Source of the DNA: Xanthomonas floridensis
GTDB lineage: Bacteria > Pseudomonadota > Gammaproteobacteria > Xanthomonadales > Xanthomonadaceae
Direction of reading: 5' to 3'
Assembly: GCF_001642575.1 (NCBI RefSeq)
Contig: NZ_LXNG01000010.1
Coordinates: forward strand, 62,001 to 126,000
DNA length: 64,000 nucleotides
The notes under the pieces were generated by a model. That model ran no database searches and was not told where the DNA came from. It saw nothing but the letters and a program-made list of their open reading frames with translations. Both the position numbers and the translations under genes were made by a program. This document shows, one piece after another, positions 1-64,000 of this stretch. Within the stretch, counting starts at the first letter, position 1; each line of letters opens with the position of its first letter.

Positions 1-150
1 GACAGCGACGCGACGGAGCAAGACGATTAGAGTTACAGCGGGAAATAGGTGTGCGCCTGCCGCCTGGCGAACGGCGCCTTGCGTGCCGGTCAGTCGAGAC
101 AACGACTTGAACTTGACATGCGTGGAGCGCCCTGCACCAACGCCGCTGCA

Positions 151-1260
151 TCAATCGTCGGAACGCGCAACGGCCGCAGCATGCCCGGCATCGGCAACCT
201 CACCCAACTCCCACAGCACGGCGGTGGCATAGCAGCCAGGCGGCAGTGCAAATTTCACCCGCAAGGTCTGGCTGTCCTGCCAGGCGTAAGCGAGGTTCTG
301 CGGACGCAAGCGCAGGGCGCGGCGTTCCTGCTTCAACCCTGCGGCCTCCAGGCCCTGCTTCAGCGCCTGCGATTGCGGATCCGCCAGCGCGCCCTGCTCC
401 ACTGCGGCCGCCAGATCGGTGGGGCGCAGCTCGCCAGCGCCCCACAACGGGCCGCTGGGATGGATGTCGAAGCGCGCCAGCCGCTCGGCCAGCACGTCGC
501 TCCACGGCTCGGGACCGAACACGCTGCGCGAGCCATCCAGCATCCAGGCTTCACCCTCCAGCGCGCTGTCCCAACTGCCCTGCTGCACGCGTGCGGCCAG
601 CACGCGATTGAACAGCGCCGAGCGCGCCGCCGAGAGCAGGATCGAGCGCTGGTCGTTGCGCAGTCGCCGTTTCGATGGCGGCGCCGGCGCCAGGCTGCCG
701 TCGGCGTGCTGCACATGGCCGAACATCGCCAGCGCCGATGCCACGTTGCCGCCATCGCGGCCGAAGCGCTGTTCGCCGAACCAGTTGGGAATGCCGCGCG
801 CAGCGATCGCCTGCAGGCGTTGCTCGATGGCGTCGCGCTCGCCCTGCACCTGGCGCAGCGTCAGCACGAAGCGGTTGCCCAGCAGTGCGCCGCGTTGCAG
901 CTTGCGGTTGTGCCAGGTGTTGTCGATCACCTGCATCTGCGCGTCGTCGAGCGTGGCCAGATCCGGGGCCACGCGCTTGGGCAGGTGCACGCTGAAACGC
1001 TGCGTGGTGACTGCATGGCGATCCTTCAGGCCGGCGTAGCTCACCCCCATTTCGGCGATGCCCGCCCAACGCGCAAGCACCTTGGCGACATAGGCAGTGT
1101 TCTGGCCACGCTTGCGGATGGTGAGCAACAGATGCTCGCCTTCGCCGGAAGGCTCGAATGCCGGCAACTCATCCACCTGGAAGTCGTCGGGCGTGCTGCG
1201 CATTGCCGCGCCAAGGACCGCAGCGCCGTGTGCGCGTGGCAGGAGGGGAGTGTCGCTCAT
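151..1260 (-). CDS. truD: tRNA pseudouridine(13) synthase TruD
   Basis: TruD converts U13 of tRNA(Glu) to pseudouridine in the cytoplasm. The 369-residue product has the family motif [11 protein letters not shown] with the catalytic aspartate at residue 80, the same position as in E. coli TruD. The remainder, with RFGRDGGN near the middle (residues about 165-172) and the TRUD insertion domain, is full length. It is the last gene of the leftward eno-ftsB-ispD-ispF-truD run, separated from ispF by 245 bases in which I see nothing distinctive. The start [12 protein letters not shown] fits the family length. No abnormality seen. Confidence 0.95.
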
Positions 1261-1505
1261 GATGTGCTTTGCCTTCGCGCCGACGCGGCGTGCGCTGTGT
1301 GCCGGAAGTTCGGCGTCGAATGTCGTGATGCGTGCCGGCGAGCCAGCATGCAGAAGTGCAGTTTAGAGCAGCCGGCAAGCCGGCTGCGGTGACCACCACA
1401 CGGCCGCGACCGGCGCTGGATGCGACAGAAACCACTCATGCGATCGTTGCACCGGGTGCGCACCGCGCACGTCCAACTTAAAGCATGCTCGCCAGGTCTT
1501 GTTCG

Positions 1506-2003
1506 TCACGCTTGAACAGCGATCTTGCCCAGCAGCACCGCCGCCTGTGCGGCAATGCCTTCGCCGCGGCCGGTGAAGCCGAGCTTTTCGCTGGTGGTGG
1601 CCTTGACGCTGACCGCATCGAGTTCGATCGCCAGCAAGCCGGCAATACGTTCGCGCATCGCCAGCGCATGCGGGCCAACCTTGGGACGCTCGCAGATCAC
1701 GGTGATATCGGCATTGCCGACCCGCCAACCGCGCTCACGCAGCAACTGATCGCAATGCTGCAGGAATTGCGCACTGTCGGCATCCTTCCAGCGCGCGTCG
1801 GACGGCGGAAAGTGCTGGCCGATATCGCCCAGCGCCAGCGCGCCCAGCATGGCATCGCACAACGCGTGCAACACCACGTCGCCGTCGCTGTGTGCGAGCA
1901 CGCCGTGGCGATGCGCCACGCGCACGCCGCCGAGCATCACGTGGTCGCCGGGGCCGAACGCATGGACGTCGTAGCCTTGGCCGATGCGGAAATTGAAGGA
2001 CAT
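1506..2003 (-). CDS. ispF: 2-C-methyl-D-erythritol 2,4-cyclodiphosphate synthase IspF
   Basis: IspF cyclises CDP-methylerythritol 2-phosphate to MEcPP, the fifth step of the non-mevalonate isoprenoid pathway. The open frame extends 51 codons upstream, but the family N-terminus begins at [17 protein letters not shown], so the ATG at 2003 is chosen (165 residues, normal for IspF). Metal ligands are visible: Asp12 and His14 in YDVH and His46 in VVLHAL. The HSDGD motif and the C-terminal [17 protein letters not shown] segment are intact. It lies 7 bases after the ispD stop, so the two are co-transcribed and encode enzymes of the same pathway. Confidence 0.96.
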
Positions 2004-2010
2004 GCAGACC

Positions 2011-2823
2011 CTATGGTGATTGAGTGACGTCGTTGCCGTGCCCGGCAGCGACCGACTGGGCAGCGGCTTCGCGCGCGGTGGTCGGCACATCGGTGGCCTG
2101 CGCGGCTGACGACGCGGCATCGACCGCAACGCCGCGGCGCGCCAGTTCGAATTCAAACCGTGCCAGATCCGCGGAGGTGGTGACCTTGAAGTTGTCTTCG
2201 GCCCCTTCCACCAACAAGGGGCGCAATCCCAGCCGCTCCATCGCCATTGCCTCGTCGGTCACGTCCACTCCAGCGGCCGAGGCCTCGGTGAGGCCGCGGA
2301 TCAGTTGATGCCGGCGAAACAACTGCGGAGTGAGCGCGCGCCATAGACGTTCGCGCGGCTCGGTGCCATCGATGCCGCCATCGTCGCCGGCACGCTTGAG
2401 CGTGTCACGCACCGGTGCCGCCAGAATGGCGCCCACCGGGTCGCCGCGGCCGATTTCCAGCAATCGGTCCAGATCGGCCAATGCCAGATTCGGGCGGGCC
2501 GCATCGTGCACCAGCACGAAATCGTCCGCACGTACGCTGTCGGGCAACGCCAGCAAGCCGGCCAGCACGGAGGCAGCGCGCGTCGCACCGCCGAGGCAGG
2601 TCAGCACCGGCTTGGACTGCACCGCCGTCCAGCCAGGCCAATCGACATCATCGGCAGCGATCGCCACCAGGATGCCGGCCACGGCCGGGTGTGCGGCCAG
2701 TGCCGCCAGGGTGTAGGCCATCAGCGGCTGCCCGGCCGCATGCAGGTATTGCTTCGGCGTGGGCCCACCAAAGCGGGTGCCGCGTCCGGCGGCAGGCACG
2801 ATGGCCCAGATCGAGCCGGTCAT
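2011..2823 (-). CDS. ispD: 2-C-methyl-D-erythritol 4-phosphate cytidylyltransferase IspD
   Basis: IspD transfers CMP from CTP to methylerythritol 4-phosphate, the third step of the non-mevalonate pathway. The N-terminal nucleotide-binding loop [13 protein letters not shown] and following PKQY (Lys24) are present, as are HDAARP and the [10 protein letters not shown] segment near residues 200-210. At 270 residues it is longer than the usual 230-240; the extra length is an Ala-rich C-terminal tail that looks unstructured. Its ATG overlaps the ftsB stop by 4 bases (ATGA), so ftsB and ispD are translationally coupled, as in many gammaproteobacteria. Confidence 0.96.
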
Positions 2824-3185
2824 GGGTGATCCACCGGATCGGCGGAGGCCGGGGCTTGCTGCGCAGGAGCCGCAACCTCAGCCGCTGCGGGCGACGGCAG
2901 CGGTGCATCCTCGACCACGCGATAGAACGTCTCGCCCGGCTTGATCATGCCCAGCTCGCTGCGCGCGCGTTCCTCAATTGCCGCCTCGCCATCCTTCAAA
3001 TCCTTGACCTCTGCTGCCAACGCCTGGTTGCGTTGGCGCAGACCTTCGTTGTCCTGTGTCTGATGCGCGACCTGGGCTTCCAGCATCATGACTTCGCCGG
3101 AATTCCCAGGCCCGAACCAGAAGCGGTACTGCAGCCAAGCCAGCAGCACCGCCAGCACCAGCAGTAGCCAGCGCCAGTTGCGCAC
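2820..3185 (-). CDS. ftsB: cell division protein FtsB
   Basis: FtsB is a bitopic inner-membrane protein that joins FtsL and FtsQ in the divisome. The 121-residue product has a short cytoplasmic start (MRNWRW), one transmembrane segment at about residues 5-22, then a periplasmic coiled coil (about 30-75) and the DUF/DivIC-like region ending in [15 protein letters not shown]. The C-terminal 35 residues are Ala/Pro-rich and variable. Position between eno and ispD is the classic FtsB context. The start is 3 bases from the eno stop; the end overlaps ispD by 4 bases. Confidence 0.93.
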
Positions 3186-3188
3186 GGC

Positions 3189-4493
<1,305 letters not shown>

Positions 4494-4606
4494 TTACCAG
4501 TAAGGGGGGAAGTACACCGGAAACAAGCTGCCGGATTATCGCTGTACACCGCGCCATTGCCAAATCGCAGCGGCTCGATGCGTGCCTGGCCGGCAAGACT
4601 GTGCAA

Positions 4607-4969
4607 CTAGGCCCTCAGGCCCAGCAGCGACATGCAAAACAGCAGTAACAAGAGCAGCAGCAGTCCCAAGCCCAAGGCGGCAGCGCCTGGCTGGCGACGC
4701 AGCGAGAGCGCCACCGGGCTGACGACAAGACCGGCCACGGTTACCAGCGCGCCTGCCAACAGCGTGACAAACATCGGAATGCGCGTCGCCTGCATCGCCT
4801 GATTGCCGTCGCCCGGCATGCCGATGCTGGCGGTCACCAGGAAAGCCATGACGGCCAGGCAGGCCCATGCAGCGAGCGACAGACCTAGCGTCATCCAGCC
4901 CCAGGGCCAGTGCCGCCAGTGCCGGCGTTGGCGACGCGATGCCGCCAACGCCGATGGCTCGGACCTCAT
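4607..4969 (-). CDS. small predicted inner-membrane protein
   Basis: I do not recognise a family. The 120-residue product has a basic N-terminus ([10 protein letters not shown]) and three hydrophobic segments at about residues 26-48, 68-87 and 95-117, the last containing a run of nine leucines. It therefore looks like a three-pass membrane protein with a cytoplasmic N-terminus. Its ATG overlaps the kdsA stop by 4 bases, so it is translationally coupled to KDO-8-phosphate synthase. That hints at an envelope role but does not prove it. Confidence 0.75.
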
Positions 4970-5796
4970 GCGAAGCGCGCGAACCCGTGCTTCTTGGTCA
5001 CTGCATCCAGCTCCATCAGCGTTTCCAGCAGCTCTTCCATGCGATCGAGCGGCCAGGCGTTGGGACCATCGGACAGCGCCTTGGACGGGTCTGGATGCGT
5101 CTCGGCGAACAGGCCGGAGATGCCCACGGCCACCGCCGCGCGCGCCAGCACCGGCACGAACTCGCGCTGGCCACCGGAGCTGCTGCCCTGACCGCCCGGC
5201 AACTGCACCGAATGGGTCGCGTCAAATACCACCGGGCAACCGGTGTCGCGCATCACGCTCAACGAGCGCATGTCGCTGACCAGATTGTTGTAGCCGAACG
5301 AGGCGCCACGCTCGCAGACCATGATCTGCTCGTTGCCGGTGGACTTGGCTTTTTCGACCACCGGCTTCATGTCCCACGGCGCCAGGAACTGGCCCTTCTT
5401 GATGTTCACCGGCTTGCCGGCGGCGCAGACGTTCTTGATGAAGTCGGTCTGGCGCACCAGAAAGGCCGGGGTCTGCAGCACATCGACCACCGCGGCCACT
5501 TCGTTCATCGGGGTGTATTCGTGCACATCGGTGAGCACCGGCACGCCGATCTGCTGCTTCACCGCAGCCAATACCTTCAGGCCTTCTTCCAGGCCGGGGC
5601 CACGAAAGCTGGTACCGGAGGTGCGGTTGGCCTTGTCGAAGCTCGACTTGAAGATGAAGTTGATCCCCAGCTTGCCGGTGATCTCCTTGAGCTTGCCAGC
5701 AACATCGAGCTGCAACTGCATCGACTCGATCACGCACGGGCCTGCAATCAGGAACAGCGGCTGGTCGAGGCCGACTTCAAAGTCACACAGTTTCAT
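4966..5796 (-). CDS. kdsA: 3-deoxy-8-phosphooctulonate synthase KdsA
   Basis: KdsA condenses phosphoenolpyruvate with arabinose 5-phosphate to KDO 8-phosphate, the first step to the KDO of the lipopolysaccharide core. The 276-residue product carries [11 protein letters not shown] near the N-terminus, [12 protein letters not shown], the [10 protein letters not shown] segment and [12 protein letters not shown], all typical of the DAHP synthase/KdsA fold. It follows pyrG on the same strand, the common gammaproteobacterial order pyrG-kdsA-eno, but here about 400 bases of repeat sequence separate it from pyrG. Confidence 0.97.
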
Positions 5797-5817
5797 CAGT
5801 TCACCTAATTGAGTAAG

Positions 5818-5993
5818 CCCCGCTCCCGCCGGGAGAGGGGTTGGGGTGAGGGTACGGTTGCGGGGCGCCAGTAAAGCCAGATGGTCTGCCCTGGCTGGCG
5901 CGTGGCGACGCGTTCATCACAGCTGCCATCTTCCAGTGTGTTGCGGCGCCCCTCATCCGCCCCTGCGGGGCACCTTCTCCCGAGGGGAGAAGG
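5818..5993. repeat. palindrome-bounded intergenic repeat, copy 1
   Basis: First of two copies, offset by 201 bases and nearly identical over about 130 bases (central stretch from the ggttggggtgaggg run to the cttccag run). It begins with a degenerate inverted repeat (5823-5835) and ends with a hairpin of 9-base arms (5973-5981 with 5985-5993). The two arms of the core differ by only a few substitutions from copy 2. It resembles REP/BIME-type dispersed elements of xanthomonads; family assignment is an inference. Confidence 0.75.
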
Positions 5994-6018
5994 GAGCTGC
6001 CGCGCTTTTTGATTTGAG

Positions 6019-6196
6019 CCCCTCTCCCACCGGGAGAGGGGTTGGGGTGAGGGTACGGTTGCGGGGCGCCAGTAAAGCCAGATGGTTTGCCCTGGCTGGC
6101 GCGTGGCGACGCGTTCATCACAGCTGCCATCTTCCAGCGTGTTGCGGCGCTCCATCATCCCCCCCCTACGGGGCACCTTCTCCCGACAGGAGAAGG
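6019..6196. repeat. palindrome-bounded intergenic repeat, copy 2
   Basis: Second copy of the element. It opens with a perfect 10-base-arm hairpin (6019-6028 with 6032-6041) and closes with an 8-base-arm hairpin (6176-6183 with 6189-6196). Its right end abuts the pyrG stop codon (6203), so the terminal hairpins could act as transcription terminators or mRNA 3' end stabilisers for pyrG. Confidence 0.75.
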
Positions 6197-6202
6197 AAGG
6201 CC

Positions 6203-7897
<1,695 letters not shown>

Positions 7898-7985
7898 TTA
7901 ACGGGTGACGGGCGAATGCCCAAGGGTTGCGTGATGACGAGGTCATCCCGCGCGGCAAAACTGGCTACAACCATCCGTAAATGCA

Positions 7986-8011
7986 GACGCCCCGGCCTGA
8001 GCCGGGGCGTC
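7986..8011 (-). terminator. strong stem-loop after the small secreted protein gene
   Basis: An 11-base perfect stem (7986-7996 with 8001-8011) with loop ctga lies 28 bases downstream of the stop of the leftward gene at 8040-8282. It is GC-rich and followed on the minus strand by TGCATTTA, so it lacks a full U-tract, but it is the best terminator candidate here and also faces the upstream region of pyrG. Confidence 0.6.
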
Positions 8012-8039
8012 CATGGTGCGAGGTGCCGGTGAGCGAGGA

Positions 8040-8282
8040 TCAGCGCGCCGGCTTTTCCTCTTCTTCTTCCTCGCGCGGCGCGCTGTCGGCCTTGGGCTTC
8101 TGCGCGGCAGCAGCGGCACGGCGCTCGGCCTTGCGCTCGGCTTCGGTCTTGGCCTTGGCGTCGTCGGCTTTTTGCGCGGTGGCGCCCTGCCCGGTCTGCT
8201 GCGGGGCGGCCTGGGCCAGCGCCGGCAATGCCGCCACAGCGGCCGCACCCAGGGTGAGCATCAGAATATGTTTGAACTTCAT
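8040..8282 (-). CDS. small exported Ala/Lys/Glu-rich protein
   Basis: Unrecognised 80-residue protein. The start at 8282 gives MKFKHILMLTLGAAAVAALPALAQA, a convincing Sec signal peptide with AQA cleavage near residue 25. The mature part of about 55 residues is low complexity: Gln/Thr, then KADDAKAKTEAERKAERRAA, ending in a run of six glutamates and KPAR. It is probably periplasmic and helical or disordered. The longer frame to 8435 is not used because it would bury the signal peptide. No functional partner is evident. Confidence 0.7.
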   Translation of the reverse strand: MKFKHILMLTLGAAAVAALPALAQAAPQQTGQGATAQKADDAKAKTEAERKAERRAAAAAQKPKADSAPREEEEEEKPAR

Positions 8283-8443
8283 GGTGTCCTCCGGTTCGGT
8301 CACATCCTCAGGTGGGGACGTTCGGCTCCGAAACCAACGCCAGGGTAGCCAAGCCCACCCAGCCCTGCACTGAACGCCTGCCGCGTGCAAAAAGTCGCCC
8401 CAGCCCGCACACTTGCGCGTCGTTTCACGTGCCAACGAGATGC

Positions 8444-10333
8444 ATGAACACCCGTTATAACGCCGCCGATATTGAAGTGCTGTCGGGCCTGGACCCGGTC
8501 AAACGCCGCCCGGGCATGTATACCGACACCGCGCGCCCGAACCATCTGGCGCAGGAAGTGATCGACAACTCCGTCGACGAGGCGCTGGCCGGCCACGCCA
8601 AGCAGGTCGAAGTCACTCTCTACAAGGATGGCAGCTGCGAGGTGTCCGACGACGGCCGCGGCATGCCAGTGGACATCCATCCGGAAGAGAAGATTCCGGG
8701 CGTGGAACTGATCCTGACCCGCCTGCATGCCGGCGGCAAGTTCAGCAACCGCAACTACACCTTCTCCGGCGGTCTGCACGGCGTGGGCGTGAGCGTGGTC
8801 AATGCGCTCTCGACCAAGGTCGAGCTGTTCATCAAGCGCGAAGGCAGCGAGCACCGGATGGAGTTCCGCGACGGCAACGCCGCCTCCAAGCTCGAAGTGG
8901 TCGGCACGGTGGGCAAGAAGAACACCGGCACGCGACTGCGCTTCTGGGCCGACCCAAAGTATTTCGACACGCCCAAGTTCAATGTGCGTGCGCTGCGCCA
9001 CCTGCTGCGCGCCAAGGCGGTGTTGTGCCCCGGCCTGACCGTCAAGCTGCACGACGAAGCCACCGGCGAGCAGGACAGCTGGTATTTCGAGAACGGGCTG
9101 CGCGACTACCTGAAGGGCGAGATGGCCCAGCACGAGTTGCTGCCGGCCGAGCTGTTCGTGGGCAGCCTGAAGAAAGACACCGAGATCGTCGACTGGGCCG
9201 CAGCCTGGGTGCCCGAAGGCGAACTGGTGCAGGAAAGCTACGTCAACCTGATTCCGACCGCGCAGCACGGCACCCACGTCAACGGCCTGCGTTCGGGCCT
9301 GACCGATGCGTTGCGCGAGTTCTGCGACTTCCGCAACCTGCTGCCGCGCGGGGTCAAGCTGGCGCCGGAAGACGTATGGGACCGGGTCACCTTCGTGCTC
9401 AGCCTGAAGATGACCGACCCGCAGTTCTCCGGGCAGACCAAGGAGCGCTTGTCGTCGCGCCAGGCCGCCGGCTTCATCGAAGGCGCTGCGCACGATGCCT
9501 TCAGCCTGTACCTCAATCAAAACGTGGAGATCGGCGAGAAGATCGCGCAGATCGCCATCGACCGCGCCAGCGCGCGCCTGAAGACCGAAAAGCAGATCGT
9601 CCGCAAGAAGGTCACCCAGGGCCCGGCCCTGCCCGGCAAGCTGGCCGACTGCATCAGCCAGGACCTGTCGCGGACCGAGCTGTTCCTGGTGGAAGGCGAT
9701 TCGGCCGGCGGTTCGGCCAAGCAGGCACGCGACAAGGACTTCCAGGCGATCCTGCCGCTGCGCGGCAAGATCCTCAACACCTGGGAAGTGGCGTCGGGCA
9801 GCGTGCTGGCCTCGGAGGAAGTGCATAACCTGGCGATCGCGATCGGCTGCGATCCGGGCAAGGACGACATCACCGGGCTGCGCTACGGCAAGGTGGTGAT
9901 CCTGGCCGACGCCGACTCCGATGGCCTGCATATCGCCACGCTGCTGACCGCACTGTTCCTGCAGCACTTCCCCGCGCTGGTGGCCGCCGGCCACGTGTTC
10001 GTGGCGATGCCACCGCTGTTCCGCGTGGACGTGGGCAAGCAGGTGTTCTACGCGCTGGACGAAGAAGAAAAGACCACGCTGCTGGACAAGATTGCGCGCG
10101 AGAAGATGAAGGGCCAGATCAGCGTGACCCGCTTCAAGGGCCTGGGCGAAATGAATCCGCAGCAGCTGCGCGAGTCCACCATCCATCCGGATACGCGCCG
10201 GCTGGTGCAGCTGACCATCGACGATGGCGAGCAGACCCGTTCGTTGATGGACATGCTGCTGGCCAAGAAGCGCGCGGGCGACCGCAAGCAGTGGCTGGAA
10301 ACCAAGGGCGATTTGGCGTCGCTGGAGGTTTGA
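8444..10333 (+). CDS. parE: DNA topoisomerase IV subunit B
   Basis: ParE is the ATPase subunit of topoisomerase IV, which with ParC decatenates daughter chromosomes. The 629-residue product (E. coli 630) has the GHKL ATPase motifs (QEVIDNSVDEA, DDGRGMPVD, GGLHGVGVSVVNALS), the transducer domain, and the TOPRIM motifs LVEGDSAGGSAKQARD and DADSDG. The C-terminal FKGLGEMNPQQL segment is intact. The open frame begins at 8312, but the ATG at 8444 matches the family start MNTRYNAADIEVLSGLDPV. It is monocistronic here. Confidence 0.97.
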   Translation: MNTRYNAADIEVLSGLDPVKRRPGMYTDTARPNHLAQEVIDNSVDEALAGHAKQVEVTLYKDGSCEVSDDGRGMPVDIHPEEKIPGVELILTRLHAGGKFSNRNYTFSGGLHGVGVSVVNALSTKVELFIKREGSEHRMEFRDGNAASKLEVVGTVGKKNTGTRLRFWADPKYFDTPKFNVRALRHLLRAKAVLCPGLTVKLHDEATGEQDSWYFENGLRDYLKGEMAQHELLPAELFVGSLKKDTEIVDWAAAWVPEGELVQESYVNLIPTAQHGTHVNGLRSGLTDALREFCDFRNLLPRGVKLAPEDVWDRVTFVLSLKMTDPQFSGQTKERLSSRQAAGFIEGAAHDAFSLYLNQNVEIGEKIAQIAIDRASARLKTEKQIVRKKVTQGPALPGKLADCISQDLSRTELFLVEGDSAGGSAKQARDKDFQAILPLRGKILNTWEVASGSVLASEEVHNLAIAIGCDPGKDDITGLRYGKVVILADADSDGLHIATLLTALFLQHFPALVAAGHVFVAMPPLFRVDVGKQVFYALDEEEKTTLLDKIAREKMKGQISVTRFKGLGEMNPQQLRESTIHPDTRRLVQLTIDDGEQTRSLMDMLLAKKRAGDRKQWLETKGDLASLEV

Positions 10334-10371
10334 ATTCGCTGAAAATCTGAAAACACCAAACAGCGAAAGCT

Positions 10372-10390
10372 TCGCCCCCCATCGGGGCGA
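10372..10390 (+). terminator. stem-loop downstream of parE
   Basis: A 7-base perfect stem (10372-10378 with 10384-10390) with a 5-base loop starts 38 bases after the parE stop. There is no clear U-tract after it, so intrinsic termination is plausible but unproven. Confidence 0.4.
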
Positions 10391-10461
10391 GAAGGCACTG
10401 CTTGTGCAGGTATCTTCGAGCGCCCGCGCTGCCAGCCCGAGCCGGGTGTGCGAAGCGGAAC

Positions 10462-10610
10462 TTGGGGTGAGGGTGAAGCCGATGATTGACTCTGGTGGCG
10501 CGTGGCGACGCGCTTGCCATCGCAGGCAGTGATATCCCTCTGAGGCGCCCTCATCCGCCCCTGCGGGGCACCTCCTCCCCCATGAAGGAGGACACTGTCC
10601 CGATGGGAGA
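10462..10610. repeat. diverged copy of the palindromic intergenic repeat
   Basis: The stretch shares with the copies at 5818-6196 the blocks ttggggtgagggt (10462-10474), ggcgcgtggcgacgcg (10497-10512) and the cctcatccgcccctgcgggg region (from about 10548), in the same order. The spacing and the sequence between the blocks are diverged, so this is an older copy. Confidence 0.6.
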
Positions 10611-10816
10611 AGGGCGTGTTATCGATTGTCTTTGACGTCGATGCTTGTTTCAGCGGACTGCGCAAACCTCACCCCTTGAGTTAGACGGCTGCCTGCTGCG
10701 GCACATACTGGTCCAGGCCGGGCAAGGCACCTCGGTCAATGCGACACACATGCCTTTGTGCACATCCACCGAGCGCTGCCGCGGCCTAGCATCGGCACTC
10801 CCCTGCTCCGACGTCG

Positions 10817-12325
10817 ATGCTCATGCCCTCCTTCCTCCGTGCCGGCTTGTTGACCTGCTTCCTGCTCAGCGGGGCCGCTCTGGCCGATACGCCAGATCAA
10901 GCCGATAAAAGCGAAGCAAAACGCGACGCCAACGCCGCTGCCGCCAAGCAGGCACCGTTGCCGGGCGATGTCAGCGTGCGTCAGAGCACGCGTGTGGCTG
11001 GCCGCACGCTGAGTTACACCGCCACCGTCGGCACCCTGCCGGTGCGCGATGCACAGGGCAAGACCACCGGCGAGGTGGTGTTCACCGCCTACACCGTCGA
11101 CGGCAAGCAGCGCCCGGTGACCTTTGCATTGAATGGCGGCCCGGGCGCGGCATCGGTGTATCTGAATCTAGGTGCGATCGGGCCAAAGGTGGTGTCGTTC
11201 GGCGCCGAAGGCGACAGTGCCTCGGCACCGGCCGCGCTGCGCGACAACCCGGGCACCTGGCTGGATTTCACCGACATGGTGTTCATCGACCCGGTCGGCA
11301 CCGGCTTCAGCCGTGCATTGATCGGCGGCGACGAAGCCAAGAAGCAGTTCTACAACCCGCAGGCGGATGTGGAATATCTCTCGCGCGTGATCTACGACTG
11401 GCTGCTCAATAACCGCCGCCTGCAGGCGCGCAAGTACCTGGTCGGCGAGAGCTATGGCGGCTTCCGCGGTCCGCGGATCACCCACTACCTGCAGACCCGG
11501 TTGGGCGTGGCGATGAACGGCGTGGTGCTGGTGTCGCCGTATCTCAACCCGACCCTGGACGACAACGGCGATGTCTCACCGCTGGCATGGATGCTGACGC
11601 TGCCCTCGATCGCCGCCGCGCACCTGGAGCGGCAGGGCCAGCTCAGCGATGCATCGATGCGCCAGGTGATCGACTACACGCGCAGCGACTACGCGGTGGC
11701 ACTGATGAAAGGCCGCACCGACCCGCAGGCGCATGAGGCGATGCTGCAACAGGTCGCGCGCATGACCGGACTGGATCCGGCCTATGTGCGCCGCTCCGGC
11801 GGACGCCTGGAAACCCAGGCCTATCTGCGTGAGGTGTTCCGCGACAGGGGCGAGCTGGGCAGCCGTTACGATTCCAACGTGACCGCGTTCGACCCGTTCC
11901 CCAACGATCCGGCGCAACGCGCCAACGACCCACTGCTGGACAGCATCATCGCACCCACGACCACGGCAATGGTGGACTTCGTCACCCGCATCGTGGGCTG
12001 GAAGGTGGATGCCCGCTATCAGGCGCTCAATTACGAGGTCAACACGGCGTGGGACTGGGGCGACGAACTCCGCAAGGGCGCGGTGACGCAGTTGCGCCAG
12101 TCGGTTGCGATCGACCCCAGGCTGCGCGTGCTGATCGCGCACGGCTGGAACGACCTCTCCTGCCCGTTCATGGGCTCGGTGCTCACGGTGGACCAGATGC
12201 CGGCGATGGGCGACCCCGCACGCGTACAGGTGCGCGAGTATCCCGGCGGCCACATGTTCTACAACCGCACCGACAGCCAGGCCGCGTTCCGCAACGACGT
12301 CAAGGCGATGTACGAAGCGCGCTGA
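10817..12325 (+). CDS. exported serine carboxypeptidase, peptidase S10 family
   Basis: The 502-residue product has an N-terminal signal peptide (hydrophobic residues about 8-22, cleavage after ALA) followed by an S10 alpha/beta-hydrolase domain. The catalytic serine is Ser212 in VGESYGG. The aspartate and histidine are probably Asp446 in HGWNDLSCPF and His479 in YPGGHMFYN. The oxyanion/substrate motif FALNGGPGAAS (about 103-113) is typical of S10. S10 enzymes release C-terminal amino acids from peptides, so a periplasmic or secreted role in peptide use is likely. ATG codons at 10817 and 10823 are both possible starts. Confidence 0.9.
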   Translation: MLMPSFLRAGLLTCFLLSGAALADTPDQADKSEAKRDANAAAAKQAPLPGDVSVRQSTRVAGRTLSYTATVGTLPVRDAQGKTTGEVVFTAYTVDGKQRPVTFALNGGPGAASVYLNLGAIGPKVVSFGAEGDSASAPAALRDNPGTWLDFTDMVFIDPVGTGFSRALIGGDEAKKQFYNPQADVEYLSRVIYDWLLNNRRLQARKYLVGESYGGFRGPRITHYLQTRLGVAMNGVVLVSPYLNPTLDDNGDVSPLAWMLTLPSIAAAHLERQGQLSDASMRQVIDYTRSDYAVALMKGRTDPQAHEAMLQQVARMTGLDPAYVRRSGGRLETQAYLREVFRDRGELGSRYDSNVTAFDPFPNDPAQRANDPLLDSIIAPTTTAMVDFVTRIVGWKVDARYQALNYEVNTAWDWGDELRKGAVTQLRQSVAIDPRLRVLIAHGWNDLSCPFMGSVLTVDQMPAMGDPARVQVREYPGGHMFYNRTDSQAAFRNDVKAMYEAR

Positions 12326-12705
12326 GCGCAGCCATCGCTGCCCTCACATGCGGCGTGTCGATGCATCCCCCAGCGACGCGCAAAGACGCAGCGAGCGGCG
12401 AAACCATCCGGCAGCGACATCATCTCGAAGCGCCGCGCATGCGTTGCTGCGGTCAGCCTGGAAGTGGCCAGCGCCGTCGCAACAAAGGCAGCCATCGCCG
12501 TCCGCACACGCGGATGGCGATGCATCGCCCTGCCGGCGCGAGCAAAGACTTAGCTGGCGGCGAGACCATCATGTCCAAGCGCCGCGCGCCTGCATGGCTA
12601 CCGTCAAACTGGAAGTGGCAAGCACCGTCGCAAGCACAGCAACCAAGCAGACCTGGCAGCGCACCAGCTGTTACGAATCCCCAATCCCGACTCCCCAACC
12701 CCGAA
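12326..12705. other. intergenic region with an imperfect tandem repeat
   Basis: These 380 bases lie between the convergent carboxypeptidase and YdcF-type genes. Most of it is a two-copy imperfect repeat (next entry). The open frames that cross it lack family resemblance and reflect the repeat. Confidence 0.7.
12328..12650. repeat. two-copy imperfect tandem repeat, period 160
   Basis: The sequence from gcagccatcgc at 12328 recurs at 12488 with the same order of blocks (gatgcatc, gcaaagac, gcgg-ga-accatc, aagcgccgcgc, tggaagtggc, caccgtcgcaa-like). Identity is roughly two thirds to three quarters by eye. Remnants of an old duplication are more likely than a functional array. Confidence 0.65.
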
Positions 12706-13467
12706 TCACAACGCCCCAGGCTCGCTAGCCTTCACGTTCCAGCCCAGCCATTGGTAGAGCTCGTAGCGCGCGATGCCCAGGTACTCGTGCAGGGCGACAT
12801 CGGTCAGGGTGAAGTTGTAGCTCTGCGGCAGGATCGACCACGAGGCGATCAGCCAGTCGGCGCGCACCGGCACCGCGTCGATGCCGAAGTGGCGGAAGTA
12901 CAGTTCGGCGCGGCGCAGATGCGTGGCCGACGACACCAGCACGATGCGATCGGGCCGATGCGCGCGCAGCAGCGGTTGGCTGAACTGCGCGTTCTGCCAG
13001 GTGTTCATGCTGGACGGTTCCATGATCAGGTCCGCACGGTCGATACCCAGCCCGATCAGCACGCGCTGGTAGACCACTGCTTCGGACAGGCCCAGGCCGC
13101 GCGCATCGCCGCCACTGATCTCGATCTTGCAGTCGCCGCCGCCGCGATGGCACTGCTGGTACAGCCGTGCCGCCTCGACGATACGGCCGTACGCAAACAG
13201 ATTGGCCTCGGCCACCGCATCCCTGCCCTCCGGGCGCACGGTGCCCGCGCCGAGCAGCACGATGACGTTGCGCGCACCCCATGCATTGAAATCGTTGACC
13301 CCGGTGCGCTGCAGGTGCTGCAACATCCACGACGGCAGCGGTCCGCACCCCACCGCCAGCACCAGTGCCAGCGTGAGCGCGCCCAGCGTGCGCGAAAACC
13401 GCCGCAGTCCGCGGCGGTCGATCAACCAGGCAAGCCCGAACAACACGCACACCAATGCCAGCATCAT
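12706..13467 (-). CDS. YdcF/ElyC-type DUF218 membrane protein
   Basis: The 253-residue product has two N-terminal hydrophobic segments (about 1-17 and 27-42) and a DUF218 domain from about residue 65: NVIVLLGAGTVRP, then ISGGDARGLGLSEA, MNTWQNA and LVSSATHLRRAELYFRHFG. DUF218 proteins such as SanA, ElyC and YdcF are envelope-associated, and ElyC is linked to undecaprenyl-phosphate and peptidoglycan metabolism, but the chemical role is not settled. It stands alone between a convergent peptidase and the pit gene. Confidence 0.85.
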   Translation of the reverse strand: MMLALVCVLFGLAWLIDRRGLRRFSRTLGALTLALVLAVGCGPLPSWMLQHLQRTGVNDFNAWGARNVIVLLGAGTVRPEGRDAVAEANLFAYGRIVEAARLYQQCHRGGGDCKIEISGGDARGLGLSEAVVYQRVLIGLGIDRADLIMEPSSMNTWQNAQFSQPLLRAHRPDRIVLVSSATHLRRAELYFRHFGIDAVPVRADWLIASWSILPQSYNFTLTDVALHEYLGIARYELYQWLGWNVKASEPGAL

Positions 13468-13575
13468 CGAAGAAGGGTCTCGCTCAGGGCGCGCCGGCGA
13501 TCGCGCTGCACGCGGACGGCCGGCGCCAATGGCACTGCATCGTGATCACGGTACATGACCGCACCGCGACACCAC

Positions 13576-14703
13576 TCATGTCCAGCCAAACAACTCGAAG
13601 GCGCGCAAGATCAGGTACGCCACGCCGCCGGCAGCGGGAATGGTGAGGATCCATGCCCAGACGATGCGCTCGATCACGCCCAGGCGCAGCGAGCGCGGGT
13701 TCTTGGCAAAGCCCACGCCCATGATGGCGGTGGAAATGCTGTGGGTGGTGGACACCGGCATGCCGAAATGCGCGGCCATGGTCAGGACCGTCGCCGAGCT
13801 GGTTTCGGCGGCAAAGCCATGGATTGGATGCAGCTTGACCATCTTGTGGCCGAGCGTCTTGATGATCTTCCAGCCGCCCGACGCGGTACCGGCCGCCATC
13901 ACCACCGCGCAGGTCAGCACGATCCACATCGGGATGCCGTCGCCGGCCGCCAGCCCGGTGCCCGGATGCAGGAACGCCAGCCAGCTGGGCAGGTTGTCCA
14001 GCGCGCCAGCCGACTGCGCGCCGATCAGGGTCATGGCGATGATGCCCATGGTCTTCTGCGCATCGTTATGGCCGTGGGCGTAACCCATGTACGCGGCCGA
14101 GGCGATCTGCGCCTTGCCGAAGAACGCATTGACCCAGCGCGGCCTTGCCAGCCGCCCGATCGGGCCGCCCAGCCTGGACATGCCGGCGATGATCGCCCAC
14201 AGCAGCACCATCACCACGATGCCGAGCAGGAAACCGGCGATCGGCGAGGTGATCATCGGCACGAACACCTTCCACAACAGGCCCTTGTTCTTGGCCCAGT
14301 TGCCGATGTTCTCCGACCAGATCAAGGCGTCCCAGTTGTTGTGCGCGGCGGCCAGGCCGGCGCCGCACAGGCCGCCGATCAGCGCATGCGAGGACGACGA
14401 CGGCAGGCCCTTCCACCAGGTGATCAGGTTCCAGATGATGCCGCCCAGCAGCGCGCACAGGATCACCTGCGGGGTGACGTCCACCACATTGGTGTTGAGC
14501 AGGCCCGAAGCGATGGTCAGCGCCACTGCGGTACCGGTGAGGGCGCCGATCAGGTTCATGCCGGCCGCCAGCATCACCGCCCAGCCCGGCGAGAGCACCT
14601 TGGTGGCGACGACGGTGGCGATGGAGTTGGCGGTGTCGTGGAAGCCGTTGATGAACTCGAACACCAACGCCGCCAGGATCACCACCAGAACAAGGGTAAG
14701 CAC
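13576..14703 (-). CDS. pit: low-affinity inorganic phosphate transporter, Pit family
   Basis: Pit proteins import phosphate, as a neutral metal-phosphate complex, with protons. The 375-residue protein has about ten hydrophobic segments and the two inverted PHO4 repeats: FEFINGFHDTANSIATVVAT near the N-terminus and GYAHGHNDAQKTMGIIA near the middle. A further GMPVSTTHS motif lies near the C-terminus. It is 9 bases downstream of a DUF47 gene, the usual pairing in bacteria, which supports the assignment. Confidence 0.93.
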   Translation of the reverse strand: MLTLVLVVILAALVFEFINGFHDTANSIATVVATKVLSPGWAVMLAAGMNLIGALTGTAVALTIASGLLNTNVVDVTPQVILCALLGGIIWNLITWWKGLPSSSSHALIGGLCGAGLAAAHNNWDALIWSENIGNWAKNKGLLWKVFVPMITSPIAGFLLGIVVMVLLWAIIAGMSRLGGPIGRLARPRWVNAFFGKAQIASAAYMGYAHGHNDAQKTMGIIAMTLIGAQSAGALDNLPSWLAFLHPGTGLAAGDGIPMWIVLTCAVVMAAGTASGGWKIIKTLGHKMVKLHPIHGFAAETSSATVLTMAAHFGMPVSTTHSISTAIMGVGFAKNPRSLRLGVIERIVWAWILTIPAAGGVAYLILRAFELFGWT

Positions 14704-14712
14704 GCGGCGGCC

Positions 14713-15339
14713 TCAGCTGTTCTTCAACACGATCTGGTACACCACCACCCCCGCCTCGCGGCAACGGTCGATGGCTTTTTCCAGGATCTCGAAGAACTCC
14801 TTGAGCAGGAACATCTGCAGCGTGTCCAGGCGGCCGGAATAGATGTCGCGGTACAGCTCCAGCATCAGGCGGTCGGCCTCGTTCTCGAGCATGCGCAGCT
14901 TGTCGTTGAGCGCGGTCATGCGATCGATGTTCATGCGCGGCAGGTCGTCGACCATTTCCACCACCACCGCGGCCGCCTGTTCCAGCATCGCTGCGCGCGG
15001 GGCGAAGTCGATGTGTTCCAGGTGCTTGGTCGCCAGTGAATAGCGGTCGGCGAATTTCTCCACCTGCTTGGGGATCTTGTACAACGCCGAGCCCAGCGCC
15101 TCGATGTCTTCGCGCTCGATCGGGGTCATGAAGCTGTCCACCAGGGCCTGGCCGATCTTGTCGGAGGCCGCGCGTTCGCGCAGGCGGGCGAGCTTGAAGG
15201 CGTCCAGCGCGGGCTGCCGATCGGACTCGCGCATCATGGCGTGCAAGGCCTTGGTGCTGTCGTAGGCGGCCTGCGCCGCTTCGTTCAGGAGCGAATAGAA
15301 CTGCTTGCCGGAACCGAAGATGGTCTGCAACGAGAACAT
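14713..15339 (-). CDS. DUF47 (PhoU-like) Pit accessory protein
   Basis: The 208-residue all-helical protein, starting MFSLQTIFGSGKQFYSLL, belongs to the DUF47/YkaA family, distantly related to PhoU. These proteins are encoded beside pit and are thought to modulate transport. The open frame continues to 15483, but the ATG at 15339 matches the family. It probably forms one operon with pit. Acidic helices such as IEREDIEALG and MLENEADRLMLELYRDI are typical of the family's metal-binding repeats. Confidence 0.9.
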   Translation of the reverse strand: MFSLQTIFGSGKQFYSLLNEAAQAAYDSTKALHAMMRESDRQPALDAFKLARLRERAASDKIGQALVDSFMTPIEREDIEALGSALYKIPKQVEKFADRYSLATKHLEHIDFAPRAAMLEQAAAVVVEMVDDLPRMNIDRMTALNDKLRMLENEADRLMLELYRDIYSGRLDTLQMFLLKEFFEILEKAIDRCREAGVVVYQIVLKNS

Positions 15340-15605
15340 GGGTGGAGAACTTCCTGCCGTCGAGGGAGGACGGCACCAAGGGCGAATTATGACCGTTCCA
15401 TGACCTGTCTGGGTATATCGGTGCCGCCGACGGCCTTCACACCGGCATTTCCCGGCTCGAACCACCCTGTGGTTTGCTACCATGCCCCCGCGCCTTCGGG
15501 TGCACCCTATGGAAGACGACCCTAATCCCCCCGCTTGCCGCCCCGCCTCCGTGCGCGCCGGCCATCGCAGTGCAACCCCGCCCTCCCCTTCATTGACCGG
15601 GGACC

Positions 15606-16952
15606 GTGCCCGTGGTTGAGTTTCTGATCGTCATCGCCCTGATTGTGTTGAACGGCTTCTTCGCCATGTCGGAGATGTCGTTGATGACCTCGCGCAAGAG
15701 CCGCCTGAAGCAGATGGCCGGCTCCAGCAAGCGTGCCGCGCGGGCGCTGGCGCTGGCCGAAAGTCCGGAAAACTTCCTGTCCACGGTCCAGATCGGCATC
15801 ACCCTGATCGGCATCCTGACCGGCGTGTTCGGTGGCGAGGCGATTGGCGAGGCCATCAGCAACTGGCTGCAGGGGCTGTTCCCCGCGTTGTCGGCCACCT
15901 TCGAGCTGGTCGGCAAGCCGCGTCCGTATTCGGTGGTGATCGGCAGCACCCTGGCGGTGGCGCTGATCACCTTCCTGACGCTGATCTTCGGCGAGCTGGT
16001 CCCCAAGCGGCTGGCGCTGCGCAATTCCGAGGACATCGCAGGCGTCGTTGCGGTGCCGATGGCCTGGCTGGCCAAGATTGCCGCGCCCGGGGTGTGGGTG
16101 CTGGCGCGTTCCACCCGGCTGGTGCTGCGCGTGCTGGGCATGGGCAAGGACGAATCGGCCTCGGTGACCGAAGAAGAGATCCGCATGCTGGTGGCCGAAA
16201 GCCACGAGGCCGGGGTGATCGACGCGCACGAGCGCGACATGATGAACCGCGTGATGCGGCTGGGCGACCGCACCGCCGACAGCCTGATGACGCCGCGTAA
16301 CCGCATCGCCTGGCTGGACGCCAATGCCGAGCCGGAACGCAACCTGGCGGTCATGCGCGAACACGAATTCTCGCGCTATCCGGTGTATCGCGGCAGCGAC
16401 CAGGACATCGCCGGCGTGCTGGAAGTCAAATCGCTGGTCACGCGTCTGGATGGGCACGGCGCGCACCTGTTCCAGGCGCTGCGCGACACGTTGTTCGTGT
16501 CCGAATCCACGCATGCGATGAAGCTGCTGGAGATTTTCCGCGAAGAACAGCAGTCGATGGCGCTGGTGGTGGACGAATACGGCGAGATCCGCGGCCTGGT
16601 GACCATCAGCGACCTGATGGGCGCGGTGGTCGGGCGTCTGCAGGCAGTGGAAAACACCGACGAGGACGCGTTGGTGGTCACGCGCGCCGATGGGTCGCTG
16701 CTGATCGACGGCTCGCTGCCGGTGGAAGAACTGCGCGAAGTGCTGGGCGCCGAATTGCCGGACGCCGAAGATGGCGATTACCACACGCTGGCCGGGCTTT
16801 GCATTTACTACTTCGGGCGTATTCCGCAGGCCGGCGAGTTCTTCGACTGGGCCGGCTGGCGCATCGAGATCGTGGACCTGGACGGCGCGCGCGTGGACAA
16901 GCTGTTGCTGAGCCGGATCGGCGACGAGGACAGCGATGACATCGTCGGCTGA
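15606..16952 (+). CDS. CorC/HlyC-type transporter with CNNM and CBS domains
   Basis: The 448-residue protein has an N-terminal CNNM/DUF21 membrane domain (three to four hydrophobic segments in residues 1-150, with FFAMSEMSLMTSRKSRLKQM), two CBS domains (about 215-335, including VMRLGDRTADSLMTPR and LVVDEYGEIRGLVT) and a C-terminal CorC/HlyC transporter-associated domain (about 355-440). Family members are implicated in magnesium or cobalt efflux and were once called hemolysins. Its end overlaps the exoD start by 17 bases. Confidence 0.92.
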   Translation: MPVVEFLIVIALIVLNGFFAMSEMSLMTSRKSRLKQMAGSSKRAARALALAESPENFLSTVQIGITLIGILTGVFGGEAIGEAISNWLQGLFPALSATFELVGKPRPYSVVIGSTLAVALITFLTLIFGELVPKRLALRNSEDIAGVVAVPMAWLAKIAAPGVWVLARSTRLVLRVLGMGKDESASVTEEEIRMLVAESHEAGVIDAHERDMMNRVMRLGDRTADSLMTPRNRIAWLDANAEPERNLAVMREHEFSRYPVYRGSDQDIAGVLEVKSLVTRLDGHGAHLFQALRDTLFVSESTHAMKLLEIFREEQQSMALVVDEYGEIRGLVTISDLMGAVVGRLQAVENTDEDALVVTRADGSLLIDGSLPVEELREVLGAELPDAEDGDYHTLAGLCIYYFGRIPQAGEFFDWAGWRIEIVDLDGARVDKLLLSRIGDEDSDDIVG

Positions 16953-17607
16953 GGGTGGGCCGCCGCCCGGGGACGCGGACGAGGACCAGATGCGCTATCG
17001 CAACGAAGGCATCCGCAGCCTGCTGGCGGCCTTCAGCGATGGCGACCCGGAGCAGGTGCTGCGCGTGCGCGAGATTTTGGCGGACCTGCAACAGAGCGCG
17101 TTCGGCGTGTTCCTGTTTTTGGCGATCCTGCCCTCGTTCATTCCGATTCCCGGCGTGGCCGGCGGCATCAGCGGCCCGCTGACCGTGTTGATCGGGCTGC
17201 AGATGATGTGCTGCCTGCGCAAACCGTGGGTGCCGGGCTTCATTGGCGAACGCGGGCCGCGGCGGCGTACCAGCCAGCGCTTCGTAGCCAAGCTTGCGCC
17301 CACCTTGCGGCGGCTGGACCGCCTGCTCAAGCCACGCCTGCATGGGCTGCTGGATCGCCTGCCAGCGCAGGTGTTTACCGGGTTGCTGCTGGTGTTGGTC
17401 GGCATCCTGCTGACGTTGCCGATTCCGTTCACCAACTACCTCTTCGGGCTGATCCTGCTGTTGTTCGCGTTGGCCTTGCTGGAACGCGACGGCGCGCTGC
17501 TGTTGGTCGGCTGGGCGGCGACATTGATCTCGGTGGCCGTGTTCGGCGTGACCTCGGATCAGCTGGTGGACCTGATTCGCGGCTGGTGGCCGGTGGCCTG
17601 GCGATAA
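16936..17607 (+). CDS. ExoD family exopolysaccharide synthesis protein
   Basis: The 223-residue membrane protein matches the ExoD family: a soluble N-terminal segment (LLAAFSDGDPEQVLRVREILADLQQSAFG-like), a conserved ILPSFIPIPGVAGGISGPL membrane loop at about 62-80, and further membrane segments in the second half (TGLLLVLVGILLTLPIPFTN). ExoD affects exopolysaccharide production and alkali tolerance in rhizobia. Overlap with the CorC-type gene indicates co-transcription. In a Xanthomonas-like host a role in polysaccharide control is plausible but not shown. Confidence 0.87.
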   Translation: MTSSAEGGPPPGDADEDQMRYRNEGIRSLLAAFSDGDPEQVLRVREILADLQQSAFGVFLFLAILPSFIPIPGVAGGISGPLTVLIGLQMMCCLRKPWVPGFIGERGPRRRTSQRFVAKLAPTLRRLDRLLKPRLHGLLDRLPAQVFTGLLLVLVGILLTLPIPFTNYLFGLILLLFALALLERDGALLLVGWAATLISVAVFGVTSDQLVDLIRGWWPVAWR

Positions 17608-17776
17608 GGCCGGAGGGGGCGCGTGGTTGTAGCGTCCTTGCCTGCGCGTCTTTCGGCGCCGCGCGTGTCTGGGTTACCCGGTGCTGAGCGGTACGCAGGG
17701 GATAGTGTTGGCGTGACGTTGCAGCGGGTTTCGCTGGCCTTGAAGCGTAGGCAATGCGTAGTTTGTAGCAGCTCCG

Positions 17777-17813
17777 CACCCTCACCCCACTCCCTCTCCC
17801 GAGGGGAGAGGGG
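17777..17813. repeat. inverted partial copy of the palindromic repeat
   Basis: This holds the hairpin with 9-base arms (17792-17800 with 17804-17812, loop gag) preceded by caccctcacccca, the reverse complement of the ggggtgagggt block beside the 5' hairpin of the copies at 5818 and 6019. It lies in the 288-base gap between exoD and the convergent flavin protein gene and could end both transcripts. Confidence 0.6.
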
Positions 17814-17895
17814 CTGATCCCTCCGGCGTAGGGGCTCATGCGCTATGCGGCACTAGCAGCCGATTCTGCATTCATCAGTGGTGGCCGACTGGGCT

Positions 17896-18396
17896 TTACT
17901 TCAGATCGACCACTCGGTTGTCGGACAGGTTGCCGGGGTCGTCGGTGACGGCGGTCATGACGAAATACAGCGCCTTGCCGAGCAGGCCGCTTGGGCCGTC
18001 CCAGTATTCGGCCGATTCGGCGCGTACATGGATCAGGCGCAAGCTTGGATCGTCCTTGCCACCGGGGAAAAACACCTTCATCGCCGGCGACCACAGTTCC
18101 TCGATCCTGGCGCGGTCGTGCACCACCTGCGCAGTGCCGGCCACCGACACATAGGTGTTCTTCGATGCCGAGGCGTAGGCCACGTTGACGCGCGGATCGG
18201 CGGCGATTTCTGCCACCTTCGGGCTGTCGGCGGCGGTCGCGAACCACAGGTCGCCGTCGAACTCGACTTCCTGCGTGCCCAGCGGGCGGCTCACCAGCTT
18301 GCCGTCGGCCGAGACGGTGGTGAACATGGCGATGTCCACCCCGCGGATCAATTCGGCCAGCTGCTTGATGCTCTCGCTGCGTTCGTGAAGTTGCAT
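17896..18396 (-). CDS. general-stress FMN-binding split-barrel protein (pyridoxamine 5'-phosphate oxidase-like)
   Basis: The 166-residue product has the flavin split-barrel pattern of the general stress protein 26 family: FTTVSADGKLVSRPLGTQ, then LWFATAADSPKVAEIAADPRVNVAYAS, and a C-terminal region rich in aromatic residues (VRAESAEYWDGPSG). Proteins of this family bind FMN or FAD and are induced by stress; the substrate is generally unknown. It is probably cytoplasmic. It lies 59 bases from the luciferase-like gene on the same strand, another flavin enzyme, so co-expression is possible. Confidence 0.87.
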   Translation of the reverse strand: MQLHERSESIKQLAELIRGVDIAMFTTVSADGKLVSRPLGTQEVEFDGDLWFATAADSPKVAEIAADPRVNVAYASASKNTYVSVAGTAQVVHDRARIEELWSPAMKVFFPGGKDDPSLRLIHVRAESAEYWDGPSGLLGKALYFVMTAVTDDPGNLSDNRVVDLK

Positions 18397-18456
18397 GCGT
18401 GCCTTCCTAATGGATGTGCACGCATCTGAGCGGATTGCCGCGCAAAGCGACGTGAA

Positions 18457-19458
18457 TCACGCAGTGGTCACGTCCAGCTCGCGCACCGCAGCGGCAGCAA
18501 TTTCGAACGAGCGCAAACGTGCGCTGTGCTCGTAGATGTTGGCGGTGAACAGCAACTCATCGGGCGCGTGCCGCTCGATGAAGGCCGCCACGCCCTGCGC
18601 CACCTGCTCGGCGTCGCCCAGCACCGTGCACGCAAGTGCGCGCTCCACTCCGGCGCGCTCGTGTGGCTGCCAGAAACTGTCGATGTCGTCGATCGGCGCT
18701 GGAATCTTGCCCGGCTTGCCGCGCCGCAAATTGACGAAGCTCTGCTGCTGGGTGGTGAACAGCCGGCGTGCCTGCGCCTGTGTTTCGGCGGCTACCACGT
18801 TCAAGGCCAGCATGACGTGCGGCTTGGTCAACTGCGCGGACGGACGGAATTCGCGGCGATAGATCGCCACCGCTTCATCCATCGCATCGGGCGCGAAATG
18901 CGAGGCGAAGGCAAACGACAGGCCCATGGCCGCCGCCAGCCGTGCACTGAACAGGCTCGAACCCAGCAGCCACACCGGCACGTTGAGGCCGGCACCGGGG
19001 ACGGCCTGCACCAGCTGCCCCGGCACGGCCGGCGCAAAGTAGCGCAGCAATTCGGCCACGTCCTGCGGGAACTGGTCGGCGCTGTCGAAATAACGACGCA
19101 GCGCGCGTGCGGTGGGCTGGTCGGTGCCGGGCGCACGCCCCAGGCCCAGGTCGATGCGCTGGGGATACAGCGAGGCCAGCGTGCCGAACTGTTCGGCCAC
19201 CTGCAGCGGTGCGTGGTTGGGCAGCATGATGCCGCCGGCACCAACGCGAATGGTCCTGGTGCCGCCGGCCACGTGGCCGATCAGCACCGCGGTGGCGGCG
19301 CTGGCGATACCCGGCATGTTGTGGTGTTCGGCCAGCCAGTAGCGCTGGTAGCCCCAACGCTCGGCGTGCTGCGCCAGATCCAGCATGTTGGCAAAGGCGT
19401 GGGTGGTGTCGCTGCCTTCGCAGACCGGCGCCAGATCGAGCACGGAAATGGGGGTCAT
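18457..19458 (-). CDS. LLM class flavin-dependent oxidoreductase (luciferase-like monooxygenase)
   Basis: The 333-residue product begins [15 protein letters not shown] and follows the bacterial luciferase TIM-barrel pattern: [52 protein letters not shown] and [15 protein letters not shown] are classic for the YhbW-like subgroup. These enzymes use reduced flavin; substrates are mostly unknown. The longer frame to 19476 adds six residues without support. It is divergent from the MFS transporter gene, with 287 bases between them. Confidence 0.9.
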
Positions 19459-19745
19459 GGAATGACTCCGGATCAAAGATGATGTGCCAGAGATGGGGCT
19501 GACCGGCGGCTTTGCCAGTCGCCTTGCCGCGACCGCTCGGGATTACAGCATTCCAGCAATCAAACAGCGGGGCGGCCAGCCAGCGGCCTCGGCCGGGCAC
19601 CGATGGAAGTCGAACACGCCAATGCCCCTTGCTGCCGGCCAGTACGCACGTAGAGACGAACGCGCTGAGCGCCCAACGAAGCACCTGGCAAGGCGGCGAG
19701 CGGCCGCTGGCTATGATGGCGTTCACCTGGCTGCAAGGTACGACC

Positions 19746-21149
19746 ATGGCTCCCCCCGCTGCATCCGCGCGCAGTGCCGACGTTGCACAGATTGCCGCGC
19801 GTATCGATCGTCTGCCCGCCAGCGCCACCTTGTGGCGGCTGGTCGGCCTGCTGGCGCTGGGCGGCTTCTTCGAGTTGTACGACCTGTTCCAGACCGCCTA
19901 CATCAGCCCGGGCTTGATCGCCGACGGCATCTTTGCCCAGGGCAGCGATGGCGCATTCGGCATGTCCGATCAGGCTGCATTTGCCGCAGCCACTTTTCTG
20001 GGGCTGTTCGTGGGCGCCGCACTCCTGAGCCCGTTCGCCGACCGCTTCGGTCGACGCCTGGTGTTCACCTTCGCCCTGGTCTGGTACACCGCGGCCACCG
20101 TGGCGATGGGGCTGCAGAGCACGGCCACCGGCGTGATCGTGCTGCGCTTCGTGGTCGGCATCGGGTTGGGCATCGAGCTGGTGACCATCGACACCTATCT
20201 GTCTGAACTGGTGCCTCGGCATATGCGCGGCGCGGCGTTCGCATTTGCGTTCTTCGTGCAGTTCCTGGCGGTGCCGGCGGTGGCGCTGAGTGCGTGGCTG
20301 CTGGTGCCGCACGCGCCCCTTGGCGTCAGCGGCTGGCGCTGGGTGGTGCTGCTGAGCGGCGTGTTCGCACTGGCGATCTGGTGGCTGCGCAGCCGCCTGC
20401 CGGAATCGGCCCGCTGGCTTGCCACCCAGGGCCGTTACGCGGAGGCCGATGCGGTGCTGGCGCAACTGGAGGCACGCTGCGAGCGTGATCTGGGTGCGTC
20501 ATTGCCGAAGCCGCAGGCGCCCGACGCGCTGCCCCCCGCCCAGGCGCAGGTGTCGCTGCTATGGCGCGCGCCTTACCGCGGGCGTATCGGCATGCTGGTG
20601 GTATTCCATGTCTTTCAGGCGATCGGCTTCTTCGGCTTCGGCAACTGGCTGCCGGCCCTGATCGCCGCGCAGGGCACCGGGGTGACCAAGAGCCTGGCCT
20701 ATGCGTTTGCGATCTCGCTGGCCTACCCGCTGGCGCCACTGCTGCTACTGCGCTTTGCGCAGCGCTGGGAAAACAAATGGCAGATCACCGCATCGGCGCT
20801 GGGCGCGGTGCTGTTCGGCGTGCTGTTTTCGCTGCAGCACCAGGCCGCCGGCATGGTGGCGTGCGGCGCGATGATCGCGTTCTGCAATGCCTGGATGAGC
20901 TTTGCCTACCATGGCTACCAGGCCGAGCTGTTTCCCACCGGGCTGCGCGCGCGGGCAGTAGGGTTCTGCTACTCGTTCAGCCGCTTGTCGACAGCGGTGA
21001 GCAGTGTGCTGATCGGCTGGCTGCTCACCCAGGTCGGCAGCCACGGCGTGCTGAGCTTCATCGTGATCAGCATGTCGATCGTGGCGAGCGTGATCGCGGT
21101 GTTCGGGCCGCGGACACGCAATCGCGCGCTGGAAGAGATCGCCGGCTGA
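19746..21149 (+). CDS. MFS transporter, metabolite:proton symporter type
   Basis: The 467-residue protein has twelve predicted membrane segments and MFS signatures: DRFGRR after segment 2, GIGLGIELVTIDTYLSELVP in segment 4-5, and PESARWLATQGR before the central loop. The pattern LGGFFELYDLFQTAYISPGL near the N-terminus resembles the sugar/organic-acid porter group. Substrate unknown. The open frame starts at 19512; the ATG at 19746 is preferred because it follows an AAGG sequence and starts just before the first membrane segment. Confidence 0.88.
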   Translation: MAPPAASARSADVAQIAARIDRLPASATLWRLVGLLALGGFFELYDLFQTAYISPGLIADGIFAQGSDGAFGMSDQAAFAAATFLGLFVGAALLSPFADRFGRRLVFTFALVWYTAATVAMGLQSTATGVIVLRFVVGIGLGIELVTIDTYLSELVPRHMRGAAFAFAFFVQFLAVPAVALSAWLLVPHAPLGVSGWRWVVLLSGVFALAIWWLRSRLPESARWLATQGRYAEADAVLAQLEARCERDLGASLPKPQAPDALPPAQAQVSLLWRAPYRGRIGMLVVFHVFQAIGFFGFGNWLPALIAAQGTGVTKSLAYAFAISLAYPLAPLLLLRFAQRWENKWQITASALGAVLFGVLFSLQHQAAGMVACGAMIAFCNAWMSFAYHGYQAELFPTGLRARAVGFCYSFSRLSTAVSSVLIGWLLTQVGSHGVLSFIVISMSIVASVIAVFGPRTRNRALEEIAG

Positions 21150-21173
21150 CCGCTGTCTGGGGAGGCGGCGCGA

Positions 21174-22904
21174 TCAGGCGCCGCGGCGGGTCGCCATGGC
21201 CGTGACCCTGCCCTGCGCTTGGGCTTGTGCGACCGCCGCGCCTCCCAGCGCAACCGTGCGATCGGCCACCGCGGCCAGACTGGTGCGGTGCGACACCACC
21301 ACCAAGGCGGTTTGCGGCAACCGCTGCCGCAAGGTCACCAGGACCTGCTGTTCGGCATCGGCATCCAGGGCGCTGGTGGCCTCGTCCAGCACCGCCAGGG
21401 TCGGGGCGCGCAGCAACACCTGGGCCAGCAGCAGGCGTTGCAACTCACCGCCGGACAGGCGGCCCTCCTGCCCATTGATGACGGTGTCCAGGCCGTGCCC
21501 TTCGCGTTGCAGCCGTGCGCTCAGGCCCACATCGCACAGCACGTCCCACATGTGGTCATCGGGCGTCCCCGGCAGCGCCCAGTCCAGGCACTCGCGCACG
21601 TTGCGTTGCCAGGGCCGCACGGCCTGACTGACATAGGCGCTATGGCGGATCAGCTGTCGATAGGCGGCAAAATCCAGCCGACGCCCGCTCATCTGCGCCT
21701 CGAACAGCAGTGGCGGCGTTTGCCCTGACAGCACGTCCATCAAGCTGCTCTTGCCGATGCCGGACGGGCCGACCACCAAGGTCATCTCCCCCGCCGCCAG
21801 CAGCAAGCCGTCGATCGCAAGCGCGGGCAGCGGCGGTGCCAGATCGATGTGCTCCAGATGCAGCACGGCCGGCAGCCGTTCGCCAGCCGCGCTGGATGCA
21901 GGCGCACCTGCCCTGCCCAGATCCACGTAGCGCCGCCACAGCTGCAGGGCGGGCCAGGCTGAGCGCAACTGCTGCACGCTCTGCCGCGTGGTGACCAGGT
22001 ACGGCAGCAGGCGACCAAGCAACAGACTGACCGTGATCAGCGCCGCGCGGTCGGCGCCCTGCCACAGGTTGGCGAGCACCAGGATGCCGGCAATGGCAGC
22101 CACCGCGGTGAGCTCCAGCACCAGGCGGCTGGCGGCCACCAGTTCCTGCTGCTGCGCGTATCCGTGTCCCAGGCGGGTGGACATGTGCTCGTACTGCCGG
22201 GTTTCCACCGCTTCGCGCTGAAACGAGCGCACATGGCGCAGGCGGCGCGGGAAGTCCTCGCTCAACCAGAACAGCTGGGTCATGTCGGCGACGTAGTCGC
22301 GGCTGATGCGCGCCTGCACATCGCTGCGGGAGATGCGCAGCCCCAGCCATGCCAGCAGCGCGAGCAGCGGTGTCGCAAGCAGCAACGCAGGCACGATCAA
22401 CACCGCCACGCACACGCTGACCAGCGCGGTGATACCGGCCACCAGCAACTGCAAGACCGCGCTGAACCCTTGCGTTGCGATTTCGATGTTATAGGTCAGC
22501 ACGTTGGCGATTTCCGCCGAACTGGCGCCCGACAAGGCCGGCAGCGGCGCATCCATCAGCGCCGCATGCACGCGCCGGCGCAGGCCCAGCGCATAACGGC
22601 TGGTCAGGCGCGCGGCCAGCCGCGCGCCGTGCCAACGCAACAGCGCGAACAGCACGCTGACGACCACAAACACACCGGCCTGCATCGGCAGGCCACCGGG
22701 CACGGCCAGCCGATAGCCGGCCAGCTGCACGCTGTGGCCGGGTTGCACCAGCGGCAACAGACACACCGCCACGAGGCTGCCAACGAATGCGGCCGCCAGC
22801 GACACTGCCACGTACAGTGCGACGGCCGGCCGGTCCGCCGGCACCAGCGTGTCGACGAAGCCATGCAGCACTAACCGGATTCGATTGCGTGCGTGCCGAA
22901 ACAT
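21174..22904 (-). CDS. ABC exporter (fused membrane and ATPase domains)
   Basis: The 576-residue protein has a six-helix exporter-type membrane domain (about 1-320) and a C-terminal nucleotide-binding domain with Walker A VGPSGIGKSSL, signature LSGGELQRLLLAQVLL and Walker B TLAVLDEATSALD, then the H-loop VVVSHRTSL. Size and architecture match type IV ABC exporters of lipids, oligosaccharides or peptides, including lasso-peptide and other RiPP exporters. No peptidase C39 domain is present. The ATG at 22904 (MFRHARNRIR) is chosen over a 71-codon extension that runs into the preceding gene. It lies 58 bases after the HPr-kinase-like gene and should be co-transcribed with it. Confidence 0.88.
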   Translation of the reverse strand: MFRHARNRIRLVLHGFVDTLVPADRPAVALYVAVSLAAAFVGSLVAVCLLPLVQPGHSVQLAGYRLAVPGGLPMQAGVFVVVSVLFALLRWHGARLAARLTSRYALGLRRRVHAALMDAPLPALSGASSAEIANVLTYNIEIATQGFSAVLQLLVAGITALVSVCVAVLIVPALLLATPLLALLAWLGLRISRSDVQARISRDYVADMTQLFWLSEDFPRRLRHVRSFQREAVETRQYEHMSTRLGHGYAQQQELVAASRLVLELTAVAAIAGILVLANLWQGADRAALITVSLLLGRLLPYLVTTRQSVQQLRSAWPALQLWRRYVDLGRAGAPASSAAGERLPAVLHLEHIDLAPPLPALAIDGLLLAAGEMTLVVGPSGIGKSSLMDVLSGQTPPLLFEAQMSGRRLDFAAYRQLIRHSAYVSQAVRPWQRNVRECLDWALPGTPDDHMWDVLCDVGLSARLQREGHGLDTVINGQEGRLSGGELQRLLLAQVLLRAPTLAVLDEATSALDADAEQQVLVTLRQRLPQTALVVVSHRTSLAAVADRTVALGGAAVAQAQAQGRVTAMATRRGA

Positions 22905-22962
22905 CAGCCGCCCACATCGCCTGCAGTGCCGACCCGCGCCAGCTGCCGGTCGCGCAGCGGCC

Positions 22963-24036
22963 TCATCGCAGCACCTGCAACAAGGCGTCCAGCGAGGCCC
23001 GCGGATGCGCGCCACGGTGCAGGGTGAACATGCCGACGCGCTGCACCTGCGCCACGAAGCGTTGCCACCCCGGCTGGCCGGCGGCATACGGCTGGTCGCG
23101 CTGCAGGCACTGCGCAATCTGCGCGGCTGGCACGGGCATCAGGCCGTTGCCCGATGCACTGGCCGGTTGCTTGGACAGCATCACCACGGCACTCAGCTGC
23201 AAGGGCCTGGATGCAAGCGTGGCATGGCCGTGACGGATGTCGACTTCGAACTTTTCCACGCCGCTGCGGCGACGAATGATCGGCGAGGCCGCGATCCATG
23301 CGCGAGTGGGCGCATCGACCAAGCCTAGGGCCTCGGGCCGCAGATGCAGGAAGTTGGCCACGCCGGTGGTCAGCAGGCTGTCCGGCGCCACGAATACGCC
23401 ATCTTCGGCGATGAACTCCAGCCCGTGCAGCAGGCTGTGCAGCGCCAGCGTGGATTTGCCCGCGCCACTGGCGCCGAGCAGCAGCACGCTGCGGCCGCGC
23501 CGGCCCACGCAGGCGCCGTGCAGCGGCACCAGCCCCATGCCACGCGCGGCCAGCAGGAACACCGCAAACTCGATCAGCTCGTAGCGCACGTGGTACGCAT
23601 GCGCCAACATGTCCTCCGAGACCACCAGCATGGCGCGGCGCTCCGGAATCGACAGCATCAGGTAGTTGCAGGCATCCATCACGCCACAGACCAGGCCGCC
23701 CACTGCATGCGTGCGCACCGGCGGCGGCTCGGCGACCACGCTGCCGTGCGCGCGCGGCAACAGATCCAGGGTGATGTGGAACTGCGGCGCACCCGGCAGG
23801 TGATGTGCCGGCAAGCCGGCATAGGCGGCATCGACCAGGGCCAGCAGCGCCGGGCTGTCGCTGTGGAAGTGGAACAGCGCACCGAGAATCTGCCGCTGCA
23901 CGCTGAAGACGCGCGCGCGTTGCTCGCCGAACGGGTCCGCCGCCTCGGCGGCCTGCGCCGCGGCGCGTGCGCGCTCTTCCAGCGGCTGGTATTGCGCCAA
24001 CGCAGCCGACTGCGGCATGCCTGTCATCCAATGCAC
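22963..24036 (-). CDS. HPr-kinase-related P-loop protein
   Basis: The 357-residue product has an N-terminal half without clear motifs and a C-terminal HprK/PckA-like P-loop kinase domain: PLHGACVGRRGRSVLLLGASGAGKST (P-loop at 188-195, conserved His173), then LEFIAEDGVFV. HprK-related kinases outside the sugar PTS system occur in exopolysaccharide and modified-peptide loci, often beside a nucleotidyltransferase-fold protein and a PqqD-like peptide chaperone. A nucleotidyltransferase-fold gene is nearby (25944-27158), but I find no PqqD-like frame. The target of phosphorylation, if any, is unknown. ATGs at 24036, 24027 and 24018 are all possible. Confidence 0.8.
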   Translation of the reverse strand: MHWMTGMPQSAALAQYQPLEERARAAAQAAEAADPFGEQRARVFSVQRQILGALFHFHSDSPALLALVDAAYAGLPAHHLPGAPQFHITLDLLPRAHGSVVAEPPPVRTHAVGGLVCGVMDACNYLMLSIPERRAMLVVSEDMLAHAYHVRYELIEFAVFLLAARGMGLVPLHGACVGRRGRSVLLLGASGAGKSTLALHSLLHGLEFIAEDGVFVAPDSLLTTGVANFLHLRPEALGLVDAPTRAWIAASPIIRRRSGVEKFEVDIRHGHATLASRPLQLSAVVMLSKQPASASGNGLMPVPAAQIAQCLQRDQPYAAGQPGWQRFVAQVQRVGMFTLHRGAHPRASLDALLQVLR

Positions 24037-24067
24037 CGATCAGCCGGTGTGTGCCGACTGCACGCGC

Positions 24068-24081
24068 AAAGGTTGCATCGC
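24068..24081 (+). promoter_or_regulatory. 14-base motif shared with the other end of the locus
   Basis: The sequence aaaggttgcatcgc lies in the 195-base divergent region between the HprK-like and radical SAM genes. Its exact reverse complement occurs at 41277-41290, upstream of the fdtA operon. It is a candidate shared regulatory site; no known consensus is claimed. Confidence 0.35.
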
Positions 24082-24231
24082 TATACGCGATAAACGGGCG
24101 TCACCGGTTGCCATGTCACGCAGCGCAGCAGCGCAACCAAAGACGCCTGTGCGCGCACCTACTGCCGAGCCGAATGCCGGTGTCTGCGCACGCCGCCGCT
24201 GCGCGCCACCTGGCGACAGAACGAGAGCCTT

Positions 24232-25728
24232 GTGCAGATGCTAAAGATCCAGGTCAGTCATTCGTATTTCCTGCGTTACGACCCCAAGCAATGGGAACGC
24301 GGCAAGCCGTACCCCCCGCTGGCCACCTTGCAGATTGCGGCATTGCTGCGCGAACGCGGGCATGTCCTGAGCCTGTTCGACGCCATGCTGGCCGACGATG
24401 TCGAGGACTACGCCGGCGCGCTGCACGATGCGCACCCGGAGCTGGTGGTGTTCTATGAGGACAACTTCAACTTCCTCACCAAGATGTGCCTGAGCCGCAT
24501 GCGCGAGGCGGCGTGCCGCATGATCGGACAGGCGCGCGCGGCCGGCTGCCGGGTGCTGGTGGCGGGCTCGGATGCGTCCGACAACCCGGACGCGTTTCTG
24601 GCCGCCGGTGCGCATGCGGTTTTGATCGGCGAAGGCATCGCACCGTTGATCGAGTTGATCGAGCGGGTTGAACGCAATCCGCAGATCGACACGCAGGCCT
24701 GGTTGTCCGGTGTCGCACGCATCGCCACCAGCGATCCGGCAGCGGTACGCGCGCATCCGGGTGCACAGCCACCGGATGCGCGCCTGGGCGGCCTGCCCGC
24801 CTGGGACCTGGTCGACATGCCGCGCTACCAGCGCTTCTGGCGGGAGCGACATGGCTATTTCAGCCTGAACATGGCCGCCTCGCGCGGTTGTCCATTCCGT
24901 TGCAACTGGTGCGCCAAGCCGATCTGGGGCAACCACTACAAGCGTCGCGATGCCGAGGACGTGGCTGCCGAGATGATCCATCTCAAACGCACCTTCCAGC
25001 CCGATCACCTGTGGATGGCCGACGACATCTTCGGCTTCCATATCGACTGGGTGGAGACGTTTGCGCAGCGCTTGAGCGAGGCCGACGGCGCCATTCCATT
25101 CACCATCCAGACCCGCGCAGACCTGGCCAGCGAGCGCATGGCCGCGGCACTGGCGCGCGCCGGATGTGCGGAGGCCTGGATCGGTGCGGAAAGCGGCAGC
25201 CAGCGCATCCTCGACAGGATGACCAAGGGCACCGAGGTGGCCGAGGTGATCGCCGCCCGCCAGCGGCTGGGCGCGCACGGAATCCGCGTGGGCTTCTTCA
25301 TCCAGCTGGGCTATCTGGGCGAAGAGCTCGACGACATCCTGGCCACGCGTGCACTGGTGACCCAGGCTAATCCGGACATCATCGGCGTCAGCGTGTCCTA
25401 TCCGCTGCCGGGCACCAAGTTCTACGAAGAAGTGAAGAACCAGCTCGGCGGCAAGACGCATTGGCAGGATAGCGACGACCTGGCGATGATGTTCCACGGC
25501 GCCTACGACTCGGAGTTCTACCGCAGCGTGCGCGATCTGTTGCACACCCAGGTGGACCTGCAGCAGGCGCGGGGCACGATGACGGCCGATGCCGTTGCGC
25601 AGGCCTGCGAGCAGCTGGAAGCGCGCTGGTCCGCCTTGATCGCCTCCGAACAGCTGCACCGTACCGAGCCGCTGGCCACCCTGACCGCACGGCCACCCCG
25701 GCAGCTGTCCACGGTGCTGGTGGGCTAG
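24232..25728 (+). CDS. B12-binding-domain radical SAM protein
   Basis: The 498-residue protein has an N-terminal cobalamin-binding Rossmann-like domain (about 1-150, with VLVAGSDASDNPDAFLAAGAHAVLIGEG) and a radical SAM core with the 4Fe-4S motif Cys220, Cys224, Cys227 (CPFRCNWC). It also has GAESGSQRILDRMTKGT and a GVSVSYPLPGTKFYE segment typical of BchE/MiaB-like fold members. Related enzymes appear in oligosaccharide and natural-product loci and often methylate or rearrange unreactive carbons. GTG at 24232 and ATG at 24238 are both possible starts, with GAGAG a few bases upstream. It probably forms an operon with the nucleotidyltransferase-fold gene. Confidence 0.9.
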   Translation: MQMLKIQVSHSYFLRYDPKQWERGKPYPPLATLQIAALLRERGHVLSLFDAMLADDVEDYAGALHDAHPELVVFYEDNFNFLTKMCLSRMREAACRMIGQARAAGCRVLVAGSDASDNPDAFLAAGAHAVLIGEGIAPLIELIERVERNPQIDTQAWLSGVARIATSDPAAVRAHPGAQPPDARLGGLPAWDLVDMPRYQRFWRERHGYFSLNMAASRGCPFRCNWCAKPIWGNHYKRRDAEDVAAEMIHLKRTFQPDHLWMADDIFGFHIDWVETFAQRLSEADGAIPFTIQTRADLASERMAAALARAGCAEAWIGAESGSQRILDRMTKGTEVAEVIAARQRLGAHGIRVGFFIQLGYLGEELDDILATRALVTQANPDIIGVSVSYPLPGTKFYEEVKNQLGGKTHWQDSDDLAMMFHGAYDSEFYRSVRDLLHTQVDLQQARGTMTADAVAQACEQLEARWSALIASEQLHRTEPLATLTARPPRQLSTVLVG

Positions 25729-25943
25729 CGTTTCATGTACTTGCCGGTGGACGCGAAATCGCCGCGTGCGCATCACGCCATCGCTCGCACGACCGAGCAG
25801 GAGCGCCACCCGCCAACGTGCTCGACGCCTCCCACGCAATCGTGGCGTGCAACACCGCCATCGCTGAGCCGTTCGCCGATACACCGCCACCACGCAGCAC
25901 CACCGTTGTGCCCCGCCCCTTCGACCTCCCGGATCACGCCCGC

Positions 25944-27158
25944 ATGCAGCCTTCGCTTCGCACCATCCGACACGGCCTGCACACGGCCACCGAGCAGCTG
26001 GCGCACGAGCTGGCGCAGCCAGGCGACGGCTCGCCGCAGTGGGACCGCCTGCAGTGGCAGCTGGCCGCAGCGGCGGCAGCGGCACATGGCGTGTCGCCGC
26101 TATTGCAGCGCCGCTCGTTGTGGCAGAACGCGCAATGGAACAGCTTCCTGAGCGAGCAGCGCGATCATGTCGAAGACCGCCATCGACGTATCGCGCTGCT
26201 GCTGACCCGCATCGACAGCGCCGCGCGTAGCGCCGGCATCGCGCTGGTGGGATTGAAGGGCACCGCCCTGCATCGGCTGGGCGTCTACCTGCCCGGCGAC
26301 CGCCCGATGGCGGACATCGACCTGCTGGTGGCGCCCGAAGACGCGTTGGCCACCGCTGCGCTGTTGTGCGAACTCGGGTATGAAGCCGCGTTCCAGCAAT
26401 GGAAGCACCAGGTGTTCAAACCGGTGCAAGGCGACGCCGTGGCGGGATTGGGCGAACACCGCGATGCTCCCATCAACATCGAAGTGCATACGCGCATCCA
26501 GGAACGCCTGCCGGTGCGCAGCGTGGACATCACTGCACGGATCTGGCCGGAGCACGCGCAGCCTGGTCTGAACCCCTACCCTTCCATTGGCGCCCTGATG
26601 TGCCACCTGCTGCTGCACGCAGCCGGAGGCATCTGCCATCGCAGCATCCGGCTGATGCATCTGCACGATCTTGCGTTGCTGGCGACCCGCATGGGCCCAC
26701 GCGACTGGCAGCAATTGTGGGAAGACGCGGCAGTGTCGCCCTGGTGGGCGTTGCCGCCGCTGCGCTTGCTGCAGCGGTATTACCGCGCGGTCGTGCCGGC
26801 GCAGGTGATGGCGCGGCTGCATGCCGAGTGCCCGCGCCTGCTGCGCCTGCGTGCCGGCCGGCAGACCCTGACCACCGCCTCGTGCTCCAACCTGTGGCTG
26901 TCGGCCCTGCCCGGGATCGAGTGGTCTGGCTCGTTGAGCGAGGCGCGGCAGTACGTGCGCGAACGCGTGGTGCCGTCGGCGGAAAGCCGCAAGGAGCGTG
27001 CCGACATGCTGCACACCCAACTCTGGCTGCAGGATCAGCCATGGGTGCGCCAGACCCAGGCACGCCGGCTGATGACGCGGCTGACCCGCCCGGTCCCGCG
27101 CACCGACATGCTGTACGTCGTGCGCGCGGCGCTGGATGGATATCTGCAGCCGGCGTGA
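25944..27158 (+). CDS. nucleotidyltransferase-fold protein (NTP_transf_5 type)
   Basis: The 404-residue product has the pattern ALVGLKGTALHRLGVY then DRPMADIDLLV at about residues 90-130. This is the GT plus DxD layout of the uncharacterised nucleotidyltransferase group that recurs in polysaccharide and RiPP clusters. The rest is helical, with a Trp-rich C-terminal half. Some relatives modify lasso peptides, but the donor and acceptor here are unknown. The frame is open from a GTG at 25818; ATG at 25944 (MQPSLRTIRHG) is preferred because the preceding 42 codons look non-coding (Pro/Thr/Ala-rich). Confidence 0.78.
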   Translation: MQPSLRTIRHGLHTATEQLAHELAQPGDGSPQWDRLQWQLAAAAAAAHGVSPLLQRRSLWQNAQWNSFLSEQRDHVEDRHRRIALLLTRIDSAARSAGIALVGLKGTALHRLGVYLPGDRPMADIDLLVAPEDALATAALLCELGYEAAFQQWKHQVFKPVQGDAVAGLGEHRDAPINIEVHTRIQERLPVRSVDITARIWPEHAQPGLNPYPSIGALMCHLLLHAAGGICHRSIRLMHLHDLALLATRMGPRDWQQLWEDAAVSPWWALPPLRLLQRYYRAVVPAQVMARLHAECPRLLRLRAGRQTLTTASCSNLWLSALPGIEWSGSLSEARQYVRERVVPSAESRKERADMLHTQLWLQDQPWVRQTQARRLMTRLTRPVPRTDMLYVVRAALDGYLQPA

Positions 27159-27402
27159 GTCCTGGCCGGCTACCGGGTGGTCGCTGTGCTATTCCCCTTG
27201 ATTGACGTGCTGGCCCGGCACCGCCAGTTGCCGGAGCATGCGCCGCACTATCGCGCTGGACAGCTGAAACCGCATGAGAAGACGCCCGCTCAACCTCCGC
27301 GATGTGTCACTGCACACGCGGCGGCGGTAACCCTACTCCAGCGCCGAGACCGGCCAGCGCGGCCGCAACGGTCTGACGGCGCGCGTTCCTGGACCCACAC
27401 AC

Positions 27403-28515
27403 TCAGTGCAGCGGTCGCCGCTCGCACAGCTGACGGTAGAGGTGTTCAAACTGGCGTGTGGTGAACGCCGCATCTTCGCGGACCGCGCGGCATTGCGCGG
27501 CCCAGGCCAGGCGCAGGCGGAGTTCGTCATCGCCAAGCACCTGGCGGATGGCCTCGGCCATGCCCGCCCAATCGCCTGGCGGAACCGCCAACGCTGCGAC
27601 CGGTGCCCACTCGATGAGGTGGCCAACCGCGGTGCCGACGGTGGGAACGCCGGCAACAGCGGCTTCCAGCAGCACCAACGGGCCGGCTTCATGCAACGAG
27701 GACAGCACCAGCAGATCGGCCGCCAGCATGATCGGGCGCAATTCGCGCTGGGTCTTGAAGCCGAGCAAGCGCACCTGCTCCTGCAGGCCAAGCTGCTGCA
27801 CCAGGCGCTGCATGGCACCGTCCAGCGTATCGACGCCGACCATGTCCAGCGTAAAGGCGACGCCGGCGCGCTTGAGCGCGGCCATTGCTTGCAGCAAGGT
27901 GCGCTGATCCTTGACCGGATTGAGGCTGGCGACATGCAGCAACCGTGCGCTCGCACCGTGGCGTGCACGCGGCGGCGCCGCCGGCCATGCGCGCAGATCC
28001 ACACCCAACGGCACCCGCTGCGCGCGCAGGCCCAGTGCCTGCAGGGAGGCAATGATCGGTTCACTGGCAGCGGTCACCCGGTTGGCCAGGCGCAGGATCA
28101 CCGCTTCGCGCAGGCGTCCACGCCAACGCCGGCGGCCGCCGTAGCCGATCGCATGCAACGCCACCAGTTCACCGCCGGCGATATGCACCACGCTGGGACG
28201 CCGCAGCAGCCGCGCCGCAACAACGGCGATCAGGCTGCAGTAGCCGGAGAAGATCGCCTGGATCACATCGAACGGCGCACGCCGATGTTCCTCGACGATG
28301 GCCGCCACTGCACGCAGGCGCGTGCGCCGCTCACCGATGTTGTGCACCTTGGCGCCGCGCAGCATCCAGGTGGCCGGCAGCGGCTCCTGATGCAGGACGA
28401 ACACGTGCACCTCATGGTGGCGCGCCAGCCACTCGATCAAGGTCAGGAACACCGGGATCACGCGGACCTCGCCACTGCGGTCCACCCCTCCCGGCACCAC
28501 CAGCGCCAGTTTCAT
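27403..28515 (-). CDS. glycosyltransferase family 4
   Basis: The 370-residue GT-B protein begins MKLALVVPGGVDRSGE and has the donor-site region LLHVASLNPVKDQRTLL, then SSLHEAGPLVLLEAAVAGVPTVGTAVG, the EX7E-like motif of retaining GT4 enzymes. It would add one sugar to a lipid-linked acceptor on the cytoplasmic face. The start overlaps the stop of the upstream GT4 gene by 4 bases. It is the last gene of the leftward polysaccharide operon. The frame extends upstream into the neighbouring gene and is not used. Confidence 0.92.
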   Translation of the reverse strand: MKLALVVPGGVDRSGEVRVIPVFLTLIEWLARHHEVHVFVLHQEPLPATWMLRGAKVHNIGERRTRLRAVAAIVEEHRRAPFDVIQAIFSGYCSLIAVVAARLLRRPSVVHIAGGELVALHAIGYGGRRRWRGRLREAVILRLANRVTAASEPIIASLQALGLRAQRVPLGVDLRAWPAAPPRARHGASARLLHVASLNPVKDQRTLLQAMAALKRAGVAFTLDMVGVDTLDGAMQRLVQQLGLQEQVRLLGFKTQRELRPIMLAADLLVLSSLHEAGPLVLLEAAVAGVPTVGTAVGHLIEWAPVAALAVPPGDWAGMAEAIRQVLGDDELRLRLAWAAQCRAVREDAAFTTRQFEHLYRQLCERRPLH

Positions 28516-29642
28516 CGCGCATGCCCCTGCGCATGGCCCAGCAAGCCGGCGTAGGCCTGGGCCCACTGCCGCCCCACTGCGGCAAACGACAGGTGTGCGT
28601 CGAAATGGGCGCGCACGTGCGCGCGGCTGGGCCGCTGCCGAGAGACGCGTATCAACAGTTCCGACAGCGCAGCGGCATCGCCCACCGGCCAGAGTTCGCC
28701 CACCGTGCCGGCAGCGCTGAGCGCATTGAACGCAGGGATCTCGGTCAGCAGCGGCAGGCTGCCGCAGGCATAGGCCTCCAGCGCTGCGTAGCCGCAGCTT
28801 TCGGTATGACTGGCGGAGACGAAGATGTCGCTGGCCTGCAGCAAGGTCTGCACACGCGCATGCTCCACCTTGCCCAGCAAATGCACGCAGCGCGCCAGCA
28901 GCGGATCCTCGCGCAGCCGCTGCTGGATCTGCGTCAGCAGCGGCGCCTGGTCGAAGACGCACCACAGGTGCAGGCCAGGCACGCCACGCGCGGCCATGGC
29001 GACCGCATCGAGCACGCACAGGGGATCCTTGCCCGGGCTCAGATGACCCACCCACACCACACAGGGGTCGCCATGCAGTCCGGTCTGCTCGCGCGCCAGC
29101 GCCTGTGCGCCCGGCGTAAAGCGGCTGCTGGATTCGGGAATGGCAAAGAGCTGCGTGCCGGCACCGAACAGACGCGCACGCTGGAACGGCCGCGCCAGCG
29201 CCAGGGAGGTGAACGCGATTCCGGCAGCGGCCCCGTAGCGTGCCCGCCACACCAGGCGGCTCCACCATCGCGGCGGACGATTGGCATGATCCTGCAGCAG
29301 GATCGGCGTATGCGGCAGCAGACGCGCAAGCCGTCGCGCATCGCCGGCGAACTCCAGGCCATGCACATGGATCACATCGACGTCGAGTTCCTGCAGGAGC
29401 GCTTGCAGCATGCTGGCGCGTGCAGCGCTGCCACGCAGGCCGAGCGCGCTAAACCAATACTGCACGCCGTGCCGCGACAAGCGTGCCTCCAGTGCAGAGG
29501 CCTGAATCACCGACACGCGGATACCCGCACTGGCCACCGCTTCGGCGATGTCGGCCAGCGACGGCCAGTGCGCGAACACCTGCTCGATGCTCAGACCATC
29601 AGGAGTCGCCACCAGATTGAGCTGGGCCACATGCAGGGTCAT
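28512..29642 (-). CDS. glycosyltransferase family 4
   Basis: The 376-residue GT-B protein starts MTLHVAQLNLVATPDG. The acceptor-side domain contains VDVIHVHGLEFAGDARRLARLL; the donor domain has CVVWVGHLSPGKDPLCVLDA and SHTESCGYAALEAYACGSLPLLTEI, matching the GT4 EX7E pattern. It overlaps the next GT4 gene by 4 bases and lies 115 bases after the methyltransferase gene. The longer frame to 29738 would add 32 residues without family support. Sugar specificity cannot be read from the sequence. Confidence 0.91.
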   Translation of the reverse strand: MTLHVAQLNLVATPDGLSIEQVFAHWPSLADIAEAVASAGIRVSVIQASALEARLSRHGVQYWFSALGLRGSAARASMLQALLQELDVDVIHVHGLEFAGDARRLARLLPHTPILLQDHANRPPRWWSRLVWRARYGAAAGIAFTSLALARPFQRARLFGAGTQLFAIPESSSRFTPGAQALAREQTGLHGDPCVVWVGHLSPGKDPLCVLDAVAMAARGVPGLHLWCVFDQAPLLTQIQQRLREDPLLARCVHLLGKVEHARVQTLLQASDIFVSASHTESCGYAALEAYACGSLPLLTEIPAFNALSAAGTVGELWPVGDAAALSELLIRVSRQRPSRAHVRAHFDAHLSFAAVGRQWAQAYAGLLGHAQGHAR

Positions 29643-29757
29643 GGCGTGCCCAGCGGCGCGCGATGGATGTGCACGCCACATCGCCCAGGTCCGCAGCACA
29701 GCGGCGGACAGCCGGCACCGCTCGTACGGCGCGGCCACCGCCTATCGATCCGCGCGC

Positions 29758-30456
29758 TCACGCGACGCGCCGCAACCGCAGCACCAGGGCCACCGGGACC
29801 TGCAGCGCCACCTTGTCGAACCGCGCACCGGCGGGAATATCGGCCGGATCCAGCATCGGCTCGGCAACGGCTTCGATCGCAAAGCCCAATGCCGTGCAGG
29901 CCGAATGCCAGTGGCTATACAGATGCTGGGTGTGACGCACGGCGTAGTGGCGGCCGTCGGACTTGAAATCGCGGCGCCAGCCCAGCGCATCGCCGATCGG
30001 GTGCACGTCGCTGCACAGCACGATGCCATCGGGACGAGTGACGCGATGCAGCTCTTCCAGCGCCGGCCACAAGCGCGGCAGATGCCCGACCACCAGCCCG
30101 CAGACACTGAAATCGGCCACCGCATCGGCGAGCGGCAAGTGATCGAGGCTGCCCTGCTGCAGGCTCACCCGCCCAGGCGGCCAGTGCTGCGCCAGTTCGG
30201 TACCGGCACGCTGCAGCATCTGCGGCGACAGATCGACGCCGGTAACGTGCCGCGCACCCCGCCGCAAGGCATGAACCATGTAACGGCCGCTGCCACAGCC
30301 TGCATCCAGCACATGCTGGCCCTGCAGCACCGCCGGCATCAGGCCGAGCATGGCGCGCTCTTCGGCCAGCATCACCGGATTGTGCGCATGCGGCGGATAT
30401 GCCTGCGCCCATAGCGCATACGCATCCACCGGATCGAGAACCGGCACTGCGCTCAC
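29758..30456 (-). CDS. class I SAM-dependent methyltransferase
   Basis: The 232-residue protein has motif I HVLDAGCGSGRYM, an acidic residue after beta-2 (HVTGVDLSPQMLQRA) and VADFSVCGLVVGHL as motif II-like, so it should bind S-adenosylmethionine. Its start overlaps the amidohydrolase stop by 4 bases, so the two proteins are likely made together. The acceptor is unknown; O- or N-methylation of a sugar or of a small molecule is possible. Confidence 0.87.
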   Translation of the reverse strand: MSAVPVLDPVDAYALWAQAYPPHAHNPVMLAEERAMLGLMPAVLQGQHVLDAGCGSGRYMVHALRRGARHVTGVDLSPQMLQRAGTELAQHWPPGRVSLQQGSLDHLPLADAVADFSVCGLVVGHLPRLWPALEELHRVTRPDGIVLCSDVHPIGDALGWRRDFKSDGRHYAVRHTQHLYSHWHSACTALGFAIEAVAEPMLDPADIPAGARFDKVALQVPVALVLRLRRVA

Positions 30457-31673
30457 GACGCGGCCCCGATGGCGACCAGCGCGTCAGATGCCGAAGGCGC
30501 TGCGTGCTGTACGCATTGCAGACCGGGTTCCAGTGCCAGCACCGCCGGATCTGCCAGCGCAGCGTCGAGCAACTTGGGGCGGCCGTCCAGCAGCACCGGA
30601 ATGGTCTGCAGGCCGGCAGCATCGAACCACGGCGCAAAATCCGGATCGGCAATGCGTGGCTTGCCGTCGCGGATCACTGCGCGCAGCGCGCTGCGATCGC
30701 AACCGATGATGCAGTTGGCGGGCTCGCCGCCGTGGTCGCGCACGATCACCAGATCCGCAACCGCACCAGGCGCGATACGCCCGCGCGTTGCCATCCGCAG
30801 GATGCGTGCGGCCTGCTCGGTAACCAGGCCAAGCAGCAGGTCCGGCGCCAGGCCACTGTCGGCGGCAACGTGCAGTTCGTCGAGCAGATCGCGCGAACCG
30901 CTCACGCGCGAATCGCTGCCCAGCGCGAGCCGCCCGGCCATGCACAGGCGCCAAGGATCCAGGGTGCGACCGAGCAGATTGAGATTGCTCGATGGGCACC
31001 ACACCACCGCCGCGCCGCGCGCGATGACCCGTTCGATGTCCTGCTCGCCCATGCCCACGCCATGGATCAATACCGTATTGGACGCCAGGCACCCCAGCCG
31101 GTCCAGGTCGTCCAGCTCGGCGCGTGCCACCGCATCGGTGCCTTCGGCCAGGTGGATCATCCATGGATGCGCCGACGGGGTGGCCGCAAAGCTGCCCTGC
31201 ACCGGCGGCCCGTAGCCCGTCCAGCCCAGCGCGTAGCTCCAACCGAACTCGCGCAGCACGTTCACCGGATACCCGGCTTCATCCAGGGTGGCGTGCCAGG
31301 GGTCGTGCTGCGCCACGCAGGTCACGCCGGCAAGCAGATTCTTCAACCCGCCGTGACGCAGCCGCACTGCCTTGGGCACGCGCAGTGCGGCGGCCACGTC
31401 CGGATGCTGGAAATGCGCCTGGAACGCCTCGATCCACGCATAGCTATTGGCGAACGGCGCCACCTGCGGCAGCGACGGGACGCAGTTGACCTGCAAATGC
31501 TCATGCGCGTTGATCAGGCCCGGCACCAGCACATGGCCCTGCAGATCCAGCCGCAAGGTTCCGGTGCCGACCGTGCCACCGAAGCGGCCATTTCGCATGC
31601 TGACCGCCGCGTGCGACACGCCAGCCAGGGTGATCGCACGCGCACCGTGCAGACAGACATCGGCCATGGCCAT
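30453..31673 (-). CDS. metal-dependent amidohydrolase
   Basis: The 406-residue protein shows the amidohydrolase TIM-barrel plan: GLINAHEHL (metal-binding HxH), VAQHDPW, MIHLAEGTDAVARAEL, VLIHGVGM, then ALGSDSRVSGSRDL carrying the terminal Asp. The flanking beta-sandwich parts are at both termini (LDLQGHVLVPG; GAVADLVIVRD). It belongs to the guanine/cytosine deaminase-chlorohydrolase side of the superfamily by motif. ATG at 31673 is preferred because GGAG sits 6 bases upstream; a GTG start at 31685 directly after the preceding stop is possible. A hydrolase within a glycosyltransferase operon is unusual. Confidence 0.87.
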   Translation of the reverse strand: MAMADVCLHGARAITLAGVSHAAVSMRNGRFGGTVGTGTLRLDLQGHVLVPGLINAHEHLQVNCVPSLPQVAPFANSYAWIEAFQAHFQHPDVAAALRVPKAVRLRHGGLKNLLAGVTCVAQHDPWHATLDEAGYPVNVLREFGWSYALGWTGYGPPVQGSFAATPSAHPWMIHLAEGTDAVARAELDDLDRLGCLASNTVLIHGVGMGEQDIERVIARGAAVVWCPSSNLNLLGRTLDPWRLCMAGRLALGSDSRVSGSRDLLDELHVAADSGLAPDLLLGLVTEQAARILRMATRGRIAPGAVADLVIVRDHGGEPANCIIGCDRSALRAVIRDGKPRIADPDFAPWFDAAGLQTIPVLLDGRPKLLDAALADPAVLALEPGLQCVQHAAPSASDALVAIGAAS

Positions 31674-31685
31674 CGAGCTCTCCAC

Positions 31686-32528
31686 TCAGCGCTTGCGCAT
31701 CACGATCAGGAAGTGATCGCCCATGTCGCGCAACACTGGCAGTCCGCCCAACCGATCGTCCAACGCACCCAGGCGCTGCGCCAGGCGTGGGTGGCGCTCG
31801 CAGACATCCACCAGATACGGTGGCGGCAGGAACAGGCTCAGGGCGCGATAGCTGTCCAGCACGAAGTACTGCGCAAAGGCACGATAGAACTCGCGCGGCA
31901 GGTGGTACCAGGTCCAGATGGTGTGGCCGTTCATGCCGACCGCCGTTGCGCCCCTGGCCGCCCGCACCGCCGCCCGCTTGAAGCGGCCGCGCAAGGCGTA
32001 GTGGCCGATTTCCCACGGACAGATCCGCCCGATCACCGAAAACACCAGGCAGCCATCGGCACGCAGCAGACGTGCGCATTCGGCGGCCACTGCCGGCAGG
32101 TCCGGCGCGCAGTTGAGCGGGCCGAAATTGGAGTACATGCCGTCGAACGTGCCGTCCAGCTGATCGAGCTGCTGGATGCCCACGTGCGCGGCAGCCAGCC
32201 GTTCTTCCAGGCCCTGGCTGGCAGCGCGATGGCGGGTGCGCTCGACCATGGCCGGCGACCAATCGGTGGCCAGCACGCGGTATCCGCGCCGTGCGAATTC
32301 GCCGGCATCCAGCCCGGTTCCGCAGCCCAGGTCCACCAGCCGCGATCCCACCGGCAATTCCGCCGCCACCGTGTCCCACAAGGTGGTGCGCATGCGCTGG
32401 ATCAGCGCATTGTTGCCGCGTGGGCCGTCGTAATCGGGAGCGACGCTGTCAAACGCACGTTGCGTCTCCAGCAATTGCTCCGGTGCGACCGTCCCGCCAC
32501 GCGCCGCATGCTCACTGACCACCGACAT
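31686..32528 (-). CDS. class I SAM-dependent methyltransferase
   Basis: The 280-residue protein has motif I RLVDLGCGTGLDAGEFARRG, the acidic post-beta-2 region LATDWSPAMVERT, and GMYSNFGPLNCAPDLP. The central part ICPWEIGHYALRGRFKRA with a later IWTWYHLPREFYRAF is typical of a methyltransferase subgroup seen in surface-polysaccharide clusters. It ends immediately before the amidohydrolase gene. Upstream, 267 bases with no credible gene separate it from the Wzz-like gene, so an internal promoter is possible. Confidence 0.88.
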   Translation of the reverse strand: MSVVSEHAARGGTVAPEQLLETQRAFDSVAPDYDGPRGNNALIQRMRTTLWDTVAAELPVGSRLVDLGCGTGLDAGEFARRGYRVLATDWSPAMVERTRHRAASQGLEERLAAAHVGIQQLDQLDGTFDGMYSNFGPLNCAPDLPAVAAECARLLRADGCLVFSVIGRICPWEIGHYALRGRFKRAAVRAARGATAVGMNGHTIWTWYHLPREFYRAFAQYFVLDSYRALSLFLPPPYLVDVCERHPRLAQRLGALDDRLGGLPVLRDMGDHFLIVMRKR

Positions 32529-32795
32529 GCATCGCCTCCCACACCTGTCCTGCTGAACTCACGGCACTCTCCGGACGCGGAGCCGCCACTGCGGCATCGC
32601 TTGATAGACCCGTGAGTGCCAGCGCCCGCCGGTTTGGTTGCAGGCGCGTCGGCACACAGATGTGGGGGATCGTCTGCAAACCGCAGCAATTGACTGGCAC
32701 CCGGCGCACTCACGAAAGCAGCGGTCATGCGACAGGCATGCGCACCGCAGCCTTGCCGAGCGCTGGCCCCAAGCGCCGAGCTGCAACAGCCGATG

Positions 32796-33644
32796 TCAGG
32801 CGACCGCCGCCGACGTTGCCACCCCGCGACGGCGCCAGGCATTGCGCAGTACCGCCACCAGCACCCCCAGCCCCGCACCACCGAGCAGACCGAGCGCACC
32901 CACCATCGCAGTATTGGGAAATGCGCGCTGCTCTGGCACAAACACCGGCCAGGCCAACGAGGTCTGATAGGTATAGCGATCGGTCAGCCGCGCAACCAGA
33001 TCGTCGCGCTCGGTCTTGATCGCGCGGATGGTGGTGTTGCTTTCGGTCAGCAGCACACCGGCCAGTACCTGCGCCGGGCTCGTCGCTCCACCCTGCCCGG
33101 CGTCGAGTTGCCGTTGCAGCTGTTCGCGGTTGCGCGTGGCAACACGCAGGTCCTCGCTCAGCCCCTGCAGACGGGTTCGAGCGAGCACGAGCGCGGTGGT
33201 ATTGGTGTCGCCATGCAGGCGTTTCAGCGTGTCCACCGTCGCCATGGCCAGGCGGCGCGCCTGCTGCGACGAATCGGCACGGATGGTGATGCCGATCAGG
33301 TTGGCATATGGGTCGGGATCGGGCTTGAGGCTGCCGCGATACAGCTGCGCGGCGCGGCTCTTGAGCGGCACGCCGGCCCGCTGCAGCACCGCATCCTGAA
33401 ACAGCCGCGTCTTCATGCGGTCGATTACGCGCTGGAACGGCTCGACCTTCGGATCGCGGCCTGCCGGCGTCGGGCCGATCTCACCCACCTGGATCCATGC
33501 AGTGGCTTCCCACTGTGGTTTGGCCACGCGCAGGAACACAACGCTGAGCCCCACGACCACGACGAACGCGGCCAGCGCCCAGCGCCATTCGCGGCGCAGG
33601 ATGCGCCACAGGTCGATCAGATAGATTTCGTCGTGTTGATTCAT
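32796..33644 (-). CDS. Wzz-type chain-length regulator
   Basis: The 282-residue protein starts MNQHDEIYLIDLWRIL, has a membrane segment at about 18-37, a long periplasmic part with a coiled coil (about 140-190) and a second membrane segment at about 243-265. This is the Wzz/PCP-1 layout for polysaccharide chain-length control. There is no C-terminal tyrosine kinase domain. The conserved Pro-rich stretch before the second membrane segment is short (AWPVFVPEQ). The longer frame to 33740 is not used. It lies 40 bases after the polymerase gene. Confidence 0.88.
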   Translation of the reverse strand: MNQHDEIYLIDLWRILRREWRWALAAFVVVVGLSVVFLRVAKPQWEATAWIQVGEIGPTPAGRDPKVEPFQRVIDRMKTRLFQDAVLQRAGVPLKSRAAQLYRGSLKPDPDPYANLIGITIRADSSQQARRLAMATVDTLKRLHGDTNTTALVLARTRLQGLSEDLRVATRNREQLQRQLDAGQGGATSPAQVLAGVLLTESNTTIRAIKTERDDLVARLTDRYTYQTSLAWPVFVPEQRAFPNTAMVGALGLLGGAGLGVLVAVLRNAWRRRGVATSAAVA

Positions 33645-33684
33645 GGTGCGCAGGCTCTGCAACAGGAGGATGGAATCGCCGCGT

Positions 33685-34818
33685 TCACGCGGCAGACGGA
33701 TAGGCCGCGTGGCGGTTGGGCAACAGCACGGTGCAGGCATGCAGCACCAGGCACAGCGCGATAAAGCCGAAGTTGGTCCAGGTAAAGGCCTGTGGCGCGA
33801 ATGGCGACATCAGGCACGCGTAGGCCAGGCGCAGGAAGATCAGCACGTGGAAGATCGACAGCGATCCGTTGAGCCGCCGCACGCTCCACACCAGCCCCGC
33901 ATACAGCGCCAGCAGCGCCAGCAAGGCGCCCGGCGCGCCCCAGGCCATCAGGAACGGGAAAAACTCGGTACCCACATTGATATTGGGCGCGTCCAGCGGA
34001 ATGCTGGTACCGGCGGTGGCGATGGAGCCGCTGAATGGCACCAGCTGGTTGATCAGGAAGCTGGCGTTGAGGTAACCCTTGGCCAGCATCGCGCCGAAGT
34101 TGTACGGCCCGGCACTGATGTACAGCAGCAGCCACTGCACGCCTTGCGGCATGGCGCGATAGAACGCGCCAAACGGCAACGCCACCGTGGCCAATGAGCC
34201 CGAACGCAGCGCGCCCAGCACCGAAAACACCCCGCCGCCGGCCAGCATCAGCACGCCGATCGTCTTCCACGGCAGCCGGCGCACCGGGTCGCGCCGTAGC
34301 AGCATCACCAGCACAAAAGAGAACAAACCGGCAAAGATGCGATTACGGTCGATCACCACGATCGGAAAGACGAATCCAAACACCACCATCGCCGCACGCA
34401 AGCCACGATGGCGCACGCAGAGCAGCGCAATCGGCGGCAGGATCCAGCACATGTTGGAGATATGCCGCACATGCGAGCGCAGCGGGCTCAAGGTGGCATA
34501 CGAAGACGGATCGCTGAACAGCGGAATCGGAAACAGCATCACGTCGGCGATGCAGAACAGCGTGACCACCGCGGCCAGCGTCATCGCCAGAAAAGCGTCG
34601 CGGGTGCCTGCATAGCGATAGCTGCGGAACTGCTCCACCGCCGGCAACCGGGTCCGCAGGAGCACGTCCAGCACGATCGTGGTCGCCGCGGCCATGGCCA
34701 GCACTACGATGCCGTCCAGGTAGCCATCGGGCAACCTGTAGGTCACCACCGTCACCGCGCTGCTGAGCAGCATCGGCAGCGCCAGATACGTCGCAGGACG
34801 TCGCAACAACGCACTCAT
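33685..34818 (-). CDS. Wzy-like O-antigen/polysaccharide polymerase
   Basis: The 377-residue protein is mostly hydrophobic, with about ten to eleven membrane segments and a larger periplasmic loop (about 230-290, containing SAGPYNFGAMLAKGYLNASFLINQ). Wzy polymerases have little sequence identity, so the call rests on topology and position between Wzz-like, GT2 and Wzx genes. It would join repeat units at the periplasmic face. Its ATG and the GT2 stop overlap by 4 bases. Confidence 0.8.
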   Translation of the reverse strand: MSALLRRPATYLALPMLLSSAVTVVTYRLPDGYLDGIVVLAMAAATTIVLDVLLRTRLPAVEQFRSYRYAGTRDAFLAMTLAAVVTLFCIADVMLFPIPLFSDPSSYATLSPLRSHVRHISNMCWILPPIALLCVRHRGLRAAMVVFGFVFPIVVIDRNRIFAGLFSFVLVMLLRRDPVRRLPWKTIGVLMLAGGGVFSVLGALRSGSLATVALPFGAFYRAMPQGVQWLLLYISAGPYNFGAMLAKGYLNASFLINQLVPFSGSIATAGTSIPLDAPNINVGTEFFPFLMAWGAPGALLALLALYAGLVWSVRRLNGSLSIFHVLIFLRLAYACLMSPFAPQAFTWTNFGFIALCLVLHACTVLLPNRHAAYPSAA

Positions 34819-35765
34819 GCCGGCTCCGTCGCGCTGCGCGCCTGCCTGGATCGCACGCGGGCCGGCAGACAGAGCCAGGCGTAGGCCAGCAGGTGTGCGA
34901 TCACCGCATGCGGGCGACGTTGCAGGAACGCGACCTTTGCAGCGATGTAGCGTGCCTGTGCGCGCAGCAGGCTGCGCTCAGGATCCTCGAACAGCCCCGC
35001 ACAGCGCAGCGCCACCTGTCGTGACTCGGAGAGATTGGCGATACGCGCCGGCACATTCACCGTCTTGCTGAGGTTGCTGCCGTGCAGCCGGTACGCACAG
35101 ACCTGCATGTCCACGAAACCCAACGCGTCGCGCGCGGCCAGCCGTAGAAAGAAATCCCAGTCCTCGATCCGCAGCGACTCGTCCCAACCGGTGCGTGCGT
35201 CGAATGCACTGCGTCGCAACAAGGCGACCGCGCCGCTGACCGCCCAGTGCCGGATCACCGCACGACGGATTCCGGATGCCGACCGATACAGATCCACCTC
35301 CACATGATGCAGATCGCGCATGGCGCTGGCATGCAACAGCTGTCCATGCTGGTCGACCACGCAGGCATCGCCGATCACCGCCAGTTTCTGCGGATGCGCG
35401 CGCAGGTAGCGCACCTGTGCATCCAGCCCGCCGGGCATTAGATAGTCGTCACTGGCACCCAGGCGCAGATACTCGCCGTTGGCACGCAACGCCAGCTCGT
35501 TGAGCGTGGCCGCCACCCCGCGGTTGGGTCGCTGCACGAACTGCACCGGCACGCGCTGCCCGTTGGCGGCGATCCATTGAGCGATCCGTTCGCCAGTCGC
35601 ATCGCTGGAGCCATCGTCGACGATCACGATCTCTTTGCACGGATACGGGTCTTCCAGCACGCTGTCCAGGCACCGCTGCACGAAGCGCTCATGGTTGTAT
35701 GCAGGGATCAGCACCGACACCAGCGGCCAGCGGGCACGCCCCGGCGCTTGCGCATGCGCGCTCAT
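34815..35765 (-). CDS. glycosyltransferase family 2
   Basis: The 316-residue GT-A protein starts [20 protein letters not shown] and has the GT2 motifs VSVLIPAYNHERFVQRCLDSVL, EIVIVDDGSSDATGERI and EYLRLGASDDYLMPGGLD, the last supplying the DD metal-binding pair. The catalytic region includes IEDWDFFLRLA. It is an inverting transferase acting in the cytoplasm on the lipid-linked repeat unit. Its ATG overlaps the flippase stop by 4 bases. The longer frame to 36068 overlaps the flippase and is not used. Confidence 0.91.
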   Translation of the reverse strand: MSAHAQAPGRARWPLVSVLIPAYNHERFVQRCLDSVLEDPYPCKEIVIVDDGSSDATGERIAQWIAANGQRVPVQFVQRPNRGVAATLNELALRANGEYLRLGASDDYLMPGGLDAQVRYLRAHPQKLAVIGDACVVDQHGQLLHASAMRDLHHVEVDLYRSASGIRRAVIRHWAVSGAVALLRRSAFDARTGWDESLRIEDWDFFLRLAARDALGFVDMQVCAYRLHGSNLSKTVNVPARIANLSESRQVALRCAGLFEDPERSLLRAQARYIAAKVAFLQRRPHAVIAHLLAYAWLCLPARVRSRQARSATEPA

Positions 35766-37015
35766 GCCGGCTGCACCAGGTAGCGGCGCACCACCACGAT
35801 ATTGAACAGCAAATACAGGACATAGTTGGCCGCGAACGCATACATCGCGCCGACCAGCCCGAACCGCGTGGTGAACACGTACACCAAGCCCAGGTAACTG
35901 GCTGCGAAGACGCATTCGGACACCACGAACAGACGCGTCATCGCCTTGGCCAGCATCAGATACGACAGCACGAACGCCGCGATCTTGATGACGTCGCCCA
36001 CCAGCTGCGCGCCATACAGCGACCTGGCCGCAGTGAACTGCGGATCGAACAGCAGCCATGTCACCCAATCGCGGCAGACATACACGCCCAGCGCCATCAC
36101 GATCACCGACGGCATGACATACCGATACGCGGCACGCAGCTCACGCGCCAGTGCCGCACGTTCGTGCAGGGCGGCCAGCTTGGGCAGGTAGTACACGTTG
36201 ATGGCGGTGGTGAAGAACAGCAGGTACGCGTCCGACACCCGGCTCACTGCCTGCCAGTACCCCACCTGTTGCCATCCGAACCGGGCGACCAGATGGTCGC
36301 GCACCAGCATGATCACCAGTTGCGGCACCAGCGTGGAGGTGAGCGTCATCACCGAGAACGCCGCCAGCCGCCGCGTCATCACCGCATCGAAGCGCATGCG
36401 CAACATCTCGCGCCGAAAGTACGGACTGCGCCGCAGCGCCGGCACGCCGGCCAGCAACCAGAGCACCTGCCCCAGCACCAGACCCAGCAGGGCACCCTGC
36501 AGCTGTGCCCTGCTGGACAGCCACGCCACCAGCGCAACGCTCAGCACCGCACCGCTCACCTGCACCAATGCCAGGCGCCGCACGTCCATGAAGCCGTTGA
36601 TCACCGCGAGCAGGTAATTGACCACCGCGATGCCCAGTTGCGCGACCGCCAGCACGCAGATCAGCGGCTGGTAGCTGGCATCGCCGAGCAGTCGCTCGGC
36701 AAGCGCACCACTGAACACCACCGCCAGCAGCGCGAGCAGGCAGGACGCGCAGAAGGCGTACCACAGTGCTGCGCCCAGCAGCCGCGCCTGCGCCTGCGGA
36801 TCGTCGCGATACTCGGCCACATACTTGACGATGCCGGCACTGATACCGCCACCGGCCAGGACCGCGAGCACCGACATCAGGTTGAGGAACTGCCCGAGCC
36901 TGCCCACTCCCTGCGGACCGGCGTAGATGGCCACCAGCTTGACCACCACCAGCGCAGCGAGCAACTTCGCCAACGTCGCAACGCCGGTGTATGCGCTGCT
37001 GCGCAGCAGGTTCAT
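35762..37015 (-). CDS. Wzx-type oligosaccharide flippase
   Basis: The 417-residue protein starts [23 protein letters not shown] and has about twelve membrane segments with the MOP/MATE-like pattern of WzxE relatives ([40 protein letters not shown]). It flips lipid-linked repeat units to the periplasm. The frame is open to 37210, but that part overlaps the aminotransferase and is not used. Both ends overlap neighbours by 4 bases. Confidence 0.9.
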
Positions 37016-38124
37016 GCGCGGGCGCCGAAGGTCTGGCAAGCGGCAATCACCCGGTCCACCGACGCTGCATCCAGCGCCGGACCCATTGGCAGGCTCAGCA
37101 CTTCGCGATGCAACTGCTCGCTCAGCGGCAGGCAGGCATCTCCCAGGGTGGCGTACGCCGGCTGCCGGTGCGGCGGCACCGGATAATGGATCTGGGTATG
37201 AATGCCACACTGCAGCAGATGCGCCTGCAAGGCATCACGCTGCGCACTGCGCACCACGAACAGATGCCACACATGCTGTTCGCCGGAGGCCACTGCCGGC
37301 AGCATGATCAACGGGTTGTCGATCTCCTGCAGATACCGCTGCGCCACCGCACGCCGCAACGCAATCTCCTCGTCCAGATAGGCCAGTTTGACCCGCAGCA
37401 AGGCGGCCTGCAGCTCGTCCAGGCGCGAATTCACGCCCTGATGCAGGTGGTGGTATTTCACCTCCGAACCGTAGTTGCGCAGGGCGCGGATGCGCTCGGC
37501 CAGGCGCGTATCGGAGGTCACCACGGCACCACCATCGCCGAGTGCCCCGAGATTCTTGGTGGGGAAGAAACTGAAGGCGGCCGCATCGCCAAAGGCACCG
37601 GCGCGCGTTCCGCGCGCAGTGGCGCCGTGTGCCTGCGCGGCGTCTTCGATCACTAACAGCCCGTACCGGTGCGCCAGTGTCTGCAGCGCTGCCATATCGG
37701 CCAGCTGGCCATACAGATGCACTGCCATGATGGCGCGCGTGCGCGGACCGATTGCCCGTTCGACACGTGCCGTATCCAGGTTGAAGGTTGCCGGGTCCGG
37801 CTCCACCGGCACCAGCACCAGCTGGTTCTGGCTGATCGCCAAAAACGTGGCGATGAAGGTATTGCCGGGCACGATGATTTCGTCGCCCTCGCGCAACACG
37901 CCCAGTTCGCGATACCCACGCAGGATCAGCGACAGCGCATCCAGCCCGTTGCCCACGCCAACTGCATGCGCAGCGCCGCAATAGCGGGCGAATTCATCCT
38001 CAAACGCGGCCAGCTCCTGGCCAAGCACATACCAGCCGGCATCGATCACGCGCGCGGCCGCGGCCTTGAGCTCGTTCGCGTAGCGCGCGTTGGCCGCACG
38101 CAGATCCAGGAAAGGCACGTCCAT
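37012..38124 (-). CDS. fdtB: dTDP-3-keto-sugar 3-aminotransferase (DegT/FdtB-like)
   Basis: The 370-residue DegT/DnrJ/EryC1/StrS enzyme starts [20 protein letters not shown]. The PLP lysine is in [16 protein letters not shown], and EDAAQAHGA and the [16 protein letters not shown] segment complete the family. Presence of an FdtA/WxcM-like isomerase at 40670 in the same operon points to an FdtB/QdtB-type role, making dTDP-Fuc3N or dTDP-Qui3N. ATG at 38124 overlaps the upstream TAA by one base (TAATG); a start at 38136 is possible. Confidence 0.9.
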
Positions 38125-39056
38125 TACAAGGTCCATCGATAGAAGTCCTGTACAACCGCACGCGCGCCGAAGCGCTCCTTCTGTTCCACCAGGCCCTCGT
38201 TGAGCACCTGCCCACCCTGCTCGGTGGAAATCCCGAAACTGAAGTAATCGCGCCCTGCGTAGACTTGCGTGATCAGCTCGGCCAGCAGCAGGCTCAGCGC
38301 ATCCAGCCGGCGCCCCGGCTCGGAGACGGCCAGATACTGGGTGTGCACACTGCGACCGAAGTCATACATCAGCGCCGCTGCCAGTAACTGCGTGTCCACG
38401 CGCGCTTCGTGCAGCACGATGTGGTGTGGAAACCGACGCTGCAGCAGTTGCAGTTCGTCCAGCCGGTGGGTGGGTGCCACGCCGTGGCGCTGCAGCACCT
38501 CGGTCAGCAATGCGTGGAACGCATCCAGGGCGCTGCTGGTCTGGATCTGCACGCCGGCTTTGCGTGCCTTGGCGATCGACCGACGGCGCTCGGCACTGAA
38601 GGCAAACGGCTGGCGCAGCGCGATCACCGAGGACAGGTCGCGCCGATACACCCGCGCGCCCACGCGATGCAGGGCGTACAGTTCCTCTTCGGCCGGGTAC
38701 GCATGGAAGACATGCGGCACCGGCTTGTAAACGATTTCCTGCGCGCCTGCGGCTCGGTAATGCGTGGCAATCTGCTCGAACACCTGCAAGGTCGCACCGG
38801 CCCGCATCGCCATCGACGACACCAGGCCGGCATAGGTGAGTCCGGCATGGCTGCTGACGCAGCCGCCCTGCATGCTCGCAGGAAACACCGCAATCACCTC
38901 GCCACCGCGTTCCACCAGCAACGACGCATCCACGAAACGGTCGGCGTGATAGTCCATGTAGCCACGCCGATGCAACAGGTTGCCGTTGCGCGAACTCGCC
39001 ACCAGTGCGTCCCACGCAGACGCATCGCCGGCACGATAGGGCCTAACCGAATACAT
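38124..39056 (-). CDS. GNAT/FemAB-like acetyl- or aminoacyltransferase
   Basis: The 310-residue product has two halves of GNAT fold, as in FemAB-like proteins. It starts [22 protein letters not shown], then [32 protein letters not shown], and the second half has [31 protein letters not shown] and [19 protein letters not shown]. Such proteins (GNAT family in polysaccharide loci) acylate amino sugars. It could therefore acylate the 3-amino sugar made by FdtB, a role also possible for the hexapeptide transferase at 40002. It overlaps the preceding gene by 14 bases. Confidence 0.8.
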
Positions 39057-39996
39057 GGCAGCCCTGCAGTTCCACCGGCAGCGCCGCATCGGCCAGGCCA
39101 AAGCCGGCATGCCCCATCGCATTGCCGTTGTAGAACATCAGCACGCGCTCGCCCTGCTGGATCAACGCGGGGTAGCACAGCGTCTGCGCATCCCAGCCCT
39201 GCGCGGACAGCCGCAGCCCGAGCTGCCCATCGTCGCGCTCCCAGTGCAGGCCATCGCGGCTGAAGGCGATGCCGGGGAAGTAGCCACCGAGGGTGTCGCC
39301 GCGGGTGAAGTACATCAGGTAACGCTCGCCAAGCCGGTACACGCGCGGGCGGCCGATACGGTATTCGTCGCCGCTCGGACGCAGGCAGACATGATCGTCG
39401 CCGGAGATGCAGGCCAGGTCGTCGGTCTCCGCATAGCGAATGTGGTAACGCGGATACGGCCGGCCCGCGATGATTTCCCAGTCATCGCCCACCGCATACC
39501 ACAGCCGCCAGCGCCCATCTTCGTACCGTGCAGAATGCACTGCGGCAATCGTGCTGCGGCCGGGTGCGCGGTCCAGCAGCGGCGTCTCCTGGCGGCGCTG
39601 AAACGTACTGCCGCCATCGCGCGATACCGCCAGGCCGGTGAACGCCAGAAATTTCGCCTTGGCCACGCGCTGGAAGCCCACGTAGAACATGTACAGACCA
39701 TCCGGCCCGGCCACGACATCGCCCAGGATCATGCCGTTGTCGTCGAAGCAGCCATCGCGCCCGATATCCAGCACCGGTTCCCGGCTGACACCGACAACCT
39801 GGGTGGGCGCATCGGCACGCACATCCACATAGCCGATCCGGCTCACGCCATGCGCATCGCGGAAGCCTGCATACACCCGCAGGATCTGCGCAGACAGGCG
39901 GTACGGCGTCGGCGTCAGTGCCGCATGCTGCATCCAGCCGCCAACGCCATCGCGTGCCACATCGAAGACCAGGCCGCGCTTGATCCATTCGAACAT
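39043..39996 (-). CDS. GH43-like five-bladed beta-propeller protein
   Basis: The 317-residue protein starts MFEWIKRGLVFDVARDG. Repeated blade-like segments fit a glycoside hydrolase 43/32-like propeller: GDVVAGPDGLYMFYVGFQR, GLAVSRDGGSTFQR, YEDGRWRLWYAVGDDWE, IAFSRDGLHWERDDGQ and LIQQGERVLMFYNGN. No signal peptide is visible, so it is probably cytoplasmic. A catalytic triad cannot be assigned safely. Proteins of this kind occur in polysaccharide operons with unknown function. The longer frame to 40359 is not used because it overlaps the next gene. Confidence 0.75.
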   Translation of the reverse strand: MFEWIKRGLVFDVARDGVGGWMQHAALTPTPYRLSAQILRVYAGFRDAHGVSRIGYVDVRADAPTQVVGVSREPVLDIGRDGCFDDNGMILGDVVAGPDGLYMFYVGFQRVAKAKFLAFTGLAVSRDGGSTFQRRQETPLLDRAPGRSTIAAVHSARYEDGRWRLWYAVGDDWEIIAGRPYPRYHIRYAETDDLACISGDDHVCLRPSGDEYRIGRPRVYRLGERYLMYFTRGDTLGGYFPGIAFSRDGLHWERDDGQLGLRLSAQGWDAQTLCYPALIQQGERVLMFYNGNAMGHAGFGLADAALPVELQGCHVFG

Positions 39997-40001
39997 GGCT
40001 T

Positions 40002-40673
40002 TCAAAGCTCCACGTCGACACTGGACCGGCCGGCCACCGCGCGTGCCGGCGAACCGACATAGACGCGGCCGGCTTCGGTGTTCCGGGTCACCAGTGCCCC
40101 GGCGCCGATGATGTTGTCTGCAGCAATGCGTACCTTGTCGCTGAGCGTGGCGTTGACGCCGATGAAGCTGCCCTGCCCGATGTCGCAATATCCGGAAATC
40201 ACTGCATGCGAGGCAATGAACACGTGCTCCTGCACCACGGTGCGATGACCGATATGGTTGCCGCTCCACAGAATGCAGTTGTCGCCGATGCGGGTGAACG
40301 GCTGGATGACATTGCCTTCGAAGATAAAGCAGTTGGCCCCGACCTGCGCATTGCGCCACACGAAGGCGCGCGAGCTGACGTAGCTGGCACAGCAGTAGCC
40401 GCGTTGCACCATGTCCTGATAGAACCGCCTGCGCAGGCGGTTCAACTGGGTGGCGGGAATGGCGACGAACACCTCGTACTGGGCAGGCGGATACCGTTGT
40501 TCAAGTTCTTCATAAGCCACCACCGGCAATTCGCCCAGCGTGGGCCGCAGCAGATAATCGCGCTCCACGCTGAAGGCCACCACCTCGTAGTCGCTATCGT
40601 GCTGGAAGTATTCGCAGGCGATCTGTGCGAACTCGCCTGCGCCGACGATCACCAGCGGTTTGCGCGCGCTCAT
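40002..40673 (-). CDS. NeuD/PglD-like sugar O- or N-acyltransferase (left-handed beta-helix)
   Basis: The 223-residue protein has an N-terminal Rossmann-like half (LVIVGAGEFAQIACEYF) and a C-terminal hexapeptide repeat helix (NAQVGANCFIFEGNVIQPFTRIGDNCILW, HVFIASHAVISGYCDIGQGSFIGVNA). The catalytic histidine is probably His in SGNHIGH. This is the PglD/NeuD/FdtC layout, so N-acetylation of the dTDP-3-amino sugar is the natural role next to FdtA and FdtB. It overlaps the fdtA-like gene by 4 bases. Confidence 0.88.
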   Translation of the reverse strand: MSARKPLVIVGAGEFAQIACEYFQHDSDYEVVAFSVERDYLLRPTLGELPVVAYEELEQRYPPAQYEVFVAIPATQLNRLRRRFYQDMVQRGYCCASYVSSRAFVWRNAQVGANCFIFEGNVIQPFTRIGDNCILWSGNHIGHRTVVQEHVFIASHAVISGYCDIGQGSFIGVNATLSDKVRIAADNIIGAGALVTRNTEAGRVYVGSPARAVAGRSSVDVEL

Positions 40674-41107
40674 GCTTCCAGCCTGCGGTCTTGGATGCAG
40701 TGTTCGCCACGCACTTCGCTCAGGAACTGGTCGTAATCCAGGATGTAATCGCCCGGATCATAGAAGTGGTCGGCCAGCACCATCAGCACGCAGTCGGGGC
40801 TGAAGTGGTGCAGGTCGCGCCATACCATGCGGCCCAGCAGCAGTCCTTGCGATGGGTCGTCCAGGCGTACCTCGGTCGGGCCATCACCCTTGCCGTCGTC
40901 CAGCAGAATCGTCACCGAGCCATGCAGGGCCACGGCCAGTTGATTGAGCTGCCGGTGCGCGTGCTGGCCACGATGCACGCCATCGCGGGTGCCGAACAGG
41001 TAGTACACGCGACGTATCTCAAACGGGACATTGCGCTGCTGCTCCAACGAAACGAGCAAGCCGCGATCGTCGCCGTGGATATGCAACTGGATGGGTTCGA
41101 AGGCCAT
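40670..41107 (-). CDS. fdtA: dTDP-6-deoxy-3,4-keto-hexulose isomerase, FdtA/WxcM family
   Basis: The 145-residue cupin protein has the family pattern VPFEIRRVYYLFGTRDGVHRGQHAHRQLNQLAVALHGSVTILLDDG (written in full only as signature positions 28-73: key HRGQHAH). FdtA/WxcM/QdtA move the keto group of dTDP-4-keto-6-deoxyglucose from C4 to C3, so FdtB can then aminate C3. The start at 41107 (MAFEPIQLHIHG) gives the family length. It is the first gene of the leftward operon. RmlA and RmlB, needed to supply substrate, are not in this window. Confidence 0.92.
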   Translation of the reverse strand: MAFEPIQLHIHGDDRGLLVSLEQQRNVPFEIRRVYYLFGTRDGVHRGQHAHRQLNQLAVALHGSVTILLDDGKGDGPTEVRLDDPSQGLLLGRMVWRDLHHFSPDCVLMVLADHFYDPGDYILDYDQFLSEVRGEHCIQDRRLEA

Positions 41108-41421
41108 GATCGGATGGACGTAACCACTGACTGCACGTAGTGCGACATGCCTGAGTGCGCCGGGATGCGCGAAAGGTTGCGCGGCGTCATGGCCCTGCGA
41201 AGCCGCGTCCGCGCAAGCGCAGCAGCCGGTGCTCCGCCTCATCGACTACGCAGCGGTGCGATAAAAATTCGTTGGCGCGATGCAACCTTTCATCGGCATC
41301 GCCGCACATATCGGTGCACGTTCACCTGGCCGCCGCTGTTGGCCGGCGTGGGGAGCCAGGCCTGGCAGCGCACTGCGAACTGCCGGAACCAACGACCACC
41401 ACCGGTGAGGACACCGACCAG
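41108..41421. other. divergent region between fdtA and cytochrome b561
   Basis: These 314 bases separate the leftward polysaccharide operon from the rightward redox genes, so promoters for both should lie here. It contains the reverse complement of the 14-base motif at 41277-41290 and a shorter aaaggttgc match at 41171-41179. Reading leftward, ttgcat (41286-41281) is followed, 15 to 16 bases later, by an AT-rich atttttatc stretch (about 41270-41259), a weak sigma-70-like promoter for fdtA. Confidence 0.45.
41277..41290 (-). promoter_or_regulatory. second copy of the 14-base motif
   Basis: On the minus strand this reads aaaggttgcatcgc, identical to 24068-24081. It sits about 170 bases upstream of the fdtA start, in the promoter region of the operon. 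Confidence 0.35.
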
Positions 41422-42042
41422 ATGCGTTCATCCCCCCAGGCGACCGACCCGGCAGCCACTGCCAGCGCCCCCGCGCTGCCACTGCCGGAACAGACCGCGC
41501 CAGCCGCGCGCGTCGTTCCGCTGCCCAAATCCATGCGCGTGCTGCACTGGCTGACGGTGCTGTGCCTGGTAATGGCGGCCACCTTGATCCTGTTGCGCGC
41601 CGAGCTGGATGGACGCGCACTGCGCCAATGGCTGCTGGAAGGCCATCGCCATTTCGGCCTGATGGTGCTGCTGTTGTTCGTGCTGCGGGTGGGCCTGCGC
41701 CTGCGGCTGCGCCGGCTGCCGCCCGGCCCGCCTGCAGCGCTGCTCATGCGTCTGGCCGCCGGCGGCACCCATCTGGCGATGTACGGGCTGATGCTCGCGC
41801 TGCCGCTGATCGGCTGGTCGCTCAGCAACGCCTTCGGCAAGACGGTCTATCTGTTCGGCCTGGCCCTGCCCAACCTGGTGGAGGCCGACGCAGACCTGGG
41901 CGACACCCTGGGTGCCTGGCATCTGAATGCCGCCTGGGCGTTGCTGGCCCTGGTGCTGGTGCACATCGGCGCCGCGCTCTGGCACCACCTGGTACTGCGT
42001 GATGGCCTGCTGCGCCGCGTGTTGCCGGGCAAGCGCGCATGA
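41422..42042 (+). CDS. cytochrome b561 family membrane protein
   Basis: The 206-residue protein has a 35-residue polar N-terminus and four membrane segments at about 39-58, 77-95, 113-133 and 165-188. Candidate heme-b ligands are His42 (VLHWLTVL), His75/His77 (EGHRHFG), His117 (GGTHLAMYG), His167 and His181. This is the layout of di-heme quinol-oxidising b561 proteins. It probably passes electrons from quinol to a periplasmic carrier. The TGA overlaps the next frame's alternative ATG at 42039. The start at 41422 is chosen with ggtgagg upstream; the frame is open from 41155. Confidence 0.88.
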   Translation: MRSSPQATDPAATASAPALPLPEQTAPAARVVPLPKSMRVLHWLTVLCLVMAATLILLRAELDGRALRQWLLEGHRHFGLMVLLLFVLRVGLRLRLRRLPPGPPAALLMRLAAGGTHLAMYGLMLALPLIGWSLSNAFGKTVYLFGLALPNLVEADADLGDTLGAWHLNAAWALLALVLVHIGAALWHHLVLRDGLLRRVLPGKRA

Positions 42043-42102
42043 GTCCTCGCACCTCCCCCGCCCTGGCCCGCTCTTCCTCCGTTGAACCCCGCACCGTCGA
42101 AC

Positions 42103-42107
42103 AAGGA
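42103..42107 (+). promoter_or_regulatory. ribosome-binding site deciding the cytochrome-porin start
   Basis: AAGGA lies 6 bases before the ATG at 42114. It favours that start, which opens directly into a signal peptide, over the ATG at 42039, which overlaps the b561 stop codon. Confidence 0.7.
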
Positions 42108-42113
42108 CTTTCC

Positions 42114-43460
42114 ATGCCTATCTCCCAGCCTGCTTCGCGCCGTGCCAACGCATCGCGCACCGCCTCCCTGACGTCCTTGTTATGCGTGTCCGGCCCGTTA
42201 CTGCTGCTGGCCAGTACGCAGGCACAGGCGATTCCCTCGTTCGCCCGCCAGACCGGTTCTTCGTGCGCGGACTGCCATATCGGCTCCTACGGTCCCTCGC
42301 TCACGCCCTACGGCATGCGCTTCAAGCTGGGCGGCTTCACCGATACCAATGGCGAGGGCACCAAGATTCCGGTGTCCGGCCAGCTCACCTGGGCGCGCAG
42401 CAATCCCAGCCGCGGCGACAGCACCGCGCGGCTGACCCAGGCCGACCTGTATCTGGCCGGCCGGGTCAGCGACAACGTGGGCGGTTACTCCAAGATCCGC
42501 TCCAACAACAGCGGCAACGCCACCTTCGATACGCGCCTGGACGATGTGGATCTGCGCGTTGTCAGCAAGCCGTTCGAAATGGCCGGCAAGGACACCATGA
42601 TCGGTGTCAGCGTCAACAATAATCCGGGCATTTCCGACCCGATCCACGTGTTGCCCAATGCCTCCACGCTGACCCCGGCTTCCAACGGCGGCGCGTCCAC
42701 CATGCTCAGTTCCTCGTCGCTGTCCAACCGCGTGATCGGCGCCAGCGTGTACGGGCTGTACGACAAGAACTGGTATGGCGAAGTGGGCAGCTATAGCGCC
42801 TTGTCGCCCTCGGCGCAGGACCGCCTCGGCTGGCCGATCAACGGCGACCCGGGCAAGCTCAGCGACACCAGCTATGCGCGCCTGGCCTACATGAAGGACA
42901 TGAAGCGGCAGTTCTTCTCGGTGGGCCTGACCGCGCTCAATACGCGGCGCCAGCGTCCGCGTAACGGGCCCAGCGACGACCTGACCGACTTCGGTTACGA
43001 CCTGACCTATCAGTTCCTCGGCACCCGCGAGCATGTGCTGTCGCTGGCCTACGTGAACATCTACGAGCGGCGCAAATACGGCAGCCCGCTGGTATCGGCC
43101 GACCCGACCTTGCCGGTACTCGACCGCGGCAGCGTGCGTGACCAGACCATCAGCATGAACTACGCGTTCAAGCAGACCTACGGCGTTCTGGCCGCGCACA
43201 TGATCAACAGCGGCTCGTTCGATGCGGCGCGCTATCTGCCGGTGGGCATTCCCGACACCACCAGCAACCTGATCCTTCTGTACTGGACCCCGTTCGGCAA
43301 GGACGGCACCTACACCTCGATCGCCAACCTGCGCCTGTCGGCTGGCTGGTTCCGTTTCGACAAGTTCAACGGCAGCACGTCCAATGTGTTCGGCGGGCCG
43401 CCGCTCACCAATCCGCGCGATCTCAACAGCTTCACGATGTCGGTCAACCTGACGTTCTGA
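42114..43460 (+). CDS. fused monoheme cytochrome c and outer-membrane beta-barrel protein (Cyc2-like architecture)
   Basis: The 448-residue product has a signal peptide (cleavage after AQA, about residue 39), then directly IPSFARQTGSSCADCH with a single CXXCH heme site (Cys51, Cys54, His55). The remaining about 390 residues alternate hydrophobic and polar residues in a beta-barrel pattern and end in VNLTF, the C-terminal Phe signature of outer-membrane barrels. This resembles the Cyc2 fused cytochrome-porins of iron oxidisers and the wider group of FARQTG-CXXCH proteins in proteobacteria. It may move electrons across the outer membrane. Neighbours (b561, cytochrome c, ccm operon) fit. Substrate is unknown. 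Confidence 0.82.
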   Translation: MPISQPASRRANASRTASLTSLLCVSGPLLLLASTQAQAIPSFARQTGSSCADCHIGSYGPSLTPYGMRFKLGGFTDTNGEGTKIPVSGQLTWARSNPSRGDSTARLTQADLYLAGRVSDNVGGYSKIRSNNSGNATFDTRLDDVDLRVVSKPFEMAGKDTMIGVSVNNNPGISDPIHVLPNASTLTPASNGGASTMLSSSSLSNRVIGASVYGLYDKNWYGEVGSYSALSPSAQDRLGWPINGDPGKLSDTSYARLAYMKDMKRQFFSVGLTALNTRRQRPRNGPSDDLTDFGYDLTYQFLGTREHVLSLAYVNIYERRKYGSPLVSADPTLPVLDRGSVRDQTISMNYAFKQTYGVLAAHMINSGSFDAARYLPVGIPDTTSNLILLYWTPFGKDGTYTSIANLRLSAGWFRFDKFNGSTSNVFGGPPLTNPRDLNSFTMSVNLTF

Positions 43461-43495
43461 CCTCCCCCACGCTGCACGCAACCGTACGGACCCAC

Positions 43496-43927
43496 ATGCA
43501 TCCATTCAACAAGACCCTGATGTGCGCTTCGCTGGCCGGCCTGCTGCTGGCCGGCACCACCCTGGCGACCCCGGCACGTGCCGCCGATGGCAAGAGTGTG
43601 TTCACCACCGAATGCGCCGAATGCCACAGCGCCACCCAAGGCAAGAACAAGAAGGGCCCTTCACTGTTCGGCATCGTCAACCGCATCCCTGGCAGCGTTG
43701 CTGATTTCAGCGGCTACTCGCCTGCGCTCAAGAGCTATTCGGCCGTCCTCAAGAGCCGTTCGGCGGACCCGGCGTCGAGCAAGGGCGCTTGGGACGCAAA
43801 CAGCCTGAAGGCCTTCCTGAAGCAGGACTCCAAGACAGCCCTGCCCGGTACCAAGATGAAATACGAGGGCCTGGAAGACGCAGACGAACTGAACGCACTG
43901 ATCACCTACCTCAACACCTTGCACTGA
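43496..43927 (+). CDS. periplasmic class I cytochrome c
   Basis: The 143-residue product has a signal peptide (cleavage after ARA, about residue 29) and a class I cytochrome c fold: heme site Cys40, Cys43, His44 (CAECHS), KGPSLFGIVNR, and Met121 in LPGTKMKYEGL as the probable sixth ligand. It should be soluble in the periplasm and carry electrons between the inner membrane and acceptors. Starting 35 bases after the fused cytochrome-porin gene, it is likely co-transcribed and a natural partner of it. Confidence 0.92.
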   Translation: MHPFNKTLMCASLAGLLLAGTTLATPARAADGKSVFTTECAECHSATQGKNKKGPSLFGIVNRIPGSVADFSGYSPALKSYSAVLKSRSADPASSKGAWDANSLKAFLKQDSKTALPGTKMKYEGLEDADELNALITYLNTLH

Positions 43928-44433
43928 GCCGTGCCGCGCAGGACAGCGCCACGGCGGCCGGCACGGCGCCGTTGACGAAGAGGAAGAGGCAGGCGAAGAC
44001 GCGATGGCCCGGGGCAGCGGGCCTGCTGGACATGAGCACATTGCCCAACGCCCGGGCCTGCTTCAAGCCCGGTACAGCCGGCACGCCGCAGTCTCCGCCG
44101 CCGGCAGCCGGAACACCCGCAGCAGCACCGCACAGGTGCGCGGGACCGCGTTGCCCGATGCAGTCCCTTCGCGTATACGGACGGAACCGTCGCAGCTGCG
44201 GCGGTCTCGTCCTGCGTGATGGGTCACTATCGCGCCCCGCTCCGAGCCGACGTCCCACGCCCTTGCCGAACGTGTTGCCTACCAAGCAGCCCCCTTTCCG
44301 AACGCGGCGCCAGTGCGCCTGCGGCGGGCAGCCGTGGGCCGCGCTCGGCCCGGCGTCGCGGCGGCACCCATTCTTTTCCGCCGGTCTGAAGTGCGCGCAC
44401 CCACGCTGCCGGCAGCTGCAGCAGCGTCGCCGC
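43928..44433. other. intergenic region without a supported gene
   Basis: These 506 bases separate cytochrome c from the TorF-like barrel gene. An open frame crosses the whole stretch in frame with the barrel gene, but the translated sequence is low-complexity and lacks a signal peptide. I see no gene, repeat or convincing regulatory site. Confidence 0.55.
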
Positions 44434-45132
44434 ATGCGGTTGCGCCGGGGCCTGCTGCTCGCGCTGATGGCCAGCCCCTGCGGCAGCGCACTGGCGGACA
44501 ACCTGGGCGGCGCGGTCGCGGTCGCCTCGACCCTGATCGACCGCGGCATCTCCATCGCACCCAATCGCGTCACCCTGCAGGCGGCCGGCTACTGGCTGCC
44601 GGCACCCGGCTGGTCGATGTCGGCCTCCGCGGCGCTGCAATCGCCCTCCTTCAGCAAGCCGGTGGCGCTCACGTTGCAGGGCGCGCGCGGCTGGATGCTG
44701 GGCGACCGCTGGCAACTGCAGGCCAGCCTGCTGTATTACGCCTACCCGGCCGACCGCCAGTCGCGCACCTTCGACCGCCAGGAAGCCAGCCTGGCCTGGT
44801 CCTACCGCGACATGCTCACCTTCTCGCTGTCCACCTTCAATTTCCCGCGTGCGCAACGCTCGCCCTGGAACAAGGTGATCGATGTCACCGCCAGCGTGCC
44901 GCTGTCGGCCAGTTTCAGCCTCTCGGCCGGTGCTGGCGTCTCGGACTTTCCGGCCATGACCTACGGTGCCCCGAGTTCCGGCCGCTATCGGTATGGGCAA
45001 CTGGGCCTGAAGTGGAACCACGCCGCGTGGACCGTGAAGCTGGACCGGGTACTGACCAGCAGCAACACCCCGCGCGCGCAGGGCGGCCCCGGCGAAACGC
45101 CGTGGGTGGGCATGGTGTCGCGCGCGTTCTGA
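44434..45132 (+). CDS. predicted outer-membrane beta-barrel protein, TorF-like
   Basis: The 232-residue product starts MRLRRGLLLALMASPCGSALADNLGG, a signal peptide with ALA cleavage near residue 21. The mature part begins LGGAVAVASTLIDRGISI, resembling the TorF (TIGR02001-type) putative porin family, and alternates in a barrel-like pattern to a C-terminal Phe (MVSRAF). Function unknown. No heme motif is present. The frame is open from 43789, but this start uniquely opens a signal peptide. Its position next to the cytochromes suggests a role in outer-membrane traffic. Confidence 0.72.
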   Translation: MRLRRGLLLALMASPCGSALADNLGGAVAVASTLIDRGISIAPNRVTLQAAGYWLPAPGWSMSASAALQSPSFSKPVALTLQGARGWMLGDRWQLQASLLYYAYPADRQSRTFDRQEASLAWSYRDMLTFSLSTFNFPRAQRSPWNKVIDVTASVPLSASFSLSAGAGVSDFPAMTYGAPSSGRYRYGQLGLKWNHAAWTVKLDRVLTSSNTPRAQGGPGETPWVGMVSRAF

Positions 45133-45139
45133 TCCAACC

Positions 45140-45148
45140 GCAACCTTT
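45140..45148 (-). promoter_or_regulatory. aaaggttgc motif upstream of the ECF sigma gene
   Basis: On the minus strand this reads aaaggttgc, the first 9 bases of the 14-base motif at 24068 and 41277. It lies 36 bases before the sigma factor start. Chance matches of 9 bases are expected, so this is weak. Confidence 0.2.
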
Positions 45149-45149
45149 T

Positions 45150-45163
45150 GCCCGCTTGCGGGC
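45150..45163. terminator. short perfect inverted repeat before the sigma factor
   Basis: Six-base arms 45150-45155 and 45158-45163 with a 2-base loop lie 18 bases after the barrel gene's stop and 21 bases before the sigma factor ATG. With no U-tract it may be a weak terminator or a regulatory site. Confidence 0.35.
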
Positions 45164-45183
45164 ACCTAGACGTGTCCTCTGCC

Positions 45184-45777
45184 ATGCCTGCTTCGATGAA
45201 TGACTCCGACACCCTCGGCGATGCCACCGATCGCATGCTGCTGCGCCGCATGGCAGCGGGCGATCGCGACGCCCTGGCGAGCATGTACCACAGCTACCAC
45301 GGTCGGCTCTGCCGGTTCCTGTCGCGCCTGACCCGCCGGCCGGACATCATCGAAGAGGCCATCAACGACTGCTTCTGGATCGCCTGGCAGAAGGCCGGCG
45401 ACTTCCGCGGCGATTCGCAGGTGTCCACCTGGATCATGGGCATCGCCTACCGCTGCGGGCTCAAATGCCTGCGCCAGCACGACGGCGAGGCCATCGACGA
45501 CACCGCCGTGGTGGAAGACCACGCCCCCAGCACCGACGACGGCGACGACCGCGAGCTGCGCGACTGGCTGGACAAGGGCATGGAGCGGCTGTCGCCGGAC
45601 CAGCGCCTGGTGATCGAACTGGTCTACGGCGTCGGCCACAAGCTGGAAGAGGTCGCCGACATCATGCAGTGCCCGGTGGGCACGATCAAAGCCCGGCTGT
45701 TCCACGCCCGGGTCAAATTACGCAATGTGCTGCCCGGCCTGGCCGGCAGCGCTCCTTACACGGAGACCCTGCAATGA
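45184..45777 (+). CDS. ECF RNA polymerase sigma factor
   Basis: The 197-residue protein is an extracytoplasmic-function sigma-70 factor. Region 2 starts near ADRDALASMYHSYHGRLCRFLSRLTRR and includes the -10-binding EEAINDCFWIAWQKAGDFRGDSQVSTWIMGIAYRC segment (key WIAWQKA...STWIMGIA). Region 4 is SPDQRLVIELVYGVGHKLEEVADIMQCPVGTIKARLFHARVKL, here noted by its landmark VGTIKARLFHARV. The stop overlaps the anti-sigma ATG. Starts at 45184 and 45196 are both possible. It probably drives its own operon, but I cannot identify its promoter. Confidence 0.9.
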   Translation: MPASMNDSDTLGDATDRMLLRRMAAGDRDALASMYHSYHGRLCRFLSRLTRRPDIIEEAINDCFWIAWQKAGDFRGDSQVSTWIMGIAYRCGLKCLRQHDGEAIDDTAVVEDHAPSTDDGDDRELRDWLDKGMERLSPDQRLVIELVYGVGHKLEEVADIMQCPVGTIKARLFHARVKLRNVLPGLAGSAPYTETLQ

Positions 45778-46424
45778 AGACGTTTTTCATCGCGCCTGGC
45801 AAGGAATGCTCGCACGCCTGGGAGCTGATGCCAGCTGTCTTGCTGGATAGCGCCACCGAGGAAGAGAGTACCTGGCTGATCGCGCACGTGGCCAAATGCG
45901 CCTCCTGCGGCGCCGAGTTCGCCCAACAGAACCGACTGCGTCAGGCGCTGGCATTGCCGTGCGCGGTCAAGCTCGACCCCAACGCCGGATTGCAGCGCCT
46001 GCTCGGACGCCTGGACGCGCCCGAACAGCGCATCGCGCCGCCGCCGGCCGCCCGCCGCTCCGGCAGCTGGACGGTGCGCGCCCTGGCCGCCGCTGCATTG
46101 GTACAGGCCATCGGCCTGGGCGTCATGGGCGTCAAGCTGGCTTCGCCGACGCCGTCGCACGACTACCGCACACTCAGCAGCGCCACCGCGTTGCCGGTGC
46201 CGCAAGGCGCCATCCGCGTGGTGCCCGACGCCAGCATGACCGTGGCCGACTGGGATCGGCTGCTGCATGCGCAGCAGTTGCAGGTGGTGGGCGGACCCAA
46301 CGACATGGGCGCTTACACGGTGGTGCCTGCCGCACCGCAGCCGCCGGCCCAGCCACAGCAGACCGTGCAGCAACTACGCGCCAATCCGGGCATCCGGCTG
46401 GCCGAGATCGTCTCCGCCCCATGA
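45774..46424 (+). CDS. anti-sigma factor with zinc-finger-like N-terminus
   Basis: The 216-residue protein has an N-terminal cytoplasmic part with the ZAS-like pattern IAHVAKCASCGAEFAQQ (His and two Cys), a single membrane segment at about 101-122 (ALAAAALVQAIGLGVMGV) and a periplasmic C-terminal part with Pro-rich tail. This is the usual design of anti-sigma factors that hold an ECF sigma factor until a periplasmic signal. ATGA overlap with the sigma gene and with the following protease gene indicates balanced synthesis. Confidence 0.85.
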   Translation: MKTFFIAPGKECSHAWELMPAVLLDSATEEESTWLIAHVAKCASCGAEFAQQNRLRQALALPCAVKLDPNAGLQRLLGRLDAPEQRIAPPPAARRSGSWTVRALAAAALVQAIGLGVMGVKLASPTPSHDYRTLSSATALPVPQGAIRVVPDASMTVADWDRLLHAQQLQVVGGPNDMGAYTVVPAAPQPPAQPQQTVQQLRANPGIRLAEIVSAP

Positions 46425-47752
46425 ACCGTCTGTTCGCCATCGGCCTGGTCGCCGCCTTGCTTGGCACGGGCCTGCAGGGCACCGCGCAGGCCGCCGCTGC
46501 CCTGCAGGACACCGCGCAAACCGCTGCCGCCGGCACCGCGCCGGCAGCCGCTGCCACCGGTGCGCACACGCCCGACAGCAGCCGCGACATCCTGCTGGCA
46601 GTGGCCAACCCGCTCAGCGCACCGCCGGCCCGCGCCGGCTCCAGCCTGATCGGCTATGCCTCCAGCTATTACGGCGCCGGCCAAAAGGCGGCCGTGCGCA
46701 TGGAAGCCATCAAGCAGCGTTACAAGCTGCGCGAAGTGTCCGGCTGGCCGATCACCTCGCTGGGCCTGTATTGCGCCGTGCTGCAACCACCACCGGGCGT
46801 GTCGCGCGATGAGCTGGTCAGCACCCTGGCCAACGCCGAAGGCGTGGAGCTGGTGCAGCCGGTGCAGGATTTCTCGGTGTTTTCGGCCGATGCGGCGGAA
46901 AAGACCACGCCGTTGTCTGGCTACAACGACCCGTACGTGGACATGCAGCGCGGCTTCATCGACACCGATGCGGCCAGCGCCCAGGCTGTCACCCAGGGCC
47001 GCGGTGTGGTGGTGGCGGTGGTCGATACCGGCGTGGACACCGCCCACCCCGATCTGAAGGCGCGCATCCGCGAGGTACACGACCTGGTCGACGACAAGCC
47101 GGTCATGACCAGCAGCGATTCGCACGGCACCGAAGTGGCCGGGATCATCGCCGCCGGCAGCAACAACCATCAGGGGATCGTCGGCATGGCGCCCAAGGCC
47201 ATGCTCAACATCTACAAAGCCTGCTGGTATGCGCCCACCGTCGGCGCCACGGCACGCTGCAATACCTTCACCCTGGCCAAGGCGCTGGCGGCAATCAACA
47301 ACAGCTCCGCGCGTGTGGTCAACCTGAGCCTGGGTGGGCCAGCCGATCCGCTGCTGAGCAAGATGCTCATCCATCTGGTGCAGCAGGGCCGCATCGTGGT
47401 GGCCGCCATGCCACCCAATGGCCGGCTGGATGGGTTTCCCAATGATGTGCCGGGCGTGCTGGTGGTGCGCAGCAGCAGCGCCAGCGCGGCCATGCCCGGC
47501 GTGCTGAGCGCACCCGGCAAGGACATCCTGACCACGCAGCCGAACGGCCGCTACGACTTTACCTCCGGCTCGTCGATGGCCACCGCGCATGTCAGCGGCA
47601 TGGCCGCGCTGCTGCTGTCGCTGTCGCCTTCCATGGATGCCAGTGCGTTGCGCGAGCTCCTGCAGCGCACCAGCAAGGTCTCCGACGGCCAGTTGCAGGT
47701 CAACGCCGGCGCCGCAGTCGATGCGCTGTCGCCTTCCAGACATTCCAACTGA
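46421..47752 (+). CDS. subtilisin-like serine protease, peptidase S8
   Basis: The 443-residue protein has a signal peptide (cleavage near residue 24), an N-terminal region with possible pro-domain features (about 75-150), and an S8 catalytic domain: Asp202 in VAVVDTGVDTAHPDL, His235 in SDSHGTEVAGI, the oxyanion Asn in the VVNLSLGGP neighbourhood or later, and Ser385 in TSGSSMATAHVSGMAA. It is probably periplasmic or exported. It is translationally coupled to the anti-sigma gene, so it may process the anti-sigma factor or be its regulated output. Such sigma/anti-sigma/S8 protease operons are known from other proteobacteria. Confidence 0.88.
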   Translation: MNRLFAIGLVAALLGTGLQGTAQAAAALQDTAQTAAAGTAPAAAATGAHTPDSSRDILLAVANPLSAPPARAGSSLIGYASSYYGAGQKAAVRMEAIKQRYKLREVSGWPITSLGLYCAVLQPPPGVSRDELVSTLANAEGVELVQPVQDFSVFSADAAEKTTPLSGYNDPYVDMQRGFIDTDAASAQAVTQGRGVVVAVVDTGVDTAHPDLKARIREVHDLVDDKPVMTSSDSHGTEVAGIIAAGSNNHQGIVGMAPKAMLNIYKACWYAPTVGATARCNTFTLAKALAAINNSSARVVNLSLGGPADPLLSKMLIHLVQQGRIVVAAMPPNGRLDGFPNDVPGVLVVRSSSASAAMPGVLSAPGKDILTTQPNGRYDFTSGSSMATAHVSGMAALLLSLSPSMDASALRELLQRTSKVSDGQLQVNAGAAVDALSPSRHSN

Positions 47753-47762
47753 CGACACCGGC

Positions 47763-48521
47763 ATGGCCAACTGGATCCCGTTGTGGCTGCACAAGCTCAG
47801 CTCGCCGCCGATGTTCTACCGCTTCGCAGGTGCCGTGCGCCCATGGGCGCTGGCGCTGGCGCTGCTGCTCGGCGCAGTCGCCGCTTACGGCGGGCTGGTG
47901 CTGGCGCCGCCGGATTATCAGCAGCACGATGCCTACCGCATCATCTTCATCCACGTGCCCAGTGCCTGGATGAGCCTTTTCATCTACGCCGCAATGGGCG
48001 TGTCGGCGTTCATTGCGCTGGTGTGGCGGATCAAGCTCGCCGAAGTGGTGACCATGGCCTCGGCACCGATCGGTGCGGCGTTTACCTTCATCACCCTGTG
48101 CACCGGCGCGCTGTGGGGCAAGCCGATGTGGGGCACCTGGTGGACCTGGGACGCGCGGCTGACTTCGGAGCTGCTGTTGCTGTTTCTGTACCTGGGCGTG
48201 TTGGGCCTGTACCACGCGGTGGAAGACCGCCGTCAGGCGATGCGTGCCGCCGGCCTGCTTGCGCTGGTCGGCCTGGTGAATCTGCCCATCGTGCATTACT
48301 CGGTGGTGTGGTGGAACACGCTGCACCAGGGCTCCACCGTGCGTCTGCTCGGCCCGTCCAAGATGGGCGCAGACATGCTGTGGCCGTTGCTGACGATGAT
48401 GCTGGCCACCAAGTGCTACTACATCGCCAGCCTGTTCGGCCGCGTGCGCGTGGACCTGCTGGCGCTGGAAAGCGGCAAGGATTGGGCACGCCGCATCGTA
48501 TTGACGGAGCGCACTGCATGA
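47763..48521 (+). CDS. ccmC: heme exporter CcmC
   Basis: CcmC loads heme onto CcmE in the periplasm during cytochrome c maturation. The 252-residue product ([20 protein letters not shown]) has six membrane segments and the WWD heme-binding motif, [19 protein letters not shown], at about residues 118-136, flanked by conserved His in IIFIHVP and VHYSVVWW. It lies 10 bases after the protease stop. The longer frame to 47589 overlaps the protease and is not used. Stop and ccmD start overlap by 4 bases. Confidence 0.95.
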
Positions 48522-48724
48522 GCGGGTTTTTGGCGATGGGCGGCTACGGCCAGTACGTGTGGACGTCGTATGCGTTGTTCGTGCTGGTGTTGCTGGCCGA
48601 CCTGGCAGCGCCGTGGTTGCGACGCCGGCGCCTGCCACGCGAACTGCGTGGCCAGTTGCAGCGGCAAACCCCGCGGCATCTGCGCGATCAACCCGCGCCA
48701 ACGCTGGAGCGCGACGCACCATGA
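48518..48724 (+). CDS. ccmD: heme exporter subunit CcmD
   Basis: CcmD is a small helper that releases holo-CcmE from the CcmABC complex. The 68-residue product has a membrane segment at about residues 10-30 ([23 protein letters not shown]) and a basic cytoplasmic tail ([16 protein letters not shown]). Size, topology and position between ccmC and ccmE support it. It overlaps both neighbours by 4 bases. Confidence 0.9.
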
Positions 48725-49191
48725 ATGCAACGCGCAAACACCGTCTGTGGCTGGTGCTTGGGGTGATCGCCGCCGCCGCGCTCGCGGTGACGCTGATCGT
48801 GCTGGCGCTGCAGCGAAACATGAGCTACCTGTTCACGCCCAGCCAGGTACACGCCGGCAAAGCGGCCAGCTATCAACAGTTCCGTCTCGGCGGCATGGTC
48901 AAGGCCGGCTCGATCCAGCGTGCCAGCGACTCGCTGAAAGTCAGCTTCACCGTCATCGATAAAAATGCAGCCACCCAGGTCGACTACACCGGCATCCTGC
49001 CCGACCTGTTCCGCGACAACCAATCGGTGATCGCCAACGGGCGCATGCAGGGCGAGCGGTTTGTCGCCAACGAAGTGCTGGCCAAGCACGACGAAACCTA
49101 CATGCCGAAAGAACTCAAGGACGCGATGGCCGAAGGCCATGTCGGCAAGCCGATCCCCGCCGCCGCCATGCCGCTGGCCGCGCCGCGTTGA
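48721..49191 (+). CDS. ccmE: cytochrome c-type biogenesis heme chaperone CcmE
   Basis: CcmE carries heme covalently attached to a histidine and hands it to CcmF/H. The 156-residue product has a membrane anchor (about 9-29), a beta-barrel OB-fold domain, and the heme-binding His123 in [13 protein letters not shown] with conserved Tyr127. The C-terminal tail is Ala/Pro-rich. Confidence 0.95.
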
Positions 49192-49254
49192 TGCGGCATC
49201 GGCCGCATGTCGCCCACTCGATGACCTCTTCCTGCCGCACCTTGCGACGTACTC

Positions 49255-51243
49255 ATGACGCCTGAACTCGGCCAGATCGCACTGATCCTGGCACTGCTGC
49301 TATCGCTGGCCCAGGGCGTGTTGCCGCTGATCGGCGCCTGGCGCGGCAATACCGCCTTGATGGGCATTGCGCGGCCGGCAGCGGTGGGCCAGGCCCTGTT
49401 CGTGTGGATGGCGTTCGGCCTGCTGGCCTGGTCGCTGCTGTCGCTGGATTTTTCGGTCGGCTATGTCGCCGCCAACGCCAACATCGCCCTGCCCTGGTAC
49501 TACCGCTTCGCCGCGGTGTGGGGCGCGCATGAAGGCTCGTTGCTGCTGTGGATCGCCATCCTTGCCACCTGGACGGTGTTGCTGGCCGCTTTCAGCCGGC
49601 ATCTGCCGCAGTATTTCGCTGCCCGCGTGTTGGCGGTGCTGGGACTGGTGTCGGTGGGCTTTCTGGCCTTCATCCTGCTGACCTCCAATCCGTTCGGGCG
49701 GTTGTCGCCGATTCCGCTGGACGGCAACGAGCTCAATCCGGTGCTGCAGGACCCGGGCATGACCTTCCACCCGCCGGTGCTGTACACCGGCTATGTCGGT
49801 TTCTCGGTGGCCTTCGCGTTTGCGGTGGCGGCGCTGCTGGGCGGCGAACTGGAACCGGCCTGGGTACGCTGGGCGCGGCCGTGGACCAATGTGGCCTGGG
49901 CCTGCCTCACCGCCGGCATCGTGGCCGGCAGCTGGTGGGCCTACGCAGAGCTTGGCTGGGGCGGCTGGTGGTTCTGGGACCCGGTGGAAAATGCCAGCTT
50001 CATGCCATGGCTGGTGGGCACGGCGTTGATCCACACCCAGGCGGTCACCGAAAAACGCGGCAGCCTGCGTGCGTGGACGATTTTGCTGTCGATCCTGGCG
50101 TTCTCGCTGTCGCTGCTGGGTACCTTTCTGGTGCGCTCGGGCGTGCTGACCTCGGTGCACGCGTTCGCCGCCGACCCGCGGCGCGGGCTGTACATCCTGA
50201 TTTTCCTGGTCGCGGTGGTCGGCGGTTCGCTGCTGCTGTACGCGTTGCGTGCGCCCAAGATCGCCAGCGGCAAACCCTTCGCTGCCGCTTCGCGCGAGAC
50301 CGGCATCCTGATCGGCAACCTGCTGCTGACCGTGGCCGCGGCGATGGTTTTGCTGGGCACGCTGTTCCCGCTGATCGCCGACGCGTTCGGCATGGGCAAG
50401 GTCTCGGTTGGCCCGCCCTACTTCGGCCTGCTGTTTCCGCTGCTGATGCTGCCGGTGGTGCTGCTGCTGCCGTTCGGCCCGTACCTACGCTGGGGCAAGG
50501 CCGAGGCCGCGCCGCTGAAGGCGCTGGGCACGCGGGCCGGCATTGCCGCCATCGCCTGTGCAATGGGTGGCAGCCTGGTTGCCGAGGGTGAGGCCAAGGC
50601 GATTGCCGGGATTGGTGTCGCCGCATGGGTGGCTGCCGGCACCGCGTTGTACGTGGTCAAGCGCTGGCGCGAGATGCCGCGCGGGCGCCGCTTTCCGGCG
50701 GAGATGGCCGGCATGCTGATCGCGCATGCGGGTGTGGCTGTGTTCGTGGCCGGCGTACTGGTGTCCGACAGCCTGTCGGTGGAACGCGATGTGCGGCTGT
50801 CGCCCGGCCAGAGCGCGCAGATCGCCGGCTACAGCTTCCGCTTCGACGGCGTGCAGCTGGTCGACGGGCCGAACTGGAAGGCCGAACAAGGCAGCGTGCA
50901 GGTCAGCCGCGATGGACAGGTGGTGGCGCAGCTGCATCCGCAAAAACGCCTGTACAGCAGCGAGCGCATCCAGACCGAGTCGGCGATCGACCCCGGCATC
51001 ACCCGCGACCTGTACGTGGCGCTCGGTGAGCCGCTGGACGATCAGCACATCGAACACGACTGGACGCTGCGGCTGTACTACAAGCCGCTGATCCGCTGGA
51101 TCTGGGCGGGTGGCCTGCTGATGATGCTGGGCGGCGTCATCAGCGCCTGCGCCCGCCGCTTCCGCGCGCCGGTGGCCACAGCCACGGCTGCTACGTCGCC
51201 GGCATACGATGCGCGCGGCATCGCGCAGGAGTCGCACCCGTGA
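49255..51243 (+). CDS. ccmF: cytochrome c heme lyase subunit CcmF
   Basis: CcmF is the integral membrane core of the heme lyase. The 662-residue protein has about fifteen membrane segments, the WWD domain LGWGGWWFWDPVENASFMPW at about residues 230-250, and further conserved histidines in the loops (GAHEGSLLLW, GTALIHTQAVTEKRG). A periplasmic domain lies at about 505-610. It follows ccmE by 63 bases and overlaps ccmG by 4 bases. Confidence 0.96.
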   Translation: MTPELGQIALILALLLSLAQGVLPLIGAWRGNTALMGIARPAAVGQALFVWMAFGLLAWSLLSLDFSVGYVAANANIALPWYYRFAAVWGAHEGSLLLWIAILATWTVLLAAFSRHLPQYFAARVLAVLGLVSVGFLAFILLTSNPFGRLSPIPLDGNELNPVLQDPGMTFHPPVLYTGYVGFSVAFAFAVAALLGGELEPAWVRWARPWTNVAWACLTAGIVAGSWWAYAELGWGGWWFWDPVENASFMPWLVGTALIHTQAVTEKRGSLRAWTILLSILAFSLSLLGTFLVRSGVLTSVHAFAADPRRGLYILIFLVAVVGGSLLLYALRAPKIASGKPFAAASRETGILIGNLLLTVAAAMVLLGTLFPLIADAFGMGKVSVGPPYFGLLFPLLMLPVVLLLPFGPYLRWGKAEAAPLKALGTRAGIAAIACAMGGSLVAEGEAKAIAGIGVAAWVAAGTALYVVKRWREMPRGRRFPAEMAGMLIAHAGVAVFVAGVLVSDSLSVERDVRLSPGQSAQIAGYSFRFDGVQLVDGPNWKAEQGSVQVSRDGQVVAQLHPQKRLYSSERIQTESAIDPGITRDLYVALGEPLDDQHIEHDWTLRLYYKPLIRWIWAGGLLMMLGGVISACARRFRAPVATATAATSPAYDARGIAQESHP

Positions 51244-51782
51244 AGCGCATGCTGCCCCTGCTGGGGTTCTTGTTGATCGCCGCACTGTTCGGCTTCGGCA
51301 TCTACTGGACCATGCAGCACAACCCGCGCGAGGTGCCCTCGCCGTTGATCGGCAAGCCAGCGCCGGCGTTTTCGCTGCCGCGACTGGATGCGCCGGCCCA
51401 GCACGTCACCCGCGAACAACTGCTGGGCAAGCCCTATGTGCTCAACGTGTTCGGCAGCTGGTGCGCCGAATGCGTGCATGAGCACCCGGTGCTGATGGCA
51501 CGGGCCGGCACGCTTGGCGTGGCGTTGATCGGCTACAACTACAAGGACGCACCGGCCGATGCCACCGCGTGGCTGGCGCACTACGGCAACCCGTATGCGC
51601 TGGTGATCGCCGACGAGGCCGGCCAGACCGCGATCGACTTCGGTGTCTACGGCGCGCCGGAAACCTTCCTGATCGATGCGCAGGGCATGATCCGCTACAA
51701 GCATATCGGCGTGCTCACCCCCGCCGTCATCGATGCCGAGTTGCTGCCCGCCATCGCCGCGTTGCCCAAGGCGGCGCCATGA
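51240..51782 (+). CDS. ccmG: thiol:disulfide interchange protein CcmG/DsbE
   Basis: The 180-residue protein has a membrane anchor (about 7-24) and a thioredoxin-like domain with the motif WCAEC (Cys75, Cys78) in the segment NVFGSWCAECVHEHPVL. The cis-proline area is VYGAPETFLIDAQG, with GVLTPAVID near the end. CcmG reduces apocytochrome CXXCH cysteines before heme ligation. It overlaps both ccmF and ccmH by 4 bases. Confidence 0.95.
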   Translation: MKRMLPLLGFLLIAALFGFGIYWTMQHNPREVPSPLIGKPAPAFSLPRLDAPAQHVTREQLLGKPYVLNVFGSWCAECVHEHPVLMARAGTLGVALIGYNYKDAPADATAWLAHYGNPYALVIADEAGQTAIDFGVYGAPETFLIDAQGMIRYKHIGVLTPAVIDAELLPAIAALPKAAP

Positions 51783-52264
51783 TTCCGGGCTATCGCCGCC
51801 TGCAGGCGCACCGTCGTCGACAGGCCCGGCAGCTGCGCCTGTTGCTGGTGTTGCTGCTGGGCGTGCTGCTGGCGCCGTGCGTGCAGGCGCAGGCAGTGGA
51901 CCCGCTCCCCTTCAAGGACCGCAGCGAAGAAGCGCGCTATCAGCGGCTAACCGCACAACTGCGTTGCCTGGTGTGCCAGAACGAGAATCTGGCCGATTCC
52001 AACGCCAGCCTGGCACGCGACCTGCGCCATCAGGTGTTTGCGCAATTGCAGGCCGGCAGGAGCGATGCGCAGATCAAGCAATACATGGTCGAGCGCTATT
52101 CGGATTTCGTGCTGTACGACCCGCCGGTCAAGCGCGGCACCTGGCTACTGTGGTTCGGGCCGCTGCTGATGCTGGGCGCCGGGGCCGGCGTGGTGATCCA
52201 CACCGTGCGCAAACGTGCGCGGGTGGGCACACCGGCAGCACCGCAAGCAGAGGAAGAATGGTGA
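51779..52264 (+). CDS. ccmH: cytochrome c-type biogenesis protein CcmH
   Basis: CcmH (CcmL) presents apocytochrome to the heme lyase. The 161-residue product has a signal peptide/anchor (about 20-37), the active-site LRCLVCQN (Cys63, Cys66), a helical domain (SLARDLRHQVFAQL, YMVERYSDFVLYDPPVK) and a C-terminal membrane anchor (about 121-140, LWFGPLLMLGAGAGVVI). The stop codon overlaps the ccmI start. Confidence 0.93.
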   Translation: MIPGYRRLQAHRRRQARQLRLLLVLLLGVLLAPCVQAQAVDPLPFKDRSEEARYQRLTAQLRCLVCQNENLADSNASLARDLRHQVFAQLQAGRSDAQIKQYMVERYSDFVLYDPPVKRGTWLLWFGPLLMLGAGAGVVIHTVRKRARVGTPAAPQAEEEW

Positions 52265-52974
52265 TGACCGGTTTCTATCTCGCCAGCGCCGTGCTGGTGA
52301 TCGCCGCGCTGCTGCTAGTGCTGTTGCCGCTGCTGCGTAACTCGACGCGTCATGGCAGCGGGCGTTATGCGCTGCCGGTCTTGTTGGCGGTGACCCTGCC
52401 GATCGCCACCGCCGGTCTGTATCGGCTGGTGGGCACGCCCGAGGCGATCGTGCAGCGGGTGGTCGCTGCGCCGCCGCAACCGGCCGCACCAAGCGCACAA
52501 GCCGTGCCCATGGGCAAGCCTGCGCAAACGCAGGCTGCCAGTGCCGCGGCGGACACGCAGATGCAGGCACTGGAGTCGTGGATGCAACAGGCCAAGACGC
52601 ATGAGCAGAACAACCGCCCTGCAGAGGCCCGCGATGCCTATGCGCAGGCGCTAAAGATCGCGCCGCAGACCAGTGCCGCCATCGTCGGCTGGATCGCCGC
52701 CGACATGGCAACCCACCGCGACTTCGCCATCGATGCGGCCTCACGCACGCAGTTGCAGCAGCTGATCGCGCGCGAGCCGGACAATCAGCGCGGGCTGTGG
52801 CTGCTGGGCATCAGCGATTTCCAGCAGCACGACTACACCGCGGCCACCACGCATTGGCGCCATCTGCACGGATTACTGGAGAACGGCTCGCCCATGCAGA
52901 AGGCGGTCGCCGACAAGATTGCCGTGGTCGAATCGATGGCCAGTGCGCGGCAATCCGGTCGCGCAGCGCGCTGA
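52264..52974 (+). CDS. ccmI: cytochrome c-type biogenesis protein CcmI/CycH (TPR)
   Basis: The 236-residue protein has two membrane segments near the N-terminus (about 2-20 and 38-57), a linker rich in Ala/Pro/Gln, and tetratricopeptide-like repeats from about residue 100 (MQALESWMQQAKTHEQNNRPAEARDAYAQALKIAP). CcmI binds apocytochrome C-termini. It is shorter than the 400-residue proteins of many bacteria. ATG at 52264 lies 8 bases after a GAGGAAG site; an in-frame ATG at 52258 is too close. It ends the ccm operon. Confidence 0.85.
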   Translation: MTGFYLASAVLVIAALLLVLLPLLRNSTRHGSGRYALPVLLAVTLPIATAGLYRLVGTPEAIVQRVVAAPPQPAAPSAQAVPMGKPAQTQAASAAADTQMQALESWMQQAKTHEQNNRPAEARDAYAQALKIAPQTSAAIVGWIAADMATHRDFAIDAASRTQLQQLIAREPDNQRGLWLLGISDFQQHDYTAATTHWRHLHGLLENGSPMQKAVADKIAVVESMASARQSGRAAR

Positions 52975-53142
52975 GCATTGCTGCGGCTGCCGTGGGCGAA
53001 GCGCGACGTCATCGCGCATGCACACCTCGATCAACCCTGATGTTCGCCAATGCTGCTCGGGCACGCTGCACCCAGGTCGCCAAAAACGCCAGCAGGGGTG
53101 ACGCATGCCTGGCCATCCGCGCCGCAGATGCCATGCCAGGGC

Positions 53143-55248
53143 TCAGGACGACGGCCCCAGCACCTCGTGCAATTTTCCGCTGAACTCGCCCAGCGTAAAC
53201 GGCTTGGCGATCATGCTCATGCCCTCGCCGAGGAATTCGCCGCGGTCGCGCGCGGTCTCCGCGTAGCCGGTCATGAAGATCACCGGCAGATCGCCGCGCG
53301 ACTGCCGCGCGATCTCCGCCAGCTGGCGCCCGTTGAGACCGGGCAGGCCTACGTCGGTGACCAGCAGGTCGATCCGTCGCGGCGACGCCAGGATCGGCAG
53401 CGCGGCGTCGGCATCGGCCACCACCTCGGCCTGGTAGCCCAACTCGCTCAGCAGCTCGGTGACCAGCAGGCGCACCTGTTCGTCGTCTTCCACCACCAGC
53501 ACCTGCTGCCCCTGGCCAGCCAGCACCGTGCCGGCCCGCGGCTCCAGCACCACGCTCTGCACGCTGGTGCCGGCCGGCAGATACAGGCTGACCGTGGTGC
53601 CCACGCCCAGCTGCGATTCCACCCACACCTGTCCATGGGACTGCTGCATGAAGCCATAGATCATCGACATGCCAAGGCCGGTCCCCTGCCCGATCGGCTT
53701 GGTGGTGTAGAACGGCTCGAAGACGCGTTCCAGCACATCCGCCGGCATGCCGGTGCCGGTGTCGGTCACCGACACCACCGTGTAGTCGCCCGGCGCCAGG
53801 GTGATGCCACGGCCCAGTTCCAGCGCGCTGTCTTCCACACGCAAATGCCGTGTGGCGATCCGCAACAACCCGCCATCGGGCATCGCATCGCGGGCATTGA
53901 TGGCCAGATTGAGCAGCGCGCTTTCCAGCTGGTTTTCGTCGACATAGGCCTGTGGCAGCGCCTCGCTCAGATCAGCCTCCAGGCGCACCGACTCACCAAG
54001 CGTACTCGCCAGCAAATCCTGCAGCGAGAGCACCAGATCGTTGACATGCAGGTGCCGCGCCTCCAGCGATTGCCGGCGCGAAAACGCCAGCAGGCGCTGG
54101 GTCAGTGCAGCCGCACGCAACGCCGATGCCGAGGCCACATCCAGAAAGCGGCCCAACCCTTCGGTGCGCCCCTGATCGATGCGCAACCGCGCCAGGTCCA
54201 GCGCCGACAGGATGCCGGTCAGCATGTTGTTGAAATCGTGCGCAATGCCGCCGGTCAGCTGGCCCACCGCTTCCATCTTCTGTGCCTGGCGCAGCGCAGC
54301 CTCGCTGGATTCGCGCGCCTGCATCTGCTGCTGCAGCTCGGCAGTGCGCTCGGCCACCTTGGCCTCGAGCAGGCTGGCCTGCTGCTGCACCGACTCCATC
54401 GCCTGCGCGCGCACCGTGATATCGGTGGCAAACACATGAAACCCGTCCACCTGCCCGTCCGCGTCGAAGCGTGGCATGTAGCGGATCTCGGCATCGCGGC
54501 GGCGTCCGTCGGCGTGCGGCCAGCTCGCCTCCACGGTCAGCGCCTGGCCGGCCAATGCCGCCTCGATCCAGGCGCGACGCTCGGCCACCACCGCCGGGCC
54601 CATCACATCCACCAACGGCCGGCCGATCACATCCTGCGGCGGAATACCGATCCAGTCTTCGTAGGAGCGATTGGCGAAGCGGTACACCAGGTGTTTGTCG
54701 ATAAAGGCGATCAGCACCGGCAAGGCATCGGTGACCCGGCGCAGCTCGGCTTCGCTCAACGCCAGTGCGGCCCGGCTCTCGGCCAGCTGCGCCATCTGGT
54801 CGCGAATCACGAACTGCTTCTGTCGCGACCGCAGCGCGGTGGAGACCGCACTCAACAGGGAGGCCGAGCTGAGCGGACGCTCCAGTTCGATGACATTGGT
54901 CATTTCGGCCGGCAGATTGGCATGTCGACCACGATGGGTGCCACGCGGTGCGCGCAGCAGCACGAACGGAATATCCGACCATGCCGCCTGGCATTGCAGG
55001 ATCTGCTGCAGCTCCTGCAAGTTGCCGCCCACCGCTTCTTCGGTCAGGACCACCACGCCGGAGCTGTCGAGCAGGTCGCCTGCCAGCGCGGTCAATGCGC
55101 CATAGACCCTGCGCGTCAGCCCGCGCTCGCCGACGATGCTGGCAATGCTGTCGGCATCGCGCCCGAACGGCGCAATGATATGGACAATCGACCCATCCGC
55201 ATCACACCTGGTCAAGTGCACGATCCAGCAACGGCGCACCGTCTCCAA
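53143..55248 (-). CDS. PAS-containing hybrid sensor histidine kinase/response regulator
   Basis: The 701-residue frame has an N-terminal region (about 20-140) with a receiver-like alpha/beta pattern but no acceptor aspartate, a PAS domain (about 165-285), the HisKA H-box with His337 in [13 protein letters not shown], the HATPase_c motifs ([31 protein letters not shown]) and a C-terminal receiver with Asp632 in [13 protein letters not shown]. It probably relays phosphate to a downstream regulator. There is no in-frame ATG in the first 114 codons; the frame opens with TTG at 55248 and TTG at 55215 is another option. It overlaps the KaiC-like gene by 47 bases, so start and co-translation are uncertain. 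Confidence 0.82.
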
Positions 55249-56716
55249 CGAATTGCGGTGTGCCGGTCAGCACCCCATGGAATTGCTCGAGCGGCTCGCT
55301 CAGGTGCAGGCCGGCACTGCCCATCCGCATCTCGCGGATCGAATCTTCATGCGCACCGCTACGGTTCTTGATGACCGACAAGGCCTTGCGAATCCGCCCG
55401 TGCGCTTCGAAGAAGCGGAACAGGATAACGGTGTCGGCCATGTAGGAGATATTGAGGTTGCCGGTGGACATCGTGCCCACCAGGCCATGCTGCGGATTGA
55501 TCAGGAACGTGGTCACGCCGCTCTGGTTGAGATACGACAGCAGCTCATGCATCTGCAGCATCAACTGCTTTTCCTGCGGCATCGACGACAGATAGCCGTT
55601 GAGGCTGTCGATCACCAGCACACGGCAGTTGCGCGCCTCCACGCTTTCGCGCACCGCCCAGGCGAACTCGCCCGGCGTCAGCTCGGCCGGGTCCATCTGA
55701 TGCAGTTCCAGCAGCCCCGATGCCAGGTGCTTGCGCAGATCCATGCCCAGGTTCTCGGCGCGCGTCAGCAGCGTGCCGGTGCGCTCGTCGAACTGCAGCA
55801 CGCAGCAGTGCTCGCCCCGTTCGCAGGCCGCGCTCACGTATTGCAGGGCGACGTTGGTCTTGCCGGAGCCTGCCGGCCCGGTCAGCAGTGTGCTGGTGCC
55901 GCGCAACGGGCCGCCGTGCAGCAGCGCGTCGATGCGCTCCACGCCGCTGGACACCGCATCACCGATAAACGGCACATGGTGGTCGGAGGCGATCAGGCGC
56001 GGATAGATCCGCATGCCACCGGCGGCGATGGTGATGTCGTGATAGCCGGCGATGAAATTGACGCCACGCAGTTTCTGCACCTGCATCCGCCGCCGCGCCG
56101 CACCGAAATCCAGCGTCATCCGCTCCAGCGAGATCACCCCGTGGCACAGGCTGTGCAAATGCGCATCGCGCTGGCCATTCTCGTCGGTCAGATCGTCCAC
56201 CAGGAACACGGTGATATTGCGCGGCGCGAAGAACTGCTTGAGCGCCAGCACCTGCCGCCGGTAACGCAGCGAATCCTGCGCCAGCAGGCGCAATTCCGAC
56301 AACGAGTCGAACACCACCCGCGTCGGCTTGACCCGATCGACCTCGGCCTGGATCAGCTTGATCGTGCCGTCCAGCTCCATCTCCCAGGGATGCAGGATGG
56401 ATTGCTGGCGGCCATCGCCCAGAAATGCCTCGGCCGAGGCGAGCTCGAAGACGTGCAGCGCCTCCAGCGACCAGTCATGCGAGGCAGCCACCTCGTTGAG
56501 CTCATCGATGGTTTCCGACAGCGTGACATACAGGCAGCTTTCGCCCTTGGCGGCGCCATCGAGCAGGAACTGCAGCGACATGGTGGTCTTGCCGGAGCCA
56601 GGTTGGCCTTCCAGCAGGTACAGCCGGTTGGCCGGCAGGCCACCGCGGAGGATGGTGTCAAGCCCCGTCGTCCCGGTGGTGATACGGTTTGCGATCATCG
56701 GCTTCACGTTATCCAT
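55202..56716 (-). CDS. KaiC-like double-domain ATPase
   Basis: The 504-residue protein is a tandem RecA-like KaiC homologue. Domain 1 has Walker A LLEGQPGSGKTTMSLQF, domain 2 has LLTGPAGSGKTNVALQY, and Walker B-type strands are RVVFDSLSELRL and RVLVIDSLNGYLS. The second-domain segment NISYMADTVILFRFFEAHGRIRKAL corresponds to the KaiC autophosphorylation region; Ser424 is kept and the neighbouring Thr is Tyr425. No KaiA or KaiB gene is in the window. Outside cyanobacteria such proteins act with histidine kinases in stress responses. Overlap with the hybrid kinase supports a two-component partnership. ATG at 56716 is chosen over an upstream TTG. Confidence 0.88.
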   Translation of the reverse strand: MDNVKPMIANRITTGTTGLDTILRGGLPANRLYLLEGQPGSGKTTMSLQFLLDGAAKGESCLYVTLSETIDELNEVAASHDWSLEALHVFELASAEAFLGDGRQQSILHPWEMELDGTIKLIQAEVDRVKPTRVVFDSLSELRLLAQDSLRYRRQVLALKQFFAPRNITVFLVDDLTDENGQRDAHLHSLCHGVISLERMTLDFGAARRRMQVQKLRGVNFIAGYHDITIAAGGMRIYPRLIASDHHVPFIGDAVSSGVERIDALLHGGPLRGTSTLLTGPAGSGKTNVALQYVSAACERGEHCCVLQFDERTGTLLTRAENLGMDLRKHLASGLLELHQMDPAELTPGEFAWAVRESVEARNCRVLVIDSLNGYLSSMPQEKQLMLQMHELLSYLNQSGVTTFLINPQHGLVGTMSTGNLNISYMADTVILFRFFEAHGRIRKALSVIKNRSGAHEDSIREMRMGSAGLHLSEPLEQFHGVLTGTPQFVGDGAPLLDRALDQV

Positions 56717-56728
56717 ACCGTTAAATTT

Positions 56729-56744
56729 ATCACGCAAGCGTGAT
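56729..56744. promoter_or_regulatory. 16-base palindrome near the KaiC-like gene start
   Basis: Perfect 7-base arms (56729-56735 and 56738-56744, spacer aa) read atcacgc and gcgtgat. It lies 13 bases upstream of the KaiC-like ATG, where a repressor or regulator could control it. Confidence 0.45.
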
Positions 56745-56897
56745 CGCCCATTGCCCGCAACTGAACTGATCAGCTTGCCTGGCCTGATTCAGCGGGCCGT
56801 TGACCAGACCCACTGTGATCGGAGAGGCATTCTCGACGATTCGATCCGCTGCCGATACTGGCGGATGTGGCCATTCGTGACCTCTCTCACCCCCGTT

Positions 56898-56924
56898 TGT
56901 GACGACTCCGACACATCCGTCACA
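56898..56924. promoter_or_regulatory. 27-base inverted repeat upstream of the response regulator
   Basis: Arms tgtgacg (56898-56904) and cgtcaca (56918-56924) are perfect, with 13 bases between them. The site ends 60 bases before the response regulator start, in the divergent region shared with the KaiC-like gene. Spacing does not fit the CRP/Clp consensus. Confidence 0.4.
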
Positions 56925-56984
56925 CATGCGCGCATAGCGTGGGATACGAAGCGACCGCGCTGTTGCGACCGCTCGAGGAACGCA

Positions 56985-57359
56985 GTGAACGACGCATCAC
57001 AACACGCACGCATTCTTTTGGTCGAGGACGATGACGCCATTCGCGCAATGACCGCCGATATCCTTTGCGACGAAGGCTACCAGGTGGTTGTCTCCGCCGA
57101 CGCCGAACAGGCCCTGCAACAACTCACCACTTCCCGCCCATTCGATCTCCTGCTGTCCGATATCTGCCTGCCCGGCATGAACGGCCGCGACCTGGCCGAC
57201 AACGCACGGCGGCTCTATCCCGCGCTCCCTATCGTCTTCATGACTGGCTATGCGGGCATCAGTGCCCAGCGTGCAGACTTCTTGGACACCGGCATGCGTC
57301 TGTTGACCAAGCCGTTCTCATTGCGCGACCTGCTGGGCATCGTGCAGACCGCGCTGTAA
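56985..57359 (+). CDS. single-domain response regulator
   Basis: The 124-residue protein is a lone receiver domain: acidic pair in LLVEDDDAIRAM, phospho-acceptor Asp59 in LLLSDICLPGMNG, Thr87 in FMTGYAG and Lys109 in LLTKPF. No output domain follows. Close similarity to the receivers of the two flanking hybrid kinases (LPGMNGRDLADNAR versus [14 protein letters not shown]) suggests they arose from one ancestor and could exchange phosphate. The start is GTG at 56985 with GAGGA (56975-56979) 5 bases upstream. It is divergent from the KaiC-like gene. Confidence 0.88.
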   Translation: MNDASQHARILLVEDDDAIRAMTADILCDEGYQVVVSADAEQALQQLTTSRPFDLLLSDICLPGMNGRDLADNARRLYPALPIVFMTGYAGISAQRADFLDTGMRLLTKPFSLRDLLGIVQTAL

Positions 57360-57526
57360 CCGGGCGCGAGCGATTCGACTCGACACAGGATGCGCGCCGA
57401 TGCGAAAGCATCGCCAACCCAGGCGCAGGATGCACAGGCGCAGGATGCAGTGGCCCATCGCCCGGCATGCCGTCTAGCTATCCCAGTTCAGGCGCCGTAC
57501 TGTCCAGCCGCCGCGAACCGAGCGCA

Positions 57527-60385
57527 TTACTGCATATGCCGCTCCAGCAACTGCGCCACGCGCCGCTCCAGATCGGCGGCCAAAAATGGCTTGGTCAACA
57601 CCTCCATGCCGTCATCCAGCTGCCCCGCGCCCACCGCCGCGGTCGCTGCATAGCCAGTCACGAACAGCACCGGCAAGCTGGGCCGATACTGCCGGCCCGC
57701 ATCGGCAACCTGTCGCCCGTTCAAACCACCGGTCAGCCCGACATCGGTCACCAATACATCGATCGCCTGCGACGAGCGCAACCGTTCCACCGCCGCGCTG
57801 CCTTCGGCCGTTTCGATCACGCAATAGCCGGCCTCGGTGAGGACCTCGCAGATCAGCGTGCGAATGGCGGGCTCGTCCTCCACCAGCAACACCGTGCAAC
57901 TCCGCACCGCGGTGCGCAACGGCTGCTCAAGCGCATCGTTGGTCTCGACGCTCGCCAGCTCGCGGTCGAACCGCGGCAGGTACAGCGCCATGGTGGTCCC
58001 CACACCGACTTCCGACTCGATGCGCACGTGCCCACCAGACTGTCGGGTGAATCCATAGATCATCGACAGCCCCAGCCCGGTGCCCTGCCCGATGGGCTTG
58101 GTGGTGAAGAAGGGCTCGAATACCTTGGACATGACGTCGGCGCTCATGCCGGTGCCGGTGTCGCGCACGCTCAGGCACACGTAATCACCGGGTGGCAGAT
58201 CCAGCTGCTGCGCCGCGGCCTGGTCCAGCGAGCGGTTATGCAGGCTGATGGTCAGTTCCCCGCCATCGGGCATGGCATCGCGTGCATTGAGGCACAGGTT
58301 GAGCAATGCGTTTTCCAGCTGCGGTGCATCCACCAACACCTTCCACGCCTGCGGCGCCGGCAACACCTGCAGGCTGATCGATGGCCCCAGCGTCCGCGAG
58401 ATGATCTCGCGCATGCCCTGCACCAGCGTGTCCACTTCCAGCGCACTCGGTGCCAGCGTCTGCCGGCGCGAGAACGCCAACAGGCGTTGCGTCAACGCAG
58501 TCGCACGCGCGGCGCTGGTCTGCGCCATCTCCACGTAGCGCTCCAGCCGGTCGTACTTACCCTGCTCCACGCGTGTCTGCAACAATTCCAGCCCCACCGT
58601 GATGGCGGTCAGCAGATTATTGAAGTCGTGCGCCAGGCCACCGGTCAATTGCCCCACCGCCTCCATCTTCTGGCTCTGGCGCAGTTTTTCCTCGGTCAGC
58701 AGCAATGCCGCGCTGCGCTCGCGCACACGCTCTTCCAGCGTCTCGGTCAGCAGGCGCAACTGTTCCTCGGCCTGCCGCTTGTCGGTGACATCCGATGCCG
58801 TGCCAAACCATTCCTCGATCTCGCCGCGCACGTCCAGCAAGGGCACCGCACGCAGCAACGTCCAGCGTACGCGCTGCGCGGCGTCCAGCACGCGGATCTC
58901 CAGTTCCAGCCCGGCCTTGGTGGCGATCGCCGTGGCAATGGCATCGGCCAGTTGCCCGCGGTCGTCGGGATAGATCCATTCCAGCTGCCAACGCGCCTGG
59001 GGGGGCAAGCCATCGTCCTGCAGGCGATCGTCCGCGTGCAGGCGTAGCGCGCTCCAGTCGGCGGTGGCAGAAAAGATCGATTGCGAGGAAGCGCGCACCA
59101 GCGCATCCAGCCGACGCTCGCTCTTGATCAAGGCCTCGCTGGCCAGGCGCTCGGTGGTGCGGTCGCGCAGTACCTTGACGAAGCCGATCGCCGCTCCAGT
59201 CTCGTCGCGCAATACCATCAACGAGCCGTTGGCCCAGAACCATTCACCGGATTTGCGCACATGCCAGCGCTCGTCCATGCCGCTGCCGCTCTCCAGCGCA
59301 GCAGCGGCTTCAATCAGAATCTGCCGCCGCGCGACATCGTCGAGAGTGAAGGTGCGCTCCAGCGATTGCCCGAGCATCTCGGCCTCGCTCCAGCCCAGAA
59401 TGCGGTGCGCGCCCTCGTTCCATGAGGTCACCCGCCCACGCATGTCGGTGGCGATGATCGCGTAGTCCATGACGCTGTCCAGAATCTGCCGGTTCCGCAC
59501 CTCGGCCTCGCGCACGGCGCGCTCAAGGCTGATGCGGTCGGTAATATCCAGGCCCTGCACGAAAATGCCCGAGACAGTGCCGTCTGCGCCGGCAATCGGC
59601 TGGTACACCAGGTCCAGCAGGCGTCGCTCGCTGGGCCCGCCGGGCACCGCCTGCACGTCGTACACCAGCGCATTGGCCGAGTAGGCACGCCCGGACTGGT
59701 ACACCTCGTCCAGACGCTGCACATGCCCTTGTTCGAGTACATCCGGCAATGCCTCGGCCAACGGCCGGCCGATTACGTCGCGGTGGCCGATCAGGCGCGA
59801 ATAACACGGGTTGGCGAATTCGACACGATGCTGCGGCCCACTCAGGAACGCCATGAACATCGGCGCCTGCTCGAACAGGCGGATCAGGCGCTCGTGCTCA
59901 TCGGCCAGCCGCGCCTGCGCCAGCTTGCGCGCAGTCACCTCGTTGGTCACGCAGAACGCGCCGCCCACCTGGCCGTCGTCGAGATAGATCGGCGAGAACG
60001 AGAACGTCCACCAGGTCTCTTCCGGCGTGCCATAGCGGTTCATGCCGATCGGCACTTCTTCAAAGCGCGATGCACGCCCTGCAAACGCTGCCTCGATCGG
60101 CGCGCGCACCGCATCCCAGGCATCGGCCCACAGCTCGCGCAGCGGCGCACCGAGTGCGTGCGCCTGCCGCGGCCCCAGGATTGGCGCGTACGCATCGTTG
60201 TAGAAGAACGTCAGCGCGTCGCCCCACACCACATACATGCTCTCGGGCGAGGCCAGCATCAGGTTCACCGCATTGCGCAGCGGCGACGGCCAGTGCGCAA
60301 CAGGCCCCAGCACGCTGCCATCCCAGTCATGCGTACCAACCGCATGTGCCATGGTGCTACTACCATGCGGAAAGGCGGCGCTCAT
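57527..60385 (-). CDS. multi-PAS hybrid sensor histidine kinase/response regulator
   Basis: The 952-residue protein has four PAS-like domains (about 15-150, 160-280, 300-410 and 425-535), the H-box with His586 in LTGGLAHDFNNLL, HATPase motifs ([36 protein letters not shown]) and a C-terminal receiver with VLLVEDEPAIRT and VLVTDVGLTGGLNG. The first PAS has the WGDALTFFYNDAYAPILGPR pattern of the PAS_4-like group. No membrane segments are seen, so it senses cytoplasmic signals such as redox, flavin or small molecules. The receiver has one extra residue in the LTGGLNG loop. It ends 167 bases after the response regulator stop and is convergent with it. ATG at 60385 (MSAAFPHGSS) is chosen. Confidence 0.87.
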   Translation of the reverse strand: MSAAFPHGSSTMAHAVGTHDWDGSVLGPVAHWPSPLRNAVNLMLASPESMYVVWGDALTFFYNDAYAPILGPRQAHALGAPLRELWADAWDAVRAPIEAAFAGRASRFEEVPIGMNRYGTPEETWWTFSFSPIYLDDGQVGGAFCVTNEVTARKLAQARLADEHERLIRLFEQAPMFMAFLSGPQHRVEFANPCYSRLIGHRDVIGRPLAEALPDVLEQGHVQRLDEVYQSGRAYSANALVYDVQAVPGGPSERRLLDLVYQPIAGADGTVSGIFVQGLDITDRISLERAVREAEVRNRQILDSVMDYAIIATDMRGRVTSWNEGAHRILGWSEAEMLGQSLERTFTLDDVARRQILIEAAAALESGSGMDERWHVRKSGEWFWANGSLMVLRDETGAAIGFVKVLRDRTTERLASEALIKSERRLDALVRASSQSIFSATADWSALRLHADDRLQDDGLPPQARWQLEWIYPDDRGQLADAIATAIATKAGLELEIRVLDAAQRVRWTLLRAVPLLDVRGEIEEWFGTASDVTDKRQAEEQLRLLTETLEERVRERSAALLLTEEKLRQSQKMEAVGQLTGGLAHDFNNLLTAITVGLELLQTRVEQGKYDRLERYVEMAQTSAARATALTQRLLAFSRRQTLAPSALEVDTLVQGMREIISRTLGPSISLQVLPAPQAWKVLVDAPQLENALLNLCLNARDAMPDGGELTISLHNRSLDQAAAQQLDLPPGDYVCLSVRDTGTGMSADVMSKVFEPFFTTKPIGQGTGLGLSMIYGFTRQSGGHVRIESEVGVGTTMALYLPRFDRELASVETNDALEQPLRTAVRSCTVLLVEDEPAIRTLICEVLTEAGYCVIETAEGSAAVERLRSSQAIDVLVTDVGLTGGLNGRQVADAGRQYRPSLPVLFVTGYAATAAVGAGQLDDGMEVLTKPFLAADLERRVAQLLERHMQ

Positions 60386-61013
60386 GCAGGGCGCGCGCAC
60401 GGCGCGGCCTGCCGTTGGCCACGGCGCCCATCACACCGAGCATTCCCCGCGTGGCCTGCAGCCGGCTTACCGGTCAACCAGTGATACATCGTTTCAACCA
60501 TTGAGAAGGACCAGGACCCACCACACGCGAACGACCCGCAGCGCATCAAAGACGCCACCGACCGCACATCATCTTGCCTGCGGCCGCCGACGTCCAGCAG
60601 CCAGCGGCCATCCGACTGAATCGATCACATCGCCATTCCGCCGCGCGGGCGCATTGGCGGCTCCTTGCCTGCTGCACGGGCCAGGCGGCTGCCCGGTGCC
60701 TCAGACTGTAGTGGTGCGCGATACAGGCACTCGGGCGCCACGCGCCAGTGCAGGTCAGGCGACCAAGCGGGCCTGGGGGTGAGCATTGCCACGGGGGATT
60801 CGGCAAACCAGGCCGCTTTCAGCAGCGGCGACTGCCGGTCCAACCGCACCTGAACCCGCTGCGGCGTAACGTTCAGTTCCATCAGTCCAGGCCGCTATCG
60901 GTCACATCGAGACACCTCCGATGCTACGGCCCTCCTGCTGCCTCCCGGGCCGTACCGCAAGCCTTCGCCCCTGTTGTTGGGACCTCCCGCCCTTCTGCCT
61001 GTCGGATCACCCT
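60386..61013. other. divergent region between hybrid kinase and chemotaxis receptor
   Basis: These 628 bases separate the leftward hybrid kinase from the rightward receptor. The only possible gene is the weak leftward 85-codon frame at 60625-60882. I found no sigma-28 consensus for the receptor and no strong palindrome. Confidence 0.5.
60625..60882 (-). CDS. hypothetical 85-residue protein, doubtful
   Basis: The frame begins [26 protein letters not shown] and contains a fair spread of residues ([21 protein letters not shown]) before an Arg/Met-rich end. It lies where a gene would be needed to explain the gap, but no family is recognised and no ribosome-binding site stands out. It may be non-coding. 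Confidence 0.25.
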
Positions 61014-63125
61014 ATGCATTTCGTCTCGAATCTGCGCATTGGTCAGCGCCTGGCGCTCGGCTTTCTCGCCATCATCGTCCTGATGGTGGTCCTGACCGTG
61101 GTCGGCATCCAGCGCGTGCGGAGCATCGACCAGCAGCTCACTGCCATCAACGAAGTCAACAGCGTCAAACAACGCTATGCCATCAACTTCCGCGGCAGCG
61201 TGCATGACCGCGCGATCGCCTTGCGCGATGTGGTGCTGATGGATGAGCCGGCAGACCGCCATGGCGCCGAGCAATTGATCGACACGCTCTCCGCCGACTA
61301 CGCCCGCTCTGCGCAACCGTTGGATGCATTGATTGGGGCATCGACGGACGCAGACGAAAAGGCGATCCTGCAGCGGATCAAATCCATCGAGCAACGCACC
61401 ATGCCGTTGATCGCGCAGGTCCGCACATTGCGCGATGCCTCGGACAGACCGCACGCCGAACAGCAGCTGTTGCAGCAGGCGCGCCCCGCCTTCATCGACT
61501 GGCTGGCCAGCATCAATGCCTTCATCGACCTGCAGGAAGCCAAGAACCGCGTTGCCGCCAAACAGGCCGTTGCCACCGCGCGGGGCTTTGCGCTGCTGAT
61601 GGTGGCCTCCACCGTCGTTGCATTGCTGCTCGGCGCAAGCATCGCATTCCTGCTCACCCGCAGCGTGGTACTGCCATTGCGCCAGTCGCTGCGACTGGCC
61701 GAGCGCATCAACGAAGGCGATCTGCGCAGTCAAGACACCCCAACCGCCAACGACGAACCCGGCCAGTTGCTGCGTGCCATGCAGCAGATGCAGCACCGCC
61801 TGCAGGACGTGATCTCCGCACAGCGCACCATGGCAACCCGGCATGACGCCGGAGAGATCAGCTACCGCACCGATGCGCAGCGTTTTCCTGGCGAATACGG
61901 CCACATGGTGCAGGACACCAATGCACTGGTGCATGCGCATGTGCAAACCCAGCTGCGCATGACCGAGGTCATGGGGCGCTACGCCGTTGGCGACCTGGCA
62001 CCAGAGATCGAACACTATCCCGGCGAAAAAGCCGCCATCACTGCCACCATGCAGCAGGTCAAGCAGAACCTGCGCGCCATCAACGCGCAAATCCATGCGC
62101 TGACCCAGGCCGCATGCGCCGGCGACTTCGCGTTACGCGGCCAGCCGGAACACTTCGAGCACGACTTTCGCCTGATGGTGGAAAACCTCAACACCATGAT
62201 GGCCACCTCCGACACCAATCTGGCCCGGTTCTCCGAGCTGTTGCGCTCGATCGCCGACGGCGACCTGACCGTGCGCATGTCCGGCAACTTCCACGGCGTG
62301 TTTGCCTCCATGCGCGACGATGCCAACAGCACCGTGCACCGCCTCACCGACATCGTCACGCATATCCAGACCACCTCCAACAGCATCGGATTTGCCGCCG
62401 AAGATATCGCCAGCGGCAACCAGGAACTGGCGCGCCGCAGCGAACAGCAGGCCGCCAGCCTCGAGGAAACCGCCGCCTCGATGGAAGAGCTGACCTCCAC
62501 CGTCAAGCAGAACGCCGAGCACGCCGGTCGCGCCAACCAGCTTGCCCTTGGCGCCGCGTCCATTGCCTCGCAGGGCCGCGATGTGGTCGCCCAGGTCATC
62601 GACACCATGTCCGGCATCGAAGCCTCGTCCAGGCGCATCGCCGACATCATCTCCGTCATCGACGGCATCGCCTTCCAGACCAACATCCTCGCCCTGAATG
62701 CCGCCGTCGAAGCTGCACGCGCCGGCGAACAAGGCCGCGGATTTGCCGTGGTGGCATCGGAAGTACGCACCCTCTCGCACCGCTCCTCCGATGCCGCCAG
62801 GGAGATCAAGCGCCTGATCGACGACTCGGTGCAGCGCGTGGCCGACGGCTCGGCACTGGTGCACACCGCCGGCACCACCATGGGCGAGGTCGTCACCAGC
62901 GTCCAGCACGTCACCGACATCATGGGCCACATCTCCGCCGCCTCGCAGGAACAGGCCGGCGGCATCGAACAGGTCAACCACACCATCGCCCAGATGGACG
63001 AAACCACCCAGCAAAATGTGCGCCTGGTCGAAGCAGCAAGCACCGCCGCGCATGCGCTGGAAGACCACGCCGTGCAGCTGATCCGCGCAGTCGAAGTGTT
63101 CAAGGTCAAAGCCACGGTGATGTGA
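61014..63125 (+). CDS. methyl-accepting chemotaxis protein
   Basis: The 703-residue receptor starts [20 protein letters not shown] with a membrane segment at about 12-32, a periplasmic four-helix-bundle sensor (about 35-190), a second membrane segment (about 195-216), HAMP, and then a further HAMP/linker-like region. The methyl-accepting signalling hairpin is intact ([46 protein letters not shown], key tip [16 protein letters not shown]). The C-terminus KVKATVM lacks a CheR-docking pentapeptide. It would control flagellar or pilus movement through CheA/CheW. The frame is open from 60921, but this ATG fits the family. Confidence 0.93.
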
Positions 63126-63439
63126 GCGTGGCGGCCCACATGCCGACCATCGTTCGCGCGCAACGTCGGGACCTGCGAGGGAATAGCTGCCGAGGCTGGA
63201 AGAAAGGTCGGCCGCTTGATGGCTTGCACTACAGTTGGCGGAGAAAGTGAAAGTCTCCGCCATATCCAGCCCCATCCAACGCGATCCAGATGAGAACGTA
63301 AAACACTGATATTTATTGGAATATACGTCCAACGGCGTCCAGTGTAGTACCATCCAATCGCCCCCACTCACGTTGGCTTGGATGTTGGAATTAAATCCGG
63401 CAGGCCAGTTGGAAGGCGGTAGGGCGGGATGATGGAACG
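63126..63439. other. junction between chemotaxis receptor and integrase, possible island boundary
   Basis: These 314 bases lie between the receptor and a phage-type integrase. The right part (about 63290-63340) is visibly richer in A/T than its surroundings, as expected near an integration site. It contains the hairpin at 63236-63262. No gene was found. Confidence 0.5.
63236..63262. other. hairpin with a tRNA-like 3' arm, candidate attachment core
   Basis: Arms 63236-63244 (tggcggaga) and 63254-63262 (tctccgcca) form a perfect 9-base stem with a 9-base loop. The right arm resembles the acceptor/CCA end of a tRNA-Ser, a common integrase target, and lies 178 bases before the integrase start. 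No tRNA gene is visible on its left, so this may be coincidence. Confidence 0.25.
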
Positions 63440-64000
63440 ATGCCGAAACAGACAAAAGAATTGGCCGCAGTGATGGTGCCGCGACTCCCGTCCGGCTTAC
63501 ATGCCGCTGGCGGTGCGACGGGACTGTATTTGCGAGTGAGCGCGACCGGCGCACGCAGCTGGGTGCTGCGCGTGATGGTCGGCAATCGCCGCCGTGACAT
63601 GGGCCTGGGTGGCTGGCCCGACGTTCCGTTGGCAGAAGCGCGTGAGCGCGCCCGCGTGGCACGCCGCAAGATCGAGGAAGGCATTGACCCTATCGAGCAG
63701 CGCAAAGCTGCGCGTGGCAAGTTGAAGACCACGCCCACATTCAAGTGGTGCGCAGAGCAGACAATCGAAGCCAAGCGCCACGAATGGAAGTCGGCGAAAC
63801 ACGGTGACCAATGGCGCAGCACTTTGGCGACCTACGCGTTCCCCACGCTGGCTGGCATGCCTGTCGATCAGGTGCAATTGCCACACGTTGTTGGCGTGTT
63901 GTCGCCGATCTGGACAACCAAAACGGAGAGCGCCAGCCGGCTGCGCATGCGTATTGAAGCAGTGCTGGCGTGGGCAACGGCAAGCGGTTACCGCAAAGGT
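63440..64000 (+). CDS. tyrosine recombinase (P4-type integrase), truncated by the window end
   Basis: This frame is open for 187 codons to the window edge. It begins MPKQTKELAAVMVPRLPSG and has an arm-type DNA-binding domain (DUF4102-like): GLYLRVSATGARSWVLRVMVGNRRRDMGLGGWPDVPLAEARERA, noted here by the landmark LGGWPDVPLAEARERARVARR. A core-binding region follows (WCAEQTIEAKRHEWKSAKHGDQWRSTLATY, key WKSAKHGDQWRSTL). The catalytic domain lies beyond the window. Such integrases insert genomic islands, often at tRNA genes. Start at 63440 is the only in-frame ATG nearby. Confidence 0.88.
   Translation, partial: MPKQTKELAAVMVPRLPSGLHAAGGATGLYLRVSATGARSWVLRVMVGNRRRDMGLGGWPDVPLAEARERARVARRKIEEGIDPIEQRKAARGKLKTTPTFKWCAEQTIEAKRHEWKSAKHGDQWRSTLATYAFPTLAGMPVDQVQLPHVVGVLSPIWTTKTESASRLRMRIEAVLAWATASGYRKG

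What the first reader, a model, noticed from the sequence alone, without database searches (positions are those of the whole stretch)
41422..43927. Candidate outer-membrane electron conduit: cytochrome b561, fused cytochrome-porin and cytochrome c
Seen: a four-helix His-rich b561 protein, then a 448-residue protein with signal peptide, one CXXCH heme site and a barrel-like remainder ending in Phe, then a soluble CXXCH cytochrome c, all in one direction with gaps under 75 bases. Known: Cyc2 of iron oxidisers is a fused monoheme cytochrome-porin. Inference: quinol to b561 to cytochrome c to outer membrane, or the reverse, giving metal or redox chemistry at the cell surface in a bacterium not known for it.
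Basis: partly seen in the sequence, partly recalled or inferred. Interest (0 to 1): 0.75.

Follow-up and report, generated by a model that had tools for sequence, protein, structure and literature searches.

The report
Sigma-controlled heme-porin electron conduit
A plant-associated Xanthomonas carries a three-gene set that looks built to pass electrons through its outer membrane, using a distant relative of the iron-oxidising protein Cyc2, and the set appears to be switched on together with a surface-sugar gene cluster by one dedicated regulator.

Summary
Window 41422-43927 holds a cytochrome b561, a 448-aa fused monoheme cytochrome-porin (FCP) and a class I cytochrome c, co-directional, with gaps of 71 and 35 bp. 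The FCP carries the published Cyc2 motif exactly (AIPSFARQT before CADCH), and two AlphaFold models give 16 long strands; the heme domain is modelled poorly. The Cyc2 comparison holds as homology; Xanthomonas sequences were already among the Cyc2 homologs of Keffer et al. 2021. In trees the FCP sits in its own lineage, apart from an FCP near a rusticyanin-like gene and COX1, and from a Zetaproteobacteria-like group. Its lineage goes with a mitochondrial/c2-like cytochrome c and, in one subclade, b561.

The new result is regulatory. A two-box promoter, GCAACCTT-N14-GCAC, lies before b561, before the divergent polysaccharide genes, before the ECF sigma gene (RpoE4/XAC1682 ortholog by gene order) and before an HprK-like gene. 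In 12 genomes, 30 of 40 matches lie at the FCP locus, 8 more within 27 kb on its contig, 2 elsewhere. I read it as a sigma-controlled electron conduit between the quinone pool and the surface, induced with a polysaccharide. Direction, substrate and sigma binding are not shown. It is a new variant of a known kind.

The parts
41282..41310 (+). ECF-type promoter-like site, GCAACCTTT-N13-GCACATA, before b561-FCP-cytochrome c
   Evidence: a site before b561 in 55 of 66 loci
41152..41180 (-). divergent site, GCAACCTTT-N13-GCACTCA, before the polysaccharide genes
   Evidence: 57 of 64 loci
41422..42042 (+). cytochrome b561 (inner-membrane, quinone-side module by family)
   Evidence: PF01292 E 1.2e-21; nearest solved structure 5OC0, E. 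coli cytochrome b561, E 4.9e-17
42114..43460 (+). Cyc2-like fused monoheme cytochrome-porin (FCP)
   Evidence: motif and CXXCH; 16-strand models; porin fold matches
43496..43927 (+). class I, mitochondrial/c2-like cytochrome c with KNKKGPSL motif
   Evidence: PF00034; profile hits cyt cy, cyt c, cyt c2
44434..45132 (+). small protein with a weak TorF/Gcw_chp (putative porin) match below cut-off
   Evidence: TIGR02001 E 9.3e-7, 28.6 bits against cut-off 47.15
45140..45168 (+). promoter-like site before the sigma gene (autoregulation inferred)
   Evidence: 50 of 65 loci
45196..45777 (+). ECF sigma factor, ortholog of RpoE4 (XAC1682/XCC1665/XC_2566) by gene order
   Evidence: PF08281, PF04542 (on the longer frame from 45148); order against XAC1679 CcmC; start 45196 from coding bias
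45774..46424 (+). zinc-finger anti-sigma factor
   Evidence: PF13490 E 3e-5, 24.4 bits against 22.2
46421..47752 (+). S8 (subtilase) protease with signal-like N-terminus
   Evidence: PF00082 E 1.5e-37
27406..41107 (-). polysaccharide genes (FdtA, hexapeptide acyltransferase, GNAT, DegT aminotransferase, WzxE-like flippase, glycosyltransferases; some genes between unassigned, polymerase not identified)
   Evidence: PF05523, PF00132, PF13480, PF01041, PF01943, PF00535, PF00534; flippase 309.1 bits against WzxE cut-off 325; gene calls from coding bias
24048..24076 (-). fourth site, before an HprK-related gene and an ABC transporter gene
   Evidence: same gene downstream in 5 of 5 distal sites examined, the window's own included
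21177..24018 (-). HprK-related kinase-like gene and ABC transporter gene
   Evidence: HprK-like matches below cut-offs; ABC_tran PF00005 68.2 bits, above cut-off 25

Best explanation
The three genes encode a trans-envelope electron conduit: the ubiquinone pool exchanges electrons with b561 in the inner membrane, the c2-like cytochrome c carries them across the periplasm, and the Cyc2-like FCP, an outer-membrane barrel with a single c-type heme near its periplasmic end, exchanges them with a small dissolved redox partner that enters the barrel from outside. The conduit is an inducible accessory: the ECF sigma factor encoded just downstream drives its own operon, the conduit operon and two polysaccharide/export operons, so conduit and surface polysaccharide are made together. 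Shown by sequence: gene content, conserved linkage, promoter-like sites. Inferred: heme attachment, barrel insertion, that this sigma reads those sites, and the electron path. Direction is not shown; I lean outward (quinol to surface, reducing a soluble acceptor such as a metal complex or plant quinone) about 55 to 45, because the inner-membrane partner belongs to a quinone-linked family.
For: b561 in 66 and cytochrome c in 67 of 67 loci beside the FCP. Tree: a 22-row FCP clade (100/99) whose rows all have this cytochrome c gene next door (in L137 with two in-frame stops), holding a 15-row clade (95/96) with all b561-linked rows of the tree. In its sister clade one of six members (L072/L128) has a NapC/NirT quinol cytochrome gene (PF03264, E 1.9e-55) after FCP and cytochrome c: another quinone-linked family in the same gene run. 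G..FK after the heme in 117 of 117 FCPs. 16-strand models. Sites: among all 8-mers in 40 upstream regions the commonest were GCAACCTT (38 of 40) and CAACCTTT (36), then GGCACTCA (34); 163 two-box sites in 67 loci against a mean of 0.1 in ten mononucleotide shuffles, 1 of them away from the three promoters; in 12 genomes 40 matches, 30 at the FCP locus, 8 distal on the same contig, 2 elsewhere, reversed-pattern control 6.
Against: The heme domain has low model confidence and no heme was modelled. Foldseek TM-scores over the query are about 0.3-0.5. In five of six sister-clade loci (L126, L138-L141) my marker search found no quinone module, so it may be optional. A c2-like cytochrome c could as well feed a terminal oxidase (inward flow). 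The site is missing before b561 in 11 of 66 loci, fdtA 7 of 64, sigma 15 of 65, and the genome of L065 has none. No experiment links RpoE4 to these sites; Yang et al. 2018 report no virulence role for sigma factors other than RpoE1, RpoD and RpoH under their conditions (passage).
Confidence: 0.62

Rival explanations
1. A true Cyc2-type Fe(II) oxidase: dissolved Fe(II) gives electrons to the FCP, then to cytochrome c and a terminal oxidase (inward), for energy or detoxification.
For: Exact Cyc2 motif and 16-strand models; cytochrome domain homologous to a Zetaproteobacteria-like group, E 9.8e-19; c2-like cytochrome c usually donates to oxidases (recalled; profile hits); PMC10654088 links Acidithiobacillus Cyc2 in a similarity network to a dense cluster that includes Rhodanobacteraceae homologs (passage).
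Against: Own lineage apart from the FCP beside COX1, CtaA, SCO1 and a rusticyanin-like protein; no rusticyanin match in G000; a quinone-linked gene rather than oxidase genes in the operon; hosts are aerobic heterotrophs (taxa, physiology recalled); sites shared with polysaccharide genes.
Confidence: 0.2
2. A redox sensor rather than a conduit: the heme state of FCP or cytochrome c reports extracellular redox conditions to the anti-sigma/S8 protease, which releases the sigma factor.
For: Conserved neighbourhood with sigma, anti-sigma and protease and shared sites.
Against: b561-FCP-cytochrome c occurs with no sigma relative in the stretches fetched in L127, L137 and L144 and L065, so it seems to have a function of its own; the NapC gene in L128 suits electron transfer.
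Confidence: 0.08
3. b561 works alone as a superoxide oxidase like E. coli CybB (activity recalled), and FCP plus cytochrome c are a separate pair that shares the operon.
For: The only solved relative found is 5OC0, E. coli cytochrome b561; FCP plus cytochrome c occur without a recognised b561 in L067 and in the sister clade.
Against: The b561-linked FCPs of the tree form one clade (15 rows, 95/96) and the linkage holds in 66 of 67 loci.
Confidence: 0.08

Closest known systems
Cyc2 fused cytochrome-porins (Keffer et al. 2021, PMC8406198)
   Same: Signal-like N-terminus, single CXXCH, AXPXFAR[Q/K][T/Y] motif, PXL, over 365 aa, predicted 16-strand barrel.
   Different: Own lineage in the trees; b561 and a c2-like cytochrome c as neighbours; PXL after five residues (paper: 4 downstream); sites shared with a local ECF sigma gene; iron oxidation untested.
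MtrAB/MtoAB/PioAB porin-cytochrome conduits with CymA
   Same: Works like: inner-membrane quinone module, periplasmic cytochrome, outer-membrane porin. A b561-diheme fusion protein was noted in an operon after one mto operon (PMC5566968, passage).
   Different: One heme fused to the barrel, no decaheme cytochrome, smaller barrel.
E. coli cytochrome b561 (CybB), 5OC0
   Same: PF01292 fold; histidines aligned.
   Different: Operon partner of an FCP; superoxide activity untested.
Xanthomonas RpoE4 (XC_2566/XCC1665/XAC1682)
   Same: The sigma gene here by gene order.
   Different: I saw no promoter or regulon for it: 4 papers hold one of six tags, passages read in all four; 15 of 108 papers listed, one opened.

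Membership tests
Cyc2 | single CXXCH near the N-terminus of an exported protein of at least 365 aa | tested here: met
   448 aa, one CXXCH, signal-like N-terminus by eye; criteria from sections 5 and 12
Cyc2 | AXPXFAR[Q/K][T/Y] before CXXCH | tested here: met
   AIPSFARQT in the window; strict form in 60 of 117 other FCPs: 29 of 67 near kin, 31 of 50 others
Cyc2 | PXL about 4 residues after CXXCH | tested here: met
   PSL after 5 residues; PX[LI] in 116 of 117, spacing 5 in 77, 3 in 20, 4 in 12, 10 in 7
Cyc2 | 16-stranded barrel fused to the cytochrome | tested here: met
   16 strands in both models, strand regions mostly pLDDT 65-90; prediction only
Cyc2 | homology to Cyc2 of known iron oxidisers | tested here: inconclusive
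Cyc2 | place in one of FeGenie's three HMM clusters | not testable with these tools
   HMMs not held; outside the f39 clade in both trees
Cyc2 | iron-oxidation gene context (not part of the published definition) | tested here: not met
   no rusticyanin match in G000; neighbours are b561, cytochrome c, sigma; another FCP, L170, does have COX1, CtaA, SCO1 and a rusticyanin-like gene near
Cyc2 | Fe(II) oxidation | not testable with these tools
   needs biochemistry
Prokaryotic cytochrome b561 (PF01292) | score over gathering cut-off and heme histidines | tested here: met
   77.7 bits against 30.1; H42, H75, H167, H181 invariant in 18 of 18 and aligned to His of 5OC0; which His bind heme is recalled
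ECF sigma regulon of RpoE4 | shared promoter-like sites before target operons and own gene | tested here: met
ECF sigma regulon of RpoE4 | the sigma factor recognises these sites | not testable with these tools
   inferred from linkage only

The most novel reading that the evidence does not exclude
Xanthomonadaceae and Rhodanobacteraceae keep a dedicated regulon, four promoters in one island read by one ECF sigma factor, that builds a heme-porin electron conduit together with a surface polysaccharide: a matrix-linked extracellular electron transfer system in aerobic plant and soil bacteria that has nothing to do with iron respiration, and a function for one uncharacterised Cyc2 lineage.
Probability: 0.4. 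Interest if true: 0.82.

Novelty: new variant of a known kind. Interest (0 to 1): 0.64.

Why it matters
Keffer et al. [quoted passage not shown] Here one lineage gets a genetic handle: fixed neighbours and a compact set of promoter-like sites shared by cultivable genera. If the conduit is real, extracellular electron transfer is a regulated surface trait of common plant and soil bacteria, and genome scans that read Cyc2-like genes as iron-oxidation markers would need care.

Tried and rejected
Fur control: the best score to a recalled Fur consensus upstream of b561 was 9-12 of 19 in the 18 sequences printed, against mean 9.3 and maximum 12 in 200 shuffles. Sigma-70 promoters and terminators: none above chance. 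Rfam: 0 matches at gathering cut-offs in 12 kb. A solved relative of the FCP by sequence: none credible. A second FCP in the own genome: none at E 0.001. Met68 as distal heme ligand: R, I or V in 48 of 117 FCPs, so not general. A NiFe-hydrogenase small-subunit gene upstream of b561 in L137 was not taken as part of the system. Wider regulon: a looser pattern gave 10 sites in G000 against a control of 6, so only the four tight sites are claimed. Papers: Xanthomonas with Cyc2 and cytochrome, 5 papers; Xanthomonas with b561, 3 and 13 papers; Cyc2 with b561, 2 papers; inferred tags of the conduit genes (XAC1684-1686, XCC1667-1669), 0 papers; PMC12442345, none of six terms found; PMC4690215, one unrelated passage; PMC4045669, an unrelated marker name.

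Rows left out: A1 uses 52 of the 67 loci plus the window, A5 51 of 67, A3 17 of 66 (L060 dropped), A2 17 of 67. Both trees use 13 of the 67 named loci. Tree 1 has 63 rows, tree 2 has 55; L095 is in neither, L125 and 8 of 10 f39 rows are missing from the second. L094, L106-L108, L119 and L124 gave no FCP row in my ORF filter. Wide stretches were fetched for 40 FCP loci only.
Full report
WHAT IS THERE. The window lies in a 5.25 Mb genome (G000, contig 10) whose nearest relatives in the scan are Xanthomonas. On the + strand stand a cytochrome b561 (41422-42042), a 448-residue exported-looking protein with one CXXCH (42114-43460) and a small cytochrome c (43496-43927), with gaps of 71 and 35 bp. 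b561 and the cytochrome c are recognised by Pfam; the middle protein matches no Pfam or NCBIfam model at E up to 1.

THE MIDDLE PROTEIN IS A CYC2-LIKE FUSED CYTOCHROME-PORIN. Keffer et al. 2021 (PMC8406198; I saw the abstract, sections 5, 11, 12 and 13, and two passages) describe Cyc2 by AXPXFAR[Q/K][T/Y], CXXCH, PXL, a length of 365 aa or more and a 16-strand barrel. The window protein reads AIPSFARQT-GSS-CADCH-IGSYG-PSL. AlphaFold on 53 and on 52 aligned sequences gives mean pLDDT 69.5 and 73.7, and in both 16 strands of nine or more residues; the N-terminal heme domain stays mostly below 60 and a loop near residues 172-200 below 50. Foldseek finds outer-membrane barrels, OmpT of Vibrio first (E 2.7e-11), then general porins, AlgE, FadL and others, TM about 0.3-0.5 over the query; OprO 4RJW, which Keffer names as structural homolog, is at 3.9e-7. 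Profile against profile it matches a second group of FCPs at E 9.8e-19, over the cytochrome domain only. G..FK follows the heme in 117 of 117 FCPs, which makes that Lys a candidate for a heme contact (inference).

IT IS NOT A NEW PROTEIN FAMILY. [quoted passage not shown] PMC10654088 links Acidithiobacillus Cyc2 in a network to a dense cluster with Rhodanobacteraceae homologs (passage).

DISTRIBUTION AND LINEAGE. Profile A1 hits 81 of 398 genomes of the phylum, 54 of 369 of the class and 14 of 149 of the family at E 1e-6 or better. In trees of 63 and 55 rows the window falls in a 22-row clade (100/99 in both). Every row in it has the same type of cytochrome c gene beside it (C..CHS, KNKKGPSL or close), though in L099/L137 that gene has two in-frame stops. 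Inside it a 15-row clade (96/93, then 95/96) holds all b561-linked FCPs of the trees. In a sister clade of six, one (L072/L128) has a NapC/NirT quinol cytochrome gene after FCP and cytochrome c; in the other five my marker search saw no quinone module. Several FCPs elsewhere in the tree stand beside frames with two CXXCH. One FCP (L170/G647) has COX1 (E 8.4e-109), CtaA, SCO1 and a copper protein near it; the last matches rusticyanin at 137 bits, under the cut-off of 146.7. It falls outside the window's clade, as do the f39 rows.

PARTNERS. The cytochrome c profile finds cyt cy, mitochondrial cytochrome c and cyt c2, a type usually of high potential (recalled). b561 is closest to E. coli cytochrome b561, 5OC0, with H42, H75, H167 and H181 invariant in 18 of 18.

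THE ISLAND. In the 67 loci b561 is found in 66, cytochrome c in 67, the sigma gene in 65 and fdtA in 64. No sigma relative was found near b561-FCP-cytochrome c in L065 or in the stretches L127, L137 and L144, so the union with the sigma island looks secondary (inference). Minus-strand genes from 41107 down to 27406 include FdtA, a hexapeptide acyltransferase, a GNAT, a DegT aminotransferase, a WzxE-like flippase and glycosyltransferases; some genes between had no match.

THE PROMOTER-LIKE SITES. Aligning the region upstream of b561 in Xanthomonas showed a kept AAAGGTTGC and GCAACCTTT pair facing away from each other. In 40 further loci, mostly other genera, the commonest 8-mers of the upstream regions were GCAACCTT (38 of 40) and, as the next separate word, GGCACTCA (34 of 40). 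GCAACCTTT occurs 4 times in the window against 0.13 expected, 0 of 100 shuffles reaching 4: before b561, before fdtA, before the sigma gene, and at 24076 on the minus strand before an HprK-related gene. With the second box (GCAC after 14 bases) the 67 loci hold 163 sites against a mean of 0.1 in ten mononucleotide shuffles: before b561 in 55 of 66, fdtA 57 of 64, sigma 50 of 65, elsewhere 1. The two boxes are fixed by that search pattern; what it does not fix is that the third base after GCAC is A in at least 90 percent of the 25, 27 and 21 sites outside the Xanthomonas rows, while most of the spacer is below 65 percent. So shared descent alone is a poor explanation. In 12 whole genomes the pattern with GCACNNA occurs 40 times: 30 at the FCP locus, 8 on the same contig 14-27 kb off (5 examined, the window's own included, all before the HprK-related gene; 3 not examined), 2 elsewhere; one genome, that of L065, has none; the reversed pattern occurs 6 times. 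This is the look of a dedicated ECF sigma factor with four promoters. That the local sigma reads them is inferred from linkage and from the site before its own gene.

WHICH SIGMA. Yang et al. 2018 (PMC6085468; abstract, section 20 and passages) name XC_2566/XCC1665/XAC1682 RpoE4 and list no homolog in the four non-Xanthomonas genomes of their table. PMC2653504 gives CcmC as XAC1679 (passage). In the window the order sigma, anti-sigma, protease, ccmC puts the sigma exactly three genes from ccmC. I saw no regulon for it in print: four papers, passages read in each; 15 of 108 listed, one opened; 0 papers. Yang et al. saw no virulence role for sigma factors other than RpoE1, RpoD and RpoH under their conditions (passage).

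HOW IT MOST LIKELY WORKS. Ubiquinone pool, b561, cytochrome c, FCP, small extracellular redox partner. That one relative has NapC where others have b561, while cytochrome c and FCP stay, is what a chain coupled to the quinone pool would show; it rests on a single NapC case. Direction is open. Outward: a quinone-linked gene in aerobic heterotrophs, no oxidase genes in the operon. Inward: a c2-like cytochrome c is a good acceptor for a Cyc2-like heme (PV-1 Cyc2 208 mV, Keffer abstract). I lean outward at 55 to 45. As in Keffer's model (section 11) one heme at the periplasmic end means the outside partner must be small and dissolved.

LIMITS. 

Noticed in passing
L155:8873-13999 (+): Beside an FCP and a two-CXXCH frame lies an open frame of at least 1709 aa, running to the end of the fetched stretch, with 56 CXXCH motifs.
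   Followed up: no
L137, about 5340-5740 (-), genome G666: The cytochrome c gene after FCP has two in-frame TGA codons, one where relatives have the conserved Trp; decayed gene or unusual codon use, not decided.
   Followed up: partly
L137:7919-8869 (-): A NiFe-hydrogenase small-subunit gene upstream of b561-FCP with no room for a large-subunit gene between.
   Followed up: no
43496-43927: The window's cytochrome c has a 14-residue insertion shared in the alignment only with L025 (95% identical); L006 is 88%, the other five Xanthomonas rows aligned 51-74%; recombination of this gene is possible.
   Followed up: partly
L126:3168-6348, L127:8652-10719: FCP-cytochrome c units lie near what look, by ORF starts only, like two-component signalling genes.
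   Followed up: no
21177-27155: HprK-related gene, ABC transporter, B12-binding radical SAM and NTP_transf_5 genes beside the polysaccharide cluster; the first two follow the fourth site.
   Followed up: partly
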